DNA of 64,000 nt from Methanolobus tindarius DSM 2278 (GTDB lineage Archaea > Halobacteriota > Methanosarcinia > Methanosarcinales > Methanosarcinaceae), in NCBI RefSeq assembly GCF_000504205.1, contig NZ_AZAJ01000001.1:496001-560000 (forward strand), read 5' to 3'. Under the pieces are notes generated by a model, which had not been told where the DNA came from, made no database searches, and worked only from the letters and a program-made list of their open reading frames with translations. Made by a program: the position numbers and the translations under genes. This document shows positions 1-64,000 of this stretch, piece by piece. Each line of letters starts with the position of its first letter. The stretch's first letter is position 1.

Positions 1-692
1 TTGTAGGTGGAGGACCTGCAAACCTTGTAGCTGCTAAGTATCTGGCAGAGGCGGGTCTTAAAACTGTGCTGTTTGAGAAAAAGCTCTCAATTGGCGGAGG
101 AATGTGGGGAGGAGGAATGATGTTCCCACGTATAGTTGTGCAGGAAGATGCAAAACATATCCTTGACGACTTTGATATCAATTACCACGAGTACGAAGAA
201 GGATACTATGTTGCAAGCTCAGTGGAATCTGTTGCAAAACTTATTTGTGGAGCCACGGAGGCAGGTGCGGAGATCTTCAACCTGATTGACGTAGAAGATG
301 TCATGATCCGCGAAAATGATGCTGTGTGTGGACTTGTCATTAACTGGGGGACTGTTTCCATGACAGGACTGCATGTTGATCCTCTTGCCATCAAGGCAAA
401 AGTTGTTATTGACGGAACCGGACATGATGCAGGAATATGCAATACGGTTCTTAGAAAAATACCTGGTGCTGAAATAGGCTCTGGCATTCCAGGAGAAAAA
501 CCAATGTGGGCCGATGTTGGAGAACGTGCCCTCATGGATACTACCAAAGAAGTATATCCGGGATTAATTGCAGCAGGAATGGCCGCAAATGCAGTTGCAG
601 GAGCACACAGAATGGGGCCGGTCTTTGGTGGAATGATGCTCTCCGGTAAAAGAGCTGCGGAAATTGCAATTGAAAAACTGAGAAATGAATAA
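1..692 (+). CDS. thi4: Thi4-type thiazole synthase, 5' end cut by window edge
   Basis: The reading frame is open from base 3, so the true start lies upstream of the window; about 229 residues are visible. It makes the thiazole half of thiamine: family members build an adenylated thiazole from NAD, glycine and a sulfur source. The visible part has the dinucleotide-binding VGGGPANL loop, then GGGMWGGGMMFP, VVIDGTGHDAG and the C-terminal MGPVFGGMMLSGKRAA, all hallmark Thi4 segments. A cysteine follows the GHD motif (GHDAGIC). Whether it equals the sulfur-donating cysteine of yeast Thi4, or the enzyme uses free sulfide as described for methanococcal enzymes, needs an alignment. A second thiamine gene (thiD-thiN fusion) lies about 2.8 kb downstream, in a separate transcript. 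Confidence 0.93.
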   Translation, partial: VGGGPANLVAAKYLAEAGLKTVLFEKKLSIGGGMWGGGMMFPRIVVQEDAKHILDDFDINYHEYEEGYYVASSVESVAKLICGATEAGAEIFNLIDVEDVMIRENDAVCGLVINWGTVSMTGLHVDPLAIKAKVVIDGTGHDAGICNTVLRKIPGAEIGSGIPGEKPMWADVGERALMDTTKEVYPGLIAAGMAANAVAGAHRMGPVFGGMMLSGKRAAEIAIEKLRNE

Positions 693-815
693 AAGAATAG
701 ATGTTATTTATAAGTAAAAACGCCTGAGGACACTGTTTAACATGCTTCTAAAGGAAAAGGTTTATGTAAGAGACGGACATCTATAGGGTGCTTTCAAGTA
801 AGGCACCTACTTCGA

Positions 816-890
816 GCCGGGGTAGGGTAGCGGTTATCCTGTAGCCCTGTGGAGGCTACGATTCGAGTTCGATTCTCGATCCCGGCCCCA
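816..890 (+). tRNA. tRNA-His (GTG)
   Basis: This folds as a full cloverleaf. The 7-bp acceptor stem is GCCGGGG with TCCCGGC (closing G-U), T8 is followed by A9, and the D arm starts GGGT. The anticodon stem TAGCC/GGCTA encloses loop CTGTGGA with anticodon GTG at 849-851, and the T arm contains GTTCGATTC. The discriminator is C73 (887) and CCA is encoded (888-890). No intron is seen. The base before G1 is A (815), so the G-1 that marks tRNA-His is not encoded and would have to be added after transcription. Confidence 0.95.
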
Positions 891-1259
891 TTTTTTATAT
901 TGATTTTATCTGTTTTTTATCAGGATTTTACCTTAACTAAATCTCATTTTACATTAATGATTACTATAAGTACCAAAACAGATGACTAAAAGAAGTTACG
1001 TTTTTCGAAATGCAACATAACGTTGCATTTACCACCACCTCACCATTAAGACTGTATAAGAATTAACCCCATCCCATTACAAGGGGTGGTACATCCTTGC
1101 AAATCCTATAACGGATTATTTTTGTCTATGCACTCCTACTATATAACAGTATAGATTTTATACACCAGTTATATGGTTTTTTGAATATATAACGTATAAA
1201 AAAATATGAAAGGATTGTTTTGTCAAAAATTAAGCCATAGTGACAAAAAGAAAAAAAGA
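891..1259. other. Gene-free AT-rich stretch between convergent tRNA-His and purF, with hairpins
   Basis: No credible ORF is present. A perfect inverted repeat (9-bp arms AAATGCAAC/GTTGCATTT, 5-nt loop) lies at 1008-1030. It is followed by ACCACCACC (1031-1039), a short stem ACCCC/GGGGT (1066-1070 with 1083-1087) and a stem AATCC/GGATT (1102-1106 with 1113-1117). This G/C-richer patch could be a small RNA or a terminator region. The word GGGTGGTAC at 1084-1092 recurs at 51210-51218 in another gene-free stretch. Confidence 0.4.
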
Positions 1260-2675
1260 TTAAAACTCATTAAGTTTTAACTGTCTTCTCTGGCACATAT
1301 CTTCGCCAGGAATTTCTACAGGATAAGCACCTGTAAGGCAGCCAACGCATAAATGATCCCGCTCTATTCCTATTGATTCAACCAGACCATCTACACTGAG
1401 ATAACCAAGAGAATCCGCATTAATAACTGCTTCAACACCCTGGATAGTCTTGTGAGCTGCTATTAGCTCTTCTCTGGAAGCCATGTCTATTCCCAGATAA
1501 CATGGTGCAATTATTGGAGGACTTCCTATACGGGCATGCACTTCAGTAGCACCCGCATTGCGCACCATGTCAATGATACGGCGTGAGGTGGTTCCTCTTA
1601 CGATACTATCATCAATGAGAACTACTTTCTTGCCTTTGATATTCTGACCAATAGTATTCATTTTCAGGCGCACGGCAGTTTCACGCATTGCCTGGCCCGG
1701 AAGAATGAATGTGCGGCCGATGTAACGATTTTTCATAAGGCTTTCTTCGTAGTCTATCTTTGATTCTTTTGCATAGCCAATAGCAGAAGTTATACCCGAG
1801 TCAGGCACAGGAGATACCATATCTCCATCAACCGGGTGTTCACGGGCAAGTCTTTCACCTATTCTTTCACGAACCTTATAGACAAGCTGTCCGTCTATTA
1901 TAGAATCAGGACGTGCAAAATAAACATATTCAAAAACACAATGCGCACAATATTTCTCTTCAAAGAGCTGGTATGATTCAATTTCACCATCACGGAAAAT
2001 AAGAAGCTCACCGGGATTTACGTCCCTGAGAAGTTTACCATTAAGGGTGTCAATTGCCACACTCTCGGAAGCCACCACATAACCTGAATCGATTGTACCA
2101 AAGCATAACGGTTTGAACCCAACAGGATCCCTGACTGCCATGAGCATATCATCAATCATTATAGTCAATGAATATGAACCGTTAAGCTGCTTCATCACAT
2201 TGCGCACAGCCTCAACCGGATCATACTTCAAAAGTTCCTTCACAAGAAGGTGGGCAAGTACCTCGGTATCAGAATTTGCGACGAATACATGACCTTCCGC
2301 CTCCAGCTGGTCGCGCAGTTCATAACCATTAACAAGATTACCATTGTGTGCAAGAGCAACATTACCACTCTTATATTTTACAATAAAAGGCTGGCAATTT
2401 TCTATACGTGAGTCACCGGAAGTAGAATAGCGAACGTGGCCGATACCCACATTGCCTTTCAGGCCAACAAGTTCATCCTTGTTGAAAACCTCAGGCACAA
2501 GACCCATACCCTTTAAGGTATGAGGCTCCTTACCATCATGGACAGTTACTCCTGCGGATTCCTGACCACGATGCTGCAGAGCATATAACGCGTAATAGAT
2601 ACGAAGCGCGGAAGGGACTGGATGTGGTTCTTCATCGAACTGTACAACCCCTACAACACCGCATTCTTCGCGCAT
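1260..2675 (-). CDS. purF: Amidophosphoribosyltransferase
   Basis: This enzyme catalyses the first committed step of purine synthesis, converting PRPP and glutamine to phosphoribosylamine. The 471 residues have normal family length. The N-terminus MREECGVVG places the class II glutaminase nucleophile at Cys5, so a four-residue propeptide would be removed. The glutaminase half includes HRGQESAG and GIGHVRYST. The C-terminal phosphoribosyltransferase half carries the PRPP loop VVLIDDSIVRGTTSR near residue 350. Cysteines in the last 60 residues (HLCVGCLTG) resemble the Fe-S ligands of the Bacillus-type enzyme. It lies downstream of rpl37e (29 nt) and lsm on the same strand and is probably co-transcribed. 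purE is at 18.7 kb. Confidence 0.96.
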   Translation of the reverse strand: MREECGVVGVVQFDEEPHPVPSALRIYYALYALQHRGQESAGVTVHDGKEPHTLKGMGLVPEVFNKDELVGLKGNVGIGHVRYSTSGDSRIENCQPFIVKYKSGNVALAHNGNLVNGYELRDQLEAEGHVFVANSDTEVLAHLLVKELLKYDPVEAVRNVMKQLNGSYSLTIMIDDMLMAVRDPVGFKPLCFGTIDSGYVVASESVAIDTLNGKLLRDVNPGELLIFRDGEIESYQLFEEKYCAHCVFEYVYFARPDSIIDGQLVYKVRERIGERLAREHPVDGDMVSPVPDSGITSAIGYAKESKIDYEESLMKNRYIGRTFILPGQAMRETAVRLKMNTIGQNIKGKKVVLIDDSIVRGTTSRRIIDMVRNAGATEVHARIGSPPIIAPCYLGIDMASREELIAAHKTIQGVEAVINADSLGYLSVDGLVESIGIERDHLCVGCLTGAYPVEIPGEDMCQRRQLKLNEF

Positions 2676-2698
2676 TTATATCCCTAGTCTAAAAAGAC

Positions 2699-2869
2699 TT
2701 AATATTTGCACTTTGCCTGCCACTTGTAGCTTCTCATGCGTGAGCTCTTTCCAAAGCCACATGATGTACACTGTTTTGTATGAATGTTGAGTGAAACACT
2801 ACCGCAGCGCCTGCATTTTACATGTGTGCGCTTTTGTCTTTTACCCATTGAGGGAGTACCTTTTGACAT
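2699..2869 (-). CDS. rpl37e: Large-subunit ribosomal protein L37e
   Basis: A 56-residue protein read from the sequence, starting [19 protein letters not shown] and ending WQAKCKY. Two CxxC pairs (CRRC and CTSC) form the zinc ribbon of L37e; the protein is strongly basic and of the expected size. The ATG is preceded by AGGTGATT, a usable ribosome-binding site. It sits between lsm and purF on the minus strand. The LSm-L37e pairing is a widespread archaeal gene order. Confidence 0.95.
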
Positions 2870-2987
2870 TTATAATCACCTTTAATATGAAATTCTTTAA
2901 TTGATTAATAATAATTTTGAAGCCTATGAATTACAGCTTGGAGGTTACCCTTGATATTGCTAGTAGTTCTTATAGGTTACGTTCATT

Positions 2988-3266
<279 letters not shown>

Positions 3267-3400
3267 CTAGCTTGTAAATTTGTTTATTTACATATACATA
3301 TTGCGATGCTCAATGTTGCATATGCTGTATATAAAACTATCGAGATTAACAGTTTTCAGATATCCAGAAGACTGCAAAACTATGAAAATGAGTCGCAAAG

Positions 3401-3434
3401 ATATATAGGTCCAATTGACCAACTGTTATATAGG
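3401..3434 (+). promoter_or_regulatory. Promoter region of thiD-thiN with palindrome
   Basis: Two TATA-like stretches (3401-3407 and 3427-3432) flank the near-palindrome GGTCCAATTGACC at 3408-3420 (arms GGTC/GACC). The second TATA box would place the start site around 3455, about 30 nt before the thiD-thiN ATG at 3488. A palindrome touching the BRE/TATA region is where a repressor such as a thiamine regulator could act. No TPP-riboswitch-like core was recognised. Confidence 0.4.
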
Positions 3435-3487
3435 CGACAAGGCATTTAAGAGCTCCGTCACACGTCAGAAAACAAATGAGGGATTAA

Positions 3488-4819
3488 ATGAGCAAAATAC
3501 CAGTCATACTTTCCATAGCCGGCTCAGATTCCGGCGGAGGTGCGGGAATTGAAGCCGATATCAAGACAATAGCTTCACTGGGACTTCACCCTGCATGTGC
3601 CATCACATCAGTTACCGCCCAGAACACATTGGGAGTCAGAAGTGCTTACGATATCCCCTGTAATGTTATTATTGAGCAGGTCGATGCAGTCTGTGAAGAC
3701 ATGGACATCACATGGGCAAAATCCGGCATGCTGTCCTCATCAGAGATTACATCAACTGTTGCAGATATGGTTAAAAAACACAAGTTAAAACTTGTGGTGG
3801 ACCCGGTTATGTCTGCAGAGGCGGGTGGTGATCTGCTCCGCAAAGAAGCTATACGAACCCTGCGAGATGAACTCTTACCTGTTGCAGAAGTTGTGACACC
3901 AAACATCAACGAAGCAAACACACTTGCAAAAATGCAGATAAAAACAGTTGAAGACGCAAAAATTGCCGCAAAAGTAATCAGTAAAACCGGAATTAAATAC
4001 GTTATCGTCACCGGAGGACACCTTGATGCATCAGACATAATATATGACTCCTGTAATGACAGGTACTTTACAATCCCCGGAACTTTTGTAGAAGGCGGAA
4101 CCCACGGTTCAGGATGTACTTATTCCTCTTCTCTTGCATCTTACCTTGCAAAAGGACATAGCATAGAAGAAGCTGCAAGAATGGCAAAGGAATTTGTTGT
4201 TGAAGGCATCAAAGGCAGCGTGCCCGTGGGCAAAGGCGTTGGACCGGTCAACCAGCTTGCATGGCTCCTGAACAATGCAGAAAGATGCATAACCATCAAT
4301 AATGCGAGAGATGGAGTGCAATTATTAAAGGAATCAAATGCTTTTGCAAATCTCATTCCTGAAGTAGGATGCAATATCGCAATGGCACTCCCGAGTGCAA
4401 AAAGCCCTGCAGATGTAGCAGCAGTTACGGGCAGGATTGTTAAACTCAAAAACAATGCCCATGTCGTTGGTGATATTGAATTTGGCGCAAGCAGCCATGT
4501 TGCCAGAATAATCCTGACTGCGATGAAATATGATTCATCATTCAAAGCATCAGTGAATATCAAATATTCAGAAGCTATTGTTGGTATTTGCAGGGAAATG
4601 GGACTGAGCATATCATCATTCTCAAGAGAAAATGAACCTTCAGATACACACACAATGGACTGGGGGACATCCTTTGCAATTGAGACTTTTAAATCCATAC
4701 CAGATATAATATATGACAAAGGCGGAATCGGAAAAGAAGCAATGATACGAATAATGGGAAAAAATGCCATAGATGTTGCTGAGACTGCCAGAAAGATAGC
4801 CGAAAAGTACCAGCCATGA
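3488..4819 (+). CDS. thiD: Bifunctional HMP/HMP-P kinase (ThiD) fused to thiamine-phosphate synthase (ThiN)
   Basis: A 443-residue fusion. Residues 1 to about 255 are a ribokinase-fold ThiD domain: SIAGSDSGGGAGIEADIKT at the N-terminus, VTAQNTLGV, VDPVMSAEAGG, and the anion-hole motif GTHGSGCTYSS. It phosphorylates hydroxymethylpyrimidine twice. Residues from about 265 to the end are a ThiN domain (VGCNIAMALPSAKSP, then GDIEFGASSHVARIILTAM). ThiN joins the pyrimidine and thiazole phosphates in archaea lacking ThiE. The ATG is preceded by GAGGGATTAA. The gene has its own promoter and probably supplies the last steps for the thiazole made by the Thi4 enzyme at the left edge. Confidence 0.95.
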   Translation: MSKIPVILSIAGSDSGGGAGIEADIKTIASLGLHPACAITSVTAQNTLGVRSAYDIPCNVIIEQVDAVCEDMDITWAKSGMLSSSEITSTVADMVKKHKLKLVVDPVMSAEAGGDLLRKEAIRTLRDELLPVAEVVTPNINEANTLAKMQIKTVEDAKIAAKVISKTGIKYVIVTGGHLDASDIIYDSCNDRYFTIPGTFVEGGTHGSGCTYSSSLASYLAKGHSIEEAARMAKEFVVEGIKGSVPVGKGVGPVNQLAWLLNNAERCITINNARDGVQLLKESNAFANLIPEVGCNIAMALPSAKSPADVAAVTGRIVKLKNNAHVVGDIEFGASSHVARIILTAMKYDSSFKASVNIKYSEAIVGICREMGLSISSFSRENEPSDTHTMDWGTSFAIETFKSIPDIIYDKGGIGKEAMIRIMGKNAIDVAETARKIAEKYQP

Positions 4820-4895
4820 CTAGATATTAATTATATTTGCCAGGAACACACTTAATTAACAGTTAATCCCCGGCATCCACAAGAGTGAAGATAAA

Positions 4896-6191
4896 ATGGA
4901 AGCAGAATTTTTTAAAGACCTTTACCTGTCAAAGGAAATAAGGAAAAGTATCCGTGAAATGGGTTTCAGAAAAGCAACAGAGATCCAGGAAAAGTGTATA
5001 CCGGCCATAATTGAAGGCAAAGATGTTATAGGCCATGCCCAGACAGGAACAGGTAAAACTGCAGCCTTTGGCATACCGCTTATGGAAATGCTTGAACCAG
5101 AAGAGAAGAAGACCCAGGCACTCATTATTTGCCCGACAAGAGAACTTGTTATACAGGTAGCAGAAGAACTTGATAAACTTGGAAAATACATACCTGAAAT
5201 GCAAATATTACCTGTTTACGGCGGAGCTGCAATGCAATCCCAGGCAAATGGCCTGAAAAATGGTATGCAAATTGTTGTGGGTACACCCGGAAGAATAATC
5301 GACCATCTGGAAAGAGGGAACTTTCAAACAGACGATATAGGAATTGTTGTGCTTGACGAAGCTGATGAAATGTTGAATATGGGGTTCAGGGACGACATCG
5401 AAAGAATACTTGACAGCACGCCTACAGAAAGGCAGACACTCCTGTTTTCAGCAACAATGCCAGAACCTATTCTGAAACTTACAGATATGTACCAGGATGA
5501 ACCTGTCCACATAAAAGTGGTGCAGGAAAAAATGACAGTGCCTCAGGTTAGACAATATTATTTCGAAGTTAAGGATAACGCAAAACCTGAATCCCTGAGG
5601 CGACTTATCGAAGCTGAGAACATCAAGTCGGCCCTTATATTCTGTAATACCAAGAAAGAAGTTGACAAACTTGTCATAAAGTTGCGCTCCAGAGGTTACC
5701 CTGTTGACGCCCTGCATGGAGATGTAAAACAAAATAAGAGAGAGCAGCGCATGAACAAATTCAGGGATGAGGATATAGGCATCCTTATTGCTACGGATGT
5801 TGCCGCAAGGGGAATAGATGTTGATAACATTGAGGTTGTCTTCAATTATGACATGCCCCATGATCCGGAAATATACGTGCATAGAATAGGAAGGACTGCA
5901 CGTGCCGGCAGGCCCGGACTTGCATACAGTTTTGTAACTGCAAAAGAAAAGGGAAAACTGGAATCCATTGAAGAAACCACTAATACTGCCATCATCAGGA
6001 GAGAACTTCCAAGCAACCGAGACATCGAGAAAATTAAGGAAAACAGGATTGCAGATGAGATAAAAATGCTCATCAGACGTGGTAAACTCGATAAATATGA
6101 TGAGTTCGTTGCTGGCATAGCAGATGATGGTGTGGATTATCAACAGATAGCATCTGCCCTTGCAAAAATGTTGCTGAAAGGTGACAACTAA
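4896..6191 (+). CDS. DEAD-box ATP-dependent RNA helicase
   Basis: A 431-residue helicase core with little extension. Q motif around residues 20-35 (FRKATEIQEKCIPAI); Walker A AQTGTGKT near residue 49; PTRELVIQ; DEAD near 152; SAT near 184; and the C-terminal RecA-like domain with ALIFCNTKKEVD, ATDVAARGIDVD and HRIGRTARAGRPG near 328. It uses ATP to open short RNA duplexes in ribosome assembly or mRNA turnover. In methanogens such genes are often cold-induced, but nothing here proves that. The C-terminus (after about residue 370) is a charged helical segment rather than an RRM. It is followed 60 nt later by trmY on the same strand. Confidence 0.95.
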   Translation: MEAEFFKDLYLSKEIRKSIREMGFRKATEIQEKCIPAIIEGKDVIGHAQTGTGKTAAFGIPLMEMLEPEEKKTQALIICPTRELVIQVAEELDKLGKYIPEMQILPVYGGAAMQSQANGLKNGMQIVVGTPGRIIDHLERGNFQTDDIGIVVLDEADEMLNMGFRDDIERILDSTPTERQTLLFSATMPEPILKLTDMYQDEPVHIKVVQEKMTVPQVRQYYFEVKDNAKPESLRRLIEAENIKSALIFCNTKKEVDKLVIKLRSRGYPVDALHGDVKQNKREQRMNKFRDEDIGILIATDVAARGIDVDNIEVVFNYDMPHDPEIYVHRIGRTARAGRPGLAYSFVTAKEKGKLESIEETTNTAIIRRELPSNRDIEKIKENRIADEIKMLIRRGKLDKYDEFVAGIADDGVDYQQIASALAKMLLKGDN

Positions 6192-6251
6192 TCCTTACCA
6201 TAAACACAATCAATAACAATCCAGATAATTAATTATAACTGAGGAAATTCA

Positions 6252-6848
6252 ATGAAAGATTTTGTGATAATAGGACATAAAGCACTGACAAGCGGAGATT
6301 TCTCCTTAAACGATCTTCCCGGGTCTGCCGGAAGGATGGACATACTCTGCAGATGTGTTAATTCAGCACTTTTCCTTTCACATGGAATGAGGCGTGATGT
6401 GAATGTCCACCTTGTGCTTCAGGGAGAGCCTGATCCTGCTAAAGTAGTCAGATTCAATGGTGAGAAGCTTAAATATCTCAATCCTGATGAAAGAAGTAGT
6501 GGATCCCTGATCAAAAAAGCACTGGAAAAGGATGCAATTGAATATGAGACACAGTCAACTCCAGGAGTATACATACGCCGTGCAGGACTTGAACAGCTGC
6601 TCAATGAGTTCAGTGAAGCAGGCAGGGATATTTACTACCTGAAAGAAGATGGCGAAGATATCAGAGAATACTCTGAACTTAACTCAGATGCTGTGTTTAT
6701 TCTTGGAGATCACATGGGTGTTACCGAGGAAGAAGAGGTAATGATTGACAGGGTTGCAAAATGCACTCTTAATATCGGACCTATTTCCCTGCACTCAGAC
6801 CATTGTATGATAATCATCCACAATGAACTTGACATGAGAGAGGCATAA
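6252..6848 (+). CDS. trmY: tRNA pseudouridine-54 N1-methyltransferase
   Basis: 198 residues with the TrmY signature: MKDFVIIGHKA at the N-terminus, SAGRMDILCRCVNSALFLSHGMR, the VLQGEP strand and the C-terminal ILGDHMGVTEEEE of the SPOUT knot. TrmY methylates pseudouridine-54 of archaeal tRNA to N1-methylpseudouridine. The next gene is Pus10, which makes that pseudouridine, so the two successive enzymes of the T-loop modification are encoded side by side. SD-like GAGG lies 7 nt before the ATG. Confidence 0.94.
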   Translation: MKDFVIIGHKALTSGDFSLNDLPGSAGRMDILCRCVNSALFLSHGMRRDVNVHLVLQGEPDPAKVVRFNGEKLKYLNPDERSSGSLIKKALEKDAIEYETQSTPGVYIRRAGLEQLLNEFSEAGRDIYYLKEDGEDIREYSELNSDAVFILGDHMGVTEEEEVMIDRVAKCTLNIGPISLHSDHCMIIIHNELDMREA

Positions 6849-6930
6849 TCAAATAGTCAAAAAAGGTTATATTATATAGTACCTATTTAAGCAAATCCTA
6901 AATCCCCATTATAAACTACAAAGTGATCCA

Positions 6931-8223
6931 ATGAGCATACTTGAAACCGCTAAGAAAATAATTGAAGAAGGCCCCATCTGCGACCATTGTATGGGCAGGC
7001 AGTTTGCCAAATTGTCCACGGGCCTTACCAATGTTGAAAGAGGGAAAGCTATCAAGCTGGCCCTGGCAATGGAAGGCGACGCAATCTTCAAAGAGTCAGG
7101 CGATGATTCTATCCTGGAAGAACTTGCAAAAAGCAGTCATTACGCCAGAAAGACATTGCGGATCGAAGGTGAGGATGAGAAATGCTGGGTATGCCTTGGA
7201 ATCTTCGATAATCTCGATGCCTGGGCAGACAGAGCGGTTACAAGTATCGGAGACAGGGAATATTCAACATTTCTTGTAGGTACTAAGGTCAGTGGGCTTA
7301 TTGGGGAAAATGAGGAAATACTCTGGAGTGAATGCGGCATTACACAGGCCGAGCAGTTCAAAACTGAAATGAACCGTGAGGTTGGTAAGCTCATTTCCGC
7401 ACGTACCGGCAAGGAAGTGGAATTTGAGAGACCGGATCTTGTTATAACCCTTGACATTGCGGATGAAAGCACAAGCGTACAGGTCAAATCACTCTACATC
7501 CAGGGAAGGTACAGGAAACTTGTCAGAGGAATACCACAGACAAGATGGCCATGCAGAAGCTGCGGCGGCAGGGGATGCGAGGATTGTAACAACACTGGTA
7601 AGCAGTATCCTGAATCTGTAGATGAACTCATAGGCAAGGAGCTTGTTGGGATGACAGAGGCGATGGATTCAAAATTCCATGGTGCCGGAAGGGAAGATAT
7701 CGATGCCCTCATGCTTGGTACCGGAAGGCCGTTTGTAGTAGAAGCGGTCAGCCCGAAAATACGCAGCATAGATGTCTGGGAACTTGAAAAGAAGATTAAC
7801 AAGTTTGCAGATGGAAAGGTTGAGGTTGAAGGACTTAAAATTGTTGAGAAGGCAGTAATTGAGACTCTGAAGTCCTCAAAGGCGGATAAAGTTTATAACC
7901 TTAAAGTTACATTCAAAGAGCCTGTTTCCACGGACAAACTGGAAGATGCTATTACAGCACTTATCGGAGTACAGATACATCAGAGGACTCCGCAGAGAGT
8001 GGCCCACAGAAGAGCGGACCTTGTCAGGAAACGATATGTCCACAACATGAAACTTGTTGAGAAAACAGAGGAATTTGCTATCATTGAAGTGCATTGTGAT
8101 GGCGGCCTGTATGTTAAGGAACTTACATCAGGAGATGATGGAAGAACCGAACCGAGTCTTACAGGGCTTCTGGGCATTCAGGCAAAGGTTGATGAACTCA
8201 ACGTCATAAAGGTAGACATATAA
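6931..8223 (+). CDS. pus10: tRNA pseudouridine synthase Pus10
   Basis: 430 residues. The N-terminus carries the zinc/THUMP-type region with paired cysteines (CDHCMGRQFA near residue 15 and CWVCLG near 85). The central block CRSCGGRGCEDCNNTG near 208 is typical of archaeal Pus10. The catalytic region contains GAGREDIDALMLGTGRPFV, whose aspartate (AGREDID) fits the pseudouridine synthase active site. The C-terminus holds RTPQRVAHRRADLVRKR and the GGLYVKEL strand. The enzyme forms Psi54 and Psi55 in tRNA. The gene directly follows trmY and precedes rpl21e by 66 nt, in a run of translation genes. Confidence 0.95.
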   Translation: MSILETAKKIIEEGPICDHCMGRQFAKLSTGLTNVERGKAIKLALAMEGDAIFKESGDDSILEELAKSSHYARKTLRIEGEDEKCWVCLGIFDNLDAWADRAVTSIGDREYSTFLVGTKVSGLIGENEEILWSECGITQAEQFKTEMNREVGKLISARTGKEVEFERPDLVITLDIADESTSVQVKSLYIQGRYRKLVRGIPQTRWPCRSCGGRGCEDCNNTGKQYPESVDELIGKELVGMTEAMDSKFHGAGREDIDALMLGTGRPFVVEAVSPKIRSIDVWELEKKINKFADGKVEVEGLKIVEKAVIETLKSSKADKVYNLKVTFKEPVSTDKLEDAITALIGVQIHQRTPQRVAHRRADLVRKRYVHNMKLVEKTEEFAIIEVHCDGGLYVKELTSGDDGRTEPSLTGLLGIQAKVDELNVIKVDI

Positions 8224-8289
8224 ACAAGTCTTAAGGACTTACATACAATTCATACATCAAAATCATATTTTCAATGGAGGAAAATAATC

Positions 8290-8583
8290 ATGGCAACATC
8301 ACACGGTGAAAAACACTGCACAAGATACAAGTTAAAGAAGACCTCAAGAGAAAGAGGACTTTCACCAATAAGCAAGGCAATCCAGGAATTCGACTGCGGT
8401 CAGATGGTTCACATAGACATTGACCCTAGCGTACAGAAGGGAATGCCACACGCAAGGTTCCAGGGAAAGACAGGAAAGATCACCGGACAGCGCGGACGTG
8501 CCTACACTCTTGAGATCAGGGACGGAAACGCAATGAAGGAACTTATATCCCTACCACAGCACCTTAAACCACAGAAATACTAA
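8290..8583 (+). CDS. rpl21e: Large-subunit ribosomal protein L21e
   Basis: 97 basic residues starting [20 protein letters not shown]. The middle has the L21e KOW-like stretch [20 protein letters not shown] and the [12 protein letters not shown] segment. The length is normal for archaeal L21e. A strong SD (TGGAGG) lies 9-10 nt before the ATG. It begins the conserved archaeal order L21e, RpoF, DUF655, RsmA, all of which follow here on the same strand. Confidence 0.96.
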
Positions 8584-8745
8584 TTCACAAATAATTCAGG
8601 TGTAATACCTGGATTACCTTTATTTATCGTTAGATATATCTTTACTGTGTATATTTAGCGATAATATTTTATCCCGAATTAATCTTGTAATTACATCGCC
8701 ATTCCAATGTGGCCTTAATCCAACTAATGCATAGAGTGTATATCA

Positions 8746-9099
8746 ATGATAGTAAAAGAAGTTCTTAGTGAAGAGTTGTTGACCCTGCCTGAAGTTAAGG
8801 GTATGCTGCACGAGATTATGGAAGAACGCCTCAGCAATGAGGAAGAGTTGGGCTATGAACTGCGTAAAGCTATCAACCATGCAGAGATGTTCTCAAAGAC
8901 AACTCCGGAAAAAGCAAGAGATCTTGTAAATAAACTTCTTGAGCTGGAAAAAATGAAGCCTGAGATTGCAATCAGAATTGCAGATGTCATGCCACAGTCA
9001 AGAGATGAACTCAGATCACTTTACGCGAAGGAAAGATTCACACTTACCGAAGAAGAACTCGATGAAATGCTAAACCTTGTTGAAGAAGCAATGGATTAG
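8746..9099 (+). CDS. rpoF: RNA polymerase subunit Rpo4/RpoF (Rpb4 homologue)
   Basis: 117 residues, mostly helical and acidic. It opens MIVKEVLSEELLTLPEVKGML, followed by the HRDC-like C-terminal half with DVMPQSRDELRSLYAKER and the LTEEELDEML helix. RpoF forms the stalk of archaeal RNA polymerase with RpoE. The position between L21e and DUF655 is the standard archaeal neighbourhood and supports the call. The 162 nt before the gene hold an AT-rich promoter region, so it may start its own transcript. Confidence 0.93.
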   Translation: MIVKEVLSEELLTLPEVKGMLHEIMEERLSNEEELGYELRKAINHAEMFSKTTPEKARDLVNKLLELEKMKPEIAIRIADVMPQSRDELRSLYAKERFTLTEEELDEMLNLVEEAMD

Positions 9100-9178
9100 A
9101 TTTATATTCGATACACCCCTTTTTTTACATCGAGAGTAGTTGCAGTAGCAACAGGTATGCCACATGAGGGAATGATAT

Positions 9179-9775
9179 ATGCCAGCAAGGGGAAAACCAC
9201 CTGAGAAAGAAGAGTACGCATGGATTTTAGATTATCTTCCATATGGAAGCACCGACGATAAACGTCCTTCATATCAAAAGAAGCCTCTTGTCCAGGCAGT
9301 TGGAGAGAAACATTTCGTTCTTATGGAACTTGTACCAAAAGAAGGAAAAGTACCGGATATCCAGGCAAGAGTCTACATAGGAGACGGTGACAGGGATCTT
9401 ATTGACCACGTAAAGCATCGTGTCACATATACAGATCTTAGTCACGGAGCTCAGCTTGAGTTACCATACATTCTGGAAATGACTGTAAAACATGACGAAG
9501 ACAGGTTTGTACAATTCTTTAACGATGCACATCCAATCACAAACAGGCTTCACATGCTTGAATTACTGCCGGGAATCGGAAAGAAACTTATGTGGGCTAT
9601 TATTGATGAAAGGAAGAAAGGGACTTTCAAAACCCTGGCCGAACTACATGAAAGAGTCGGCGGAGTGCATTCACCTGAAAAAGTCATAGTAAACAGGATA
9701 ATAGAAGAGCTGAAGGATGAGAATATCAAATACAGACTTTTCACAACTCCTTCACGCCGCCCACGTAATCACTAA
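9179..9775 (+). CDS. DUF655 family protein, HhH-containing nucleic-acid-binding protein
   Basis: 198 residues. The first 120 form an OB-like beta-rich region (WILDYLPYGSTDDKRPSYQKK, LMELVPKEGKVP, RVYIGDGDRDLIDHVKHR). A helix-hairpin-helix follows near residues 125-175: LELLPGIGKKLMWAI and EKVIVNRIIEEL. The family is conserved in archaea between rpoF and ksgA. Its biochemical role is not established to my knowledge, and RNA or DNA binding is inferred from the fold. The ATG follows GAGGG by about 9 nt. The stop lies 14 nt before the RsmA start. Confidence 0.9.
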   Translation: MPARGKPPEKEEYAWILDYLPYGSTDDKRPSYQKKPLVQAVGEKHFVLMELVPKEGKVPDIQARVYIGDGDRDLIDHVKHRVTYTDLSHGAQLELPYILEMTVKHDEDRFVQFFNDAHPITNRLHMLELLPGIGKKLMWAIIDERKKGTFKTLAELHERVGGVHSPEKVIVNRIIEELKDENIKYRLFTTPSRRPRNH

Positions 9776-9789
9776 AAGGTGTTCGTTTC

Positions 9790-10599
9790 TTGGTCTATGA
9801 GATACTCAAAAAATATGGTATCCGCGGTGGATACCATGACCAGCATTTTTTGATTGACGAAAGAATCCTTGACAGGATTGTCGATGCAGCAGACATACAG
9901 CCCCATGAGACAATACTGGAAATCGGTGCAGGTATCGGAAACCTCACTGAAAGGCTAATGGCAAAAGCCGGCCATGTTATTGCAATCGAAAGAGATCCTG
10001 AACTTGTGTTTGTACTAAAGGACCGCTTTGGAGAGCCTGATAATTTCACACTCATAAACGGAGATGTGCTTGACGTTGATTTCCCGGCTTTTGACAAAGT
10101 CGTTGCTAATCTTCCTTACTCAATCTCATCTGAAATTACATTTAAGCTATTCAAATACGATTTTAAACTGGCAGTATTGATGTACCAGTATGAATTTGCA
10201 CAGAGACTTGTGGCCCAAGCCAATTCTAAAGATTACAGTCGTCTGTCAGTCAATGCACACTATTTTGCTGATACTTCCATGATAATGAAAATACCCAGAG
10301 GAGCGTTCTCTCCCCCTCCTGAAGTGCTCTCAGCTGTCGTGGAAATAAAACCACGTCCTGCCCATTTTGAAGTTCTGGACAAGGAATATTTCCTTAATTT
10401 TGTCACTGCTGTTTTCGGACAGAGACGAAAGAAGATGAGAAATTCCATACTCAGGAACAAACAGCTTCTGGGAATTGAAGATATGAAAGAATTCATAAAT
10501 GAATTACCACAGGAATTGCTTGATAAAAGGCCAGAGAATCTTGAACCGGAAGAATTCGCAAAACTTGCGAATATGATGTTCACACATAAAGAAAAATAG
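9790..10599 (+). CDS. rsmA: 16S rRNA dimethyladenosine transferase (KsgA/Dim1)
   Basis: 269 residues with the family's motifs: GGYHDQHFLIDERILDRIV at the N-terminus, SAM loop ILEIGAGIGNLTE near residue 40, VVANLPYSISSEI near 106-118 (catalytic NLPY), and MYQYEFAQRLVA. It dimethylates two adenines of the 3' terminal hairpin of 16S rRNA during small-subunit maturation. The start is TTG with an AGGTG ribosome-binding site 9 nt upstream; an ATG start in frame is absent nearby. It overlaps no neighbour and is followed at once by the NPPY methyltransferase. Confidence 0.95.
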   Translation: MVYEILKKYGIRGGYHDQHFLIDERILDRIVDAADIQPHETILEIGAGIGNLTERLMAKAGHVIAIERDPELVFVLKDRFGEPDNFTLINGDVLDVDFPAFDKVVANLPYSISSEITFKLFKYDFKLAVLMYQYEFAQRLVAQANSKDYSRLSVNAHYFADTSMIMKIPRGAFSPPPEVLSAVVEIKPRPAHFEVLDKEYFLNFVTAVFGQRRKKMRNSILRNKQLLGIEDMKEFINELPQELLDKRPENLEPEEFAKLANMMFTHKEK

Positions 10600-10608
10600 C
10601 ATTTGTCC

Positions 10609-11205
10609 ATGGTTACAATTGAACACCGAAGCGCAAGGGTCACACTGGCCGAGCAGGTTTATGAACCTGCTGAAGATTCATATCTACTTGCAGATACTGC
10701 GCTTGACCTTGTTAAAGATGGTATGAACGTTCTGGAGATTGGAACCGGAACTGGTTTTGTATCCGCTGTTCTTAAAGCCAACAGGACTATTAGCCTTATA
10801 GCCACTGAGATTAGTCCAATAGCTGCAAAATGTGCAAAGTCAAACGGAATAGAGGTAATAAGAACTGACATGTTCTGCGGCCTTAAAGGAAAAAAACAAT
10901 TTGATATTGTGATATTCAACCCTCCTTACCTCCCCACATCAAATGAGGAAAAAGTACCAGGGTGGCTTAACTATGCCTTTGACGGCGGCTTAGATGGACG
11001 CAAGGACGTAGAACCTTTTATGCAACAGGTTGGAAACTACCTCAAACCTCAGGGATTTATCCTTATGCTGATTTCATCACTAACAGGCATAGACGAAGTG
11101 ATTGAGGAAATGGGAAAACACTCATTCAAAGCAGAGGTTATTGCCAGTGAAAAATGCTCTTTTGAAAATCTGGTGGTCATCATGGCAAATGCAATGGATC
11201 ACTGA
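10609..11205 (+). CDS. HemK/Mtq2-type N5-glutamine methyltransferase (NPPY)
   Basis: 198 residues from the ATG; a TTG two codons earlier (10603) is an alternative start. EPAEDSYLLADTALD is the N-terminal signature of the Mtq2/HemK subfamily. The SAM loop is VLEIGTGTGFVSA near residue 42, and the catalytic VIFNPPYLP lies near 101-109. Such enzymes methylate the GGQ glutamine of release factor; in archaea the target is aRF1, usually with a Trm112 partner that is not seen here. The gene begins 9 nt after rsmA and probably ends the transcript, with a hairpin at 11211-11238. Confidence 0.88.
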   Translation: MVTIEHRSARVTLAEQVYEPAEDSYLLADTALDLVKDGMNVLEIGTGTGFVSAVLKANRTISLIATEISPIAAKCAKSNGIEVIRTDMFCGLKGKKQFDIVIFNPPYLPTSNEEKVPGWLNYAFDGGLDGRKDVEPFMQQVGNYLKPQGFILMLISSLTGIDEVIEEMGKHSFKAEVIASEKCSFENLVVIMANAMDH

Positions 11206-11210
11206 TAAAA

Positions 11211-11238
11211 TACCGGCACACATTTGTATAGCCGGGTA
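11211..11238 (+). terminator. Hairpin after the RsmA/NPPY operon
   Basis: TACCGGC (11211-11217) pairs with GCCGGGTA (11231-11238) with one bulged base, just after the stop codon at 11205. An AT-rich run follows. It is likely an end-of-transcript structure; archaeal termination depends mainly on T-runs, so the call is modest. Confidence 0.4.
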
Positions 11239-11316
11239 TTATATATTATGTTTGCATAAAATATGACCAAGATTTATCTCTTGAAATTGGCTATGGCAAG
11301 GGAATAACTGGTAGAA

Positions 11317-13983
11317 ATGATTAAAGCGATAATTCTCGACTTTGCGAAAAAAAACCATGATCGGCTTGAAGGAGAACTAAAGGAGATACATCAAGTATTT
11401 TCCATATGTCACGTGGATGATGGTAAGCCGAAAATCCCTGAATCGGGAAACAATTTAGTATTTATCTCCAGAGTTGGGAACAATGACCTGAAATACGTAG
11501 AAGAAGCAATAGAAATCGCATCCTCCAGCAATTTACCTATCCTGTTCATAGTATCAAACCCCGATGACCTCTTTTTTAAAACAATAGAGAATGAAGAAAA
11601 TGTATGGTATGTTAAAGAACCATACTCAAAAATCGAACTCAAACACACACTTGAACATCTTGATTCCCTTCTTGAGAAAAATGATGATCAATTCCGCCTT
11701 ATTACAGAAAATGTAAATGATGCAATTTTTGTAATGGATATGAAAGGAGACTTCTCCTATTTCAGCCCCTCCATAGAAAAGATCTCAGGATTTACACAGG
11801 ATGAAGCTGTTAAGAAGAATCTTTCAGAGTGGATTACAAAGGAATCATATGTGTATTGTGTAGATATGATCACACACTTTGCAACTGAATTGAGCAAGGG
11901 AGTAGTTTATGATCCACCTGTTTTTGAAATAGAGATAATTTGTAAAAACTCTCAAACAATACTGGCAGAACTTACTGTCAATCCTATAATTGATGATAAT
12001 TTTAATTTTAAACATTTTATAGGAGTTCTCCGTGACATCAATTCCAGGAGAAAAGCTGAAGAACGTTTCAGGATAGCTGCACAATGTGTTAGTGACCTGA
12101 TATATGAATGGGACATGAAAACAGACCAGATGGAATGGTTTGGAGATATTGATAAACACCTTGGATATGAGCAGGGAGAAATCAAAAATAATCTTGATTC
12201 ATGGTCAGAACATGTGCATCCCGAAGACCTTCCAAGAGTAATGAAGACAATAGATGCGTATCGTTTGAATGGTGAAAGTTTCGATGCCGAATACAGGATG
12301 ATAAACAAAGATGGGAAAATCAAATACTGGATCGAACATGGTCTTCCAATTTATCACAGAGATACAGGAAAAATTCAGGGAACCATTGGCGTATGTTCCG
12401 ACATTACTGAACAAAAAGAGATAGAGAATGCTCTGAAAAGGAGCGAGGAGATGTTCAGACTCATAGCAGAGAATGCCAATGATGTAATCTGGATGATAAA
12501 TGAGAAGGGAAAACTCTTATACGTCAGCCCTTCTGTCCAGAAATTGAGAGGATACAGCCCTGAAGAAATCTATGAACAGGACATTGAAAACAGAATTGCA
12601 AATGAATCCGGCCTTCAGGCAATGAAACAATGGAATGAATTCTTCCGGAAATTCAAAAAAGGCGTAGTTCCCGATACACCCAGAAAACTGGAAGTTGAAC
12701 AGCCATGCAAAGATGGATCTACAGTATGGACTGAAATGCACATCAATCCAGTACTCGATGATGAAGGCAATTTCAGGTATTTTCTTGGAATAACCCGTGA
12801 CATCAGTGAACGGCGAAAGAATGAGCAAGAATTAATGGAACAAAAGAATATGCTTGACAGCATATTCGACCTTGCACCAATACCCATGGTACTGCTCAAT
12901 GAAGAAATAATTGTAGAGAATATGAATAATGCATGTTTAGAAATGTTGCAGCGAAAAAAAGAAAACATGCTTGGCCTTAAAGCCGGAGAAGTGTTTGACT
13001 GTATAAATTCAGAAAAAGGCGATGGTTGTGGAACTAACAAAGAATGTATTAAGTGCATATTTAATGATTCTGCCATTGAAACATTTGTAACTAAAAAGAA
13101 TATTCATAAAAGGGAAGGTAAAACCACGATACTTGACCCGGCTGGTAAAACCATTCAACTCAATGTACTGGTTTCAACTGCCTATATCGAAATTCCTGAT
13201 GAGCCAAAGATAGTTGTCAGCGTAGAAGATATCACTGCAAGAAAAATGGCAGAGCAAGCAACTATTAGTTCAAAACTCGAAGCAGAACAGGCTAACCGTA
13301 CTAAGAGTGAATTTCTGGCAACCATGAGTCATGAACTCAGGACGCCGCTAAATGCAATAATAGGTTATTCACAGATGCTTCAGGAAAGCAATTTTGGAAA
13401 CATGTCTGAAAAACAGCAACGTTTTGCAAGCCATATTTCTACAAGTGGAAAGCACCTTCTGGAACTTATTAATGATATATTGGATCTTTCCAAAGTCGAA
13501 GCAGGAAAAATGGACCTGTATATGGAAACTTTTGATGTTAATGAAGTAATAAAAAATGTTTACAACATAATCGACCCTCTTGCTGTAAAGAAAAATATAG
13601 AGCTTAATTTTGAAATTGACCAGGACATTTCCATATATGCCGATAAAATCAGGTTCAAGCAGATATTTTACAACCTGATGAGCAATGCAATCAAATTCAC
13701 ACCAAACGGCGGGCATGTCACAGTAGACATTAGTGTAAATGAAAGCTTTTTGAAAATATCAGTCATAGATGATGGAATCGGGATTTCTAAGGATAAGCAG
13801 ATAAAACTCTTTACACCATTCTATCAGGCAGATTCATCCACGGCAAGAACATACCAGGGTACAGGTCTTGGATTATCAATTGTGAAAAAGATTGTGGAGC
13901 TGCATGGAGGGACTATTTCTGTAGAAAGTGAAGAAGGAAAAGGAAGTAACTTCTCCTTCACATTACCCTTTTTGAAAGAATAA
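11317..13983 (+). CDS. Soluble multi-PAS sensor histidine kinase with degenerate receiver domain
   Basis: 888 residues without a membrane segment. Residues 1-120 resemble a receiver (AIILDF, LPILFIVS, YVKEPYSKIELKHTLE) but lack the expected phospho-acceptor aspartate, the matching strand reading VFISRV. Four PAS units follow, starting near residues 127, 248, 378 and 510; the last has cysteines (GDGCGTNKECIKC) that could bind a metal or sense redox. HisKA has the phospho-histidine in ATMSHELRTPLNA near residue 672. The HATPase motifs are NLMSNAIKFTP, DDGIGIS and GTGLGLSIVKKI. It probably senses a soluble or redox signal. The response regulator at 17.8 kb is a possible partner, but it is not adjacent. 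Confidence 0.93.
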   Translation: MIKAIILDFAKKNHDRLEGELKEIHQVFSICHVDDGKPKIPESGNNLVFISRVGNNDLKYVEEAIEIASSSNLPILFIVSNPDDLFFKTIENEENVWYVKEPYSKIELKHTLEHLDSLLEKNDDQFRLITENVNDAIFVMDMKGDFSYFSPSIEKISGFTQDEAVKKNLSEWITKESYVYCVDMITHFATELSKGVVYDPPVFEIEIICKNSQTILAELTVNPIIDDNFNFKHFIGVLRDINSRRKAEERFRIAAQCVSDLIYEWDMKTDQMEWFGDIDKHLGYEQGEIKNNLDSWSEHVHPEDLPRVMKTIDAYRLNGESFDAEYRMINKDGKIKYWIEHGLPIYHRDTGKIQGTIGVCSDITEQKEIENALKRSEEMFRLIAENANDVIWMINEKGKLLYVSPSVQKLRGYSPEEIYEQDIENRIANESGLQAMKQWNEFFRKFKKGVVPDTPRKLEVEQPCKDGSTVWTEMHINPVLDDEGNFRYFLGITRDISERRKNEQELMEQKNMLDSIFDLAPIPMVLLNEEIIVENMNNACLEMLQRKKENMLGLKAGEVFDCINSEKGDGCGTNKECIKCIFNDSAIETFVTKKNIHKREGKTTILDPAGKTIQLNVLVSTAYIEIPDEPKIVVSVEDITARKMAEQATISSKLEAEQANRTKSEFLATMSHELRTPLNAIIGYSQMLQESNFGNMSEKQQRFASHISTSGKHLLELINDILDLSKVEAGKMDLYMETFDVNEVIKNVYNIIDPLAVKKNIELNFEIDQDISIYADKIRFKQIFYNLMSNAIKFTPNGGHVTVDISVNESFLKISVIDDGIGISKDKQIKLFTPFYQADSSTARTYQGTGLGLSIVKKIVELHGGTISVESEEGKGSNFSFTLPFLKE

Positions 13984-13989
13984 TAAAGA

Positions 13990-14008
13990 ACGGCTCATAT
14001 AAAGCCGT
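13990..14008. terminator. Bidirectional hairpin between convergent kinase and korB
   Basis: ACGGCT (13990-13995) pairs with AGCCGT (14003-14008). It lies only 6 nt past the kinase stop and reaches into the last codons of korB on the other strand, so one stem could serve both transcripts. The arms are perfect, but there is no long T-run. Confidence 0.35.
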
Positions 14009-14849
14009 CTATAAGTTCATTCACTTTTTCTGTTGCTGGCGGATTCTTGTAAAGAGGGCCTGATTTGAGAACATCGAGATAATCATCAAAGCATGGTTTC
14101 TCGTTCACATAGAAAACACCCAGAGGAATCTTTTCACCCCATTCCATTGACTTTTCAAATGCTTTCACGCGATCGTTTAACTCATAACCAGCATCATCCA
14201 TTTCATAGACCCTTTCAGAATACCACTTGAATGTATTCAGTTTATTGAACGATACACATGGCTGCAGTACATCAACCAGTGAAAGACCTTTGTGTTCAAT
14301 GGCCTTTTCAATCAGGGAGGTTAAGTGTGAGACTTTTCCGGCATACCCGCGGGCCACAAAAGAACAATCCAGAGATATAGCCAGAGACAATGGATTCAGT
14401 GGCATGTTAAACACACCATGGGTCTGCACCTTTGTCTTCATACCAATCTCACTTGTAGGCGAAGCCTGCCCTTTTGTAAGTCCGTAAATCTGATTGTCAT
14501 GCACAATCATTGTTATGTCAGGATTTCTTCTGACGGTGTGCAGGAAATGGTTCCCTCCTTCACCATAACAATCTCCATCACCTGTTACAGCAATTACAGT
14601 AAGTTCATGGTTGGCAATCTTGGCACCTGTTGCAGGTGGTAATGAACGTCCGTGAAGTCCGTTAAAACCATTGCAATTAAGGTAATGCGGGGTTTTACTT
14701 GACTGACCGATACCTGATGCCACCAGTACTTCATGAGGTGAACGTCCAAGGTTTACAAGTGCCTGCTTGATAGATTTCAGAATTGCAAAATTACCACATC
14801 CAGGACACCATGCTGTTTCAAAGTTACCATAATCTTCTATGCTGACCAC
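13995..14849 (-). CDS. korB: 2-oxoacid:ferredoxin oxidoreductase, beta (TPP-binding) subunit
   Basis: 284 residues with CPGCGNFAILKSI near the start (CxGC, often the cysteine context of OFOR beta subunits) and the TPP/Mg motif GDGDCYGEGGNHF near residue 90, ending in VHDNQIYGLTKGQASPTS. The enzyme oxidatively decarboxylates a 2-oxoacid with CoA and reduces ferredoxin, or works in reverse for CO2 fixation. The GTG start directly follows the korA stop with no spacing, so translation is coupled. 2-Oxoglutarate is the likeliest substrate for a two-subunit enzyme, but the sequence does not settle it. Confidence 0.9.
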   Translation of the reverse strand: MVSIEDYGNFETAWCPGCGNFAILKSIKQALVNLGRSPHEVLVASGIGQSSKTPHYLNCNGFNGLHGRSLPPATGAKIANHELTVIAVTGDGDCYGEGGNHFLHTVRRNPDITMIVHDNQIYGLTKGQASPTSEIGMKTKVQTHGVFNMPLNPLSLAISLDCSFVARGYAGKVSHLTSLIEKAIEHKGLSLVDVLQPCVSFNKLNTFKWYSERVYEMDDAGYELNDRVKAFEKSMEWGEKIPLGVFYVNEKPCFDDYLDVLKSGPLYKNPPATEKVNELIDGFI

Positions 14850-16577
14850 TCAGATCACCTCCTTTTCCTTAAGGGCAGCAATTATGAATTCGGGACTGAA
14901 GGGTTCTCCATCATATCTAAGAATTGTTTCAGTTACTTTCACATCTGCGTCCAGCTTGAGATGTCGGGCAAACTGCCCGGTGGAATTATTCTCCACACAA
15001 ACGGTCTTTTTAGCTTTAGAGAATAAATTCCTGGTTGCTTCAACCGGAAGCGGATGGATATGAGTGAAATGGACGTGATTTACCGACTTACCCTGAGATT
15101 TCAGAATATCCACAACCTCTGCAAGAGGACCGCAGGTTGAACCCCACCCTATAAGAGAAATCTCAGCGCCGGGGTCGCCATAAACTCTGGCAACGGATAT
15201 CTCATCACTGAGAAGTTCCAGTTTCTTCATGCGCTTATCATTCATTTTTATGCGGTTTTCCGCATCCTCGCATATGTGACCGAACTCATCATGTTCGTCA
15301 CTGTCAGAAAGAACAAGAACTCCCTCCTGACCTGGCAAAGCACGCGGAGATATTCCCATGGGAGTAATTTTGTAGCGTTTATACTTTTCTTTCTTTGTTC
15401 TCAGATCCTGATCGGAAAGAAGGTGACGTTGCACAGTTATTTTTGATGGATCAAATCTCTTTGAAGTGAAAAGAGAATCTGCAAGGTACTGGTCACTCAG
15501 CACAAATACAGGAATCTGGTATTTGTCAGCAATGTTAAAAGCTTCAGCAGTCAGATAGAAACATTCTTCCGGCGTTCCCGGTGCAAGTATACATCTTGGG
15601 AATTCACCCTGTGCAGCCGTCAGGACAAACTGAAGATCCCCCTGCTCAGTCATAGTTGGAAGACCTGTTGCAGGACCTGGACGCTGACATAGGAATATTA
15701 CAGCCGGAGTTTCTGTGATGCCCGCCAATCCAAGAGCCTCAGTCATAAGGGCAAATCCTCCTCCAGAAGTGGTAGTCATGGAACGAGCTCCCGCATAAGA
15801 AGCACCAAGTACCATGTTAAGTGCTGCAATCTCATCTTCTGCCTGTTCCACAACAGCATTAAATTTATCCGCATTTGCAGCCACATAGGTCATAACACCT
15901 GTTGAAGGAGTCATTGGATACGCAGCAAGGAACTGTACTCCTGCAGCAAGGGCACCAAGGCCTACTGCCTCGTTACCGCTTATGAGCATCATCTTTTCCT
16001 TCTCCCCGGGATCATTTATAGCAAACTTGCAGCCACCTGGGTAATTTTCCTTAACAAAATCATAACCTGCTATTGCAGCACTAATGTTTTTCTGTATAAT
16101 TTCCTCGCCTTTTTTCTTGAAAGAAATTTTCAGTATTTCCTCAAGGTTAGACAGGTCAAGACACAGAAGACCAATCACAGCACCCATGGAAACTGAATTG
16201 GAATAAATTTTGTCACCGCAAACGTCCTTTGCGATTTCCAGCATCGGAACGTGGAAAATAGATTCGGAACTGCTGTTTACTTTTACGTTATCCGCATCAA
16301 CAACCACCACACCATCGTTTACTTCTGAGAGGTGTTTGTCGATGGAATCTGAATCCAGTGCAAGTAGCAGATCCACACCTTCATTCATTGCAGCAATTGG
16401 AGAATCACTTATACGAATCTTGAATGTGTTGTGTCCGCCGCGCACCCTGGAAAGATAATACTGCGTTGCAAAAACATGGAATCCACTTTTCTTTAATGTC
16501 TTGGCAAGGGCCATGCCGGTGGTTTGAAGACCCTGGCCGGCTGCACCCCCTACTTTAATATTGAGATCTATTGTCAC
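14850..16577 (-). CDS. korA: 2-oxoacid:ferredoxin oxidoreductase, fused gamma-alpha subunit
   Basis: 575 residues. About 1-190 form the gamma domain (VGGAAGQGLQTTGMALAK, SRVRGGHNTFKIRI). About 196 onward is the alpha (pyrimidine-binding) domain (GNEAVGLGALAAGVQFLAAYPMTPSTG, AEDEIAALNMVLGASYAGARSMTTTSGGGF, FLCQRPGPATGLPT). The YPMTPST segment is the CoA/substrate motif of this superfamily. The gamma-alpha fusion and the separate KorB match the two-subunit KorAB type. No ferredoxin domain is fused, so the beta subunit should carry the Fe-S cluster. First gene of a two-gene operon. Confidence 0.92.
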   Translation of the reverse strand: MTIDLNIKVGGAAGQGLQTTGMALAKTLKKSGFHVFATQYYLSRVRGGHNTFKIRISDSPIAAMNEGVDLLLALDSDSIDKHLSEVNDGVVVVDADNVKVNSSSESIFHVPMLEIAKDVCGDKIYSNSVSMGAVIGLLCLDLSNLEEILKISFKKKGEEIIQKNISAAIAGYDFVKENYPGGCKFAINDPGEKEKMMLISGNEAVGLGALAAGVQFLAAYPMTPSTGVMTYVAANADKFNAVVEQAEDEIAALNMVLGASYAGARSMTTTSGGGFALMTEALGLAGITETPAVIFLCQRPGPATGLPTMTEQGDLQFVLTAAQGEFPRCILAPGTPEECFYLTAEAFNIADKYQIPVFVLSDQYLADSLFTSKRFDPSKITVQRHLLSDQDLRTKKEKYKRYKITPMGISPRALPGQEGVLVLSDSDEHDEFGHICEDAENRIKMNDKRMKKLELLSDEISVARVYGDPGAEISLIGWGSTCGPLAEVVDILKSQGKSVNHVHFTHIHPLPVEATRNLFSKAKKTVCVENNSTGQFARHLKLDADVKVTETILRYDGEPFSPEFIIAALKEKEVI

Positions 16578-16853
16578 GATTATCCCCTATACTATTATTT
16601 TATACCCGATGGTAATGATACCAATCCCTTCTTATTTTCTGAGGCTAATATATAAAAACATTCGCAAAAAACTGAATCTAACTTTTAAAAAACACGATGT
16701 TTTGCACTATTTACACATAATACCATTTTATGATAATCCTGTTACCAAAATTAGCTATTGGGAGCCATCTAAGAATATATTTATATAATATATTATCCTT
16801 AATAATATATAATTCGTTGAAAAATGATAATTATACAGTCTGACGTGATACAT

Positions 16854-17651
16854 ATGGAAAGAATGCCCACAGGAATAGCAAACCTTGACAAAAAAATTAG
16901 TGGCGGTTATCCGAGAGGTAAAGGAATCCTTATTACAGGTGTACCGGGTGCTGGAAAAACTATTTTTGGATTGCACTTTCTCCATAAGTCATGCATGGAC
17001 GGCAAAAAGTGTGTAATGGTTGCAACTGAAGAAACTCCGGAAGACGTACTGGAGCAGGCTGCGATGCTTGGCCTTGGACTGGAATCATTTATAGAGAAGG
17101 GACAGCTTGTAATAAAACAGGTCATAGAGTTTAGAACCCGTTCAATAGCCCGGGAAGCTCACCTCGTTGATGACTTCAGTGATACTGAGATTGACATTAT
17201 CGAAGAAACCCATCTTGACAGGCATATGAGACTTGATCAGGAAGGTTTTAACATTGAGGAAATTGACATAATTGACCTCGTCAGATTGATACCTGAAGAT
17301 ACAGATGTGGCTGTTATTGATAATATAGGAGTGCTTGCATTTGGTCTGATGCCAAAGGAATTCAGGGATAAATTTGATACTATTAACCGTATGCTTGCAA
17401 AACAGAAGACAACAGCTCTTTACATAATGGATGAAGCTGCCTATGAGATGACTCATAAGATTGCAGATTATTCAACATACGGTTCTGTCAAGCTCATGGT
17501 TAAGGAAAATCCATATACAGGCAAAAATGAACGTTTCTTAAGCATACCAAAGATGAGAAGCACAAAAATATCCCTTGATATTACAATATTTGATATTACG
17601 TCTGCAGGAATCAGCCTTAAAGGTTCAAAGGCAAAACTTGTTGAACTTTGA
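16854..17651 (+). CDS. KaiC-like RecA-superfamily ATPase, single domain
   Basis: 265 residues from the second ATG (an upstream in-frame ATG at 16824 would add ten). MERMPTGIANLDKKISGGYPRG is a typical KaiC-like start. Walker A is GVPGAGKTIF, followed by MVATEETPEDVLEQA and Walker B VAVIDNIG. There is one RecA-like domain, unlike cyanobacterial KaiC with two. Methanogens hold many such ATPases, often near signalling genes, and the next gene is a response regulator. Function is unknown; a regulatory ATPase is the conservative reading. An AT-rich promoter (TATATTTATATAA-like, around 16775-16800) precedes it. Confidence 0.85.
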   Translation: MERMPTGIANLDKKISGGYPRGKGILITGVPGAGKTIFGLHFLHKSCMDGKKCVMVATEETPEDVLEQAAMLGLGLESFIEKGQLVIKQVIEFRTRSIAREAHLVDDFSDTEIDIIEETHLDRHMRLDQEGFNIEEIDIIDLVRLIPEDTDVAVIDNIGVLAFGLMPKEFRDKFDTINRMLAKQKTTALYIMDEAAYEMTHKIADYSTYGSVKLMVKENPYTGKNERFLSIPKMRSTKISLDITIFDITSAGISLKGSKAKLVEL

Positions 17652-17756
17652 TTCTCCCTGCATTTTTACAGGTAATAGTTAAGGTAGATTTTCAATCTGT
17701 TTTTTACATATTTTATTATTTTACCTTAAAAAGCATTAGGTATATATAATAAAAAC

Positions 17757-17789
17757 TTAAATATATAATTGAACTGAAAACTAGTTCAA
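17757..17789 (+). promoter_or_regulatory. TATA box plus perfect inverted repeat upstream of response regulator
   Basis: An AAATATATAA-type TATA box lies at about 17758-17767. It is followed immediately by TTGAACT (17769-17775) and AGTTCAA (17783-17789), perfect 7-bp arms around a 7-nt spacer. The repeat sits between TATA box and expected start site, a position where a bound repressor would block initiation. It could also be the top of a 5' leader hairpin. Confidence 0.45.
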
Positions 17790-17822
17790 ACCATCCAACA
17801 AAACGCACCAGGAGACCTCACC

Positions 17823-18683
17823 ATTACTCTTACTGATAATCCGAAAATACTCATCGTTGACGATGAGATCATGAATATAGAGTTGCTTAAAGCATATCTG
17901 GAAGATGATTACTCTATCGTATCTGCTACAAACGGCAGAGACGCACTTGATCTTGTTCCCGAGGAAAAACCTGATGTTATTCTTCTGGACGTTATGATGC
18001 CGGACCTTAACGGATATCAGGTATGTGAAACGTTAAAAGGTGATCCTGAAACCCAGTTTATTCCTGTTATTATGGTCACCGCACTTTCCGGCAGAGATGA
18101 CTGGATATCCGGAATAGAGGCTGGTGCTGATGAGTTCCTGACAAAACCTGTAAACAAAATGGAACTGCTTACGCGTATAAATTCACTGCTGAAACTGAAG
18201 AAGATGCACTATGATCTGCTTGAGGAAAGGGATAAACTAAACCTTCAGAACAAAATAAGATCAGTGCTCACACAGATTATTCCGACATTACTTCGCACAC
18301 TTCCAGCCGAACAGAAGAGTGTTGTTATTCACCAGATGATAGACATGGTAGTGGAATCTATTCTTGAAAATACAGATTCCGGAAGTCGTGAAAACGGACA
18401 TGAGGGAATTGGAGATATATGCTGTAATATCATCAACCAGCTTGGCGCCAATTTTGAATCAGGTCCCGGCGAGGAGGAAAATACAGTATTCCTTATTAAA
18501 GGCAATGTATGCCCCTGGGGAAAAGAAGAAGCTCAGCTTAACCCAATTCTTTGTACCATTTCAAGAGGAATATTTTCAAGAATTCTTGACACCTATGATC
18601 AGGAACTTGAAGTTGAGGCTATTGAAACAATGGGAAATGGGGATGAACAATGTTTATTCCAGCTTAATAAAATAGAATATTAG
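17823..18683 (+). CDS. Response regulator with methanogen-type C-terminal output domain; probable ATT start
   Basis: The receiver fold must begin before the first ATG (17871): the codons from 17838 read PKILIVDDE, including the acidic pair, with the phospho-aspartate in [12 protein letters not shown] and lysine in FLTKPVNK. No ATG, GTG or TTG exists in frame back to the TGA at 17775. AGGAGA ends 7-8 nt before ATT at 17823, so ATT is the likely initiator, giving 286 residues. After a helical linker, the C-terminal part (about 160-286) ends [18 protein letters not shown] and resembles the methanogen output domain described for such regulators. It has no DNA-binding motif I recognise, so it may act by protein contact. 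The preceding KaiC-like ATPase is a likely functional neighbour. Confidence 0.85.
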
Positions 18684-19066
18684 ATAAGATCCAATATTCT
18701 TATTGCCAGATGGGCAGCATTTGCGCCGTTGTCAACACCAACACTTGCTACCGGAACGCCGGGCGGCATCTGAGCTGTTGAAAGCAATGCATCAAGACCC
18801 ATCATTTTTGCGCTCACAGGAACGCCGATTACAGGCTTTTTTGTTTTTGATGCAATGACACCCGGAAGCGCTGCAGACAATCCTGCTATGGCAATGTATA
18901 CTTTTGAATCACTTTGAGAAACATACTCATCCAGTTTGTCCGGGTTACGGTGAGCTGAAATTACCTGGACATCGTATGAATAATCCGTACCATCAAGCAC
19001 TCCGGTCACTCTGTTTGCAACAGAACGATCGGATTCGGAACCCATTATTATTGCAATATCAACCAT
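18680..19066 (-). CDS. purE: N5-carboxyaminoimidazole ribonucleotide mutase (PurE)
   Basis: 128 residues. [15 protein letters not shown] and [14 protein letters not shown] are the class I PurE active-site motifs, with SAHR holding the catalytic histidine. [26 protein letters not shown] completes the fold. It is shorter than the bacterial average (about 160) but ends naturally. It interconverts N5-CAIR and CAIR in purine synthesis. Its stop overlaps the response regulator stop by four bases in convergent orientation. It starts 10 nt after chorismate mutase, so the two are likely co-transcribed. Confidence 0.92.
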
Positions 19067-19076
19067 TTCTTACCTC

Positions 19077-19364
19077 CTAAGGAAGATTACCTTCGCCTCT
19101 CAGCTCCTGCTGACGCTCGATGTTCATCCTTATCAATATATTATATATTTCTTTTACCGCAGAAACATCAAGATTCAATTCTATTGCAGCATCTGCTGCA
19201 CGATCCAGAACCACATTATTCTGTGTCGGATCGTTAATATTGATCTTTTCCTGTTTCTTCGCTTCAAGTACCTTAGCAGCCATACCTACCCGCTTATGAA
19301 TAAGCTGCATGATCTCGCTATCAATCTGTTCTATTTCCGTGCGTACTTCTTTGATAGTGGACAT
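19077..19364 (-). CDS. aroQ: Chorismate mutase, AroQ class
   Basis: 95 residues, all helical. TEIEQIDSEIMQLIHKRVGMAAKVLEAKK is the first long helix, with the R of KR and the K of EAKK as expected active-site residues; VLDRAADAAIELNLD and YNILIRMNIERQQ follow. It turns chorismate into prephenate for tyrosine and phenylalanine. The gene lies downstream of archaeal shikimate kinase on the same strand and upstream of purE, forming an aromatic amino-acid pair. Confidence 0.9.
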   Translation of the reverse strand: MSTIKEVRTEIEQIDSEIMQLIHKRVGMAAKVLEAKKQEKININDPTQNNVVLDRAADAAIELNLDVSAVKEIYNILIRMNIERQQELRGEGNLP

Positions 19365-19492
19365 GTATACCCCGCATGTAAAAACATCTATTTATTACTA
19401 CAACTTAAGAATATGATTTTGATTTACAATCATTGTTTATTGATGATGAGTGACGGTTATTGAATGTTATTTTTCAAATTATACAAATTAAG

Positions 19493-20374
19493 CTATGCTG
19501 TTTCGTAGCATGCACCTTTATGAGCACCTTTGTTATTTACTTTTGTCCTTATCACGTTTCCGCTGACATTATAGCCTTTCCAGGCATCTTCAAGAATACC
19601 TGCCTGCTCATTATTTACAAGTGCAACAAATGAAGGACCTGTACCTGAAAGTGTTACTCCTTCAACACCAATATTAAGAGCACGCATCAGGAATTCCGTG
19701 TCAAAACCCAGGGCACCGCAGTAAAGAAAACCATTAAGTGTCATTGCCTTTTCAAACTTGCCTTCCATGGAAAGGTCAAATGCCATATCAACCCATGGGG
19801 CTATCAGCCTTGAATTATCTACGTTGGTACCTGAACTGAATGACTTTTCATCAGGTGCAAATATCAACACCTCATAGTCGTGCTCTGTCCTTTTCAAAAG
19901 TTCCATGGCTTTGTTGTCAGTTACTACAAAACCACCGTAAAAGGATGCACATGCATCATCCAGAGCACCGGTGATTGTCACTTTTGAATCAAGGGCAGCC
20001 TGTACACCCATTTTAACAGCATCAAAAGGATCCAGCTCCTCGCCAATGGCATCCAGAGTTGCAAGAATCGAAGCATTTGCAGCTGCACTGCTGCTTTTAA
20101 GACCACTTGCAAGAGGAACCTCTGATCGAGTATTTACTGTGCCACCCATCTCAATTCCAAAATGCTCAAGTACATATGAAACCGATCTTTCAATAAGCTG
20201 TGTATCCGCGTCAGGCATTCCCTGAATGCTGCCGCTTATCGATGTTGTTTCATCTGTGAGTTCCACATCAGCAAATGTCTTCAGATCGATACCAAAAGCC
20301 GCACCTTTCCATGTGGCTATTGCGTTTATTACCGTACCTGCACCAAGTGCATAAGCACTTCCTTTTGCTACCAT
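19493..20374 (-). CDS. aroK: Archaeal shikimate kinase (GHMP family)
   Basis: 293 residues unrelated to bacterial AroK. GSAYALGAGTVINAIATWKGAAFGIDLK is the archaeal N-terminus. The GHMP ATP loop is EVPLASGLKSSSAAANA near residue 90, and the third motif is LSGTGPSFVALV near 245. It phosphorylates shikimate. The following aroQ makes prephenate further down the same pathway. The 128-nt gap between the two contains an AT-rich region that may hold a separate aroQ promoter. Confidence 0.92.
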   Translation of the reverse strand: MVAKGSAYALGAGTVINAIATWKGAAFGIDLKTFADVELTDETTSISGSIQGMPDADTQLIERSVSYVLEHFGIEMGGTVNTRSEVPLASGLKSSSAAANASILATLDAIGEELDPFDAVKMGVQAALDSKVTITGALDDACASFYGGFVVTDNKAMELLKRTEHDYEVLIFAPDEKSFSSGTNVDNSRLIAPWVDMAFDLSMEGKFEKAMTLNGFLYCGALGFDTEFLMRALNIGVEGVTLSGTGPSFVALVNNEQAGILEDAWKGYNVSGNVIRTKVNNKGAHKGACYETA

Positions 20375-20518
20375 TATGTTACCCTGTTATCCTTTAAAAA
20401 TCCAGGATTTGGATTAAAATGTACAACTCTGCAAAACCCTGTATTTTACCCATACCAGTACTGTAAACTATTAAAGAATAATGTTTACAGGAATGAAAAC
20501 AGAAATACTACACATGAC

Positions 20519-21097
20519 TTATGAATTTGTCTTTGGTGTCAGGATCATGTCCTTTAATCTATTGTAACAAACCCTGTGCTTTTCCTCCATGTCAAGAGAT
20601 TTAGCCTCGTTCTGTTTTTCCCTTTTTCTGGCGGAACCAGCAAGGCATTCGTCAAGTTTCTCTTTCAAATATGCACTATTGTTAGTATCATCTTCAGACA
20701 ATAATTCCAGAATAAACTTGCTGTTGTGGAAATCGACTCCTTCTTCCTGTAATAATTTACCGCATGAAGTGGAGTACATAAGCACACCATTTGAAACAGG
20801 TCCGTAGAACTTTATTTTTTCACATGTCTCATTTTTGAGATGTTGTGGGGACTTGTAAACAGTATCATCCTGAAGTGTGACAAGCACATTAAAACTTTTA
20901 CTTTTCTTGAGTCCCGGAGGGATTGTCTCCGGATACAGCACTTTTGGTTTCACACCCATATGCTCAAGATCAGACACCAGCTCAGATGAGCTTGAATCAT
21001 CTACTACGATGATGTGCTCTATAGTCTTATCTTCAGCCAGTATCCTGGCAATTTCTTTTTCATATTCCATACATCCTATTATACTCATCAAAGGCAC
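20519..21097 (-). CDS. Uncharacterised protein, DUF1638-like
   Basis: 192 residues from a GTG (SD GGAG about 8 nt before); an ATG three codons later is possible. The start MSIIGCMEYEKEIARIL, an early cysteine and the alternating strand/helix pattern (HIIVVDDSSSSELVSDLEHMGVKPKVLYP) remind me of the DUF1638 family found with methyltransferase genes in Methanosarcina, but I am not certain. The protein is soluble, with a charged helical tail (about residues 130-192). It is divergent from the fwd operon and shares its upstream region, so common regulation is possible. Confidence 0.6.
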   Translation of the reverse strand: MPLMSIIGCMEYEKEIARILAEDKTIEHIIVVDDSSSSELVSDLEHMGVKPKVLYPETIPPGLKKSKSFNVLVTLQDDTVYKSPQHLKNETCEKIKFYGPVSNGVLMYSTSCGKLLQEEGVDFHNSKFILELLSEDDTNNSAYLKEKLDECLAGSARKREKQNEAKSLDMEEKHRVCYNRLKDMILTPKTNS

Positions 21098-21652
21098 ATT
21101 CCCATCTCCTCACAATGAGGGTATCATAAAAGTATTGCAAAAACGGTCGGTTATCGATCGTATAAGCTAAATACAAAAAAATTTCGCAGACCAAAATATA
21201 TACCCCATATTATATGGGATAAGTTTTAGTATATAAATCCTGCGAAAAATATGCTTTTTATTAAAATATATATACAGTTGGTTGGCGAGGTAAACTTACA
21301 GTCAAAAAATACAAACGACAACAACAGATACAAACGATACTTTTATAACAAATACGAGTCACTATATTTTACAATTCCCGACCCCATGGGTTGGAATTTA
21401 AGTAAAGTGACACGATCATTGAGAATCAAGATTGTAAGCAAGTTTTTCCGAGGGTTTTTAGCCTGAAAGTAAGACTTGTTGAAAAAGGCGTATTCATGCC
21501 CGCAAACACAAAAAGTGCTTGATTGAGAAATGTTCTTTAGTGGCCTCAGTAATACTGATATCTGCATTTTTTCTGCAGAACCGCTGCAATCTTTCACAAG
21601 ACATGACCTGGAAGCATTTGTACTTATTAGGCAGGATTACGGAGAAGATCAA
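21098..21652 (+). promoter_or_regulatory. Shared upstream region and long leader of the fwd operon
   Basis: A 15-bp palindrome CCCATATTATATGGG occupies 21204-21218. A strong TATA box TATATAAA follows at 21230-21237. A start site near 21260 would leave about 390 nt of leader before the fwdF ATG at 21653. The leader includes the palindromic CCCATGGG near 21384 and a stretch rich in G/C hairpin potential around 21440-21470. Frames inside it (for example 21251-21466) look like chance. A minus-strand TATA for the 20519-21097 gene overlaps the palindrome's left side. Confidence 0.5.
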
Positions 21653-22672
21653 ATGAACGAAGTAGTGTTTGGAGTAAAAGACGACAAGCAACTCGAATAC
21701 ACTCCTGAGAAGTGTATCGGTTGTGGAACGTGCGTTATGGCATGTCCTAAAGGTTCATTAGTTATCGGTTCAGTTGGAGCCGTGGCCAGAGGACTTATCG
21801 ACAAAGATTTCCTTGAGAACCAGACAGAACTCTGCATTGTATGTGGAATCTGTGCTAAGACATGCCCAACAGGTGCACTTGAACTGAAACAGGCCGGCGA
21901 GTCTGTAAATGATAATGCTTACATAAGCGTTGCACTTAAGGACACAACAGTCAATGACAACTGTGTACACTGTGGACTTTGTGAACAGATCTGTCCACAG
22001 GGCTGCATTGAAGTCAAACAGTGGCTTTCCAACGATGGAACTGCCAGTGTAGACGGTGAAACTATTATTGACACAGAATGTTGCATACACTGTGGCTGGT
22101 GTGCAGAAGTCTGTCCTGCTGAAGCTATCAGCGTTGAAAAGCCATTTGAAGGCACATGGGTACAGGATGATAAAGTATGTACTGCATGCCGCAGCTGTGT
22201 AGATGTATGCCCATGCAATGCACTGTTTAACCCTGACTGGGAAGCAGGAGAAATTGTAAACAAGGTAGAACAGCGCGCAGATGCATGTATTTACTGTGGT
22301 GCATGTGACATGGCATGTCCTGTTAAAGCTATTACTGTTACAAAGACAGGAATTCTTCCGGAAGTCGACAAAAAGACACTTCTTGAGAAGAAACTGCTCA
22401 ATGCGGAAATGAAGAGACCTACACTCACATCAACACTTGTTATCGATGAAGATGCATGTCTTGGATGTGGAAACTGTGTAATTGTCTGTCCTGTAAATGC
22501 AACGGATGAAGAAGTTGCAGCAGGATGCCTGAACGATGTCGATGGCAAGAAGATCCTTGAAGTAAGGAACGGTGTGGCACAGGTCGTTAACCAGGATCTC
22601 TGTGGATCAGACGGTGCATGTGTAATGATCTGCCCTGTAAGTGCCATTACACTTGAGAAGAGGGAGGTTTAA
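21653..22672 (+). CDS. fwdF: Formylmethanofuran dehydrogenase subunit F (polyferredoxin)
   Basis: 339 residues from ATG 21653, with GGAG 8 nt upstream; the frame stays open further upstream, but that extension lacks family features. Eight ferredoxin motifs occur in order, starting CIGCGTCVMACP, CIVCGICAKTCP and CVHCGLCEQICP. The seventh is CLGCGNCVIVCP. The eighth reads CGSDGACVMICP, with Asp at the second cysteine position. The chain of clusters carries electrons to the FwdB active site for CO2 reduction with methanofuran. First gene of a tightly packed operon; its TAA lies 2 nt before the fwdA ATG. Confidence 0.95.
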   Translation: MNEVVFGVKDDKQLEYTPEKCIGCGTCVMACPKGSLVIGSVGAVARGLIDKDFLENQTELCIVCGICAKTCPTGALELKQAGESVNDNAYISVALKDTTVNDNCVHCGLCEQICPQGCIEVKQWLSNDGTASVDGETIIDTECCIHCGWCAEVCPAEAISVEKPFEGTWVQDDKVCTACRSCVDVCPCNALFNPDWEAGEIVNKVEQRADACIYCGACDMACPVKAITVTKTGILPEVDKKTLLEKKLLNAEMKRPTLTSTLVIDEDACLGCGNCVIVCPVNATDEEVAAGCLNDVDGKKILEVRNGVAQVVNQDLCGSDGACVMICPVSAITLEKREV

Positions 22673-22674
22673 AC

Positions 22675-24429
22675 ATGGCAGGAACTATTGCAATCAAGAA
22701 CGGTTACGTTTACGATCCGCTCAACGACATTAACGGCGAAATGATGGACATTTTCATCAAAGACGGAAAGGTAGTCACTGAGCTTTCCGGCGCCGACATG
22801 AAAGATGCAAAGGAAATAGATGCAAAGGGCAAGACAGTAATGCCTGGTGGTGTTGACTCACACTCCCACGTTGCAGGAGCTAAGGTCAACGTTGGTAGGA
22901 TGATGAGACCTGAAGACCACTACAGGCACTACCAGAAGAAGACGCCACTTACACACTCAGGCTGCGGATACAGTGTACCATCAGTTTACCTTGGTGGATA
23001 CGAGTACTCCAAGATGGGATACACAACTGTTTTTGAGGCAGCTGTCCCACCAATGGAAGCACGCCACACACACGAGGAAATGCGCTCAACACCTATGCTT
23101 GACATGGGTGGATATCTTGTACTGGGTAACAACTGGTTCCTTATGAGATACCTCAAGGAAGGAGATATCGACAAGGCAGCAGCATACGTTTCATGGATGA
23201 TGAAGACCCACAAGACATACGGAATTAAGTGTGTCAACCCTGCAGGTGTAGAGAACTGGGGATGGGGAGAGAACGTAGGAGCTCTTGACCAGTCCAATAT
23301 TCACTTCGAAACTACACCTGAAGATATGATCAAGGGACTTACAGAGCTTAACGAGAAGCTCGGTATCCCAATGCCAGTGCACCTGCACGCAAACAACCTT
23401 GGTCACCCGGGATGCTGGGAAATCACAAGGGACTCACTCAAGATACCAAAGAATGTTAAGGCAAAGCCAAACGCAGATGTTGAGTGGTCAGAAACAAAAA
23501 GAGATGCTAAGAGGCACGAATCAGTTTACCTTACACACTGCCAGTTCAATGCTTTTGGCGGTACATCATGGAGAGACTTTGAGTCTGGTGTAAAAGGAAT
23601 CACCGACTATGTAAACAGTGTCGATCACGTTGTAATGGACAGTGGTTGTGTACCATTCGGTGACGCAACAGTCATGACCGGTGACGGTCCTGCAATCCAC
23701 GACCTCTACGTACTCACAGGCCACAAGTGGTCAAACACAGATGTGGAACTTGAATGTGGTTCCGGTGTACTCCCATTCGAATACCTGAAGGGCAACCCTG
23801 TACACAGTGTACAGTGGGCAATGGGTCTTGAAGTACTTCTCTACGTCAAGGACGCATGGAAGAGCATCATGACAACTGACAGTCCAAACGGCGGACCATT
23901 CACAAAGTACCCACAGGTCATTGCATGGCTTATGTCCAACAAGGCAAGACAGGATACATTTGCAGAATGCCACAAGTGGGCACAGGACAGAACCGATCTT
24001 GGTGCAGAGACAAGGGAAATGGATCTCTTTGAAATAGCAACTATCACCCGTGCAAACCCTGCAAGGACAATCGGTATGTCATACAGGAAGGGTACACTTG
24101 GTGTCGGTGCAGACGGTGACGTCGCAATCTATGATATTGATCCAAAGAGTCTCGAAGTCAACGACTACGAGAGCATCATAAGAGGATTCGAGAACGCTGC
24201 ATACACCATCAAGGCAGGAGAAGTAGTTTCCCAGATGGGCGAGATCGTTGCAATCCCTGAGAAGAACACATTCTATTCTGACATTGCAACCGATGAGGAT
24301 GCAGAGAACAGTATGCTCAAGGATGTCAAGAAATGGTTCAAGTACTATTCACTCGGATTCAAACACTATCCAACACCTGACAAGTATCTGGCAAACCCAA
24401 CACCAATTCAGGTAAATGCGGAGAAGTGA
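22675..24429 (+). CDS. fwdA: Formylmethanofuran dehydrogenase subunit A (amidohydrolase)
   Basis: 584 residues of the amidohydrolase superfamily. The metal-binding HxH lies in MPGGVDSHSHVAG near residue 62. A candidate carboxylated lysine lies in YGIKCVNPAG near 185. Further metal/active-site stretches are MPVHLHANNLGHPG, YLTHCQFNAFGG and TDSPNGGPFTKYP. The C-terminus has TRANPARTIGMSYRKGTLGVGADGDVAIYD. FwdA condenses formate, made at FwdB and passed through a tunnel, with methanofuran. It has a strong SD (GGGAGG) within the fwdF end. Confidence 0.97.
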   Translation: MAGTIAIKNGYVYDPLNDINGEMMDIFIKDGKVVTELSGADMKDAKEIDAKGKTVMPGGVDSHSHVAGAKVNVGRMMRPEDHYRHYQKKTPLTHSGCGYSVPSVYLGGYEYSKMGYTTVFEAAVPPMEARHTHEEMRSTPMLDMGGYLVLGNNWFLMRYLKEGDIDKAAAYVSWMMKTHKTYGIKCVNPAGVENWGWGENVGALDQSNIHFETTPEDMIKGLTELNEKLGIPMPVHLHANNLGHPGCWEITRDSLKIPKNVKAKPNADVEWSETKRDAKRHESVYLTHCQFNAFGGTSWRDFESGVKGITDYVNSVDHVVMDSGCVPFGDATVMTGDGPAIHDLYVLTGHKWSNTDVELECGSGVLPFEYLKGNPVHSVQWAMGLEVLLYVKDAWKSIMTTDSPNGGPFTKYPQVIAWLMSNKARQDTFAECHKWAQDRTDLGAETREMDLFEIATITRANPARTIGMSYRKGTLGVGADGDVAIYDIDPKSLEVNDYESIIRGFENAAYTIKAGEVVSQMGEIVAIPEKNTFYSDIATDEDAENSMLKDVKKWFKYYSLGFKHYPTPDKYLANPTPIQVNAEK

Positions 24430-24434
24430 TACTA

Positions 24435-25244
24435 ATGGCAGACGTAATTCTTAAACCAACAGGAAATTTCGACCTTACCGTTGAGGCAGAGGTTGTCACA
24501 CCTGACAACTTTGCCGGTAAAAATGCAGATGAGATCGGAAAGTTACTTGTCTGGCAGGGCCCTGCAGAATATCCTCTTTCAGACTTTTTCTCAGTAGAAG
24601 GAAACGGTGGAAGCTCAGCAGAGGACACAACCATCATTATTGACGGAGATATCCCAAGGGTAAAGCGTATCGGACAGGAAATGACTGCCGGAAAGATTCT
24701 GGTAAAGGGCAGCGTAGGTATGCACACAGGATCTACAATGAGTGGCGGAGAGATCATCGTTGAAGGTGACTCTGAATCATGGGCTGGCATGGATATGAAA
24801 GGCGGTTCCATCCACATCAAAGGTAATGCGAAAGACCACATTGGCTGCGCATACCGTGGTAGCTGGAAAGGAATGACCGGCGGACGTATCACTGTAGACG
24901 GTGACGCAGTCAGCCAGGTAGGCGGTGGCCTTGCAGGCGGAGAAATAATTATCGGCGGTAGTGTCAAACACTTCAGCGGAATCCGCATTAACGGCGGTCT
25001 TCTCGTAATAAAAGGAAACGCTTTCAGAACTGTCGGAGCAGAGATGACCGGTGGTACTATCGTTGTCGGTGGTTGCATTGAGAGATTCACACCAGGATTT
25101 ACAATGGAAGGTGTTGAGTCAGACCTCAAGTTCGGCGACATCGAGTGCCCTGGAGAATACAAGAAGTTCACAGGCGACTATGCCATTCCACAGAAAGGAA
25201 AGGGTGTAATGTACGTATCCTGTGACAACAACGAGTGTCTGTGA
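24435..25244 (+). CDS. fwdC: Formylmethanofuran dehydrogenase subunit C
   Basis: 269 residues from ATG 24435, four codons downstream of a possible GTG that overlaps the fwdA stop. It is built of glycine-rich repeats of the right-handed beta-helix seen in glutamate synthase C-terminal domains: SVGMHTGSTMSGGEIIVEG, GCAYRGSWKGMTGGRI, VGGGLAGGEIIIGGSV, TVGAEMTGGTIVVGG. It is a structural subunit of the Fwd complex that packs against FwdA. Length and repeat count match the family. Confidence 0.95.
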   Translation: MADVILKPTGNFDLTVEAEVVTPDNFAGKNADEIGKLLVWQGPAEYPLSDFFSVEGNGGSSAEDTTIIIDGDIPRVKRIGQEMTAGKILVKGSVGMHTGSTMSGGEIIVEGDSESWAGMDMKGGSIHIKGNAKDHIGCAYRGSWKGMTGGRITVDGDAVSQVGGGLAGGEIIIGGSVKHFSGIRINGGLLVIKGNAFRTVGAEMTGGTIVVGGCIERFTPGFTMEGVESDLKFGDIECPGEYKKFTGDYAIPQKGKGVMYVSCDNNECL

Positions 25245-25254
25245 GGTGTTAATC

Positions 25255-25644
25255 ATGGAAGCATTACTCAACACAGGAAGTACAATTAACGAAGGAAGAC
25301 TTGCCAAAGGTGGCAACAAGTATTCCGATGATTACACAAAGGAATGTGCAGTATGCTGGATGTGTGCAGAGGACTACACATCTCTTGGATGCCCTGAGAA
25401 GGTAGCAGTAACATCCAGAGACGGAAAGCACACAGTTGCAGTTCGTCCAAAGGTAACAGAGGCAATGAGATCAGGACAGGTATTCATACCAAGGTCCATC
25501 TGGGCTAATGTTGTCGTTGAGCCAGACACATTCTCAACAGGTTCACCACGTTATAAGGGAGCTCCTGTTACAGTAGAACCAACTGATGAAGAGGTACTCA
25601 GCGCCGAGGAAGTTGTCCTGAAGCTGTACATGGGAGGTGAATAA
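25255..25644 (+). CDS. fwdD: Formylmethanofuran dehydrogenase subunit D
   Basis: 129 residues from ATG 25255 (SD GAGGTG). It corresponds to the C-terminal molybdopterin-dinucleotide-binding barrel of formate-dehydrogenase-like enzymes, here a separate chain completing FwdB: TGSTINEGRLAKGGNKYSDDY, then VAVTSRDGKHTVAVRPK. A CAVCWMCAEDYTSLGCP cysteine cluster sits near residues 28-45. The gene ends one base before the FwdB ATG, so the subunits are translationally coupled. Confidence 0.93.
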   Translation: MEALLNTGSTINEGRLAKGGNKYSDDYTKECAVCWMCAEDYTSLGCPEKVAVTSRDGKHTVAVRPKVTEAMRSGQVFIPRSIWANVVVEPDTFSTGSPRYKGAPVTVEPTDEEVLSAEEVVLKLYMGGE

Positions 25645-25645
25645 A

Positions 25646-26959
25646 ATGGTCTATAAGAACATTATATGCCCTGTCTGTGGAGGTTCATGTGACGATGTTC
25701 AGGTCGATCTGGATACCGAGAACCGTACAATCGATGTGCAGAATGCATGTAAGATGGGTAACGCAAAGTTCCAGGAAGTCGTAAGTTCACACAGGATCCT
25801 GAAACCAACCATCAGAGAGAACGGAAAGGTAAAGGACGTCAGCTGGGAAGAAGCACTTGAGATGGCAGCAGATATTCTTGTAAATGCAAGACGCCCACTG
25901 TTTTTCCTTGGAAGTGAGACCTCCTGTGAAGCACAGGAAGTAGGATTACACATTGCTGAATATCTTGGTGCACCAGCAGACTCCAACGCAACAATCTGCC
26001 ACGGACCAACTGTTATGGGTATTCAGGAATCCGGTATGGTAGGAGCTACCGCCGGTCAGGCAAAGAACAGAGCTGACATGACCGTCTACTGGGGTGTCAA
26101 TGCACTGGAATCCATGCCAAGACACATGTCCAAGTACGGTGTATTCCCAAGAGGTTACTGGACAAAGAGAGGAAGATTTGACAGGACAATGGTCACAGTG
26201 GACCCAAGGGTAACACCTACCGCTGTTGCATCAGATCTGCACCTTCAGCTTAACCCAAGTTCAGACTACGAACTTCTCAGCGCAATGTTCACAATCCTCA
26301 ATGGCAAGGAGCCACATCCATCTGTAGAGGAAATCACAGGAATCCCAATTTCAGTGATGAAGCAGACAGTTGAGATGATGAAGGAGGCAAACTTTGTTGC
26401 TATGTACGTTGGTCTTGGTGTTTCATCCTCATACGGAAAACACAGGAACATTGAGATTGCACTGAACTTCGTCAAGGAGATGAACAATTACACCAAGTGT
26501 AATATCGGTGCTCTTAGAGGTCACTGTAACGTAGCAGGATTCAACCAGCTTGCATCCTACCTTTACGGTTACCCATTCGGCCTTGACTTCATGAAGGGAT
26601 ATCCAAGGTACAACCCTGGAGAGACAACAACTGTAGACCTTCTCAGGGAGAAAGATGTTGATGCAGCATTTATCATGTCTGCTGACCTTGTGAACCACAT
26701 TCCGGCAGATGCTGCAAAGTATCTCGCAGACATACCAATGATCTGCCTTGACATTGCACCATGCCCATCAACCACAGCAGCAGATGTAGTTCTGCCTGGT
26801 GTAATTGATGCTATGGAATGTGACGGTACATTCTACAGACTCGACAACGTGCCTGTATACTTTGAACCATTCACAGACTCTCCATTCCCTGAAACAAAGA
26901 GCAATGAGGACACCCTCAAGCAGCTCTTTGCAAAGGTAAAGGCTAAAAAGGAAGCATGA
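25646..26959 (+). CDS. fwdB: Formylmethanofuran dehydrogenase subunit B, catalytic W/Mo-pterin subunit
   Basis: 437 residues from ATG 25646 with a strong SD (GGGAGGTGA). CPVCGGSCDDVQ near the start holds the [4Fe-4S] cysteines. Residue 118 is Cys in ATICHGPTV, the metal ligand, so this is the cysteine, not selenocysteine, form. Pterin-contact stretches include SMPRHMSKYGVFPRGYW, LRGHCNVAGFNQ and DIAPCPSTTAADVVLPG. It reduces CO2 to formate, which FwdA fixes on methanofuran. Tungsten or molybdenum cannot be told from sequence, so the fwd symbol is a convention. Its stop overlaps the fdhD ATG. Confidence 0.96.
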   Translation: MVYKNIICPVCGGSCDDVQVDLDTENRTIDVQNACKMGNAKFQEVVSSHRILKPTIRENGKVKDVSWEEALEMAADILVNARRPLFFLGSETSCEAQEVGLHIAEYLGAPADSNATICHGPTVMGIQESGMVGATAGQAKNRADMTVYWGVNALESMPRHMSKYGVFPRGYWTKRGRFDRTMVTVDPRVTPTAVASDLHLQLNPSSDYELLSAMFTILNGKEPHPSVEEITGIPISVMKQTVEMMKEANFVAMYVGLGVSSSYGKHRNIEIALNFVKEMNNYTKCNIGALRGHCNVAGFNQLASYLYGYPFGLDFMKGYPRYNPGETTTVDLLREKDVDAAFIMSADLVNHIPADAAKYLADIPMICLDIAPCPSTTAADVVLPGVIDAMECDGTFYRLDNVPVYFEPFTDSPFPETKSNEDTLKQLFAKVKAKKEA

Positions 26960-27780
26960 GTGAGCACTGGTACTCAGAAAGGAAAGGGAAGGATGAAACC
27001 TTCCGCAAAGGTGAGGAAAGTATTTCCTCTCCCTTTTACGTCCCCATAGAGTGCCTGGAAATCACTGAAAACAGTAAACAACACATTACTGTGGACGTTA
27101 TTGTAGAAGAAAAGTTTGAACTTTTCGTAAATAACGTTCACGTAACTACTTTTTTTGCAAGTCCTTACGAACTTGAAGAGCTTGCACTGGGATTTCTCGT
27201 CTGCGAGGGATTTATTGAACCTGACACCCAGGTTGATTCGATAAAGATAGAAGGAAAATCTATTTTCTGTGAAATTGAAATTAATACTCCTGAACTGGAG
27301 GAACTAACGCATCTTGAGAGGTGCGGAACAACATCATACCGCAAAGATGTCATCAAACAGATTAATTCCGATACTAAATTCAGCACCGAGGCTATTACCC
27401 ACGGAGTCAGCCAGTTAAAAGAACTTGGCAGGGCATGGCACAGCACCGGGGGTGCACATACATCTATAATCTACAACAACCAGGGAGAAATACTATTCTT
27501 CTGTGAGGATGTTGGCAGAGCATGCTCCATGGATAAGGTTGTAGGTAAAGCCCTGATGAACGGCATCAATCTTTCAGAATGCGCTCTGGCTACAACCGGC
27601 AGACTGGCATCCACCATGGTTTCTAAAGCCATGAATGCGGGCATTCCTCTTATCTCAAGCAAAGGTGCAACTGTGCGTGAGTCAGTAGAACTAGCTCAAA
27701 AAGCAGGAATGACTCTGGTAGCTTTTGTGAGAGGGAAAAATCTGTATGTGTATGCAGGAGAAGAGAGAATAATCATCTGA
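26956..27780 (+). CDS. fdhD: FdhD-type sulfurtransferase for the bis-MGD cofactor
   Basis: 274 residues. The FdhD core is clear: FFASPYELEELALGFLVCEGFI, RCGTTSYRKD, GGAHTSIIYN, FCEDVGRACSMDKVVG, TTGRLASTMVSKA, and SKGATVRESVELA near the C-terminus. FdhD passes sulfur from IscS to the W/Mo of formate-dehydrogenase-type enzymes. The loop that in bacteria carries a CxxC pair has only one Cys here. The ATG overlaps the fwdB stop by 4 nt (ATGA), so it is made with the enzyme it should activate. Its stop abuts the stop of the convergent tubulin operon without a gap. Confidence 0.93.
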   Translation: MSEHWYSERKGKDETFRKGEESISSPFYVPIECLEITENSKQHITVDVIVEEKFELFVNNVHVTTFFASPYELEELALGFLVCEGFIEPDTQVDSIKIEGKSIFCEIEINTPELEELTHLERCGTTSYRKDVIKQINSDTKFSTEAITHGVSQLKELGRAWHSTGGAHTSIIYNNQGEILFFCEDVGRACSMDKVVGKALMNGINLSECALATTGRLASTMVSKAMNAGIPLISSKGATVRESVELAQKAGMTLVAFVRGKNLYVYAGEERIII

Positions 27781-29553
27781 TTATCCAACTTCTACAAAAC
27801 CAGGTGTTTCATTGGTTTCATTTCCAGATGTCGAACTATTGAAACCTGAAGTTTCGTTAGTCCCATTTACTGATGAATTTTCAAATGAATCGTTTACAAG
27901 TTGAATTGTATTTTCAGAATCATTCACGGAATTATTTACATAACTCAGATTGGCCTGATCAGTTAGATTCCCATCAACTGCAGAATTGTTTCCTCCTGTG
28001 AGATTAGTGTAAACAGCCATCGGGCCTCCATTGAGGAATACATAAGCAATGCCCGCAATTAGAATCATTGCCACAATACCATATGAAGCCAGCATCATCA
28101 TATTCTGCTTTTTTTTCGTTTTAGCTTTTTGTTTAGCTGCAACATACTTTGTATTGAAATACCTGTCGAGGTTTTCTGCTTCGGTCGTCGTTAAATCGGA
28201 TGACAGATCATAGGCACGCAATTGAGTGCTTATATAATCAACAAAAATCTGCCCCCCTGTTGCAGGAGCAGTTCTTATGTTTTCACCTACAATTTTAAGC
28301 AGAACCACCAATTTCTCATTATCATATGAAGACAGAGCCGCAGCTACATTCTTACTGAACTTTTCACCGCCATAGTCGCCACGTGTAAATCCAACACTAC
28401 AAAGTGCATTTAATAATTCAACATCCCTGCCTGCATATATTCTGCGGATGGTATCTTTTATTACGTAGCTCCATAAACCTCTGTTTTTAAGAAGAGCGAT
28501 ATCAAGCTGCTTTTTTACACCGGCATTCCTTATCCTTTCAAAGAGACTTCTTAATGCTTCATCTTCTCCCATATTTGAAAAAATTGAATTTTGGGAGAGG
28601 TGATTACTGTATGACAGGAATATGTTTGCAATGGTAACTTCATTTGTCATCGGCATTTGTTTAATCTGTATGGATCTTTCTTTGAAAATCTGCACTAATG
28701 TAGAAACATCACCTTTGTAGAGTTCAAATAACCTATACAAAGACTCACTTGTTGCAAAAAGATCCAGAATATCCCATGTATGAAACCTGAAAGCAAAATT
28801 CTTTACAGTAAATGAAAGATTAATACGATTATTAGCTTGTAAAGATGCTTTAATATCGCTTTCATGTTCTTTGAAAACTCCTGGAAGCAACACATAATAT
28901 TCACTATAATGAGGAGCAGACTTCCATTTCAGAACATGTTCTTCAAGTTCAAAATCCGGATTTGGCTCAATGGGACAAATTGAAATATCAGTATCATAAG
29001 GATACTGTGAAGCCATAAATTTCAGGTCGGATTCAAGGGAATTGCCTACTGAGGAAAATACACTGTTTATCAGAGAAACTGCATTAACTGCACTGGCAGA
29101 CTTGACAGAGACTTTCTCATTGGCAAGCAGCTTACCAAAAGTATAGTCCACAGTAATCTCATCGGCGATAAGTTCCTTCAATCCTGAAAAGTCACTGATA
29201 TCATTCTCTTCCCAGAGACCGACTAATCTGTATTCCAGCTTCTGTAAATGTGATATCTCTGAAGAAACTGTTTCATAGAACTGAGTAATAAGAGCTGATT
29301 CGTGGCCATTATAACCTGAATACTTGCCAACACATACAATTCTCTCTTCCCTTCCACCTACTTCCTCAACCATGACACTGCAACCCAGTATCAGAACGCC
29401 TTCTTCATGTGAAAGTTCAAAATACAGGGCATTCCTCTTGGAATCTATCTGCTTTGCCAGATTAGTGTATTCGTTGGAATAAACTTCCCCCTCCCCACTA
29501 AGGAGTCTACCGGTGGAGTTGTAAACATAAAATTCAGAAACCAAACTTTGCAA
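27781..29553 (-). CDS. Single-span membrane protein with glycosylation-rich outer tail, in tubulin-like operon
   Basis: I do not recognise the family. From the TTG at 29553 (GGAGGGTG about 7-12 nt upstream) it has 590 residues. About 480 cytoplasmic residues begin with a small alpha/beta region (SEFYVYNSTGRLLSGEG, LILGCSVMVEE, RIVCVGKYSG) that could be a longin/roadblock-like fold. A long helical part follows, then a KKK-flanked membrane helix near 484-507 (LASYGIVAMILIAGIAYVF). The last 80 residues are Asn/Ser/Thr-rich with 13 N-x-S/T sequons and should lie outside the cell. It is the last gene of the tubulin-like operon and overlaps the GTPase gene by 20 nt. An earlier in-frame start at 29607 is less likely because it has no ribosome-binding site and a longer overlap. 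Confidence 0.8.
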   Translation of the reverse strand: MQSLVSEFYVYNSTGRLLSGEGEVYSNEYTNLAKQIDSKRNALYFELSHEEGVLILGCSVMVEEVGGREERIVCVGKYSGYNGHESALITQFYETVSSEISHLQKLEYRLVGLWEENDISDFSGLKELIADEITVDYTFGKLLANEKVSVKSASAVNAVSLINSVFSSVGNSLESDLKFMASQYPYDTDISICPIEPNPDFELEEHVLKWKSAPHYSEYYVLLPGVFKEHESDIKASLQANNRINLSFTVKNFAFRFHTWDILDLFATSESLYRLFELYKGDVSTLVQIFKERSIQIKQMPMTNEVTIANIFLSYSNHLSQNSIFSNMGEDEALRSLFERIRNAGVKKQLDIALLKNRGLWSYVIKDTIRRIYAGRDVELLNALCSVGFTRGDYGGEKFSKNVAAALSSYDNEKLVVLLKIVGENIRTAPATGGQIFVDYISTQLRAYDLSSDLTTTEAENLDRYFNTKYVAAKQKAKTKKKQNMMMLASYGIVAMILIAGIAYVFLNGGPMAVYTNLTGGNNSAVDGNLTDQANLSYVNNSVNDSENTIQLVNDSFENSSVNGTNETSGFNSSTSGNETNETPGFVEVG

Positions 29554-30985
29554 TTTGTTCCACCCTCCATGGATAAATATTTTTAATAGCTTCTTCCTGC
29601 TGGTCAACTCTCTTTAAAGCATTTGCACTTACAGCATAGAAATGAATAGGACCTTTTGTAGCCCGATGCTGGATCTCTTTAAAAGTGTCGATATCCTTCA
29701 GCATCTCTAAAATCTCTTTTTCAATATTAAGAGCATCTTTTGAATTATCAATCACATCTGTGATATTCTTAATTTTATCAGCTTTTGTAACGACAATCGC
29801 ATAAGATTTACCATCACCAAGCAATTCCATAATCCTTGAATACTGGCCAAACAAGCGAGTTAGCTGGCTTGCACCGTCCTCATGATAAGAGACAATATGT
29901 TCACCATCTACCAGAAAAACGACTTTGCCGGCATTTTCAAGTTTTTTATATACATGGGCCAGGACCAATTGATCAAGAATATAAACAACATCGTCAGGAT
30001 GAGTATTTTTCAGTTCTGCAATAAACTCATGGCTGCCAATCTTTCCACTTAAAGTATCTTTATCAAGCTCTGGAATTTGTTTATTTATTTCCAGAATAGC
30101 CTTGAAGTACCCGTCTTTAGTCAGGTTCTCAGTAAACTCGCCACCATAGTCAACAAATGAAAACTCAATGGGCTTGATTGACTTTTTGCCCATCAAAGTA
30201 TACATTGTCAGATCAGTTTTCTGATTACTTTTTGGCTGTTTCCCATTTTTTAGTTCTGCCAGCATGTTCTCGATCCTGTAATAATCCTCTTCTCTTGAAG
30301 AGGAAATTATAGTCTCGCTCCTGCGACCATTGTAATAATGAACGAACTGATTATACAGGGCAAGCAACAGCAGGGTTTTTCCTGATTTGGACGGACCATA
30401 AACAAAGACGTCTGAAGCCTTGATTCCATGCACGAACTTCATCAGTAATGCATGAAGAATCATCAAAGCAAAGAAGCTTAGTAAAATCATGAAAAGATCA
30501 TTAGAACCTGAGAGCACATACTGAGGTATTTCACGCATGTCTTCTTCAGATACTAATTTGATTAATATGATAAACAGGTAGATCATCATTCCTACAAAAA
30601 ACACTTTTAAAAATGAACGAGTCCTCTTTGCAACAATATCAAAGCGGTTGTTCATGAATGCATGCAATATGAATCCGAATCCTGCAAGTAAACCGGGGGC
30701 AATACCATCAAGTCTAAGTATATTATCCTGCACCCAGAAAAAGTAAAGATATGGTAAAAAGGCTGCCAGTAAAAGCTGCCCTCCAAACCGGGACCTTTCT
30801 TCAAACAGCATGCCTACGCCGCTTGAAATGAACAAAGCTATGAAAAAACTCAGTAATACAGCTATATACCATGTAAGCGAGGAGATAATCTGTTCACTTG
30901 TTGCAAACAGAAATCCCGTAGACAAGGCTAAACATAGCAAAAAAATAACCGGGTTGGTTATATTAGTCTTCCCCCGCAACCTCAT
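29534..30985 (-). CDS. Polytopic membrane protein with C-terminal GTPase domain
   Basis: 483 residues. About six membrane helices fill residues 10-190 (for example NPVIFLLCLALSTGFLFA and LFMILLSFFALMILHALLM). A P-loop domain follows: G1 GPSKSGKT near 196-203, G3 DYGGE near 276, G4 VVTKADK near 396 (TKxD form), and a YAVSANAL G5-like stretch. This is a GTPase tethered to the membrane by its own channel-like region, not a known transporter. An AGGTGG site precedes the ATG. It lies 26 nt after the tubulin-like gene and overlaps the last gene, so the four genes should be made together. Confidence 0.85.
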   Translation of the reverse strand: MRLRGKTNITNPVIFLLCLALSTGFLFATSEQIISSLTWYIAVLLSFFIALFISSGVGMLFEERSRFGGQLLLAAFLPYLYFFWVQDNILRLDGIAPGLLAGFGFILHAFMNNRFDIVAKRTRSFLKVFFVGMMIYLFIILIKLVSEEDMREIPQYVLSGSNDLFMILLSFFALMILHALLMKFVHGIKASDVFVYGPSKSGKTLLLLALYNQFVHYYNGRRSETIISSSREEDYYRIENMLAELKNGKQPKSNQKTDLTMYTLMGKKSIKPIEFSFVDYGGEFTENLTKDGYFKAILEINKQIPELDKDTLSGKIGSHEFIAELKNTHPDDVVYILDQLVLAHVYKKLENAGKVVFLVDGEHIVSYHEDGASQLTRLFGQYSRIMELLGDGKSYAIVVTKADKIKNITDVIDNSKDALNIEKEILEMLKDIDTFKEIQHRATKGPIHFYAVSANALKRVDQQEEAIKNIYPWRVEQIAKFGF

Positions 30986-31011
30986 AATGCCACCTTTTTC
31001 CAGTTAGCCAT

Positions 31012-34000
31012 TTACTCAAGAGCTTCACGAAGTTTTTTGACCTCGTAAAGATCCTTTATTTTAGGTACTATATCCTGACCGGCTCTCTCCAAGTTTGCCA
31101 GTTCACCTGCGTATTTCACATCAAGCAACTTTTTCCTGACAATATACTCCCCATCCTGCATTTTCAGAACATGGTGCAGGATATTGTCACTGCTCTGCTC
31201 GTACATCTTCCAGTATCCTCCACCGGATGTCAGCGGAGAAATATTATCAAGGAAACTTGTAGCTGCAAGCAGTGTGAGAGTTACTTCCCATGGTTTTGCG
31301 TGGGAATGTGTTATCACACGGGCATCCTGAGAGCTCTTCAGGGACATTATGGCATTGATATCAGTGGATATTGTGCTATTCACAACTGATGATGAAATGT
31401 ATGAGGAACGAGAACCTATGACAAGTCCCACTTTTCCGAAAGTCCACTTTTCCGTGGTGCTTATAGGTATCATCTGGTTATGGATTCCCAGTTTATAGTT
31501 CTCAAGCAGTGAAGGATACGTAGCCTTTACTTCAGAAAGAAGGTTGTTAAGCTCATTCATTCCGTTGTCATCGTTATCAAGATTAGTCAGGTCTGACATC
31601 TCGCCAATAAGAGACAGGATTTTCGGATTAATCTCGCCAACCTTTGTCCTGTAAAGACTTTTATCAGTCTTGTTCTTGGATTTGGTCTTCTCATTAATTG
31701 AGGACATGAAATGATAGAACGACTCGTAATGCTTATTGAGATCTCTTCTTGAACTGAATGTCTTTTCATGAAGTTCTTCGGCATGATCCATCATATCTGC
31801 AACTGAACGCTTTTCGCCAATCTCTTCTTTTATAGAATCAATATCCCCGGATATGGACTTTGATTTGAGGAAATATCCTTCCTTTTTAAGATATATTTCA
31901 GTCAGGCAATCCCTTAGAGAAGCTATTAACTCACTTCTCTCTGTCTGGTCAAAGATTGCATCAACCCTGTCATAATTGACTGATTCCTTACCGGCATCAC
32001 CCAATAGTGAAGAGATCGTCTGTTTCTTAATTTCGGAAGCTTTTTTGTGCAGTCCTTTGTTCAGGAAATCATCGGGTATGTAGAACTCAAAAGGACTGTT
32101 TATCTGAATGTTCCAGTGTTTAGCATTGGATTTTATGTAATCCTCTTTTTCTTTTTTCATTGCCTCGAACTTTCTGACCTTTTTCTTCTTATCGCCCTTT
32201 ATCAGACTGACAAGACCACCCTTTTCCTGCTTCTTTCTTTCAGAATCATAGAAATAATAGAGTGCAATGGATTCTATCAGGTTTATCAGGCCGTCATAAC
32301 TGCCTTCTATCTCATAAGAGAGGTCTTTGAATTCCTGCTGCATTGCTGAAACGTTGGCAGCCCTTAGCCAGCCACTTTTATCCCTGGCCTTGATATCATC
32401 ACTTTTTACATTGGAAATGAAGTCTTCAAGCTTCATCTTCAAATCCTTTTCCTTTTCATCCAGGGACAGGACTCTTTTATTGATAGCCAGATACTGTTCT
32501 ATTTCTTTCTCGTTGTCAGAAATCCTTTGCTCTGCCTTTTTAGTAACCTGACCTTTAAGCAGTTCTGCACCCTCGGATTCCTCTTCTTTTTCCATTACCT
32601 GTTTCTCAAGTTCCCTCATCTCATCCTTGAGTTTCTTGGACTTGACATTCATGTTGCTGATGGTGGAAGATATATTCTGGTTACCCTTGAGCATATCAAT
32701 AAGAGTTGACCTTGCAGACTCTTCAGATACACCGGAGACTTTTTTGAAGAGAAGAGCTGTTTCCTCCAGAACCTGAATGCTTTCGGGAATCAGATCTGCC
32801 AGCTTTTTATCATTCTCATCGGTAAGCTCATTTGACTTAACACTCTGTGAACCTGCCTTGACTTTGGAAAGATATTCAACCATGCCATCAAAAGTGCTTA
32901 TCTTATCGATCTGCATTTCTGCAGGAATCTGGTTTGCTATGAAATACTCGATTGTGTCCACACTCTTATAATTAAGAAGACGTCCAATCTCATGTTTCAG
33001 TACATTTTCAATATTCCTGTATTCCTTTTTGATGTACTCGAAGTTCTCTTTAGTTGGAGCGGTTTCCTTGAAAGAATACTGATTCTGTAAGAAAGAATCT
33101 ATCTGCTGGTTCAATTCTTTCCTGGAATTTGTAATCATTTCCAGAGAATTGATGATCTCTTCATACTGGTTCTTAAGTCCACGCAGATCCTCAATAGGAT
33201 ATTCAATAACATGGGAATTTGCAAAAATGAATGATGAGAATGACCCTTTTACGTCACTTATATTAATGTCACCGGTTTCCACATGGAAGAAATTAGTGAA
33301 AACATTAGGGAACATTGCATCGAACTCGTGAACCTCTGCACGTGCTTCTTCTCCCTTTTTGTATCCGGTAGGGCCAAGGGATGTGACAATCACATTGTTG
33401 AACAATCTCTCTGTCATGTTGAGATATTCAAGCTCAGTAAGGGCGATTGAAGCGTTTAATTGTTCCTTCTCTCCTTCCTGGGTTGTTGGAAGGACCACAA
33501 AGAGACATAGTTGTGTTGAATCGCCTTTAAATGAGCGTATATACCGTGCAAGGTCGATGAACATACCGGAACCTGTTCCACCTCCAAGACCCACAACAAT
33601 AGCAACGCTCCCCCTGCTTGAAAAAGTTGGGAAGCCGCTGGATTCACCTTCGGTTATGACCTTGTAAAATATTGCTTTGGAAATTGCTCTTCTGCGGTGA
33701 ACTCCACCACCAAAGTCATCCATTGCAAGGTGATCGATTTTCAACAAATCCTCAAAAACAATCCCATCTTCCGAATCATCGTTGAGCCACCAGGTTTTAA
33801 CTTTTGGCTCAGACCTCTTGTTCTTGACTTTCTCAGCAATTTCCTTGCTGGCAAGGTCAGGAACCTGGCTGATGTTTGCAAGAGATGGTAAATAATAGAA
33901 TTTAGTTTCAACGTTTCCCTGTGCTCCGCATTCGATTATTTTATTTTTCAGCTGTGAGACATGTAATTCATCGCCTTCTTTCTCGTTGGCATCGGCATCC

Positions 34001-34161
34001 ATTGTATAAACTTTAAGCCGTCTGCCATCAGCAGAATAGTGCTTCAGGAACCAGTCGTTATTGCATATTTCCATTGTCAGTCTTTTTCCGCAGCCTCCAA
34101 CACCAACTATTGTCATGTCAGTTGGTAATTGAAGTGGTGGAATTATCTTTTCATAACTCAT
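31012..34161 (-). CDS. Large tubulin/FtsZ-superfamily protein with coiled-coil insert
   Basis: 1049 residues. The N-terminal 320 form a tubulin-type GTPase: TIVGVGGCGKRLTMEI (first loop), a nucleotide-contact strand VYTMDADANE, and the signature GLGGGTGSGMFIDLARY near residues 188-204. Residues about 330-870 are charged and helical, with long heptad-like runs (near 470-600 and 640-700). The C-terminal 150 residues return to a folded domain (KVGLVIGSRSSYISSS, KPWEVTLTLLAATSFLDN). This matches the uncharacterised large tubulin-like family (Tubulin_2) rather than FtsZ or CetZ, which are about 360-400 residues. It likely assembles GTP-dependent polymers at the membrane together with its neighbours; that is inference. 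It overlaps the preceding gene by 4 nt. Confidence 0.88.
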   Translation of the reverse strand: MSYEKIIPPLQLPTDMTIVGVGGCGKRLTMEICNNDWFLKHYSADGRRLKVYTMDADANEKEGDELHVSQLKNKIIECGAQGNVETKFYYLPSLANISQVPDLASKEIAEKVKNKRSEPKVKTWWLNDDSEDGIVFEDLLKIDHLAMDDFGGGVHRRRAISKAIFYKVITEGESSGFPTFSSRGSVAIVVGLGGGTGSGMFIDLARYIRSFKGDSTQLCLFVVLPTTQEGEKEQLNASIALTELEYLNMTERLFNNVIVTSLGPTGYKKGEEARAEVHEFDAMFPNVFTNFFHVETGDINISDVKGSFSSFIFANSHVIEYPIEDLRGLKNQYEEIINSLEMITNSRKELNQQIDSFLQNQYSFKETAPTKENFEYIKKEYRNIENVLKHEIGRLLNYKSVDTIEYFIANQIPAEMQIDKISTFDGMVEYLSKVKAGSQSVKSNELTDENDKKLADLIPESIQVLEETALLFKKVSGVSEESARSTLIDMLKGNQNISSTISNMNVKSKKLKDEMRELEKQVMEKEEESEGAELLKGQVTKKAEQRISDNEKEIEQYLAINKRVLSLDEKEKDLKMKLEDFISNVKSDDIKARDKSGWLRAANVSAMQQEFKDLSYEIEGSYDGLINLIESIALYYFYDSERKKQEKGGLVSLIKGDKKKKVRKFEAMKKEKEDYIKSNAKHWNIQINSPFEFYIPDDFLNKGLHKKASEIKKQTISSLLGDAGKESVNYDRVDAIFDQTERSELIASLRDCLTEIYLKKEGYFLKSKSISGDIDSIKEEIGEKRSVADMMDHAEELHEKTFSSRRDLNKHYESFYHFMSSINEKTKSKNKTDKSLYRTKVGEINPKILSLIGEMSDLTNLDNDDNGMNELNNLLSEVKATYPSLLENYKLGIHNQMIPISTTEKWTFGKVGLVIGSRSSYISSSVVNSTISTDINAIMSLKSSQDARVITHSHAKPWEVTLTLLAATSFLDNISPLTSGGGYWKMYEQSSDNILHHVLKMQDGEYIVRKKLLDVKYAGELANLERAGQDIVPKIKDLYEVKKLREALE

Positions 34162-34904
34162 ATGTCATCATCCCCGTAATCATCGTCATCGGAATTACCG
34201 ATTCGAATACCGATTATCGCACCAATAATAAGAGCAACTATAATTCCACCAGCAGCCAGATACAATGAGATTTCCGGTCCCTCCTCCTCATCAGAATTAA
34301 GATAGTCTGCAAGCTCATTGGCTTCATGGACAAGTCCTTTATCAAAAAGATCCGAGAGATAGTTCCTCATAAAAGGATCTTCGATTGTGTCAAGTTTACT
34401 TTCAAAGGATTCGATCTCAGGAACACTTATAGTGAATATCCGGGTGTCACTGTCCTTCAGACTGTTCTTTTCGTCATCCAGGAGATTAAAGCGGTAGTAG
34501 GCGTATCCTGTTGTTTTTTCATCTAGTTTTATGAGAGTTACCTTATCAGTCTGGACAACTTCCCTTACAACAGGTACTTTTCCCTGTATGTGAACGAGTA
34601 CTTCTTCATCGCTGTCATTCAGGTCCAGTACATAATTATTGGAATTGCTGGTAATATCAAGTTCCGTAAAATTGTAAAGAGGATAATTTCCATATGCTTC
34701 CAGGTCAGTTTCAAAGGAAATGTAATCTGCTGACTGGGGAATACTGCTAATGGTGAGATCATACTCTATGATATCCCCTTCCTTTGCCTCATCAGGAAGA
34801 TTACCTGCAATATCAACATCTACTGCACCAACGTTCGAAATAAGAGAGATAAGAATAAAGAAACAAAGTATAGTTTCAACTATCAGTATATTGCGTGTTT
34901 TCAT
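34158..34904 (-). CDS. Secreted/membrane-anchored protein, first gene of tubulin-like operon
   Basis: 248 residues, family not recognised. An N-terminal signal (NILIVETILCFFILISLISNVGA) is followed by an extracellular beta-rich domain of about 190 residues resembling CARDB/Ig-like surface modules (IIEYDLTISSIP, VLVHIQGKVPVV). One C-terminal membrane helix (LYLAAGGIIVALIIGAIIGI) precedes a very acidic cytoplasmic tail (SDDDDYGDDDI). It could sense or anchor something outside and signal through the tail to the tubulin-like protein. The 4-nt ATGA overlap with the next gene shows translational coupling. Confidence 0.8.
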   Translation of the reverse strand: MKTRNILIVETILCFFILISLISNVGAVDVDIAGNLPDEAKEGDIIEYDLTISSIPQSADYISFETDLEAYGNYPLYNFTELDITSNSNNYVLDLNDSDEEVLVHIQGKVPVVREVVQTDKVTLIKLDEKTTGYAYYRFNLLDDEKNSLKDSDTRIFTISVPEIESFESKLDTIEDPFMRNYLSDLFDKGLVHEANELADYLNSDEEEGPEISLYLAAGGIIVALIIGAIIGIRIGNSDDDDYGDDDI

Positions 34905-35284
34905 GCTTCAACCCCAAAATAATTGCTTTCTTACAATAATTCCAATTTACACTAACCAAAACTGAAACTATTGTCCCACAAGTCAATAATTTTGTATATA
35001 AACTCCATCATTTAACTATATAATCTTTTTGATTTTATTGTGATTTTTAAATGAAATTAATAAAATATTAGAATCAAATAGAAAAGAAAGCGAGGATTAA
35101 TCCTTTTTGTATCAAAATAATTGAATTTAATCATATAATCAGAAAACAATTTCTTTGTACTTATTTTCGAATTTTCAGCATCAAAATATCAAAACCATTA
35201 TATCCCATAACTACACTACTACCCCTGCAACGTAACACAAATACTGTTGAGAATAATACTTCATATAAAAAAGAAGGTTACATC
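34905..35284. promoter_or_regulatory. Divergent intergenic region between tubulin-like operon and cbiX1
   Basis: 380 very AT-rich nt without a credible gene. TATA-like stretches for the minus operon lie around 34990-35030 (TATATAGTTAAATG on the minus strand). For cbiX1 they lie near 35197 and 35262 (CATATAAAA). The cbiX1 ribosome-binding site AAGAAGG lies 7 nt before the ATG. No clear operator is seen. Confidence 0.35.
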
Positions 35285-35680
35285 ATGAGTGAAAAAATCG
35301 GAATTTTAGCTATTGGACACGGCAGCAGATTACCATACAACAACCAGGTCGTAACAGAGATCGCAAACATGATCGCAGAGAACAACCCTGAATATGTTGT
35401 AAAGGCAGGATTCATGGAGAACAGTGAGCCTACAGTAGAAGAGGCACTCATGTCATTCGAAGGTACAGGCGTAACAACAATCGCTGCAGCACCAGTATTC
35501 CTTGCATCAGGTATCCATATCACAAAAGACATTCCTGCAATCCTCAAACTCGACCCTGAGACAAATGAGGGTGAGCTTGAACTTGACGGAAACAAAGTCA
35601 GGATCGTCTATGCAAAGCCTCTTGGCAGCGACAAGCTCATTGCAGATCTTATCTTCAAGAGAGCACAGGAAGTCCTGTAA
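35285..35680 (+). CDS. cfbA: Short CbiX/CfbA sirohydrochlorin chelatase, copy 1
   Basis: 131 residues, the size of the homodimeric archaeal short form (CbiXS/CfbA). [11 protein letters not shown] places a metal-binding histidine at residue 12, and [10 protein letters not shown] the second at residue 78. Family enzymes put Co (for cobalamin) or Ni (for F430) into sirohydrochlorin; the sequence does not say which. A second copy about three-quarters identical follows at 35976. Both end in the same hairpin. The gfollowing G3E GTPases support a metal-insertion context. The symbol cfbA could equally be cbiX. Confidence 0.9.
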
Positions 35681-35681
35681 G

Positions 35682-35711
35682 CTGTGTCAAAGACACAGTT
35701 CTCTTTTTTAC
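35682..35711 (+). terminator. Hairpin plus T-run after cbiX copy 1
   Basis: CTGTGTC (35682-35688) pairs with GACACAG (35692-35698) around AAA and is followed by a T-rich run (35699-35710). The arms recur after copy 2, so the terminator was duplicated with the gene. Confidence 0.7.
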
Positions 35712-35949
35712 TAGCAAATCATATTTTGCAATATTTTCATTTGATTCCATAATGGCCAATTATCTTGTACTTTTGATGGACATTTCATCAAAATAAAAAT
35801 CCTGAACCATAGTCATGGTCAGATATTTTGAATTGATATCAATAACTATTTTGTATTGCAACTAGAGTTTACTATATTTTACATATTATATGGAAAAATT
35901 AGGATTCACACGTGTTAAGTTCGCAAAGACATATATACCATAGTAATAA

Positions 35950-35971
35950 TGACCTTTGGGAAGGAAGGTCA
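35950..35971 (+). promoter_or_regulatory. Inverted repeat just before cbiX copy 2
   Basis: TGACCTT (35950-35956) and AAGGTCA (35965-35971) are perfect arms around an 8-nt loop that contains the Shine-Dalgarno-like GGGAAGG. A TATA box lies at about 35931-35937, so the start site would fall inside the repeat. A DNA operator at the start site is more likely than an RNA hairpin. Copy 1 has no such repeat. Confidence 0.45.
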
Positions 35972-35975
35972 CATT

Positions 35976-36371
35976 ATGAGTGAAAAAATAGGAATCTTGA
36001 TCATTGGACATGGCAGCAGGCTACCATATAACAATCAGGTTGTTACTGAAATTTCAAATATAATCGCAGAAAATAATCCGGAATATATTGTAAAAACAGG
36101 TTTTGTAGAACACAGTGAACCGAAAGTAAGAGATGCACTGATGTCATTTGAAGGCACAGGCGTAACTAAAATAGCTGCAACACCTGTATTCATGGCATCC
36201 GGAGTCCACCTCACAGAAGACATTCCTGAATTCATTAATCTGAAAGAAGGTACAAATGAAGGAGAGGTAAAATTGGATGGCAATATTGTAAAAATCTTAT
36301 ATGCAAAACCTCTTGGCAGTGACAGGCTCATTGCGGATCTTATCTTCAAGAGAGTGCAGGAAGCACTTTAA
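35976..36371 (+). CDS. Short CbiX/CfbA sirohydrochlorin chelatase, copy 2
   Basis: 131 residues from ATG 35976 (an ATG at 35949 would add nine residues but starts upstream of the likely transcription start). By hand alignment without gaps about 100 of 131 positions equal copy 1, including His12 ([10 protein letters not shown]) and His78 ([10 protein letters not shown]). The divergence is concentrated near residues 80-115. The two copies could serve different metals or pathways (Co for corrinoid, Ni for F430), or different conditions, since copy 2 has its own promoter with an inverted repeat. Confidence 0.9.
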
Positions 36372-36397
36372 GCTGTGTCACAGACACAGCTATTTTA
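36371..36397 (+). terminator. Hairpin plus T-run after cbiX copy 2
   Basis: AGCTGTGTC pairs with GACACAGCT around ACA, overlapping the last base of the stop codon, followed by ATTTTATTT. The arms match the terminator of copy 1. Confidence 0.7.
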
Positions 36398-36413
36398 TTT
36401 GAACTCCTTTTTT

Positions 36414-37448
36414 TCAGGCAGCAATAAACTGAGATGAACTTGCATTAACAGCACTTTCTATAATATCCTCAAGATTATCCCTTGCAACATCCGTTACAGC
36501 TGCAAAGACAGTGAAGGTATTGCCAGCATTTCCATTTTCTGAGCCTATAAACTCCAGCTTTGGTTGATCCTTGTAGGATGTTACACTGACCCGCAAACCC
36601 ACAGAACCCGTGTGGAGGAACATCTTCAAATGCCCCAGGAACTGTGGGTTAATATCAAGAATGCCACTTCTGACAGATTGCATAACATCAAGAACCAAAC
36701 CTGATGCAGTTTCACCGTCCAGAAGAGCACTAAGCTCATAAGAACCTGCATAACTGCCAACATTGAAATGATTGAACTCATCATCACACGCAGTGTTACA
36801 GGCAATTGGAGTAGTATTTGATGATAAATTTGCATTCTCTTCAATGAAAGACGATTCTATTTTCTCCATAAATGAATTAAAACTTCCATCGCAGGATTCC
36901 ATTGACAAACTAAAAGTAGCTGAATCCGGATTGAAATCCTTTATAGTCGACATAATCTCAGCAACTTGTTCCCTGTCCAGCAAATCCTGTTTATTAAGAA
37001 CAACGATATCCGCATTTTTAACCTGCTTTATGATAGAATCACCCGAATGTTCCATTAGTTCACCGAACTTACTGCCATCTATCAGAGAGATAATTGGACC
37101 CATGTTCACTTCAGGACCAAAATCCATTTTCTCTATCTGCTCTTTTATTCTCAGGGGAAATGCAACACCTGTAGGTTCTATAAGAAGGATATCCGGATCA
37201 AACTGTGCCTGCACAAGGGAAATATTGGCTTCAAGGGCGTACTTTAATGTACAGCAAATACATCCTCGTGGAATTTCCTTGGACTCAAGTCCGTTGTTAC
37301 TGATAACCTGACCATCCACACCCACATCACCAATATCATTTACAAGCACTGCCACGCTGTATCCTTTAGATTTAAAGTGATTTCCCATCCGGATTATGGA
37401 AGTTGTTTTACCGCTTCCCAGAAAACCACTTACGAGTATTATGTTCAT
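36414..37448 (-). CDS. G3E (CobW/HypB/UreG-like) GTPase 1
   Basis: 344 residues. P-loop GFLGSGKTT near residues 8-16; switch/metal motif GCICCTLKY near 62-70 (CxCC, the COG0523 metal site); EPTGVAFP; and NKQDLL as G4. The C-terminal 130 residues form a small alpha/beta domain ending DIIESAVNASSSQF. COG0523 proteins deliver Zn, Co or other metals using GTP. With two CbiX/CfbA chelatase genes directly upstream in the window (convergent), Co or Ni delivery is a reasonable inference. GGAGGG precedes the ATG. Confidence 0.9.
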   Translation of the reverse strand: MNIILVSGFLGSGKTTSIIRMGNHFKSKGYSVAVLVNDIGDVGVDGQVISNNGLESKEIPRGCICCTLKYALEANISLVQAQFDPDILLIEPTGVAFPLRIKEQIEKMDFGPEVNMGPIISLIDGSKFGELMEHSGDSIIKQVKNADIVVLNKQDLLDREQVAEIMSTIKDFNPDSATFSLSMESCDGSFNSFMEKIESSFIEENANLSSNTTPIACNTACDDEFNHFNVGSYAGSYELSALLDGETASGLVLDVMQSVRSGILDINPQFLGHLKMFLHTGSVGLRVSVTSYKDQPKLEFIGSENGNAGNTFTVFAAVTDVARDNLEDIIESAVNASSSQFIAA

Positions 37449-37518
37449 TCAAACCCTCCTATACTCAGTTATTATTAGTGAAAGTTAATTTTCAGAATTC
37501 TTTGAAATGTAAAAAGTA

Positions 37519-38859
37519 TCAGAGGATGCAATCTCCTCCCTCTGCACCACATCCTGTCAAATCATGATCATAGATATCATCCATATCTTCCACCTCACCG
37601 TGAAGATGCTTATGATCATGGCTATGATGATCATGGTGGCCTTCATGGTCATCATCGTGGTGATGGTGGTCGTGATCATGAGGCTCATGCAAGCGCTGAG
37701 AGGTCATGTTCCTTTTATTGAAAGCAGATTCAACATTTTCATCCACCAGATGTACAAGTTCATTTTCATTTAATCCTGAAACTGCTGTAAGTATCTTAAA
37801 TCTGGGACCGGAATGTGCAGTTGTTTCTATAATATTCATGGAAGGACTTTCAGCATGGGAAGTGATACTTATTTTTACAGTCTCATCCGGAACTTCCATG
37901 AACATTTTGATATGTCCTACAAACTCAGGACTGTGCTTTATGATTGAACTTTTCACATTTTCAGCAATTTCCAGTGTAATCTGCCTGGCAGTTTCCCTGT
38001 CAATATCGTCTTCAAGTATCCTGTAGTCATTAGCATATGAAGCAAGTCCTGAACTTTCGCTGTCATAATGCGTATGGTTGTCGTGATGGTGATGATCGTG
38101 ACTGTGATGATCATGGTTGTGATCATGTGCATCATGATTGTCTTCATGGTGATGATCGTGCTCTTCATGATCTGCATCACGATGACTGTGATCGTGAGAA
38201 TGTGGCTTAGCAGCATGTTCTTTCACATGAGTTGCAGAAACATGCTCATCTTCTGATACAGATGGAACTATCATACTCATAAGTTCAGTGAAACCGGAGT
38301 CATCAGGACGTGATGACATCTTAATGACGCTGGCATCAGAATTGAGCTGCTGTACTGAATCCATAAGCACAGACATTTTAATAGGCTCAACAAGATCAGC
38401 CTTATTAATCACAAGTATCTCAGCATCCTCTATTTGCCTTAATGCATAGACCTTGACGGATTTCATAATTTCCTTGAAACGGCTCCCATCTATCAGTGTC
38501 ACAAGAGGAGCTACTCTGATATTGTCCCCGAAGTTCATTAATTCAAGTTCTTTTTTAATGAGATTCGGGAAAGCAATACCGGATGGTTCTACCAGAATAT
38601 AATCAGGATTATATGAGTGATAAAGTTCAGTAAGTGTTGTTTTCATGTTGAGCTTCAAGGTACAGCAGATACAGCCATTTGTTATTTCCTTAGTGTCAAG
38701 CCCGTATTTTGATATGAGATCTCCGTCAATGCCTACTTCTCCAACCTCATTGACAATTATTGCTACTGTGTGGCCCCTTTCAGCCAATTCCTTACCTACA
38801 TTAATTACTGTTGTCGTCTTTCCGCTGCCTAAAAATCCACCTATGATTATTGCATCCAT
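37519..38859 (-). CDS. G3E (COG0523) GTPase 2 with long histidine-rich segments
   Basis: 446 residues. The core parallels GTPase 1: GGFLGSGKTTT near residue 7, NGCICCTLKLN near 62, EPSGIAFPNL, and NKADLVEP as G4. A linker around residues 215-267 contains about 23 histidines, with many Asp. The C-terminus (about 395-435) adds some 17 more, then ends GCGAEGGDCIL with two cysteines. Such His-rich stretches store or sense divalent metals in HypB and CobW relatives. It lies 70 nt upstream of GTPase 1 on the same strand, with its own AGGAGG site. The histidine codons make locally repetitive DNA at about 37610-37690 and 38065-38215. Confidence 0.92.
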   Translation of the reverse strand: MDAIIIGGFLGSGKTTTVINVGKELAERGHTVAIIVNEVGEVGIDGDLISKYGLDTKEITNGCICCTLKLNMKTTLTELYHSYNPDYILVEPSGIAFPNLIKKELELMNFGDNIRVAPLVTLIDGSRFKEIMKSVKVYALRQIEDAEILVINKADLVEPIKMSVLMDSVQQLNSDASVIKMSSRPDDSGFTELMSMIVPSVSEDEHVSATHVKEHAAKPHSHDHSHRDADHEEHDHHHEDNHDAHDHNHDHHSHDHHHHDNHTHYDSESSGLASYANDYRILEDDIDRETARQITLEIAENVKSSIIKHSPEFVGHIKMFMEVPDETVKISITSHAESPSMNIIETTAHSGPRFKILTAVSGLNENELVHLVDENVESAFNKRNMTSQRLHEPHDHDHHHHDDDHEGHHDHHSHDHKHLHGEVEDMDDIYDHDLTGCGAEGGDCIL

Positions 38860-39255
38860 TTAGTCTACCTCCTGTAATGGAACCTGAAAAATACTACAAC
38901 TCAATGATATATAAAGTTGTTTACAAAGTTGGAGCGTATCCAAACATTAAGTATTTTAAAATCTATAAAAAATCAGCATCAATAAACCATAAAAATGAAT
39001 ACATGTATGAGAAAGATACACTAAATCGTAAATACACCCACTATGGTGAATACTAGAAGATAAAATAAAATCAAAAAACACTAACAATACATTGCTATAA
39101 TACAATATACAAAATAATTAAATGTAACTATTTTGTCATAATACCCAAATATAAAAGGAATTAACTTGAGATTTCAAAAGCAAAAAATCATCGAAACCAG
39201 TAAATAGCCAGCTTGCTAAAATATTACTAATAAAGGTTTATGAGGAGTTGGAAAC
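38860..39255. other. AT-rich intergenic region between G3E operon and DUF169 gene
   Basis: 396 nt with no supported gene; a small frame at 38850-39056 has no ribosome-binding site or recognisable features. It should contain a minus-strand promoter (GTTTACAACTTTATATATCA-like, near 38905-38925) for the G3E genes. For the DUF169 gene there is a plus-strand TATA (CCAAATATAAAAGG, near 39148-39160). GAGGAG lies before the DUF169 ATG. Confidence 0.35.
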
Positions 39256-39954
39256 ATGGAAAATGCCAAGATAGCAGACAAACTCGTAAAGCTCCTTGAC
39301 CTCAGGCATGAACCGGTTGCTGTAAAAGTAATTAAGAAAGGCGAAAAGATTCCGGAAGGATTCAACGAACCTGAAAAAAACATCCGACACTGCCAGTCAA
39401 TAATGAGGGCAAGGAAAGGAGAATCTTTTGTAATTCCTGCAGGCAAACATGCGTGCATGGTTGGCGCTTCAAGTCTTGGACTTGTACCGCTGCCGACTAA
39501 AGTAAAAGAAGGAGAGTTCCACTCAAATCTTGGAATGTTTGATTGTTCCGATGCTGCTGCAAATATGATATGCCAGCGCTCCGAGTTTGAAGAGGAAAGC
39601 ACCATTGCCACAGTAGTCGGACCTTTGAAAGAGTTCAAAACTAAACCGGATGTAGTCATACTTGTTGACCTTCCGGAAACACTATACTGGCTAATCCCTG
39701 CAGCTACGTATTTTGAAGGCGGAAGACAGGCATTCAGCACTGCAGCTTTTCAGGCAACCTGTGTTGATTCCACTATTATTCCAATAACCAGCGGCGAGAT
39801 GAACATGAGTCTTGGATGTTATGGATGCCGCCGGTCTACAGACATTGAAAATGATGAAATGATAGCAGGAATTCCTTACAAGAATCTGGAAAAGATAATA
39901 GAAGCCCTTGAAAAGATAAGCGATGGACCTATGCAAAAAGCAAGACAGAAATGA
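39256..39954 (+). CDS. DUF169 (COG2043) protein, copy 1
   Basis: 232 residues. Family-typical stretches are RHEPVAVKVIKKGEKIP, IRHCQSIMRARKGESF, GKHACMVGASSLGL and GEMNMSLGCYGCRR. Conserved cysteines (HCQ, ACM, CYGC) suggest metal or cofactor binding, but no function is established to my knowledge. A paralogue lies at 42394-43089 on the other strand, and DUF1847, metallo-beta-lactamase and radical SAM genes lie between them. The ATG is preceded by GAGGAG at a good distance. Confidence 0.85.
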   Translation: MENAKIADKLVKLLDLRHEPVAVKVIKKGEKIPEGFNEPEKNIRHCQSIMRARKGESFVIPAGKHACMVGASSLGLVPLPTKVKEGEFHSNLGMFDCSDAAANMICQRSEFEEESTIATVVGPLKEFKTKPDVVILVDLPETLYWLIPAATYFEGGRQAFSTAAFQATCVDSTIIPITSGEMNMSLGCYGCRRSTDIENDEMIAGIPYKNLEKIIEALEKISDGPMQKARQK

Positions 39955-40060
39955 GATTCTAAGCTTTGAGTTTAATGTTGTGCCACCACATATTTTATCT
40001 CATATGAGAGAATATCCATTTCATACATGACCTAATTCCAGGTCACCAGGTGATATCTTA

Positions 40061-40633
40061 ATGAAATGCGCATACTGCGATGATAAAATGTGCCGGGACG
40101 GCAAGGATTGTGCAGGCATAACAGACGATATAAGTTATGAAGGAAACGAGCTGAAGTCCATGAAAACTTCTGCTGCCATTGAAGCCCGGCACTATATGCA
40201 AAAAACAAGGCTTGAAGAAATTATCCTTTATGCAAAGGAGATGGAGTACAAAAAACTGGGGCTCGCTTTCTGTGTTGGTATGGAAAGAGAAGCAGAAGTC
40301 ATAACCAAAATCCTGGAAAAACATTTTGAGGTTTTCTCCGTATGCTGCAAAGTTTCTGCAATTAGAAAAGAAGAGTACAACCTTGAGAAATTGCACCCGG
40401 AGTCCTTTGACCCAACCTGCAACCCAATAGGCCAGGCAATGATGCTTGAAAAGAAAGGAACTGAACTCAATATCATCATCGGCCTTTGTATAGGCCATGA
40501 CATACTCTTTACACAACATTCAGCAGCTCCTGTAACCACATTCATCGTAAAGGACCGTGTGCTTGCACACAATCCTGCAGGAGCCATATACTCCGGCTAC
40601 TACCTGAAGAAAGTTTTTGGAATAACAGACTGA
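40061..40633 (+). CDS. DUF1847 cysteine-rich, probably metal-binding protein
   Basis: 190 residues. The N-terminus MKCAYCDDKMCRDGKDC supplies four cysteines in DUF1847 spacing. LGLAFCVGMEREAEVI, PTCNPIGQAMML and NIIIGLCIGHDILFTQHS are further conserved blocks with Cys and His. It is presumably a small metal-binding protein; the function is not known. It ends 9 nt before the metallo-beta-lactamase gene, so the two are co-transcribed. Confidence 0.85.
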   Translation: MKCAYCDDKMCRDGKDCAGITDDISYEGNELKSMKTSAAIEARHYMQKTRLEEIILYAKEMEYKKLGLAFCVGMEREAEVITKILEKHFEVFSVCCKVSAIRKEEYNLEKLHPESFDPTCNPIGQAMMLEKKGTELNIIIGLCIGHDILFTQHSAAPVTTFIVKDRVLAHNPAGAIYSGYYLKKVFGITD

Positions 40634-40642
40634 GGCACCCGC

Positions 40643-41314
40643 ATGAAAATAACCATTGTCTATGATAACAATGCACAGGAAGCACTGAAATGCGGGTGGG
40701 GATTTTCCTGCCTGATTGAAACCGGAACTAATAACATACTGTTTGATACCGGTTGGGACGGACACTTGCTTCTTGAAAACATGGAAAAACTGGAAATTGA
40801 CCCGCAGATAATTGATACACTGGTACTCTCCCACCAGCATTGGGACCACACTGGCGGCGTTACAACTTTCCTGAACATAAACCCTGATGTAGATGTATTT
40901 GTACCATCTGGATTTTCCCCACGCCTTAAAAAAGAGATAACCTCACGAATTACAAAGAAACTATATGGTGTCAGCTCACCCCAGAAAATCTGTGATAAAA
41001 TATACACAACAGGAGAATTAGAGAAAAACGGTACTGGAATTAAAGAACAATCCCTTATTCTGGAATGTGAATCCGGAAATTACGTTCTCGCTGGTTGTGC
41101 TCATCCGGGTCTGCTCTTAATTTTGGAAGCTGCATCTTCATTTGGCAAAATAAACGGAATAATCGGAGGTTTGCATGACAGCCAGGAATATGGCTCATTC
41201 AAAGAAATGGACCTCATAGGTGCAGGACATTGCACATCTCACAAAGATATTATAAGAAAAATGTATCCTGAGAAATTCCAGAAAATATATGCCGGATATT
41301 CAATTGAGCTTTGA
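40643..41314 (+). CDS. Metallo-beta-lactamase-fold protein (COG1237-like)
   Basis: 223 residues. The metal motif is SHQHWDHTGG near residues 60-70, with additional ligands in LAGCAHPG (near 155) and GLHDSQE. The family includes enzymes annotated as dihydropterin-ribofuranosylaminobenzene-phosphate synthase of tetrahydromethanopterin synthesis, and the opening TIVYDNNAQEALKCGWGFSCLIE agrees with it. The true substrate is unproven. It is co-transcribed with DUF1847 and followed 36 nt later by a radical SAM gene. Confidence 0.85.
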   Translation: MKITIVYDNNAQEALKCGWGFSCLIETGTNNILFDTGWDGHLLLENMEKLEIDPQIIDTLVLSHQHWDHTGGVTTFLNINPDVDVFVPSGFSPRLKKEITSRITKKLYGVSSPQKICDKIYTTGELEKNGTGIKEQSLILECESGNYVLAGCAHPGLLLILEAASSFGKINGIIGGLHDSQEYGSFKEMDLIGAGHCTSHKDIIRKMYPEKFQKIYAGYSIEL

Positions 41315-41350
41315 GATCCAAAAGTAAAATATCAACTGAGAAATACCTGT

Positions 41351-42334
41351 ATGACAAAAAGAATAATTTACGGCCCCATTCTTTCCAGAAGACTTGGAAG
41401 ATCTCTTGGAGTTGATGTAATCAAAACACTTGAGACTAAGAAAAACTGTAACTTTGATTGTGTTTATTGCCAGCTTGGGCATGTTCCTCTCAAAATAACA
41501 AGAACTGATAATGTAAAAGGTGTAGTCTCACCGGAAGAAGTTGTTGAAGGTTTGCGTACCTACCATAAAAACATAGAAGACCTTGACTATATCACATTTT
41601 CCGGCACCTGCGAGCCCACGCTAAACTCTGGACTTGGAGAGATGATCAAAGGGATTAAAGAGATAAGTCCTCATCCAGTTTGCGTTATTACTAATTCATC
41701 ACTTGTTGACAAAGAGAATATACGTAGAAATTTATCAGAAGCAGATCTTGTAGTAGCAACTCTTGTTTCCGGTTATGAAGAAACATTTAATGCCATTAAC
41801 AGGCCTGCAGAAGAGATCACACTTGAGAACATCATCAACGGCCTTAAAAAGATCAGAAGAATGGACAAACGCCCTATTCTTAGTATTGAAGTGATGATGG
41901 TTGATTCTAACATTGATTTTCCGGTCAACCACACAGAAAGAGAGATCGAAAAATTAAAAGAAGTATTGATAGAGATAAATCCTGATGAAATAGAAATACT
42001 CACAGTTAGCAGACCTCCTGCAGAGGACTACATTATTCCGGTTTCAGATGATAGATTAAAGCAGATTGCCACTGAATTTGAAAATACTTTTGGAAAAGAG
42101 CGTGTGAAACTTGTTCTCAAAGGAGTTAAGAAATCCCACTCAAAAATGAAACATGGCAACATCGAAGAAGAGGTTTATGACCTCATTATGCGAAGGCCCT
42201 GTACGTTCAGACAGATATCTGCATCCCTTGGAATTGATGATAAGGAACTTAAACCAATTATAGGCAGGATGCTCTCATCTGAAAGTATAGAGGAAACGAC
42301 TGTCGGAGAAAAGAATTATTACAAAATTAGCTGA
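41351..42334 (+). CDS. Radical SAM protein with C-terminal winged helix
   Basis: 327 residues. The cluster motif is CNFDCVYC (CxxxCxxC) near residues 34-41. SAM-binding stretches are DYITFSGTCEPTLNSGLGEMI and VITNSSLVD. The last 65 residues (IEEEVYDLIMRRPCTFRQI to KNYYKIS) look like a winged helix, suggesting nucleic-acid or protein contact. It resembles COG0731-type organisation, but this is not the wyosine enzyme (no flavodoxin-like part). The substrate is unknown. It is the last gene of the + strand run, and the second DUF169 gene converges on it. Confidence 0.88.
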   Translation: MTKRIIYGPILSRRLGRSLGVDVIKTLETKKNCNFDCVYCQLGHVPLKITRTDNVKGVVSPEEVVEGLRTYHKNIEDLDYITFSGTCEPTLNSGLGEMIKGIKEISPHPVCVITNSSLVDKENIRRNLSEADLVVATLVSGYEETFNAINRPAEEITLENIINGLKKIRRMDKRPILSIEVMMVDSNIDFPVNHTEREIEKLKEVLIEINPDEIEILTVSRPPAEDYIIPVSDDRLKQIATEFENTFGKERVKLVLKGVKKSHSKMKHGNIEEEVYDLIMRRPCTFRQISASLGIDDKELKPIIGRMLSSESIEETTVGEKNYYKIS

Positions 42335-42393
42335 ATCGTTTTGAAAATAAGAATTCAGTACATAATTGTACTGAATATAATTATTATAATTTT

Positions 42394-43089
42394 TTAGCAG
42401 GCGTAGCTGCCAAACATTGCCTTAGCAGATTCTACAAGAGCAGGCAACATGTCTACAGGTACACTCATAATCATTTCTTCATCCTGTATTTCAGTGTATT
42501 TCCTGCTGCCGCTGCAACCTATTGTAACACCGGCCTCACCTGTAAGATAAGGATATGAAACACCATCTGCGCAGACACTCTGTTTGCCGGCAAATCCTGC
42601 ATTTACACGTCCGCCATTCTTCTGAAGCAGTGCCTGTGAAAGTTCCATCACAATTCTTGGCTTTGCAATTACAAGGATGACATCAGGCATGAAAGTTGTC
42701 TCTTCAAGTGGTGCGTAAAGTACAGCCTTTATGGAATTTGCATCTACCATTGGAACCTTTTCCATGGTTGCCTTTGCAGCTTCAAGGGAAGCAAAGTGAT
42801 TAAGATTATAATAGACTTCACCGGATTTGAGTTTTGGACTCATCTCAGTCAGTCCCATGACAGATGCACCGCCCTTGCACATCTGGTCGTCAAGTGTAGC
42901 ATAAAAGGCAGTACCAAGCCTTCTTACATTATCTACCATCTGGCAGTGTCTTGTTGTTTCACCAATGTGTGGAATATCCTCCGGAATTTCCTCGTCGTTC
43001 CTGACAAGGTGAACTGCAACCGGGGATGTAGAAATTTGAAGTACGTCTTTGAGTTCTTTACCATATTTCTGGATATCTGCGTTGTTCAT
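42394..43089 (-). CDS. DUF169 (COG2043) protein, copy 2
   Basis: 231 residues from ATG 43087-43089, with AGGAG 8 nt before; a longer frame upstream has no such site. It parallels copy 1: TSPVAVHLVRNDEEIP, TRHCQMVDNVRRLGTAF, DQMCKGGASVMGLTEM, TIGCSGSRKYTEIQDEEMIM. It ends with two cysteines flanking the terminus (GSYAC). The relation to copy 1 is moderate, so this is an old duplication. An AT-rich divergent region separates it from the AI-2E permease. Confidence 0.85.
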   Translation of the reverse strand: MNNADIQKYGKELKDVLQISTSPVAVHLVRNDEEIPEDIPHIGETTRHCQMVDNVRRLGTAFYATLDDQMCKGGASVMGLTEMSPKLKSGEVYYNLNHFASLEAAKATMEKVPMVDANSIKAVLYAPLEETTFMPDVILVIAKPRIVMELSQALLQKNGGRVNAGFAGKQSVCADGVSYPYLTGEAGVTIGCSGSRKYTEIQDEEMIMSVPVDMLPALVESAKAMFGSYAC

Positions 43090-43267
43090 TAGAGGGTCTC
43101 CTGTAAAAGAAAAAGTTATTGTTTTTAGGATGTGCACGTATTACGCACAACTGCTATATCAAGCTTACCATTCAAGTCCAAAATCGCAATATAGAGGCCC
43201 TAAATATTCACACCCGTTAACATGTATAAAAAGATTAAAGTGTAAATCATATTTAAAAAAAACACAA

Positions 43268-44428
43268 TCATGCATCATATTCGTCCGGATATATCTTTCT
43301 CAGTTCATTGTAGAATTCAGTCAATACTACTTTATATATAATATAAACAGGAATTGCAAGAATCATTCCGAGTGCACCGAGCATATCTGCAAATATAAGA
43401 GTCAGCAAAACACTCAAAAGCGGATTAACATTTACTTTTCCTGAAATCATATACGGAATCAGATACAGGTTATCTACAAGCTGGGCCATTACAACTGTTA
43501 TTACTGCATATAGTGCGGTTGTCGGACTTACAATAAAAGCAATTATTACAGCAGGAATTGCACCGACAACAGGACCAATGTAAGGTACTATGTTCAGTAA
43601 ACCTGCAAGTGCACCAAGGAAAAACCACCCGCTTATGCCTGACAGATAAAAACCAATGCAGCAAATCAGCCCCACAACCACGCTTTCAAGAATCTTTGCA
43701 GAGAAATAATCCCTGAGACGCTTTCCGATATCAAGTATCGAAGAGGATACACAATCCTGATACTTTATCGGGAAAAATCCAACAATTTCTGTGACTATTA
43801 CATTTTTCTTGGCAAAATAAAGGCGGAACATCATTGGTATAATCAAAAGACCGGTGAATACAAAATACGATAATTTTGAGATCAGTGATGAGAAGAAACT
43901 GAAGATATAATCCCCAATTGACTGCATGTCCTCACTGGATATTAGTGGGCCTGTAGCCATATCACCATTAACAGTTGCGCTTGCATTTCCAACCATACTT
44001 CCATTCATATTCCCGGAAGGAACGCCTGATGGTGCATCACCCATTATCGGACCCATATTTGCATTATTCTGTGAAGAAAACAGATACCCATAGGTAGAAA
44101 AAAGATTGGTAATACCTGTTTCATATTCTTCCTGCGAGTTCACAAGAGAAGTCATATCTGATAACTGACCAACCAGTAACACAGACACCAGCAATACACC
44201 AATGACAACAAGAGAAACTGCATAGAATCTTCTTGACCAGAGAGATTTGTGACCAAAATGATGATTAAATTCTATGAGGATACTATCTGTAAGAAGGACG
44301 AGTATGCTTCCTATTATCAGAACGATAAATATGTCCTCAAAGTGGAACAGTACAGCAAAGAAAATAGAAAGGAATACAGATACAACGAGCATTATGCTCC
44401 ATACCTTGGAATTAGTTGTCAGTGCCAT
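43268..44428 (-). CDS. AI-2E/PerM-family membrane permease
   Basis: 386 residues with about eight membrane helices. The family motif NIVPYIGPVVGAIPAVIIAF lies near residues 290-310. A Gly/Asn/Met-rich external loop (about 115-175) interrupts the second and third helix pairs. Members move small molecules or ions by an undefined mechanism, so AI-2 transport should not be assumed. It is last in a minus-strand operon of exporter and surface proteins, 30 nt after the PGF-pre-PGF gene, with GGGAGATTAA before the ATG. Confidence 0.88.
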   Translation of the reverse strand: MALTTNSKVWSIMLVVSVFLSIFFAVLFHFEDIFIVLIIGSILVLLTDSILIEFNHHFGHKSLWSRRFYAVSLVVIGVLLVSVLLVGQLSDMTSLVNSQEEYETGITNLFSTYGYLFSSQNNANMGPIMGDAPSGVPSGNMNGSMVGNASATVNGDMATGPLISSEDMQSIGDYIFSFFSSLISKLSYFVFTGLLIIPMMFRLYFAKKNVIVTEIVGFFPIKYQDCVSSSILDIGKRLRDYFSAKILESVVVGLICCIGFYLSGISGWFFLGALAGLLNIVPYIGPVVGAIPAVIIAFIVSPTTALYAVITVVMAQLVDNLYLIPYMISGKVNVNPLLSVLLTLIFADMLGALGMILAIPVYIIYKVVLTEFYNELRKIYPDEYDA

Positions 44429-44458
44429 TTAATCTCCCTGCAAAATCTTAGCTAGCTT

Positions 44459-45562
44459 TTAAGTATTTACAGGATTTCTTTTTATAAATAAGTCTTTCAT
44501 GGATTTAAGTACAGAATCAAGAACGTTTTCTGAATCTGAATTATCTTCATCAGAACCTGATTCATGACCAGAATCTGAACCTGAAACATTCTTCGATGAA
44601 TCTCCGCCCATATCAATAACTACCACACCATCCTCAGAACTTGCATTTACTTTGCCGGTTATCGCAAAGTTACCAAATCCATTGGTTGTTGAAACGAAAG
44701 TGATGTTTGAATGATAACTTTCCGATTCATTTGAACCCGATATAACCTTTACAGGAAAAGTTCTCCAGCCGTAACTGCTGAAAAGGTTGAGACGCACAGA
44801 ATCCAAATCAATATTGTTCTCATCCAGCCACTGCTGACTTACATTGAAGAAAATACGAGTATCACTTATTTTATTATCAAGGCCGGTCCTGTCAGGATTG
44901 ATATTTACATAACGATAAACCTCGTTATCCGGATCTTCAGACACAAAAGCTGAACGGTTATTCAATACTTCAAGTGACATGCGTACATAACCTGCATTGA
45001 CTGATGATGTAAATTCCAGAGAACTGATGGGATTATCTGCTTCATTAAATGAAAACTCAGTAAGAACATTTTTGTTGAGCACCTGCATGCTTACTTCCTT
45101 TACGAGAATATTTTTGTAATCCTCACCGGATGAAACGGATCCTGAAGAACTGCTGCCGCCCCCACTTCCACCTGACATGATCTGAGAAGGAGTGGCAGTG
45201 GCTACCCAATACCACTGATTTTCCATACTTCCATTGGGATTTGAAACATTGACCATTATACTGTAATTTCCTGTTTCGGAAACATCAGGAACATAACTGC
45301 TGTTGCAAATGCCAGTATAACTTGCTACCTGATAATCATCGAGGAACCAGACAATAGTAGAATTCTCACTTACATTTGCCCGGAAGACAGGTTCACGATC
45401 AAGTCTTGAACTGATAACCGCATTGTCAGGTGAAAATGTAGCATTGAAAGTTGCTGATGCAGGAGTAATTGCCAATAATAGGATAAGAAAAACAGCTGAA
45501 ATAATAAGCCGGGCTTTAATATCATTTTTAGTGGAAAACAAGTTCAATACCTCATATTGCAT
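44459..45562 (-). CDS. Secreted PGF-pre-PGF domain surface protein
   Basis: About 367 residues. A signal peptide (ARLIISAVFLILLLAITPASA) precedes an Ig-like region (NATFSPDNAVISSRLDREP, GNYSIMVNVSNPNGS). A Ser/Gly-rich linker leads to the PGF-pre-PGF module (SLEFTSSVNAGYVRMSLEVL, GWRTFPVKVISGSNES, TTNGFGNFAITGKV). The C-terminus is Ser/Asp-rich and has no PGF-CTERM helix, so anchoring is unclear. The start is uncertain: ATG 45562, GTG 45589 and a TTG four codons after GAGG are all possible. It overlaps the end of the TrmB-type regulator gene. Confidence 0.82.
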   Translation of the reverse strand: MQYEVLNLFSTKNDIKARLIISAVFLILLLAITPASATFNATFSPDNAVISSRLDREPVFRANVSENSTIVWFLDDYQVASYTGICNSSYVPDVSETGNYSIMVNVSNPNGSMENQWYWVATATPSQIMSGGSGGGSSSSGSVSSGEDYKNILVKEVSMQVLNKNVLTEFSFNEADNPISSLEFTSSVNAGYVRMSLEVLNNRSAFVSEDPDNEVYRYVNINPDRTGLDNKISDTRIFFNVSQQWLDENNIDLDSVRLNLFSSYGWRTFPVKVISGSNESESYHSNITFVSTTNGFGNFAITGKVNASSEDGVVVIDMGGDSSKNVSGSDSGHESGSDEDNSDSENVLDSVLKSMKDLFIKRNPVNT

Positions 45563-46349
45563 ATTTTTCAGAGATTTCCCATTTTGCACTTAACAGATGG
45601 GAAATTACAGAGGAGAACTCTGCACCATTTGTCCACACTGCAGACAGGTCAGTGTCCCCATCATCATCTTTTAGTATGTCAACAAGCATTTCCGAATCAT
45701 CAATCACAATAACAAAGCTTTTTATTTCCGAACCGGCTTCTTCAATGGAATTCACACGAACTGTGGCCAGAGGAACCAGATTCTGAATCTTCTTTGCTTC
45801 ATCTTCACAGGAACTTATTACCCTTACACTAATGCCTTCTTCACTGGCTTTCCTATTCATGATACCTATAATAGTAGTATAATCCTTTTTGAGGGATGCA
45901 TGGTTTTCTGCAATTGTCCTGAAGGGTTTCGATGAAGCCAGTATAAGAATATCCTTTCTGGCACCTTCCATCATCTGGATTATTTTACAGGTAACATTTC
46001 TTGCACCAGTGATATTCCAGATGTGCTCCTTACTTGTTTCACTTGCAGATTCGCCATAAATTTCATTTAATTTTTCAAAGACAACATCACATTCATCTGC
46101 ATAATCATTCTTCAACTTAAGAAGAGCCTCATTCGGAGGAATACACCTGTAACGCATTGGTTTTGTATTCTGGAATTCTATTATGCCTTTTTTTTCCAGT
46201 TTTTTCAAAGCACCGTAAATTGCTGAATTCGGAACTCCTGAATCATCATGTAATGTTGAAACTGTTGCAGTTTCGTTTCTGATAAGAGCTACGTAAACCT
46301 TTGCTTCATAAGAAGTGAAACCAAGATTCTGAAGAGATGTTACGATCAT
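45552..46349 (-). CDS. TrmB-family transcriptional regulator 2
   Basis: 265 residues. The N-terminal winged helix matches TrmB: LQNLGFTSYEAKVYVALIRNE, VPNSAIYGALKKLEKKGIIEF. The C-terminal 150 residues form the effector/PLD-like domain (DILILASSKPFRTI, VRVISSCEDEAKKI). It sits inside the exporter/surface operon, so it is likely to control its own neighbours. The downstream PGF gene overlaps its stop. The effector is unknown, and a sugar, as in classical TrmB, should not be assumed. Confidence 0.87.
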   Translation of the reverse strand: MIVTSLQNLGFTSYEAKVYVALIRNETATVSTLHDDSGVPNSAIYGALKKLEKKGIIEFQNTKPMRYRCIPPNEALLKLKNDYADECDVVFEKLNEIYGESASETSKEHIWNITGARNVTCKIIQMMEGARKDILILASSKPFRTIAENHASLKKDYTTIIGIMNRKASEEGISVRVISSCEDEAKKIQNLVPLATVRVNSIEEAGSEIKSFVIVIDDSEMLVDILKDDDGDTDLSAVWTNGAEFSSVISHLLSAKWEISEKYAI

Positions 46350-46391
46350 GATTGTTGCCTCTAAAAACTAAAAATAAAAATGAGAAGAAGA

Positions 46392-47501
46392 TCAGTTATC
46401 TTCTTCTTTTTTTCCGAGGAATTTCTTAGCGCCAATTGCAGCTACAACTACAACGATAAGCACTACAACAATACCCACGTATGCCCCTGAGCCTGAGTCT
46501 GACGAACCTGCCGGCAGAACCTCTGTTGTTATCTTCACAGTATCAGATGTCTGGCTGTGTCCATCCATATCCTCGTATTTTATCTCACTGTTAATTGCGT
46601 AGTTCTTTGCAACACCGGTTTCATCCACTGCAAGTTTGAAAACTGCTTCTGCAGACTCCCCGGGTTCAAGTGAACCAATGAAAGACTGGTCATCGGTTGT
46701 GCTGAAAGGATCATCTGAACTAATCCTTACAGTCGCATCTTTTACAGCCTCTTCACCAGTGTTCTTATAAGTAACACGGATTATGCCTTCTTCTCCAAGG
46801 ACAAGTTCACCGGTTACATTTGTGACTTCAAAGTCAGCTTCTTCATCAACAATAACACTGACCTGGTCCATCTGCTGGCCTACTGCATACCAGAGACCGA
46901 CTTCCATATTTGTGATGCCAAGGTCTGTTTCGTTGTCACCGTTGATCTGAACATTTTCCTGGTAACCATAGTAGAGAGTCAGGTTTAGCGGATATTCACC
47001 GGCAGGTGCATTGTTTGACACTTCAATGTTGAACTCCAGCGGATCGGATGTCTGTTCACCGGATGCAAGAGTTCCTGCTTCCTGCGCACCAGACTTTACC
47101 CTGATATTCGGATCATCAGAAGTAAGGATTGCAACAATACCGATTGCTGTGGTCCTCTGGGCCTCGTATCCCATTTCAGTTTGCTGGATCTTCTGGTCAA
47201 GCTCTGATACAGGATCGTCATCCTCTTCGGACTTAAAACCGGTGATAACACCTTTGTTCATAAGGTTGACCTTAAGGGTAACCTCGTCACCTCTTGAGTA
47301 TTCATTATCTCCTACAAGGGTGGCAGATACATCCGGACCACCGTAAACTGTGTAATAGTTTTCATCAAAATTGAAGAAATCAGGAAGTTCCAGGTCCATC
47401 GTGGACATGGTGTCAGCGCTCACTGGTAATACAAAGAGCAGGCTGAGGATCAATGATACTGAAACCACCATTTTAAAGTTAATATTTTTAATCATAAGCA
47501 T
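46392..47501 (-). CDS. COG1361-type membrane-anchored surface protein A
   Basis: 369 residues. It has an N-terminal signal (SVSLILSLLFVLPVSADT), then about 290 extracellular residues with two CARDB/NEW3-like beta modules (ADFEVTNVTGELVLGEEGIIR, GSLEPGESAEAVFKLAVDETG). One C-terminal helix (GAYVGIVVVLIVVVVAAIGA) and a basic/acidic cytoplasmic stub KKFLGKKEEDN follow. It is a clear paralogue of protein B, 5 nt upstream in the operon. Paired with an RND exporter, it may act as an external adaptor; that is inference. Confidence 0.85.
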   Translation of the reverse strand: MLMIKNINFKMVVSVSLILSLLFVLPVSADTMSTMDLELPDFFNFDENYYTVYGGPDVSATLVGDNEYSRGDEVTLKVNLMNKGVITGFKSEEDDDPVSELDQKIQQTEMGYEAQRTTAIGIVAILTSDDPNIRVKSGAQEAGTLASGEQTSDPLEFNIEVSNNAPAGEYPLNLTLYYGYQENVQINGDNETDLGITNMEVGLWYAVGQQMDQVSVIVDEEADFEVTNVTGELVLGEEGIIRVTYKNTGEEAVKDATVRISSDDPFSTTDDQSFIGSLEPGESAEAVFKLAVDETGVAKNYAINSEIKYEDMDGHSQTSDTVKITTEVLPAGSSDSGSGAYVGIVVVLIVVVVAAIGAKKFLGKKEEDN

Positions 47502-47506
47502 CCCTC

Positions 47507-48613
47507 TTAATCGTCATTAGACACGTTTTTCCTTTTATTTTTAACAACCAATACTATTATTATTACAAAAATACCAGCAAGAGCTAATCCAGTTACATTG
47601 ATTTCTCCATCTGGTTCCTCCAGTGGCAAAGTTACCGTCATACCTGTGAAGAAAGCATCCTCACCATCTTCATCGATATATTTGATCTCACTGTCAACAC
47701 CATAATTCTTTACAAGCGTACCAACATCAGAGCTTATTGTAAAAGTAGCAGTCCTGCTTTCACCAGGTTCCATAGTTCCAAGAGTCCTGGTTGAGCGTTC
47801 AGCACTCAAAGGCTTCATTGCGACTATTCTTGCAATGGCATCTTCAGCAGTGAGCTCACCGGTATTGGTGTATGTAACATTTACAGCACCTGTACCACCT
47901 GATACAAGAGTTCCTGTGACATTTGTTATCTCGAATTTTGCCTCCGGTTTAACAATAATAGGAATCTGAAGGGTTGTTTCCACATTAGTGTAAATACTTG
48001 TATGATCAAGATCAGGCTCACCAAGTATTATTGATTCACCTGCTGTCATCCTGACATCACTCTGATACTCATAGTTCAGAGGCAATTCAAGTATGTAGAC
48101 ACCTGCGGGAATGTCCTCTGAAAGAGTAATGGTGAATTCCATCGGATCATCAGGCAAGACTCCGGGATATAGTTCCTCCAGAGTGTGACTGTTTGTTTCA
48201 GAATCCACATCTATCATACCAGTAGGAGAGACAAGACTTGCCTTGATACCGTATGCAGTTGTTCTCATGGTTTCATACTGCAATTCATCAAGTGAAAGCT
48301 CATGTAATGTTTCTGAAGTACCTACACCCTTGTCTGCCTTGAAACCATAGATTACACCACGGTTTGCAAGAATAACTTCGATGGTTGCGGTTTCTCCTCG
48401 TTCGAATTCTGTGTCACCAAGTACGGAAGCTGAAATTGCAGGCTCACCGTACGAGTTATAGAAATTATTCGTATATTCATAAGTAGGAGGCAGGTATTCT
48501 TTTGCGGTTACAGAAGGTACTGCAGCTACAAAAGCAATGGAAAGCAGAATACATACCACCATAAGAATAGTATATTTTTTAAAACCACTTATATTACTAT
48601 ATCTCACATTCAT
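47507..48613 (-). CDS. COG1361-type membrane-anchored surface protein B
   Basis: 368 residues and the same plan as protein A: signal (YTILMVVCILLSIAFVAAVPSVTA), an N-terminal module opening NFYNSYGEPAISASVLGD, a second module AKFEITNVTGTLVSGGTGAVN, and a C-terminal helix LALAGIFVIIIVLVV before KNKRKN. Its ATG overlaps the exporter stop (ATGA), so exporter and protein B are translationally coupled. Both proteins probably project outside the cell beside the exporter. Confidence 0.85.
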   Translation of the reverse strand: MNVRYSNISGFKKYTILMVVCILLSIAFVAAVPSVTAKEYLPPTYEYTNNFYNSYGEPAISASVLGDTEFERGETATIEVILANRGVIYGFKADKGVGTSETLHELSLDELQYETMRTTAYGIKASLVSPTGMIDVDSETNSHTLEELYPGVLPDDPMEFTITLSEDIPAGVYILELPLNYEYQSDVRMTAGESIILGEPDLDHTSIYTNVETTLQIPIIVKPEAKFEITNVTGTLVSGGTGAVNVTYTNTGELTAEDAIARIVAMKPLSAERSTRTLGTMEPGESRTATFTISSDVGTLVKNYGVDSEIKYIDEDGEDAFFTGMTVTLPLEEPDGEINVTGLALAGIFVIIIVLVVKNKRKNVSNDD

Positions 48614-50988
48614 TGGGTAATTGCCTCCTGAATGCTTTTTAAAATATTACTTCCACCTGAACCGGACCTGTTGTGCGTTTCGTGGAAGTGTCTCCTTTTT
48701 TCTCTGTATTTATCCAGTGTAACTATTATTGGAGGGAAGATAACAAATGTTGCAAATAATGCAAGTATTACATCCATTACCGTGATTACCCCGAAGTTAC
48801 TGGTAATCGAAAATGGAGAAGCTATAAGAGCAGAGAAACCAAAAACAGTGGTTGCACCGGATGTGACAATAGCCTTTCCGATCTTAACACTTGCTTCCTG
48901 CATTGCCTCTTCAGGATCTGCACCTTTCTCTCGTTCTTCAAAATAACGCTCCATCATCAGGATTGCATACTCTGAACCAACACCAAGGATCAATGCTCCA
49001 AGTGTTGCAGTCATTGGAGTATATTCCATTCCTGTATAGTACATGAGTCCGCCAGACCATCCTACGACCACAACCATGGTCAGAACAGGTGTAAGTGCCT
49101 TGAGAATGTCCCTGTAAATTACCAGCAGACCTGCAAATACAAGTGCAATACCAAGCATTGTCATAAAGACCCTACCTGAAGTCAGAGCGGATATTACCTC
49201 TACATAAACCATTGAGTGTCCGGTAATTGTTACATGCACACCAGGTGGTGGAGCCATCCATTGAAGATCCTCTTCTACAACATTTGAAAGAGCTTCTATA
49301 CCTTCAAGACCAAGCTCACTCATAGCATTACCAATGTTCAGGTTCAGCATGATTATTGAATTTCCGTTGATGTAAGCGTCTTTCTGAGTATCAGAAAGCT
49401 GATCGTATATTGCCCGCACTTCCTCTGAACTATCAGGAATTTCACCGGAATTGGCAGCTTTTACAAGGTCAACAATACTCGAAGAATCCTGTATATGACT
49501 TCTGCCATCAACCTCATGTTCGGAGAAATCATCGATCCATTCAAGTAGTTCCGGGTCAGCGTTGTCATCTGTTTTTATGATAAGATTTAGCTGGTCATCT
49601 CCTCCGAGGATCTCACCCATGTGTTGCAGCTCAAGAAGAGCAGGCATGTCCTGTGGAACAAAGGTTTCAGTATCTGTCTGGATACCCACAAGATTATCTG
49701 CGTAAAGACCACCCAAACACAAGAGACCTGCAATAGATAAGATTAGAAGTGGATTTCTCATTGAAAATGTCGAAATTCCCTTCAGGGCCTTTTCAAGGAA
49801 GTCAGGCTCATGCTCTTCATCAATAATTATATGAGTTTCATGCTGAGAAGATTTCTTTTTCAAACCAAGCTTGCCAAGTATATTCCATTTAGAGATCTTA
49901 TCGAATCCATAGAGAATGGTAACTCCCAGGAAAAGCGAGGAAATAAAACACATTGCTATTCCTATCATCAGAAGCTTTCCAAAATCCTGGATCATTGGAA
50001 CTGATGATGTGAACAATGAGAAGAATCCAAGAGCTGTGATAATAAGTGCTATCAATACTGCAGGACCTGTATGCTTGATAGTATCGATTACAGCTTCCTC
50101 ATCAGTTTCCCCACGTGCAAGCTCTTCTTCGATCCTGTTATGGAACTGAATAGCATAATCAATACCAAGTCCGATTAGAACAGGGAATGCTGACATTGAT
50201 ACCATTGACATTGGGATATCAAGGAAACCCATTGCACCGAATGTGAATATTATACCTACCAGCACTATTGGCAGAGGAAGTAGTCTCCATCTTACGTGTT
50301 TGAATACCAGGTATAGTACTACAACCATAAGAAGGACGGACAGTGAAAGAAGTATGCCCATACTTGTGTTCATTTCTTCATTCATGGCAATACTAAAAGC
50401 AGGATCTCCTGTTACAATTATGTTGTAATCAGCAGGGAAATTTGCAAGTTCTATGGAAGTTTCGGTTTCCCTGAGAATTTCTTCCTTGGTAGTATCCGAT
50501 GAAGTACCTTCCAGGACAACAGACATTACGGCATGCGTGTCATCCGGCATAAGTGCACTGGGCATGGAGCTATCAATAATCCCGTCAATTGTTTGTGAAT
50601 CGTCAGGAATTGTACTTCTGCCGGTCATCTGATAATTAACTTCTTTTATAATAGTTGAGGGCGAAGTTACTTCCACCACACCTGGTATGTTCTGGACGGA
50701 AATATAAGCCCTGTCGAGAGCTTTTAAAAGCTCCGGTTCCGTAACATCACTGCCTTCAACCATTACAACAATGGACTCAGTTCCAAAAAGATTCAGGTAA
50801 AGGTGATCATAGTCCTGATAAAGCTTTGAGCTTTTCTCGACAAATGTATCAGTGCCTGAAGCCATTCCGATTAACTGAGCACCCTGAAAAGAGATAATTA
50901 TCAGAAGCAGTGCTATCATTATGATTGGAACGGTATTGTTCTCTACGAAAACACCTAGCTTTTGAAAGATGTTTTTTATGATAAACAC
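48610..50988 (-). CDS. RND-superfamily (MMPL/HpnN-like) exporter
   Basis: 792 residues with the two-fold RND plan: helix 1 near residue 25 (PIIMIALLLIIISFQGAQL), a large external loop, a block of five helices (near 230-375), the repeat helix near 415 and a second block (near 620-770). Motifs include FPVLIGLGIDYAIQFHNRIEEE and LGALILGVGSEYAILMMERYFEE, with proton-relay acidic residues. Substrates may be lipids or hydrophobic compounds, unknown here. The GTG at 50988 overlaps its own SD; AGGAG lies 8 nt before an ATA codon at 50979, a possible rare start. First gene of a six-gene operon. Confidence 0.9.
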   Translation of the reverse strand: MFIIKNIFQKLGVFVENNTVPIIMIALLLIIISFQGAQLIGMASGTDTFVEKSSKLYQDYDHLYLNLFGTESIVVMVEGSDVTEPELLKALDRAYISVQNIPGVVEVTSPSTIIKEVNYQMTGRSTIPDDSQTIDGIIDSSMPSALMPDDTHAVMSVVLEGTSSDTTKEEILRETETSIELANFPADYNIIVTGDPAFSIAMNEEMNTSMGILLSLSVLLMVVVLYLVFKHVRWRLLPLPIVLVGIIFTFGAMGFLDIPMSMVSMSAFPVLIGLGIDYAIQFHNRIEEELARGETDEEAVIDTIKHTGPAVLIALIITALGFFSLFTSSVPMIQDFGKLLMIGIAMCFISSLFLGVTILYGFDKISKWNILGKLGLKKKSSQHETHIIIDEEHEPDFLEKALKGISTFSMRNPLLILSIAGLLCLGGLYADNLVGIQTDTETFVPQDMPALLELQHMGEILGGDDQLNLIIKTDDNADPELLEWIDDFSEHEVDGRSHIQDSSSIVDLVKAANSGEIPDSSEEVRAIYDQLSDTQKDAYINGNSIIMLNLNIGNAMSELGLEGIEALSNVVEEDLQWMAPPPGVHVTITGHSMVYVEVISALTSGRVFMTMLGIALVFAGLLVIYRDILKALTPVLTMVVVVGWSGGLMYYTGMEYTPMTATLGALILGVGSEYAILMMERYFEEREKGADPEEAMQEASVKIGKAIVTSGATTVFGFSALIASPFSITSNFGVITVMDVILALFATFVIFPPIIVTLDKYREKRRHFHETHNRSGSGGSNILKSIQEAITQ

Positions 50989-51510
50989 TCCTTGTGATTT
51001 ATTATTATTACTAAAAAACTCTATACGAGTTGTTTTAACATGACAGTAAATAACCTGTTTTATATATAAGGGTTTTACCCTTTAATAAACTAGTGAAAAG
51101 TGTATTTAGAATGAAATATCCGTAACAGCATATCAATTAGCCTATTTTTTGAAATTGTTAAAACAGGGTTGAGACATCCTGTGAAGGATGCCTCGTTGGG
51201 GGTTGGATAGGGTGGTACTAACATACACGCATAGCGTGATGTTGATGGTACACAAAATTAGTACAGCATTATTAGTAAATAAACCTTGCGATAAATAGAC
51301 AGAATAGTTTTTTTACATACAATGTTAGAACATCAAAGAGCATATTTGAGCAATAGAAACTTAACTTCAATATTTAACGCAATGAGATTTGAGAACAAGC
51401 GAACCTTCAATTGGAGGAATAAGTTAGAACTTGGTTTGTTGTATATACAGGTGAATATATAAGAGTTTCACTCTCAAAAAAACAAGAAAAGAGTTGCATT
51501 GAAAGAATAT
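50989..51510. other. Gene-free stretch with promoter and structured element
   Basis: 522 nt. A minus-strand promoter of the exporter operon lies at 51058-51068 (TTATATATAA). The start site is expected near 51036, and the inverted repeat AACTC-TATAC-GAGTT (51017-51031) lies right behind it. G/C-richer sequence at 51160-51251 forms hairpins. The remainder is AT-rich and holds nothing I can name. Confidence 0.5.
51160..51251 (+). ncRNA. Candidate structured RNA
   Basis: Stem CATCC/GGATG (51175-51179 with 51186-51190) is followed by GGGGGTTGGATAGGGTGGTAC. A long hairpin spans 51215-51251: GTAC and AACAT on the left pair with ATGTT and GTAC on the right, and inner arms CACGC/GCGTG enclose ATA. 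The surroundings are AT-rich, so a G/C island with nested stems stands out. Strand and transcription are not known; no family was recognised. Confidence 0.35.
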
Positions 51511-51714
51511 TTAATCTACATTATTGTTAAATAAGCCGGAAGAAGGTTTAAAGTGCTTATTTGAATGGTTATCTGCCATTAATGAGTTCAGATCAATCTT
51601 ATTATCCTGAATCCAGTTATTATCAAGACATTTAACAGAAATCTCTTCAATATGGTCTTTTAAGATATCAACTGAAGATTCTGTTTTGGCTGCTATATCC
51701 GATTTTTGTTTCAT
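51511..51714 (-). CDS. Small hypothetical protein
   Basis: 67 residues, acidic, with no signal or membrane helix, starting MKQKSDIAAKTESSVDILKD. GGTG lies 7 nt before the ATG, and the frame is not a shadow of another gene. No family is recognised and the Asn/Ser-rich end looks disordered. It may be a real small gene or chance; I cannot decide from the sequence. Confidence 0.35.
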   Translation of the reverse strand: MKQKSDIAAKTESSVDILKDHIEEISVKCLDNNWIQDNKIDLNSLMADNHSNKHFKPSSGLFNNNVD

Positions 51715-51824
51715 TGTGAAACACCATTATTAAATTAATCGATGCTGCAGATACTTGTCTATGTATCGTCGAGTATGACTACGTTGTGAAATGATATAAA
51801 TCTTACCAGTAAAAACATCTTTAT

Positions 51825-51858
51825 AGTTGTTTTAATAAAGAACTATATAGATATATAG
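51825..51858 (+). promoter_or_regulatory. Promoter and possible operator of TrmB-type regulator 1
   Basis: TATAGTT (51822-51828) and AACTATA (51841-51847) form an inverted repeat with a 12-nt spacer, running into a TATATAGATATATAG TATA region (51844-51858). Within it AGTTGTTTTAA (51825-51835) also occurs at 51028-51038 beside the exporter promoter. Shared words at both promoters suggest one regulator for both. Confidence 0.4.
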
Positions 51859-51889
51859 AGTTCAAATAGGGAAAATAAAACGTGATAAC

Positions 51890-52744
51890 ATGGACCACGA
51901 AGGATCATTAAGAGACCTGGGGCTTACAAAATATGAAGCCTCAGCATACTCAACTTTGCTAAAAGAAGGAGTAACAGGCGCACAGGAGCTGTCACGCAAA
52001 TCAGACATACCCGTTGGGAAGATATATGAAGTCCTTTCAAATCTGAATAATATGGGACTTGTTGAGTTCCAGAGATCAAGACCACGAAAATACAGAGCTG
52101 TCAAACCTTCCATTGCCCTGAACAATCTGTACACAAAAAAAGAAGAAGAAACAAAGAATGAACTTGAGAATTTCAAACTGAAAGTCTCAGAACTTGAATC
52201 CAAATTCTCAGACATAGCACAGCCAGATCACACTGAAGTTCAGTTCTGGGCCACCTCCATAGGTGAAGATGATATTATAAAGAATATTAAGAATATGCTT
52301 GATGAAGTTGAAACTGAGATTTTGCATGTCAAACCGGCAAAAATGTCAAATTTAATTCGCAATGAAAAACATATTGACCCTAACAAATTTATGCCTACTG
52401 TAATTGATGAGTTTGTGAAGGCTGCAAAAAAAGGTATCAAAATCAAAATAATCTTTCCGGAAGATGTGCTTGATTATTTAATTAAAGACAGGTTTGCACA
52501 CATAAAAGATCCGCATGACAGGGAAACAATTAGAAATAACATCGATGCAAAGGCCCTGGACTGTGATTATGACTTCAGGTTAATCGATGAATATATTACA
52601 CATATACCAATTCCTGACCCTTCAAATCCGGACTTACTTTTTGGCGAGCTAAAAGTATATGATAAAGAATATGCGGCAAAGCTGAAAGATAAATTTGAAG
52701 AGCTATGGAGAAAAGGAAAAAAAATGGGTTCAACTTTTGATTAG
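51890..52744 (+). CDS. TrmB-family transcriptional regulator 1
   Basis: 284 residues. The winged helix SLRDLGLTKYEASAYSTLLKEG and DIPVGKIYEVLSNLNNMGLVEFQ is TrmB-like. A coiled segment (EEETKNELENFKLKVSELESKF) links to a C-terminal effector domain (about 125-284: KAAKKGIKIKIIFPEDVL). It is transcribed divergently from the exporter operon across the 900-nt intergenic region, so exporter control is the obvious hypothesis. Its promoter carries an inverted repeat, fitting autoregulation. Confidence 0.88.
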   Translation: MDHEGSLRDLGLTKYEASAYSTLLKEGVTGAQELSRKSDIPVGKIYEVLSNLNNMGLVEFQRSRPRKYRAVKPSIALNNLYTKKEEETKNELENFKLKVSELESKFSDIAQPDHTEVQFWATSIGEDDIIKNIKNMLDEVETEILHVKPAKMSNLIRNEKHIDPNKFMPTVIDEFVKAAKKGIKIKIIFPEDVLDYLIKDRFAHIKDPHDRETIRNNIDAKALDCDYDFRLIDEYITHIPIPDPSNPDLLFGELKVYDKEYAAKLKDKFEELWRKGKKMGSTFD

Positions 52745-52855
52745 TGAAATACCGAAAGTATAATGAATCCCATAATAAGTTCAATTTCGAAAAATGAAAA
52801 TAGTCGGTTGCTTAATGCAACCGGAACATAGTTTTAAAGATTGGTTCCTATTATC

Positions 52856-55471
52856 TCATTCTGCAGACCTGACATCCACAGTAAGTTCTGCACCATTGCT
52901 GTCAACAACCACTGTTGAGCCTTCCGGCACCTCACCTGCAACGATGAGCTTAGCAATCCTTGTCTCAACCTCATTCTGAATAACCCTCTTAAGCGGTCTT
53001 GCACCAAATGTTTCGCTGTATCCTGCCTTTGAGAGATATGCCTTTGCAGCATCCGTAAGTTCAAGACTGATGCGCTTGTCCTTAAGCCTCTCTACAAGAT
53101 CGGCTGCCTTGATGTCAACGATCTTTACAAGCTCTTCCGGCTTGAGTGCATGGAAGAGAGCAATTTCATCAACACGATTGAGGAACTCCGGCCTGAAATA
53201 CTTTCCAAGCTCTGTCATTGCACGCATCTGCAGTATATTGTAATCCACATCCTGCGCGTCCTCATCGGACTTCAGGACTTCTGTAAGATCACCTGCAAAG
53301 ATGTTAGATGTCATGATTATCAGCGTGTTCTTGAAATCCACGGTCCTGCCCTTGGAATCTGTCAGACGACCGTCATCAAGGATCTGCAGCATGACGTTGA
53401 ACACATCCGGATGTGCCTTTTCAATCTCATCGAAGAGCACAACGGAATATGGCCTTCTGCGTACAGCCTCTGTGAGCTGGCCACCTTCATCGTGTCCCAC
53501 ATAACCAGGCGGTGCACCGATCATCCTTGCAACTGTGTGCTTTTCCATGTACTCGGACATGTCAATACGCACCATGTTGTTCTCATCGTCGAACAACTCT
53601 GCTGCAAGAGCCTTTACAAGCTCGGTCTTACCAACACCGGTTGGACCAAGGAATATGAAACTTCCAATTGGACGTCTCGGGTCCTTGATACCTGCATAGT
53701 TACGTATCACTGCATCAGCAACAGCCCTGACAGCTTCACTCTGGCCAATGATGCGGTTGTGAAGGTTGTCCTCAAAGTGCACAAGCTTCTCACGCTGGCC
53801 CTCCATAAGCTTTGTCACAGGGATATGAGTCCACTGGCTGACAACATCGGCAATATCCTCTTCACCGACCTCCTCATTCAGGAGCATCTCACCCTGCATT
53901 TCCTGAAGTAGCTTTTCCTCTTCAGCATACTGGTGCTGCAATGGGATGAGTGTTCCGTACTTCAGCCTGGAAGCAAGTTCAAGGTTGTTATCGTTCTCAG
54001 CAAGTTCCAACTGGACCTTTGTGTCCTCTATCTCCTGCTTCAGTGAACCGAGCTTTGAAATGGCTTCCTTCTCACGGTCCCATCTTGCTCTCATTGCATC
54101 TGATTCAGCCCTGATGTCTGCAAGTTCCTTCTCAAGGATTTCCAGACGGTCCTTTGAAGCTGCATCCTTTTCCTTCTTCAGTGCTTCTCGCTCAATTTCA
54201 AGCTGCATTATCTTACGGTCTGCTTCATCGAGTTCTGCTGGCTTACTGTCAATTGCAGTTCTCTTCTTTGCAGCAGCTTCATCCACAAGGTCGATAGCCT
54301 TGTCAGGCAGGAACCTGTCTGCAATGTAGCGATTACTCATAATGGCAGCAGCCACAAGTGCGGAGTCCTTAAGACGTACACCGTGGTGCACCTCATACTT
54401 CTCCTTCAATCCACGGAGGATAGATATAGTATCCTCTACCGTTGGCTCCTCTACGAATACTGGCAGGAACCTGCGTTCAAGTGCTGCATCCTTTTCGATG
54501 TACTTGCGGTATTCATCTACTGTTGTAGCACCGATACAATGCAGTTCACCACGTGCAAGCATTGGCTTGAGGAGGTTTCCTGCATCCATTGCACCTTCAG
54601 TTGCACCTGCACCTACGATTGTGTGAATTTCATCGATAAAGAGAATGATCTGGCCTTCGGAATCTGCTACTTCCTTTAGCACTGCCTTGAGCCTTTCCTC
54701 GAACTCACCACGGAACTTGGCACCGGCTATCAATGCACCCATATCAAGGGCAATGATACGCTTGTCCTTCATGGCATCAGGAACGTCCTTCTTGGCAATA
54801 CGCTGTGCAAGCCCCTCTACAATTGCAGTCTTACCCACTCCAGCTTCACCAATGAGTACAGGATTGTTCTTTCTGCGGCGGGAAAGGATCTCAACTGAAT
54901 GCCTGATCTCCTGATCTCTTCCAATAACCGGGTCAAGCTTACCCTGTGATGCAAGTTCTGTGAAATCAATTCCGTACTTCTTCAGTGGTTCCATTGTGTC
55001 TTCCGGATTTTCTGAGGTAATTCTTCTATTCCCCCTTACCTGCTTTATTGCTTCAAGGATTCTGGCACGTGTTACGCCTTCGCTTGCAAGTATCTTGCCA
55101 CACTGACTGTCCTTTTCTTCCACCATGGCAAGCAGGAGATGCTCGACACTCACGTATTCATCTTTCATCTTGCCTGCTTCCTGTGAAGCTGCATCAAGGA
55201 CACGCCTCATGGTCTGGGTCATGTAGACCTGATCCCCTCCCGGACCTGAGACCTGTGGCAGGTTTGCAAGCTGGGCTTCAACTTTTTCCTTTACGCGGTC
55301 TACCGGTACTTCCATATTCTGAAGTAAGGTTGTTACCAGTCCTCCACTCTGCTCCAGCAGTGCAAGCAACATGTGCTCGCAGTCTATCTGCTGGTTTCTG
55401 TATCTTGCAGCAATTGTACTTGAGCCCTGGATTGCTTCCTGGGCTTTTTGTGTGAAACGGTTAAGATCCAT
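52856..55471 (-). CDS. clpB: ClpB/Hsp104-type disaggregase
   Basis: 871 residues from ATG 55471 ([16 protein letters not shown]), with GGGGAG about 10 nt upstream; an upstream in-frame ATG would add 11 residues without family support. There are two N-terminal Clp repeats (about 5-150). NBD1 has GEAGVGKT near 205, the coiled M-domain spans about 400-525, and NBD2 has GPTGVGKTE near 605. [18 protein letters not shown] and [13 protein letters not shown] lie near the end. It rescues aggregates with Hsp70 and is a bacterial-type protein, so lateral origin is likely. It is downstream of hsp20, with its own promoter (AAAAGATTTAA at 55526-55536). Confidence 0.96.
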
Positions 55472-55656
55472 AATTATAAACTCCCCGGGATTGACATTTC
55501 CCATTTTTATTTTTGAATGTTTAACTTAAATCTTTTTTGATACCTGACACGTTTTTGAGGGTCATGTCCAACCCGGAATGAGTAAAATAAAACACCTGAT
55601 AGCAAGTGGCCATAGCCAGAGCTATACAGGATTTGTTACTCGTGTATGGACCCCAT

Positions 55657-56118
55657 CTATTCGATGAGTATCTTTTTATTTTCTTCAATCTGCATTTTTG
55701 GCAACGTAACGCTAAGCACACCATTATCTAATTTTGCCCTGGCACCTTCAGCAGAAACTGTGCCTGGTAAGCTCACAGTCCTTGAGAATGAACTGTATGT
55801 TCTTTCTCTTCTAAGGTAACCTTCTTCTTTTTCCTCGGTGCTTGAATTGCGTTTTGCAGATATTGTCAGCATATTATCACTGACATCAAGGTCAACATCA
55901 CCTTTCTCAACTTCCGGGAGATCGGTGGTCACAATTAATTCGGAACCTTCATCCTTTACATCCACAAGTGGTGCAAGTATTCCGGCTTCTGACCATCTGT
56001 CCCCGAAACTTCTCTCTTTAAACATGTTGTTTAACATGTCCTGCATCTGCACAATCTCTTCCATTGGATTCCATAATCCTCCCCTTGCAGGTGTCACTTT
56101 TGTCAGACCAAATCTCAT
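55657..56118 (-). CDS. hsp20: Small heat-shock protein (Hsp20/alpha-crystallin)
   Basis: 153 residues. The alpha-crystallin core is clear: VDVKDEGSELIVTTDLPEVEKGDVDLDVSDNML and TYSSFSRTVSLPGTVSAEGARAKLDNGVLSVTLPK, followed by the I-x-I-like tail. The N-terminus contains NPMEEIVQMQDMLNNMF, typical of bacterial and archaeal Hsp20. It holds unfolding proteins for ClpB/GroEL. SD AGGAG lies 7 nt before the ATG. It is transcribed with or beside groEL and clpB. Confidence 0.95.
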   Translation of the reverse strand: MRFGLTKVTPARGGLWNPMEEIVQMQDMLNNMFKERSFGDRWSEAGILAPLVDVKDEGSELIVTTDLPEVEKGDVDLDVSDNMLTISAKRNSSTEEKEEGYLRRERTYSSFSRTVSLPGTVSAEGARAKLDNGVLSVTLPKMQIEENKKILIE

Positions 56119-56268
56119 ACTATAACTCCTTTTATCTCATGGATATTTTGCTGTTCTTTGTTCGTCCGGCTGTACAATCTTTTTTTTAAATTGCTATGAA
56201 TTATAATCAAATTTGAAATGTCTGTTCTTCACCTCTTATTTTCTTTTGTGGATATTTGTTGAATGAAT

Positions 56269-56296
56269 AAAGATAAGAAAGTAAAGATAAGAAAGT
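56269..56296. repeat. Perfect 14-nt tandem duplication between hsp20 and groEL
   Basis: AAAGATAAGAAAGT is present twice in a row at 56269-56282 and 56283-56296. It lies in the groEL 3' trailer, read on the minus strand as T-rich DNA that could help termination. Confidence 0.7.
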
Positions 56297-56306
56297 AAAA
56301 TAAGAG

Positions 56307-57931
<1,625 letters not shown>

Positions 57932-57949
57932 TCAGTTCCTTAATCTTAC

Positions 57950-58225
57950 TTATTCCTCAACTACTGCTAAGACATCCTTGAAATCAATGAACATGTGAAG
58001 TTCACCGTCAAGGTCAATCTCGTCACTCTTATAACCGCCGTAAATCACATGTTCACCGGCTTTTAATGGAAGTTCTTTGCCATCCTCATAGGCTCCCACA
58101 GCAACTATGATTCCTTCTTTTTTCTCTTCCTGTGCGGAGTCAGGGATGTAAATTCCACTTTCAGTGACTTCTGCCTTTTTGACAGATTTGATTAAGACTC
58201 TCTCACCAATAGGCCTGATAATCAT
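57950..58225 (-). CDS. groES: GroES co-chaperonin
   Basis: 91 residues. Key segments are IRPIGERVLIKSVKKAE at the start, the mobile-loop region near 17-30 (ESGIYIPDSAQEEKKEG), VIYGGYKSDEIDLDGE and FIDFKDVLAVVEE. It caps GroEL. Minus-strand promoter AAAAGATTTAAATAGG lies at 58299-58311, putting the transcription start about 40 nt before the ATG. GGAGGAAAATAAACG supplies the ribosome-binding site. First gene of the groES-groEL operon. Confidence 0.96.
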   Translation of the reverse strand: MIIRPIGERVLIKSVKKAEVTESGIYIPDSAQEEKKEGIIVAVGAYEDGKELPLKAGEHVIYGGYKSDEIDLDGELHMFIDFKDVLAVVEE

Positions 58226-58293
58226 CGTTTATTTTCCTCCAATTATCATCTGACCGGAAACGTTCCGATCAACTGAGCAATTATATTGCATGA

Positions 58294-58380
58294 CTCCTAT
58301 TTAAATCTTTTGCAAAAAATAGCTTTTTTATCACTTTTATCGAAATGATATCGATTTTATACAGATAAACTTATATAGAT
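58294..58380. promoter_or_regulatory. Divergent groES / HTH promoter region with inverted repeat
   Basis: The groES TATA/BRE lies at 58294-58311 on the minus strand. An inverted repeat ATCGA (58339-58343)/TCGAT (58351-58355) with a 7-nt spacer lies in the middle. The plus-strand TATA box TTATATAG (58371-58378) puts the start of the HTH mRNA at or beside its ATG (58402), so that transcript is probably leaderless. Confidence 0.45.
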
Positions 58381-58401
58381 GCTATAAGATAGAATAATCC
58401 T

Positions 58402-58812
58402 ATGCCACAACAGATAATCCTGATAAACCTGGAAAAACCCAGAGAAAAGAAGCTGGAAGAAGATATTCGCTGGTTCTGTAACAGTTTCGGATTATCTTCC
58501 GGAAGAGATACGGAAAATCTTGCTACACAAATAGTCCATGATCTTCTTCAACAACTGGCAGAAAACCAGGATAAAATATCATCAGACATCATAGCTAAGA
58601 GCATTGAAGTAAACCAGTCCAGAGTGAATCATCACATAAGGAACCTTATAAACTCAGGCCTGATATACAGGGAAAAAAGAGGACTGTACATCCGCGGAGG
58701 AAGTCTTAAGGCTGCAGTACAGGAAATGAGAAAAGATTCCGACCGTATTTTCCAGGAACTTGAAGAAATAGCCGAAGAAATAGATGAGCAGATGGGTCTG
58801 AAAAACAGATAA
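58402..58812 (+). CDS. Winged-helix protein divergent from groES, possible heat-shock regulator
   Basis: 136 residues. Helix-turn-helix core at about residues 55-95: DIIAKSIEVNQSRVNHHIRNLINSGLIYREKRGLYIRGG, with a beta wing at GLYIRGG. The N-terminal 50 residues form helices (EEDIRWFCNSFGLSSG), and the C-terminal 40 are coiled (FQELEEIAEEIDEQMGL) and may dimerise. The family is not identified. Divergent placement next to groESL suggests it controls the chaperone genes or itself; no experimental basis is available here. Confidence 0.8.
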   Translation: MPQQIILINLEKPREKKLEEDIRWFCNSFGLSSGRDTENLATQIVHDLLQQLAENQDKISSDIIAKSIEVNQSRVNHHIRNLINSGLIYREKRGLYIRGGSLKAAVQEMRKDSDRIFQELEEIAEEIDEQMGLKNR

Positions 58813-59006
58813 TCACCCTCACCATTTTTGAAGTTTTTTGCCACCGTAGAGATCATGTGTATAGACTGACAGAAACATTGCTTTTTTAGGAAAAATCGTA
58901 ATGTATAAACAAAGCAACCATCCATCAGCACTAAACAAAGGATAATGAAATCATACGCTAAATATGACAGATTCCTTCGATTTCATCCTGAAAACGATTC
59001 CGGTTT

Positions 59007-59840
59007 TTACTCATGCCTGTCGTGAACCCAGAAATCACCTTCAATTGTGAACTCCTTCTTCCATATTGGCACATCTTCTTTTATGCGTTCAAGTGAATCA
59101 ATCAGCGTCTGGAAAAGCTCCTGCCTGTGAGCAGCAGCCACGACTATGTAAACAATATCCTCACCCGATTTTATCAATCCGGTTTTGTGATGGATTAATA
59201 CATCTATGATATTGTCCTTTGCTTTCATGTCAAGACAGATCTTTTCAATTGCCCTGTCCGCAACACCTTCGTATTTCTCAAAATCTATGGCAGTGGTTTC
59301 AACATTATCATTTATTCGCCTGACAATTCCCGTGAAAGTTGCTATCCCACCTGAAAGACGAATATCGGGATTTGAACGCACCTTCCTGATGAGAGAGTCA
59401 AGAGTTACCCATTCAGGCTGATCATGAATCAGTTCAACAAGAGCACCTATGTCCCAGTCTGCTTTTACAGGCAGTTGGACAATTATATTGGAAATTTCAT
59501 CCGGAGCCTCGGGCTCGCCAAGGAAAATCTTTGGAAGGTCACTGTTTTTTGCACCCTCGACTATCGCAAAGTCTGCTCCGTTGTCTGCAAGAGAGTCCAG
59601 GGCATCTTCAAGAGTTGGATCACGCTTTATGGTTACAAGCTCTGTGTCAGTTATTGCTGCAACCAGATAGGCACCTGCATCGAAATGCTTACCGGTGTCA
59701 GTATCCTGTGGATTGAAACGATGATGCAACATCTGTTTTACAGTACCTACTTTCCCTTGTTCGCAAAGAGCTTCCACAAGGCGGGTGACCAGCGTTGTTT
59801 TGCCTGAATTCTTGTATCCTGCAACACAAATGACTTTCAT
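59007..59840 (-). CDS. MobB-MoaE fusion protein
   Basis: 277 residues. Residues 1-150 are MobB-like: VAGYKNSGKTTLVTRLVEAL (P-loop), GTVKQMLHHRFN and GADFAIVEGAKNSDLP. The rest is MoaE: FTGIVRRINDNVETTAIDFEKYEGVA, IHHKTGLIKSGEDIVYIVVAAAHR, and catalytic-lysine region VPIWKKEFT. MobB assists nucleotide attachment and MoaE makes molybdopterin with MoaD. The fusion links early and late cofactor steps and would serve Fwd. Comparable fusions occur in other methanogens, but their rate of occurrence I cannot state. Confidence 0.92.
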   Translation of the reverse strand: MKVICVAGYKNSGKTTLVTRLVEALCEQGKVGTVKQMLHHRFNPQDTDTGKHFDAGAYLVAAITDTELVTIKRDPTLEDALDSLADNGADFAIVEGAKNSDLPKIFLGEPEAPDEISNIIVQLPVKADWDIGALVELIHDQPEWVTLDSLIRKVRSNPDIRLSGGIATFTGIVRRINDNVETTAIDFEKYEGVADRAIEKICLDMKAKDNIIDVLIHHKTGLIKSGEDIVYIVVAAAHRQELFQTLIDSLERIKEDVPIWKKEFTIEGDFWVHDRHE

Positions 59841-59984
59841 AAATGGATTTATGGAGAGTCATTCTATAAGTACACAGCGCAAACAGAAGCCAGCACATTC
59901 ATATTAATTATTTTTTAGATTAAGGGTAAATTATAATAGACTAATTACGATTAATTTATATCCTTGGATTTACTAGCCATTGCA

Positions 59985-60674
59985 ATGAGTGAGTACAAGA
60001 TAAGTATCCATGATATGCCAATGGATGAAAGGCCCAGGGAAAGACTGTTGAAATACGGCCCTGAAGCTCTTTCAAATGCAGAACTGCTTGCAATTGTCCT
60101 GAGAACAGGTTCGCAAAAAGAGAATGTTGTGAATATGTGCAGCCGTATTTTCTCAGAATACAACATCAAACAGCTCAGTCAGGCTAACATCGCAAATCTC
60201 ACAAAGATACATGGCATTGGTACTGCTAAGGCGGCACAAATAGCTGCAATCTTTGAACTTGCCCGCAAACTGGAAGGATTTTCCGATGATCCGAAAAGAA
60301 AGATAAGATCACCGGCAGATGTCTATTCTATACTTTACCCGGGAATGCGTGAACACAAAAGGGAAAGACTTGTGGCGCTTTTACTTGATACAAAAAACCA
60401 GATAATACGTGAGGAACTAATTTCCATCGGCAGCCTGAACGCAAATATTGTTCACCCAAGAGAAGTTTTCAAGGCAGCACTTATGGAATCCTGTGCTTCA
60501 GTAATCCTCTCACATAATCACCCTTCCGGCGATCCAACACCAAGCAGGGAAGATATTGCAGTTACTGAGAAACTTGTGGAAGGCGGCAAGCTGCTTGGAA
60601 TCGACGTACTGGATCATGTGGTTATCGGAGATGGCAGGTATGTCAGTTTGAAAGATGAAGGATATGTGAGATGA
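59985..60674 (+). CDS. radC: RadC/JAMM-domain protein
   Basis: 229 residues from ATG 59985; a TTG seven codons earlier is less likely. An N-terminal helix-hairpin-helix (TKIHGIGTAKAAQIAAIFELARK) precedes a JAMM deubiquitinase-like metal site LSHNHPSGDPTPSREDI near residue 168. The family is common in bacteria and was once tied to repair, but its role is unsettled. It lies between MobB-MoaE and Mmp11 without operon linkage. The AATTTATAT TATA box lies about 30 nt before the ATG, so the leader is very short. Confidence 0.9.
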   Translation: MSEYKISIHDMPMDERPRERLLKYGPEALSNAELLAIVLRTGSQKENVVNMCSRIFSEYNIKQLSQANIANLTKIHGIGTAKAAQIAAIFELARKLEGFSDDPKRKIRSPADVYSILYPGMREHKRERLVALLLDTKNQIIREELISIGSLNANIVHPREVFKAALMESCASVILSHNHPSGDPTPSREDIAVTEKLVEGGKLLGIDVLDHVVIGDGRYVSLKDEGYVR

Positions 60675-60746
60675 AATCTCTTACCATTCAGAAGACCACC
60701 CTGACAAACAAAACATTTAAGGTATTGACTTGCATTTAAGTCCCAA

Positions 60747-61658
60747 ATGAAAGAGATTGAACTTAATGACCCCTACATCACTCCATACAGGGGTATATAT
60801 GCAATATGCGACAGTAAAAACGAATATGCTGAGATCATCGAGCATACGAACTGTTATGGCGGTGCTGCATGGTCTAAGTTCCATTATTCTCACTCGCCGC
60901 TAATCCTTAACACACGTTCCATTGGGAACATGATCCGATACAAAGTAAAGACAGGCAAATCACCTCTTGAGCTAAAACCATCCACTGCAGCTGCAGGAAT
61001 TGAATCTGTTATCGTGGAAGGAGATGAGGTTCATATAACATACGCAGGACTTGGAGGAGGAGGCGTAGGTGCCACAAAATGCAGGGCATTTGCTGAGGGC
61101 GTGCTTCGCTGCAACTACACTGAATCCGGTGGTGGGCGTGCTGCAAAAGGCACCATCGTAGTTCCAAGAAGAGAAAGAGTACTAATTGGAATTGATGATA
61201 CCGACACCAAAGAAGAAGGTGCAACATGGACATTGACTCACAACATGGCAAAAGCACTTGACTGCAATGAGTCTATTTACCTGTCACACTCACTTGTACA
61301 GCTTTTCCCGGTATCTGCAAGGACACAAAACTGCGTATCCACAGTACTTGAATTTGGATGTGTAAGTGAAAATGCAAAACAGGAGCTGCTTGAAAGCGTA
61401 AAGGCAGCCCTCCTGAAATACAGCGTATCCGATGAGACGGGAATGGTAGTGCTTTCTGAGTTTGAGGCAAAGAAAATCAACGAATACAGCACAAAATGCC
61501 GAAGTGGAGAGCTTACAAAGGAATATGCTCTTGAGTACGCGAAAGACAAAAATGTCGATGTCTGGCTTGATGGTAATGGAGTTATTGGTGCACTTGCAGC
61601 GCTTGCATGGTTTGCACAACCTGATGATTCAGTTAAACTGAAAGCTCAGATCGAATAA
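60747..61658 (+). CDS. Methanogenesis marker protein 11
   Basis: 303 residues. The motif VLIGIDDTDTKEEGATWTLTHNMAKAL near residues 147-173 is the DDTDT element seen in TiaS-like ATP-dependent enzymes and in methanogenesis marker 11. YGGAAWSKFHYSHSPLILNTRS, TYAGLGGGGVGATKCRAFAEGVLRC and SLVQLFPVSARTQNC support the assignment. The function is unknown; a nucleotide-dependent, perhaps tRNA- or cofactor-related ligase is possible. The IorA-like gene begins 15 nt after its stop, so both are likely one transcript. Confidence 0.9.
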   Translation: MKEIELNDPYITPYRGIYAICDSKNEYAEIIEHTNCYGGAAWSKFHYSHSPLILNTRSIGNMIRYKVKTGKSPLELKPSTAAAGIESVIVEGDEVHITYAGLGGGGVGATKCRAFAEGVLRCNYTESGGGRAAKGTIVVPRRERVLIGIDDTDTKEEGATWTLTHNMAKALDCNESIYLSHSLVQLFPVSARTQNCVSTVLEFGCVSENAKQELLESVKAALLKYSVSDETGMVVLSEFEAKKINEYSTKCRSGELTKEYALEYAKDKNVDVWLDGNGVIGALAALAWFAQPDDSVKLKAQIE

Positions 61659-61673
61659 ACAAGTAATCAAATT

Positions 61674-63233
61674 ATGACTAACACAGAGGATATAACCGGC
61701 CTTGAAGCAATTTACCTTGCAGCAATTGATAGCAATGTAAAGTTCATTACTGCTGTAGCCGGATATCCCATGACTGCAGTTGCAGACCACTTTTTTGAGA
61801 ATAAGAATTCCAGCAACTGCAACGAATGTAATAATTACGACATCCACTGGTTCACCAATGAAAAAGCTGCTCTTGAAGCAGCGTTAGGTGCATCGGTAAC
61901 AGGACGTCGTTCCATTGTAATGGTCAAACATGTTGGAATGAATGTACTTTCAGACCCCCTGATGACAGCAATGATGCACACAATAGGTTCGGGACTTGTG
62001 ATACTTGCCGGCGATGATCCGGGAGCAAAAGCATCACAGAACGAGCAGGATTCAAGGTTCTACGGAGCAATTTCCGAGACTGCCGTTTTTGATCCTTCTA
62101 CACCTCAAAATACTTACGATTCGCTTAGCCGGGCTTTTGAACTTTCAGAAGAAGCAAAGGTTCCTGTTATTATGAGAATAACTGACCGGCTGGAAAAGGA
62201 AAGACAGAAAATCAGCAGATCACGGATAAACTCAAAAACAAACGTGAAAGAAAAGGTTCTTGACAGAAGCATCTGGAAGCTTACTATGCACGGCAAGCAC
62301 CAGAGATTCCATATTGAATCAGAACCCATCCTTATTCATGAATCAGAGAACTCGCGTTTCAACCACATAGCAATCAATGGAGACAAGGTTGGAATAGTAT
62401 CATCTGGATATCCATCATTTATTGTGGACAAGATTCTATCCACACAACTAGTTTATTCTTCTTATTCACACCTGAGTCTTGGAATGGTTTCACCTTTCCC
62501 GGAAAAACTTGTAAAAAGTTTCATAGAACAACATGAACACATCCTTGTTGTTGAAGAGAGTGAAACCTTCATAGAAACACATATCAGCACCTGTTGTGAA
62601 AAAGTTCTTGGAAAAAGAACAGGCCACCTTCCTTTCAGCATGGTTGAAAAAGAACATGTTGATTTTGCTTTTGAGAACATCGATAAAGATGAAGTCTCAG
62701 AGTACACGGATGTACAGACAATTCTCAGCAGAGGTTCAAAACCTATTTGCAGTGATTGTCCTTTTATGCCACTCTATAATGTGTTACATGATATCCGTCC
62801 TGTTGCAGGAGACATGGGATGCTCCATACGTACAGCACCCGATCCATTAAATGCAGTCAATACAGGATTTGCACTTGGTGGTGCAATATCAACTGCCTGT
62901 GGATTCCCGGGGAAAGGCATAGCCGTGATTGGAGATTTCGGACTTGCACATTCCGGCATAATTGGACTGATAAACGCAGTTGAAAATGGTTTTGACATTC
63001 TTGCCATCATACTTCAGAATGATGTTGCTGCAATGACAGGCGGACAGGGTGCACCTGACCTGAAAAAAGTTGTAAAAGCACTTGTACCGGACACAACCTG
63101 TATCAATATCGATGAGCTTCTTGATTCAGAAGGAAAAGATGCCTGTTCTGAATATATTAAAAATATAATTCAGGCAAAAATAGAAGACAAAGGCGTTTCT
63201 GTAATCTACATCGAAGGCCAGTGTACAAAATAA
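61674..63233 (+). CDS. IorA-like TPP-dependent protein, no ferredoxin domain
   Basis: 519 residues in indolepyruvate:ferredoxin oxidoreductase alpha order. A pyrimidine domain (GLEAIYLAAIDSNVKFITAVAGYPMTA, KAALEAALGASVTGRRSIVMVKHVGMN, ETAVFDPSTPQNTYDSLSRAFELSEEAKVPVIMR) is followed by a TPP domain (VIGDFGLAHSGIIGLINAVENG, ILQNDVAAMTGGQGAP). The GD-F and QND forms differ slightly from the usual IorA GDS and LDN. The C-terminal Fe-S module of IorA is missing. It lies between Mmp11 and Mmp12, which suggests a methanogen-specific task; the substrate is unknown. Confidence 0.85.
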   Translation: MTNTEDITGLEAIYLAAIDSNVKFITAVAGYPMTAVADHFFENKNSSNCNECNNYDIHWFTNEKAALEAALGASVTGRRSIVMVKHVGMNVLSDPLMTAMMHTIGSGLVILAGDDPGAKASQNEQDSRFYGAISETAVFDPSTPQNTYDSLSRAFELSEEAKVPVIMRITDRLEKERQKISRSRINSKTNVKEKVLDRSIWKLTMHGKHQRFHIESEPILIHESENSRFNHIAINGDKVGIVSSGYPSFIVDKILSTQLVYSSYSHLSLGMVSPFPEKLVKSFIEQHEHILVVEESETFIETHISTCCEKVLGKRTGHLPFSMVEKEHVDFAFENIDKDEVSEYTDVQTILSRGSKPICSDCPFMPLYNVLHDIRPVAGDMGCSIRTAPDPLNAVNTGFALGGAISTACGFPGKGIAVIGDFGLAHSGIIGLINAVENGFDILAIILQNDVAAMTGGQGAPDLKKVVKALVPDTTCINIDELLDSEGKDACSEYIKNIIQAKIEDKGVSVIYIEGQCTK

Positions 63234-63253
63234 CGATAATAATAGTAATAACT

Positions 63254-63345
63254 GAGTAACAACTACTGTTTGATGTTTCAAATTTGTTGTTTAAAACTTG
63301 CTGTTTGAAATTTATCGTTTTATGTTTATAATTTTAAATTTGAAA
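63254..63345. repeat. Degenerate TGTTT(G/A)A-type repeats between convergent genes
   Basis: The run has CTGTTTGATGTTTCAAATT, TGTTGTTTAAAACTTG, CTGTTTGAAATTTAT and GTTTTATGTTTATAA units, imperfect and about 14-18 nt long. It separates the IorA-like stop from the Mmp12 stop. The T-rich runs on both strands could aid termination of both genes. Confidence 0.4.
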
Positions 63346-63368
63346 TACCAAACAAAACTGATTCTCGC

Positions 63369-64000
63369 TTATTCCGATTCATAAGTGAAATTGACTTTCA
63401 GACCCAGAATTTCACTTGAACCCAAATGGATATCTCTTGCGATTTCAGCACATCCTATGGCTGCACTCCACCTGTCAAGAACATGAACCTTTATCCCGAG
63501 GTGAGATTCTATCTTCTTTACAACTTCAGGAACTTCTCCAACAGACCCTTCAATGACAACTTCACCTTCAGAACCATAGTCCTTCATCAGAAGCTGCATA
63601 CCGGCAATTTCCATGGCGGCAAAAAGTGCGATACTGTCAATAGCCAGCACAGCCTGGGAATTTCCATCTTTAGCAGCTTTTATGAGTTCGTGCCTGTCTG
63701 AGAACGAAGTATGTTTAAGGACACCGGAATTTACAAATGCCTCATTAGCACTTATCCTGCCAGCATCGACATCCCTGAGAGCCTGGACATCCAGAGGACC
63801 ATGCTGAAGTCCCGGAGCAAATATACATGCATCTATAGCACCTATAAGTTTTCCATTTGCAACCGCCACAGTAACAGTATTTGAACTAATATCGGAAAGT
63901 ACAAAGTCACTGAATCCAAGTGCGAATGCATGATAAGCAATACCTATTTTTTCAGGACTTGTGGAGTGTGAAAAAATATTGAGACGAGGATCTGTGTCGC
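63369..64000 (-). CDS. Methanogenesis marker protein 12 (5' end beyond window)
   Basis: The frame is open to the right edge, so 210 residues of the C-terminal part are seen; the GTG at 63869 is internal. IDACIFAPGLQHGPLDVQALRDVDAG and GSSEILGLKVNF match the ASKHA (actin-like ATPase) protein Mmp12. AIDSIALFAAMEIAGMQLLM and EVVIEGSVGEVPEVVKKIE are also typical. The function is not known. It is convergent with the IorA-like and Mmp11 genes. Confidence 0.9.
   Translation of the reverse strand, partial: DTDPRLNIFSHSTSPEKIGIAYHAFALGFSDFVLSDISSNTVTVAVANGKLIGAIDACIFAPGLQHGPLDVQALRDVDAGRISANEAFVNSGVLKHTSFSDRHELIKAAKDGNSQAVLAIDSIALFAAMEIAGMQLLMKDYGSEGEVVIEGSVGEVPEVVKKIESHLGIKVHVLDRWSAAIGCAEIARDIHLGSSEILGLKVNFTYESE

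Follow-up and report, generated by a model that had tools for sequence, protein, structure and literature searches.

An archaeal four-gene cassette encoding a predicted split-fold tubulin-superfamily protein, a membrane GTPase and a regulator-like membrane protein in Methanolobus tindarius

Four genes, here termed A to D, lie tightly packed on the minus strand of the methanogen Methanolobus tindarius DSM 2278, from 34904 to 27781 of the window (the whole 64,000-nucleotide stretch analysed). Genes A and B overlap by 4 nt, B and C are separated by 26 nt, and C and D overlap by 20 nt, exactly the coupling that an earlier, sequence-only reading of this DNA had described. In four near relatives (G136, G120, G128 and G116) the site is empty and fdhD directly joins the cfbA upstream region. 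Metabolic genes surround the cassette in M. tindarius, whose genome also encodes three canonical FtsZ/CetZ genes.

27781 to 35180, no strand: extent of the cassette, absent as a unit from near relatives (empty-site comparison)
34158 to 34904, minus strand: gene A, secreted, C-terminally anchored protein of 248 residues (sequence features, homologues in the same place)
31012 to 34161, minus strand: gene B, FtsZl1/Tubulin_2 tubulin-superfamily protein of 1049 residues (Pfam, structure model)
29534 to 30985, minus strand: gene C, polytopic membrane GTPase of 483 residues (Pfam, motifs, hydropathy)
27781 to 29553, minus strand: gene D, 590-residue protein starting at TTG, with a regulator-like cytoplasmic part, a single membrane helix and a tail outside (homology, structure model)

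The product of gene A consists of a signal peptide (residues ~1-27), an ectodomain (~28-210), a membrane helix (215-233) and a short acidic cytoplasmic tail, in agreement with its earlier description as secreted and anchored. The window's A protein has no significant match in Pfam; homologues occupy the same place in loci of Methanosarcinaceae, Methanomicrobiales, Methanoperedens and GoM-Arc1. The ectodomain could, at a guess, be a beta-sandwich.

Gene B matches Pfam Tubulin_2 (PF13809; E 3.3e-13, 50.1 bits against a cut-off of 27), its GTP-binding loops are conserved in 39 sequences from methanogens to haloarchaea, and dN/dS in its GTPase domain is 0.01-0.02. Makarova and Koonin (2010; PMC2875224) described this group as FtsZl1, including archaeal members of ~1050 residues encoded beside membrane-associated GTPases, and predicted a role in membrane remodelling; the second half of the tubulin fold was not found at that time. 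In the AlphaFold model of B the tubulin fold is complete, with CetZ1 matching at Z 23.3 over 319 of 330 residues, FtsZ at Z ~21 and tubulin at Z ~20. Structure prediction had been put forward as a check on the tubulin-like assignment of this 1049-residue protein, and the fold is there. What is new here is that the predicted tubulin fold of B is complete and is interrupted by a coiled-coil insert of ~560 residues.

33196 to 34125, minus strand: B ~13-322, tubulin GTPase domain with H7, a T7-like loop and the strand that opens the C-terminal domain (secondary structure and fold match; H7, T7 and S7 assigned by reading)
33565 to 33585, minus strand: B 193-199, GGGTGSG tubulin signature, T4 loop (invariant or nearly so)
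33253 to 33270, minus strand: B 298-303, putative T7 catalytic loop DINISD (by-eye reading)
31462 to 33129, minus strand: B ~345-900, coiled-coil/helical insert inside the tubulin fold (helices; spanning VIA-align ranges)
31252 to 31449, minus strand: B ~905-970, remainder of the tubulin C-terminal domain (strands 910-917, 947-952 and 959-967; FtsZ matches stop at 969/970)

The long helices of B span residues 498-586 and 763-828. Profile alignment of B with FtsZ and CetZ covers residues ~147-259 only and gives nothing for the C-terminal part, so that the claim for a C-terminal domain rests on the structure model; nor does the alignment support the putative T7 loop. Where the FtsZ of this genus reads NLDFAD, B reads DINISD, and because this places an Asn at the first catalytic Asp of FtsZ, hydrolysis by B may be slow or absent. 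The insert could also block polymerisation.

Gene C was recognised from the start as a polytopic membrane GTPase, and its P-loop domain indeed follows five hydropathic helices.

30458 to 30961, minus strand: C 9-176, five membrane helices (hydropathy)
30374 to 30397, minus strand: C 197-204, Walker A motif GPSKSGKT (G197, P198, S201, G202 and K203 invariant)
30137 to 30151, minus strand: C 279-283, DYGGE, G3, whose Glu is said to mark DO-GTPases (motif reading)
29777 to 29788, minus strand: C 400-403, TKAD, G4 (T400, K401 and D403 invariant)

Against the DO-GTPase Pfam family PF19993, C scores 26.3 bits, slightly below the cut-off of 27. All 24 homologues of C match DO-GTPase2 (best E 1.8e-6), and a profile comparison with two archaeal DO-GTPases gives E 5.9e-5 over the C-terminal half. 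By its sequence, C is a membrane-embedded P-loop GTPase that resembles DO-GTPases, and the pairing of two GTPases from different superfamilies, tubulin/FtsZ in B and P-loop in C, stands as first read.

The longest frame of gene D starts at TTG 29607; this start was rejected, and D is taken as 590 residues from TTG 29553, because homology to its relatives begins there and this TTG is preceded by GGAGG.

29251 to 29541, minus strand: D 5-101, longin/roadblock-like domain, b-b-a-b-b-b-a (structure model, fold search)
28945 to 29232, minus strand: D 108-203, alpha/beta domain, arranged DENN-like with the first domain (structure model, fold search)
28156 to 28905, minus strand: D 217-466, alpha-solenoid (structure model, fold search)
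28045 to 28101, minus strand: D 485-503, membrane helix (model, hydropathy)
27784 to 28029, minus strand: D 509-590, disordered tail on the outer side, 13 N-X-S/T sequons falling within 517-581 (model, sequon count)

D had been described as a single-span protein with a glycosylated tail; the single helix and the sequons are present, while glycosylation itself is inferred from the latter. Together with A, it makes up the expected pair of membrane-anchored proteins with outside parts. Its cytoplasmic part is predicted from the model to combine longin/roadblock-like, alpha/beta and alpha-solenoid domains, an architecture reported here for the first time and following the order u-DENN (longin), DENN alpha/beta and d-DENN helical. 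GTPase regulators head the structural matches: DENND10 (E 0.01), with Ragulator, TRAPP and longins also in the list, as well as DENND1A/B on residues 1-281 (Z 7.7/7.4; 213 residues and rmsd 5.3 for DENND1A) and MglB and archaeal Roadblocks (Z 6.3, MglB on residues 1-109), values of Z 6-8 being a level that the tool warns is reachable by chance. Sequence profiles lend no support to longin, roadblock or GAP1 kinship of D, and its profile has no significant match among PDB sequences. A profile comparison with ~20 archaeal Roadblocks gave D a probability of 0.8%. As a GAP1 it scored at the level of shuffled controls against two archaeal GAP1 proteins, a weak test since these two were the only archaeal sequences found; a search of plasmids and viral contigs yielded no more, and the GAP1 families PF20013 and PF20014 are absent from the M. 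tindarius genome.

The gene order is preserved in Methanosarcinaceae and occurs whole or in part in Methanomicrobiales, ANME groups and haloarchaea, the latter also having B-C-D. Close homologues of B and C are found in an identical set of 25 of 186 genomes, which answers affirmatively the earlier question of whether these genes co-occur, and D is present in 24 of those 25 and in two others. Across the cassette, dN/dS is ~0.01-0.3, rising to 0.16-0.52 in the outer tail of D, ratios which indicate that genes A-D are under purifying selection. Since the A-B-C-D order is kept in at least 16 other loci and dN/dS is low, the cassette is not a chance arrangement. In haloarchaeal D proteins the N-domain and membrane helix are kept and CarboxypepD_reg repeats lie outside, and one Methanolobus D carries PKD outside; this combination, constant on the inside and variable on the outside, resembles that of a sensor.

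We are highly confident that the cassette is the FtsZl1 (Tubulin_2) multi-component system in its archaeal version. It shares with FtsZl1 (PMC2875224) a protein of ~1050 residues with GGGTGSG and a coiled coil in B, lineage-specific membrane partners, and the frequent companion P-loop GTPase, membrane-bound in archaea and present here as C beside B; the members of 2010 already included Methanosarcina. Unlike FtsZl1 operons, it has no vWA, OmpA or kinase gene, vWA and OmpA being common there but not universal (neither Pfam domain is matched by A, C or D). Beyond FtsZl1 as described are the complete fold modelled for B and a predicted fold for its partner D. Kaur et al. (2020; PMC7159879) described DO-GTPase/GAP1/tubulin systems, for which conflict functions were predicted. 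The GAP1-N2 systems among them likewise have a DO-GTPase-like protein with N-terminal membrane helices, a tubulin with a coiled coil and, just downstream, a three-part partner with beta domains on the outside and a membrane helix towards the C terminus; the present cassette differs in having no GAP1-N2/GAP1-M match, FNIII protein (no FN3 match in Pfam among the four proteins), zinc ribbons or recognised effector. The earlier reading knew of no described function for such an archaeal set; these two papers show that similar sets, with predicted functions, had been described. We found no experiments on the cassette or a related system. B has the same two-domain tubulin fold as CetZ/FtsZ (Z 20-23), yet it belongs to a separate family and carries the ~560-residue insert. 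The N-terminal part of D resembles the regulator half of MglA/MglB, Rag/Ragulator and the DENN Rab regulators, and a GTPase is encoded alongside; unlike in those systems, no sequence kinship is detected, C is not a small GTPase of Ras/MglA type and D is membrane-anchored.

We suggest, at somewhat better than even chances, that the cassette as a whole is best explained as an outside-facing switch controlling a tubulin filament under the membrane. The specific route, from sensing by D and A through the nucleotide state of C to B filaments at the membrane, is more tentative and falls a little short of an even chance. In D and A, the portions outside the cell would sense ligands or envelope stress, changing the nucleotide state of C; by analogy with MglB-MglA and DENN-Rabs, the longin/alpha-beta part of D may bind C and set its GTP/GDP state. 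Active C would recruit or release B, which would polymerise head to tail beneath the membrane while its coiled-coil arm would extend to the membrane or link filaments to one another, and the filament would locally bend, seal or reorganise the membrane.

A cytoskeletal or conflict/defence-like machine, as first proposed, is a reasonable class, and the cassette may serve either envelope remodelling or conflict. A housekeeping system for the envelope or cell shape (S-layer contact, vesicle formation, cell shape), with no conflict role and in line with the membrane remodelling predicted in 2010 (PMC2875224), is a serious contender to which we give just under an even chance. Every partner is membrane-bound, the outer domains are of surface-protein type (CarboxypepD_reg, SpaA, PKD), the B tree is ancient and mostly vertical, purifying selection is strong, and division is covered elsewhere because the genome has its three canonical FtsZ/CetZ genes. 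Yet most relatives of the same cell plan do without the cassette, and genes for division, the S-layer or secretion do not recur in its neighbourhoods.

An antiviral conflict system, by analogy with the model that Kaur et al. proposed for DO-GTPase/GAP1/tubulin systems (PMC7159879), would use the GTPases as a threshold switch, B polymerising when an invader is sensed and blocking or killing the infected cell. The resemblance of C to DO-GTPases fits this, as do a scattered distribution (found in 33 of the 186 genomes of the taxonomic order and in 6 of the 27 of the genus), a presence or absence that is clean for the whole unit, a cassette at another chromosomal place in G118, the fastest evolution in the outer tail of D, and a diverged B paralogue in G081 that adjoins a caspase/FGE-sulfatase protein and a ResIII helicase. 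We nevertheless consider it unlikely: no PADLOC-DB 2.0 family was matched by any of the four proteins, the 95 neighbours include few defence-model matches, mostly of kinase type with one type I restriction enzyme (a count without baseline), the cassette has no effector domain, its surroundings in M. tindarius are metabolic, the B tree largely tracks taxonomy, and dN/dS is below 1 everywhere. Similarly doubtful is a GTP-gated scaffold in which B forms no filaments and tethers C to D through its coiled coil, a possibility already raised by the 2010 authors (PMC2875224) and favoured by the size of the insert that breaks up the C-terminal tubulin domain and by the acidic residue missing from the putative T7 loop, since the two-domain fold is complete in the model, the GTPase domain is very strongly conserved, and every member of the superfamily that had been characterised up to 2010 was reported to assemble into filaments (PMC2875224).

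Since 2010, FtsZl1 has stood as an orphan within the tubulin superfamily, in part through its apparently missing half fold, which left its ability to form filaments in doubt; because the model places the missing half beyond the coiled-coil insert, filament formation by B is directly testable. The GTPase-regulator-like fold of D provides a concrete hypothesis for how outside signals would reach a tubulin, and bears on the origin of eukaryotic longin/DENN regulators. That D is a membrane-anchored prokaryotic counterpart of the DENN module, regulating C and thereby a split-fold tubulin filament, is on balance unlikely; if it held, DENN-type GTPase regulation would not be restricted to eukaryotes, and the GAP1 proteins of bacterial conflict systems, similar in their three-part order, might have the same fold. 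Sensors of PAS/GAF type appear lower in the list of structural matches to D, roadblock, longin and DENN not being the sole PAS-like folds, and the N-domain of D is within a PAS-like superfold that also serves ligand sensing.

The four genes A to D of Methanolobus tindarius form a real, conserved cassette. Their tight coupling, described in the sequence-only reading, is confirmed: on the minus strand A and B overlap by 4 nt, B and C are separated by 26 nt, and C and D overlap by 20 nt.

34904-34158, minus strand: gene A, with signal peptide and ectodomain, then a conserved helical segment, a membrane helix and an acidic tail
34161-31012, minus strand: gene B, tubulin-like protein
30985-29534, minus strand: gene C, polytopic membrane GTPase
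29553-27781, minus strand: gene D, regulator-like protein; start TTG 29553, behind GGAGG, where homology to relatives starts

fdhD meets the end of D head-on with zero spacer, and a cfbA-like gene is divergent from A; B is 91% identical in the nearest named relative, M. bombayensis. Adjoining the cassette are tandem similar CbiX/CfbA-like small proteins (35285-35680, 35949-36371), apparently variable in copy number among relatives. CobW-like GTPases form an adjacent pair (36414-37448, 37519-38859), the second with long His/Asp-rich stretches.

The genes also co-occur elsewhere. Across 186 genomes of the order, close homologues of B (>40% identity) and homologues of C mark an identical set of 25, of which 24 also contain D, itself present in two others. 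The order A-B-C-D is common to nearly all complete Methanosarcinaceae loci and recurs in Methanoculleus and another Methanomicrobiales genome. Methanoperedens and GoM-Arc1 share it with proteins of 20-25% identity; Methanofollis has A-B-C and haloarchaea B-C-D. Of 27 genomes of the genus, only 6 carry the cassette. In four relatives fdhD runs directly to the cfbA upstream region, and hence some 7.4 kb is present or absent as one block; in another, G118, the cassette occupies a different chromosomal place. Since the B tree mostly follows taxonomy, loss with some transfer suffices for this distribution. Codon analysis indicates purifying selection across the cassette, with dN/dS of 0.01-0.02 in the B GTPase domain and up to 0.5 in the outer tail of D. 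One Methanosarcina MAG (G149) holds three near-identical B copies (loci L075, L076, L084), which lie at or close to contig ends; C and D accompany two of them.

The earlier view that no such archaeal set had been described does not hold, the system having been outlined since 2010 and 2020, although we found no experiments on it in the literature. B belongs to Tubulin_2 (Pfam, E 3e-13), the FtsZl1 family of Makarova and Koonin (2010; PMC2875224), who did not find its T6-H7 elements and C-terminal tubulin domain, which left filament formation open. Our AlphaFold model of B (39 sequences, mean pLDDT 87) matches CetZ1 (Z 23.3, 319 of 330 residues aligned), FtsZ (Z ~21) and tubulin (Z ~20). As these matches span model residues 12 to 970-1027, the tubulin fold is predicted to be complete but split by a coiled-coil region of ~560 residues, a new and testable point.

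B 13-322: GTPase domain, H7, T7-like loop, S7
B 298-303: T7-like loop DINISD (NLDFAD in FtsZ of the genus)
B 910-917, 947-952, 959-967: strands, remainder of the fold

The H7, T7 and S7-S10 assignments were read by eye from the sequence together with the secondary structure; confirmation by profile alignment is limited to residues ~147-259. Besides B, the genome encodes three canonical members of the tubulin superfamily, by sequence two FtsZ-like and one CetZ-like. Elsewhere (L060, G081), a diverged Tubulin_2 paralogue (7802-11089) with no recognised GTPase adjoins 5517-7268; its neighbours, a caspase and FGE-sulfatase protein and a ResIII helicase, are typical of conflict-type neighbourhoods.

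C has five hydropathic helices followed by GPSKSGKT, DYGGE and TKAD, whose key residues are invariant or nearly so among 24 homologues. It scores 26.3 bits against DO-GTPase2, just below the cut-off of 27; all 24 homologues match that family, and comparing its profile with two archaeal DO-GTPases yields E 6e-5. FtsZl1-linked GTPases are membrane-associated in archaea, unlike the bacterial ones (PMC2875224). Archaeal DO-GTPase/GAP1-N2 systems are rare (2 of 393 genomes above cut-off): L139 (G401) and L140 (G015) include fn3 or zinc-ribbon proteins, and L140 an HSP70-like gene.

Family searches found no match for D. Its model (33 sequences, mean pLDDT 82) predicts the following.

D 5-101: b-b-a-b-b-b-a
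D 108-203: alpha/beta domain
D 217-466: alpha-solenoid
D C-terminal part: membrane helix, then disordered tail with 13 sequons

DENND10 is the top solved-structure match (Foldseek E 0.01, probability 0.96). Residues 1-281 match DENND1A (Z 7.7) and DENND1B (Z 7.4) over ~214 residues, and residues 1-109 match MglB, archaeal Roadblocks, longins, Ragulator and TRAPP (Z 5-6.3), modest values given the tool's warning that 7-8 can be background. All these are GTPase regulators or platforms; the DENN module (longin, DENN and d-DENN) is described as eukaryotic (PMC3521125). With such Z values, and no link of D to roadblock or GAP1 by any profile method used, we take the GTPase-regulator-like fold as a lead, new and testable. 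In position and layout D matches GAP1 of GAP1-N2 systems, which is likewise encoded after the GTPase and frequently has a membrane helix and outer domains at its C-terminus, but by sequence, compared with two archaeal GAP1 proteins, D is not GAP1.

We posit that the outer parts of A and D would sense, that D, through a putative contact at the membrane, would determine which nucleotide state C is in, and that C, presumably touching B, would control B assembly. The output may be membrane remodelling, as suggested by the mostly vertical B tree, the setting among metabolic genes and the lack of effectors. It may instead be conflict, to which point the kinship of C with DO-GTPases, the patchy, block-wise distribution, the variable outer tail of D and the single diverged B paralogue that neighbours a caspase/FGE protein.

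D itself varies. Haloarchaeal D retains both N-domain and membrane helix but has CarboxypepD_reg-type repeats outside; one Methanolobus relative has D with PKD, and some Methanosarcina have lost the middle. An 821-aa D (L050:12030-14495) has two matches to the N-terminal region in one frame, and another genome has a loose extra N-terminal fragment beside the full gene (L035:4354-4665), so D is prone to duplication. In haloarchaeal loci (L087:14971-19578, L088:15370-17394), D is directly followed by genes for kinase-like proteins that have propeller or CarboxypepD_reg domains, in agreement with the Halorhabdus kinases noted in 2010.
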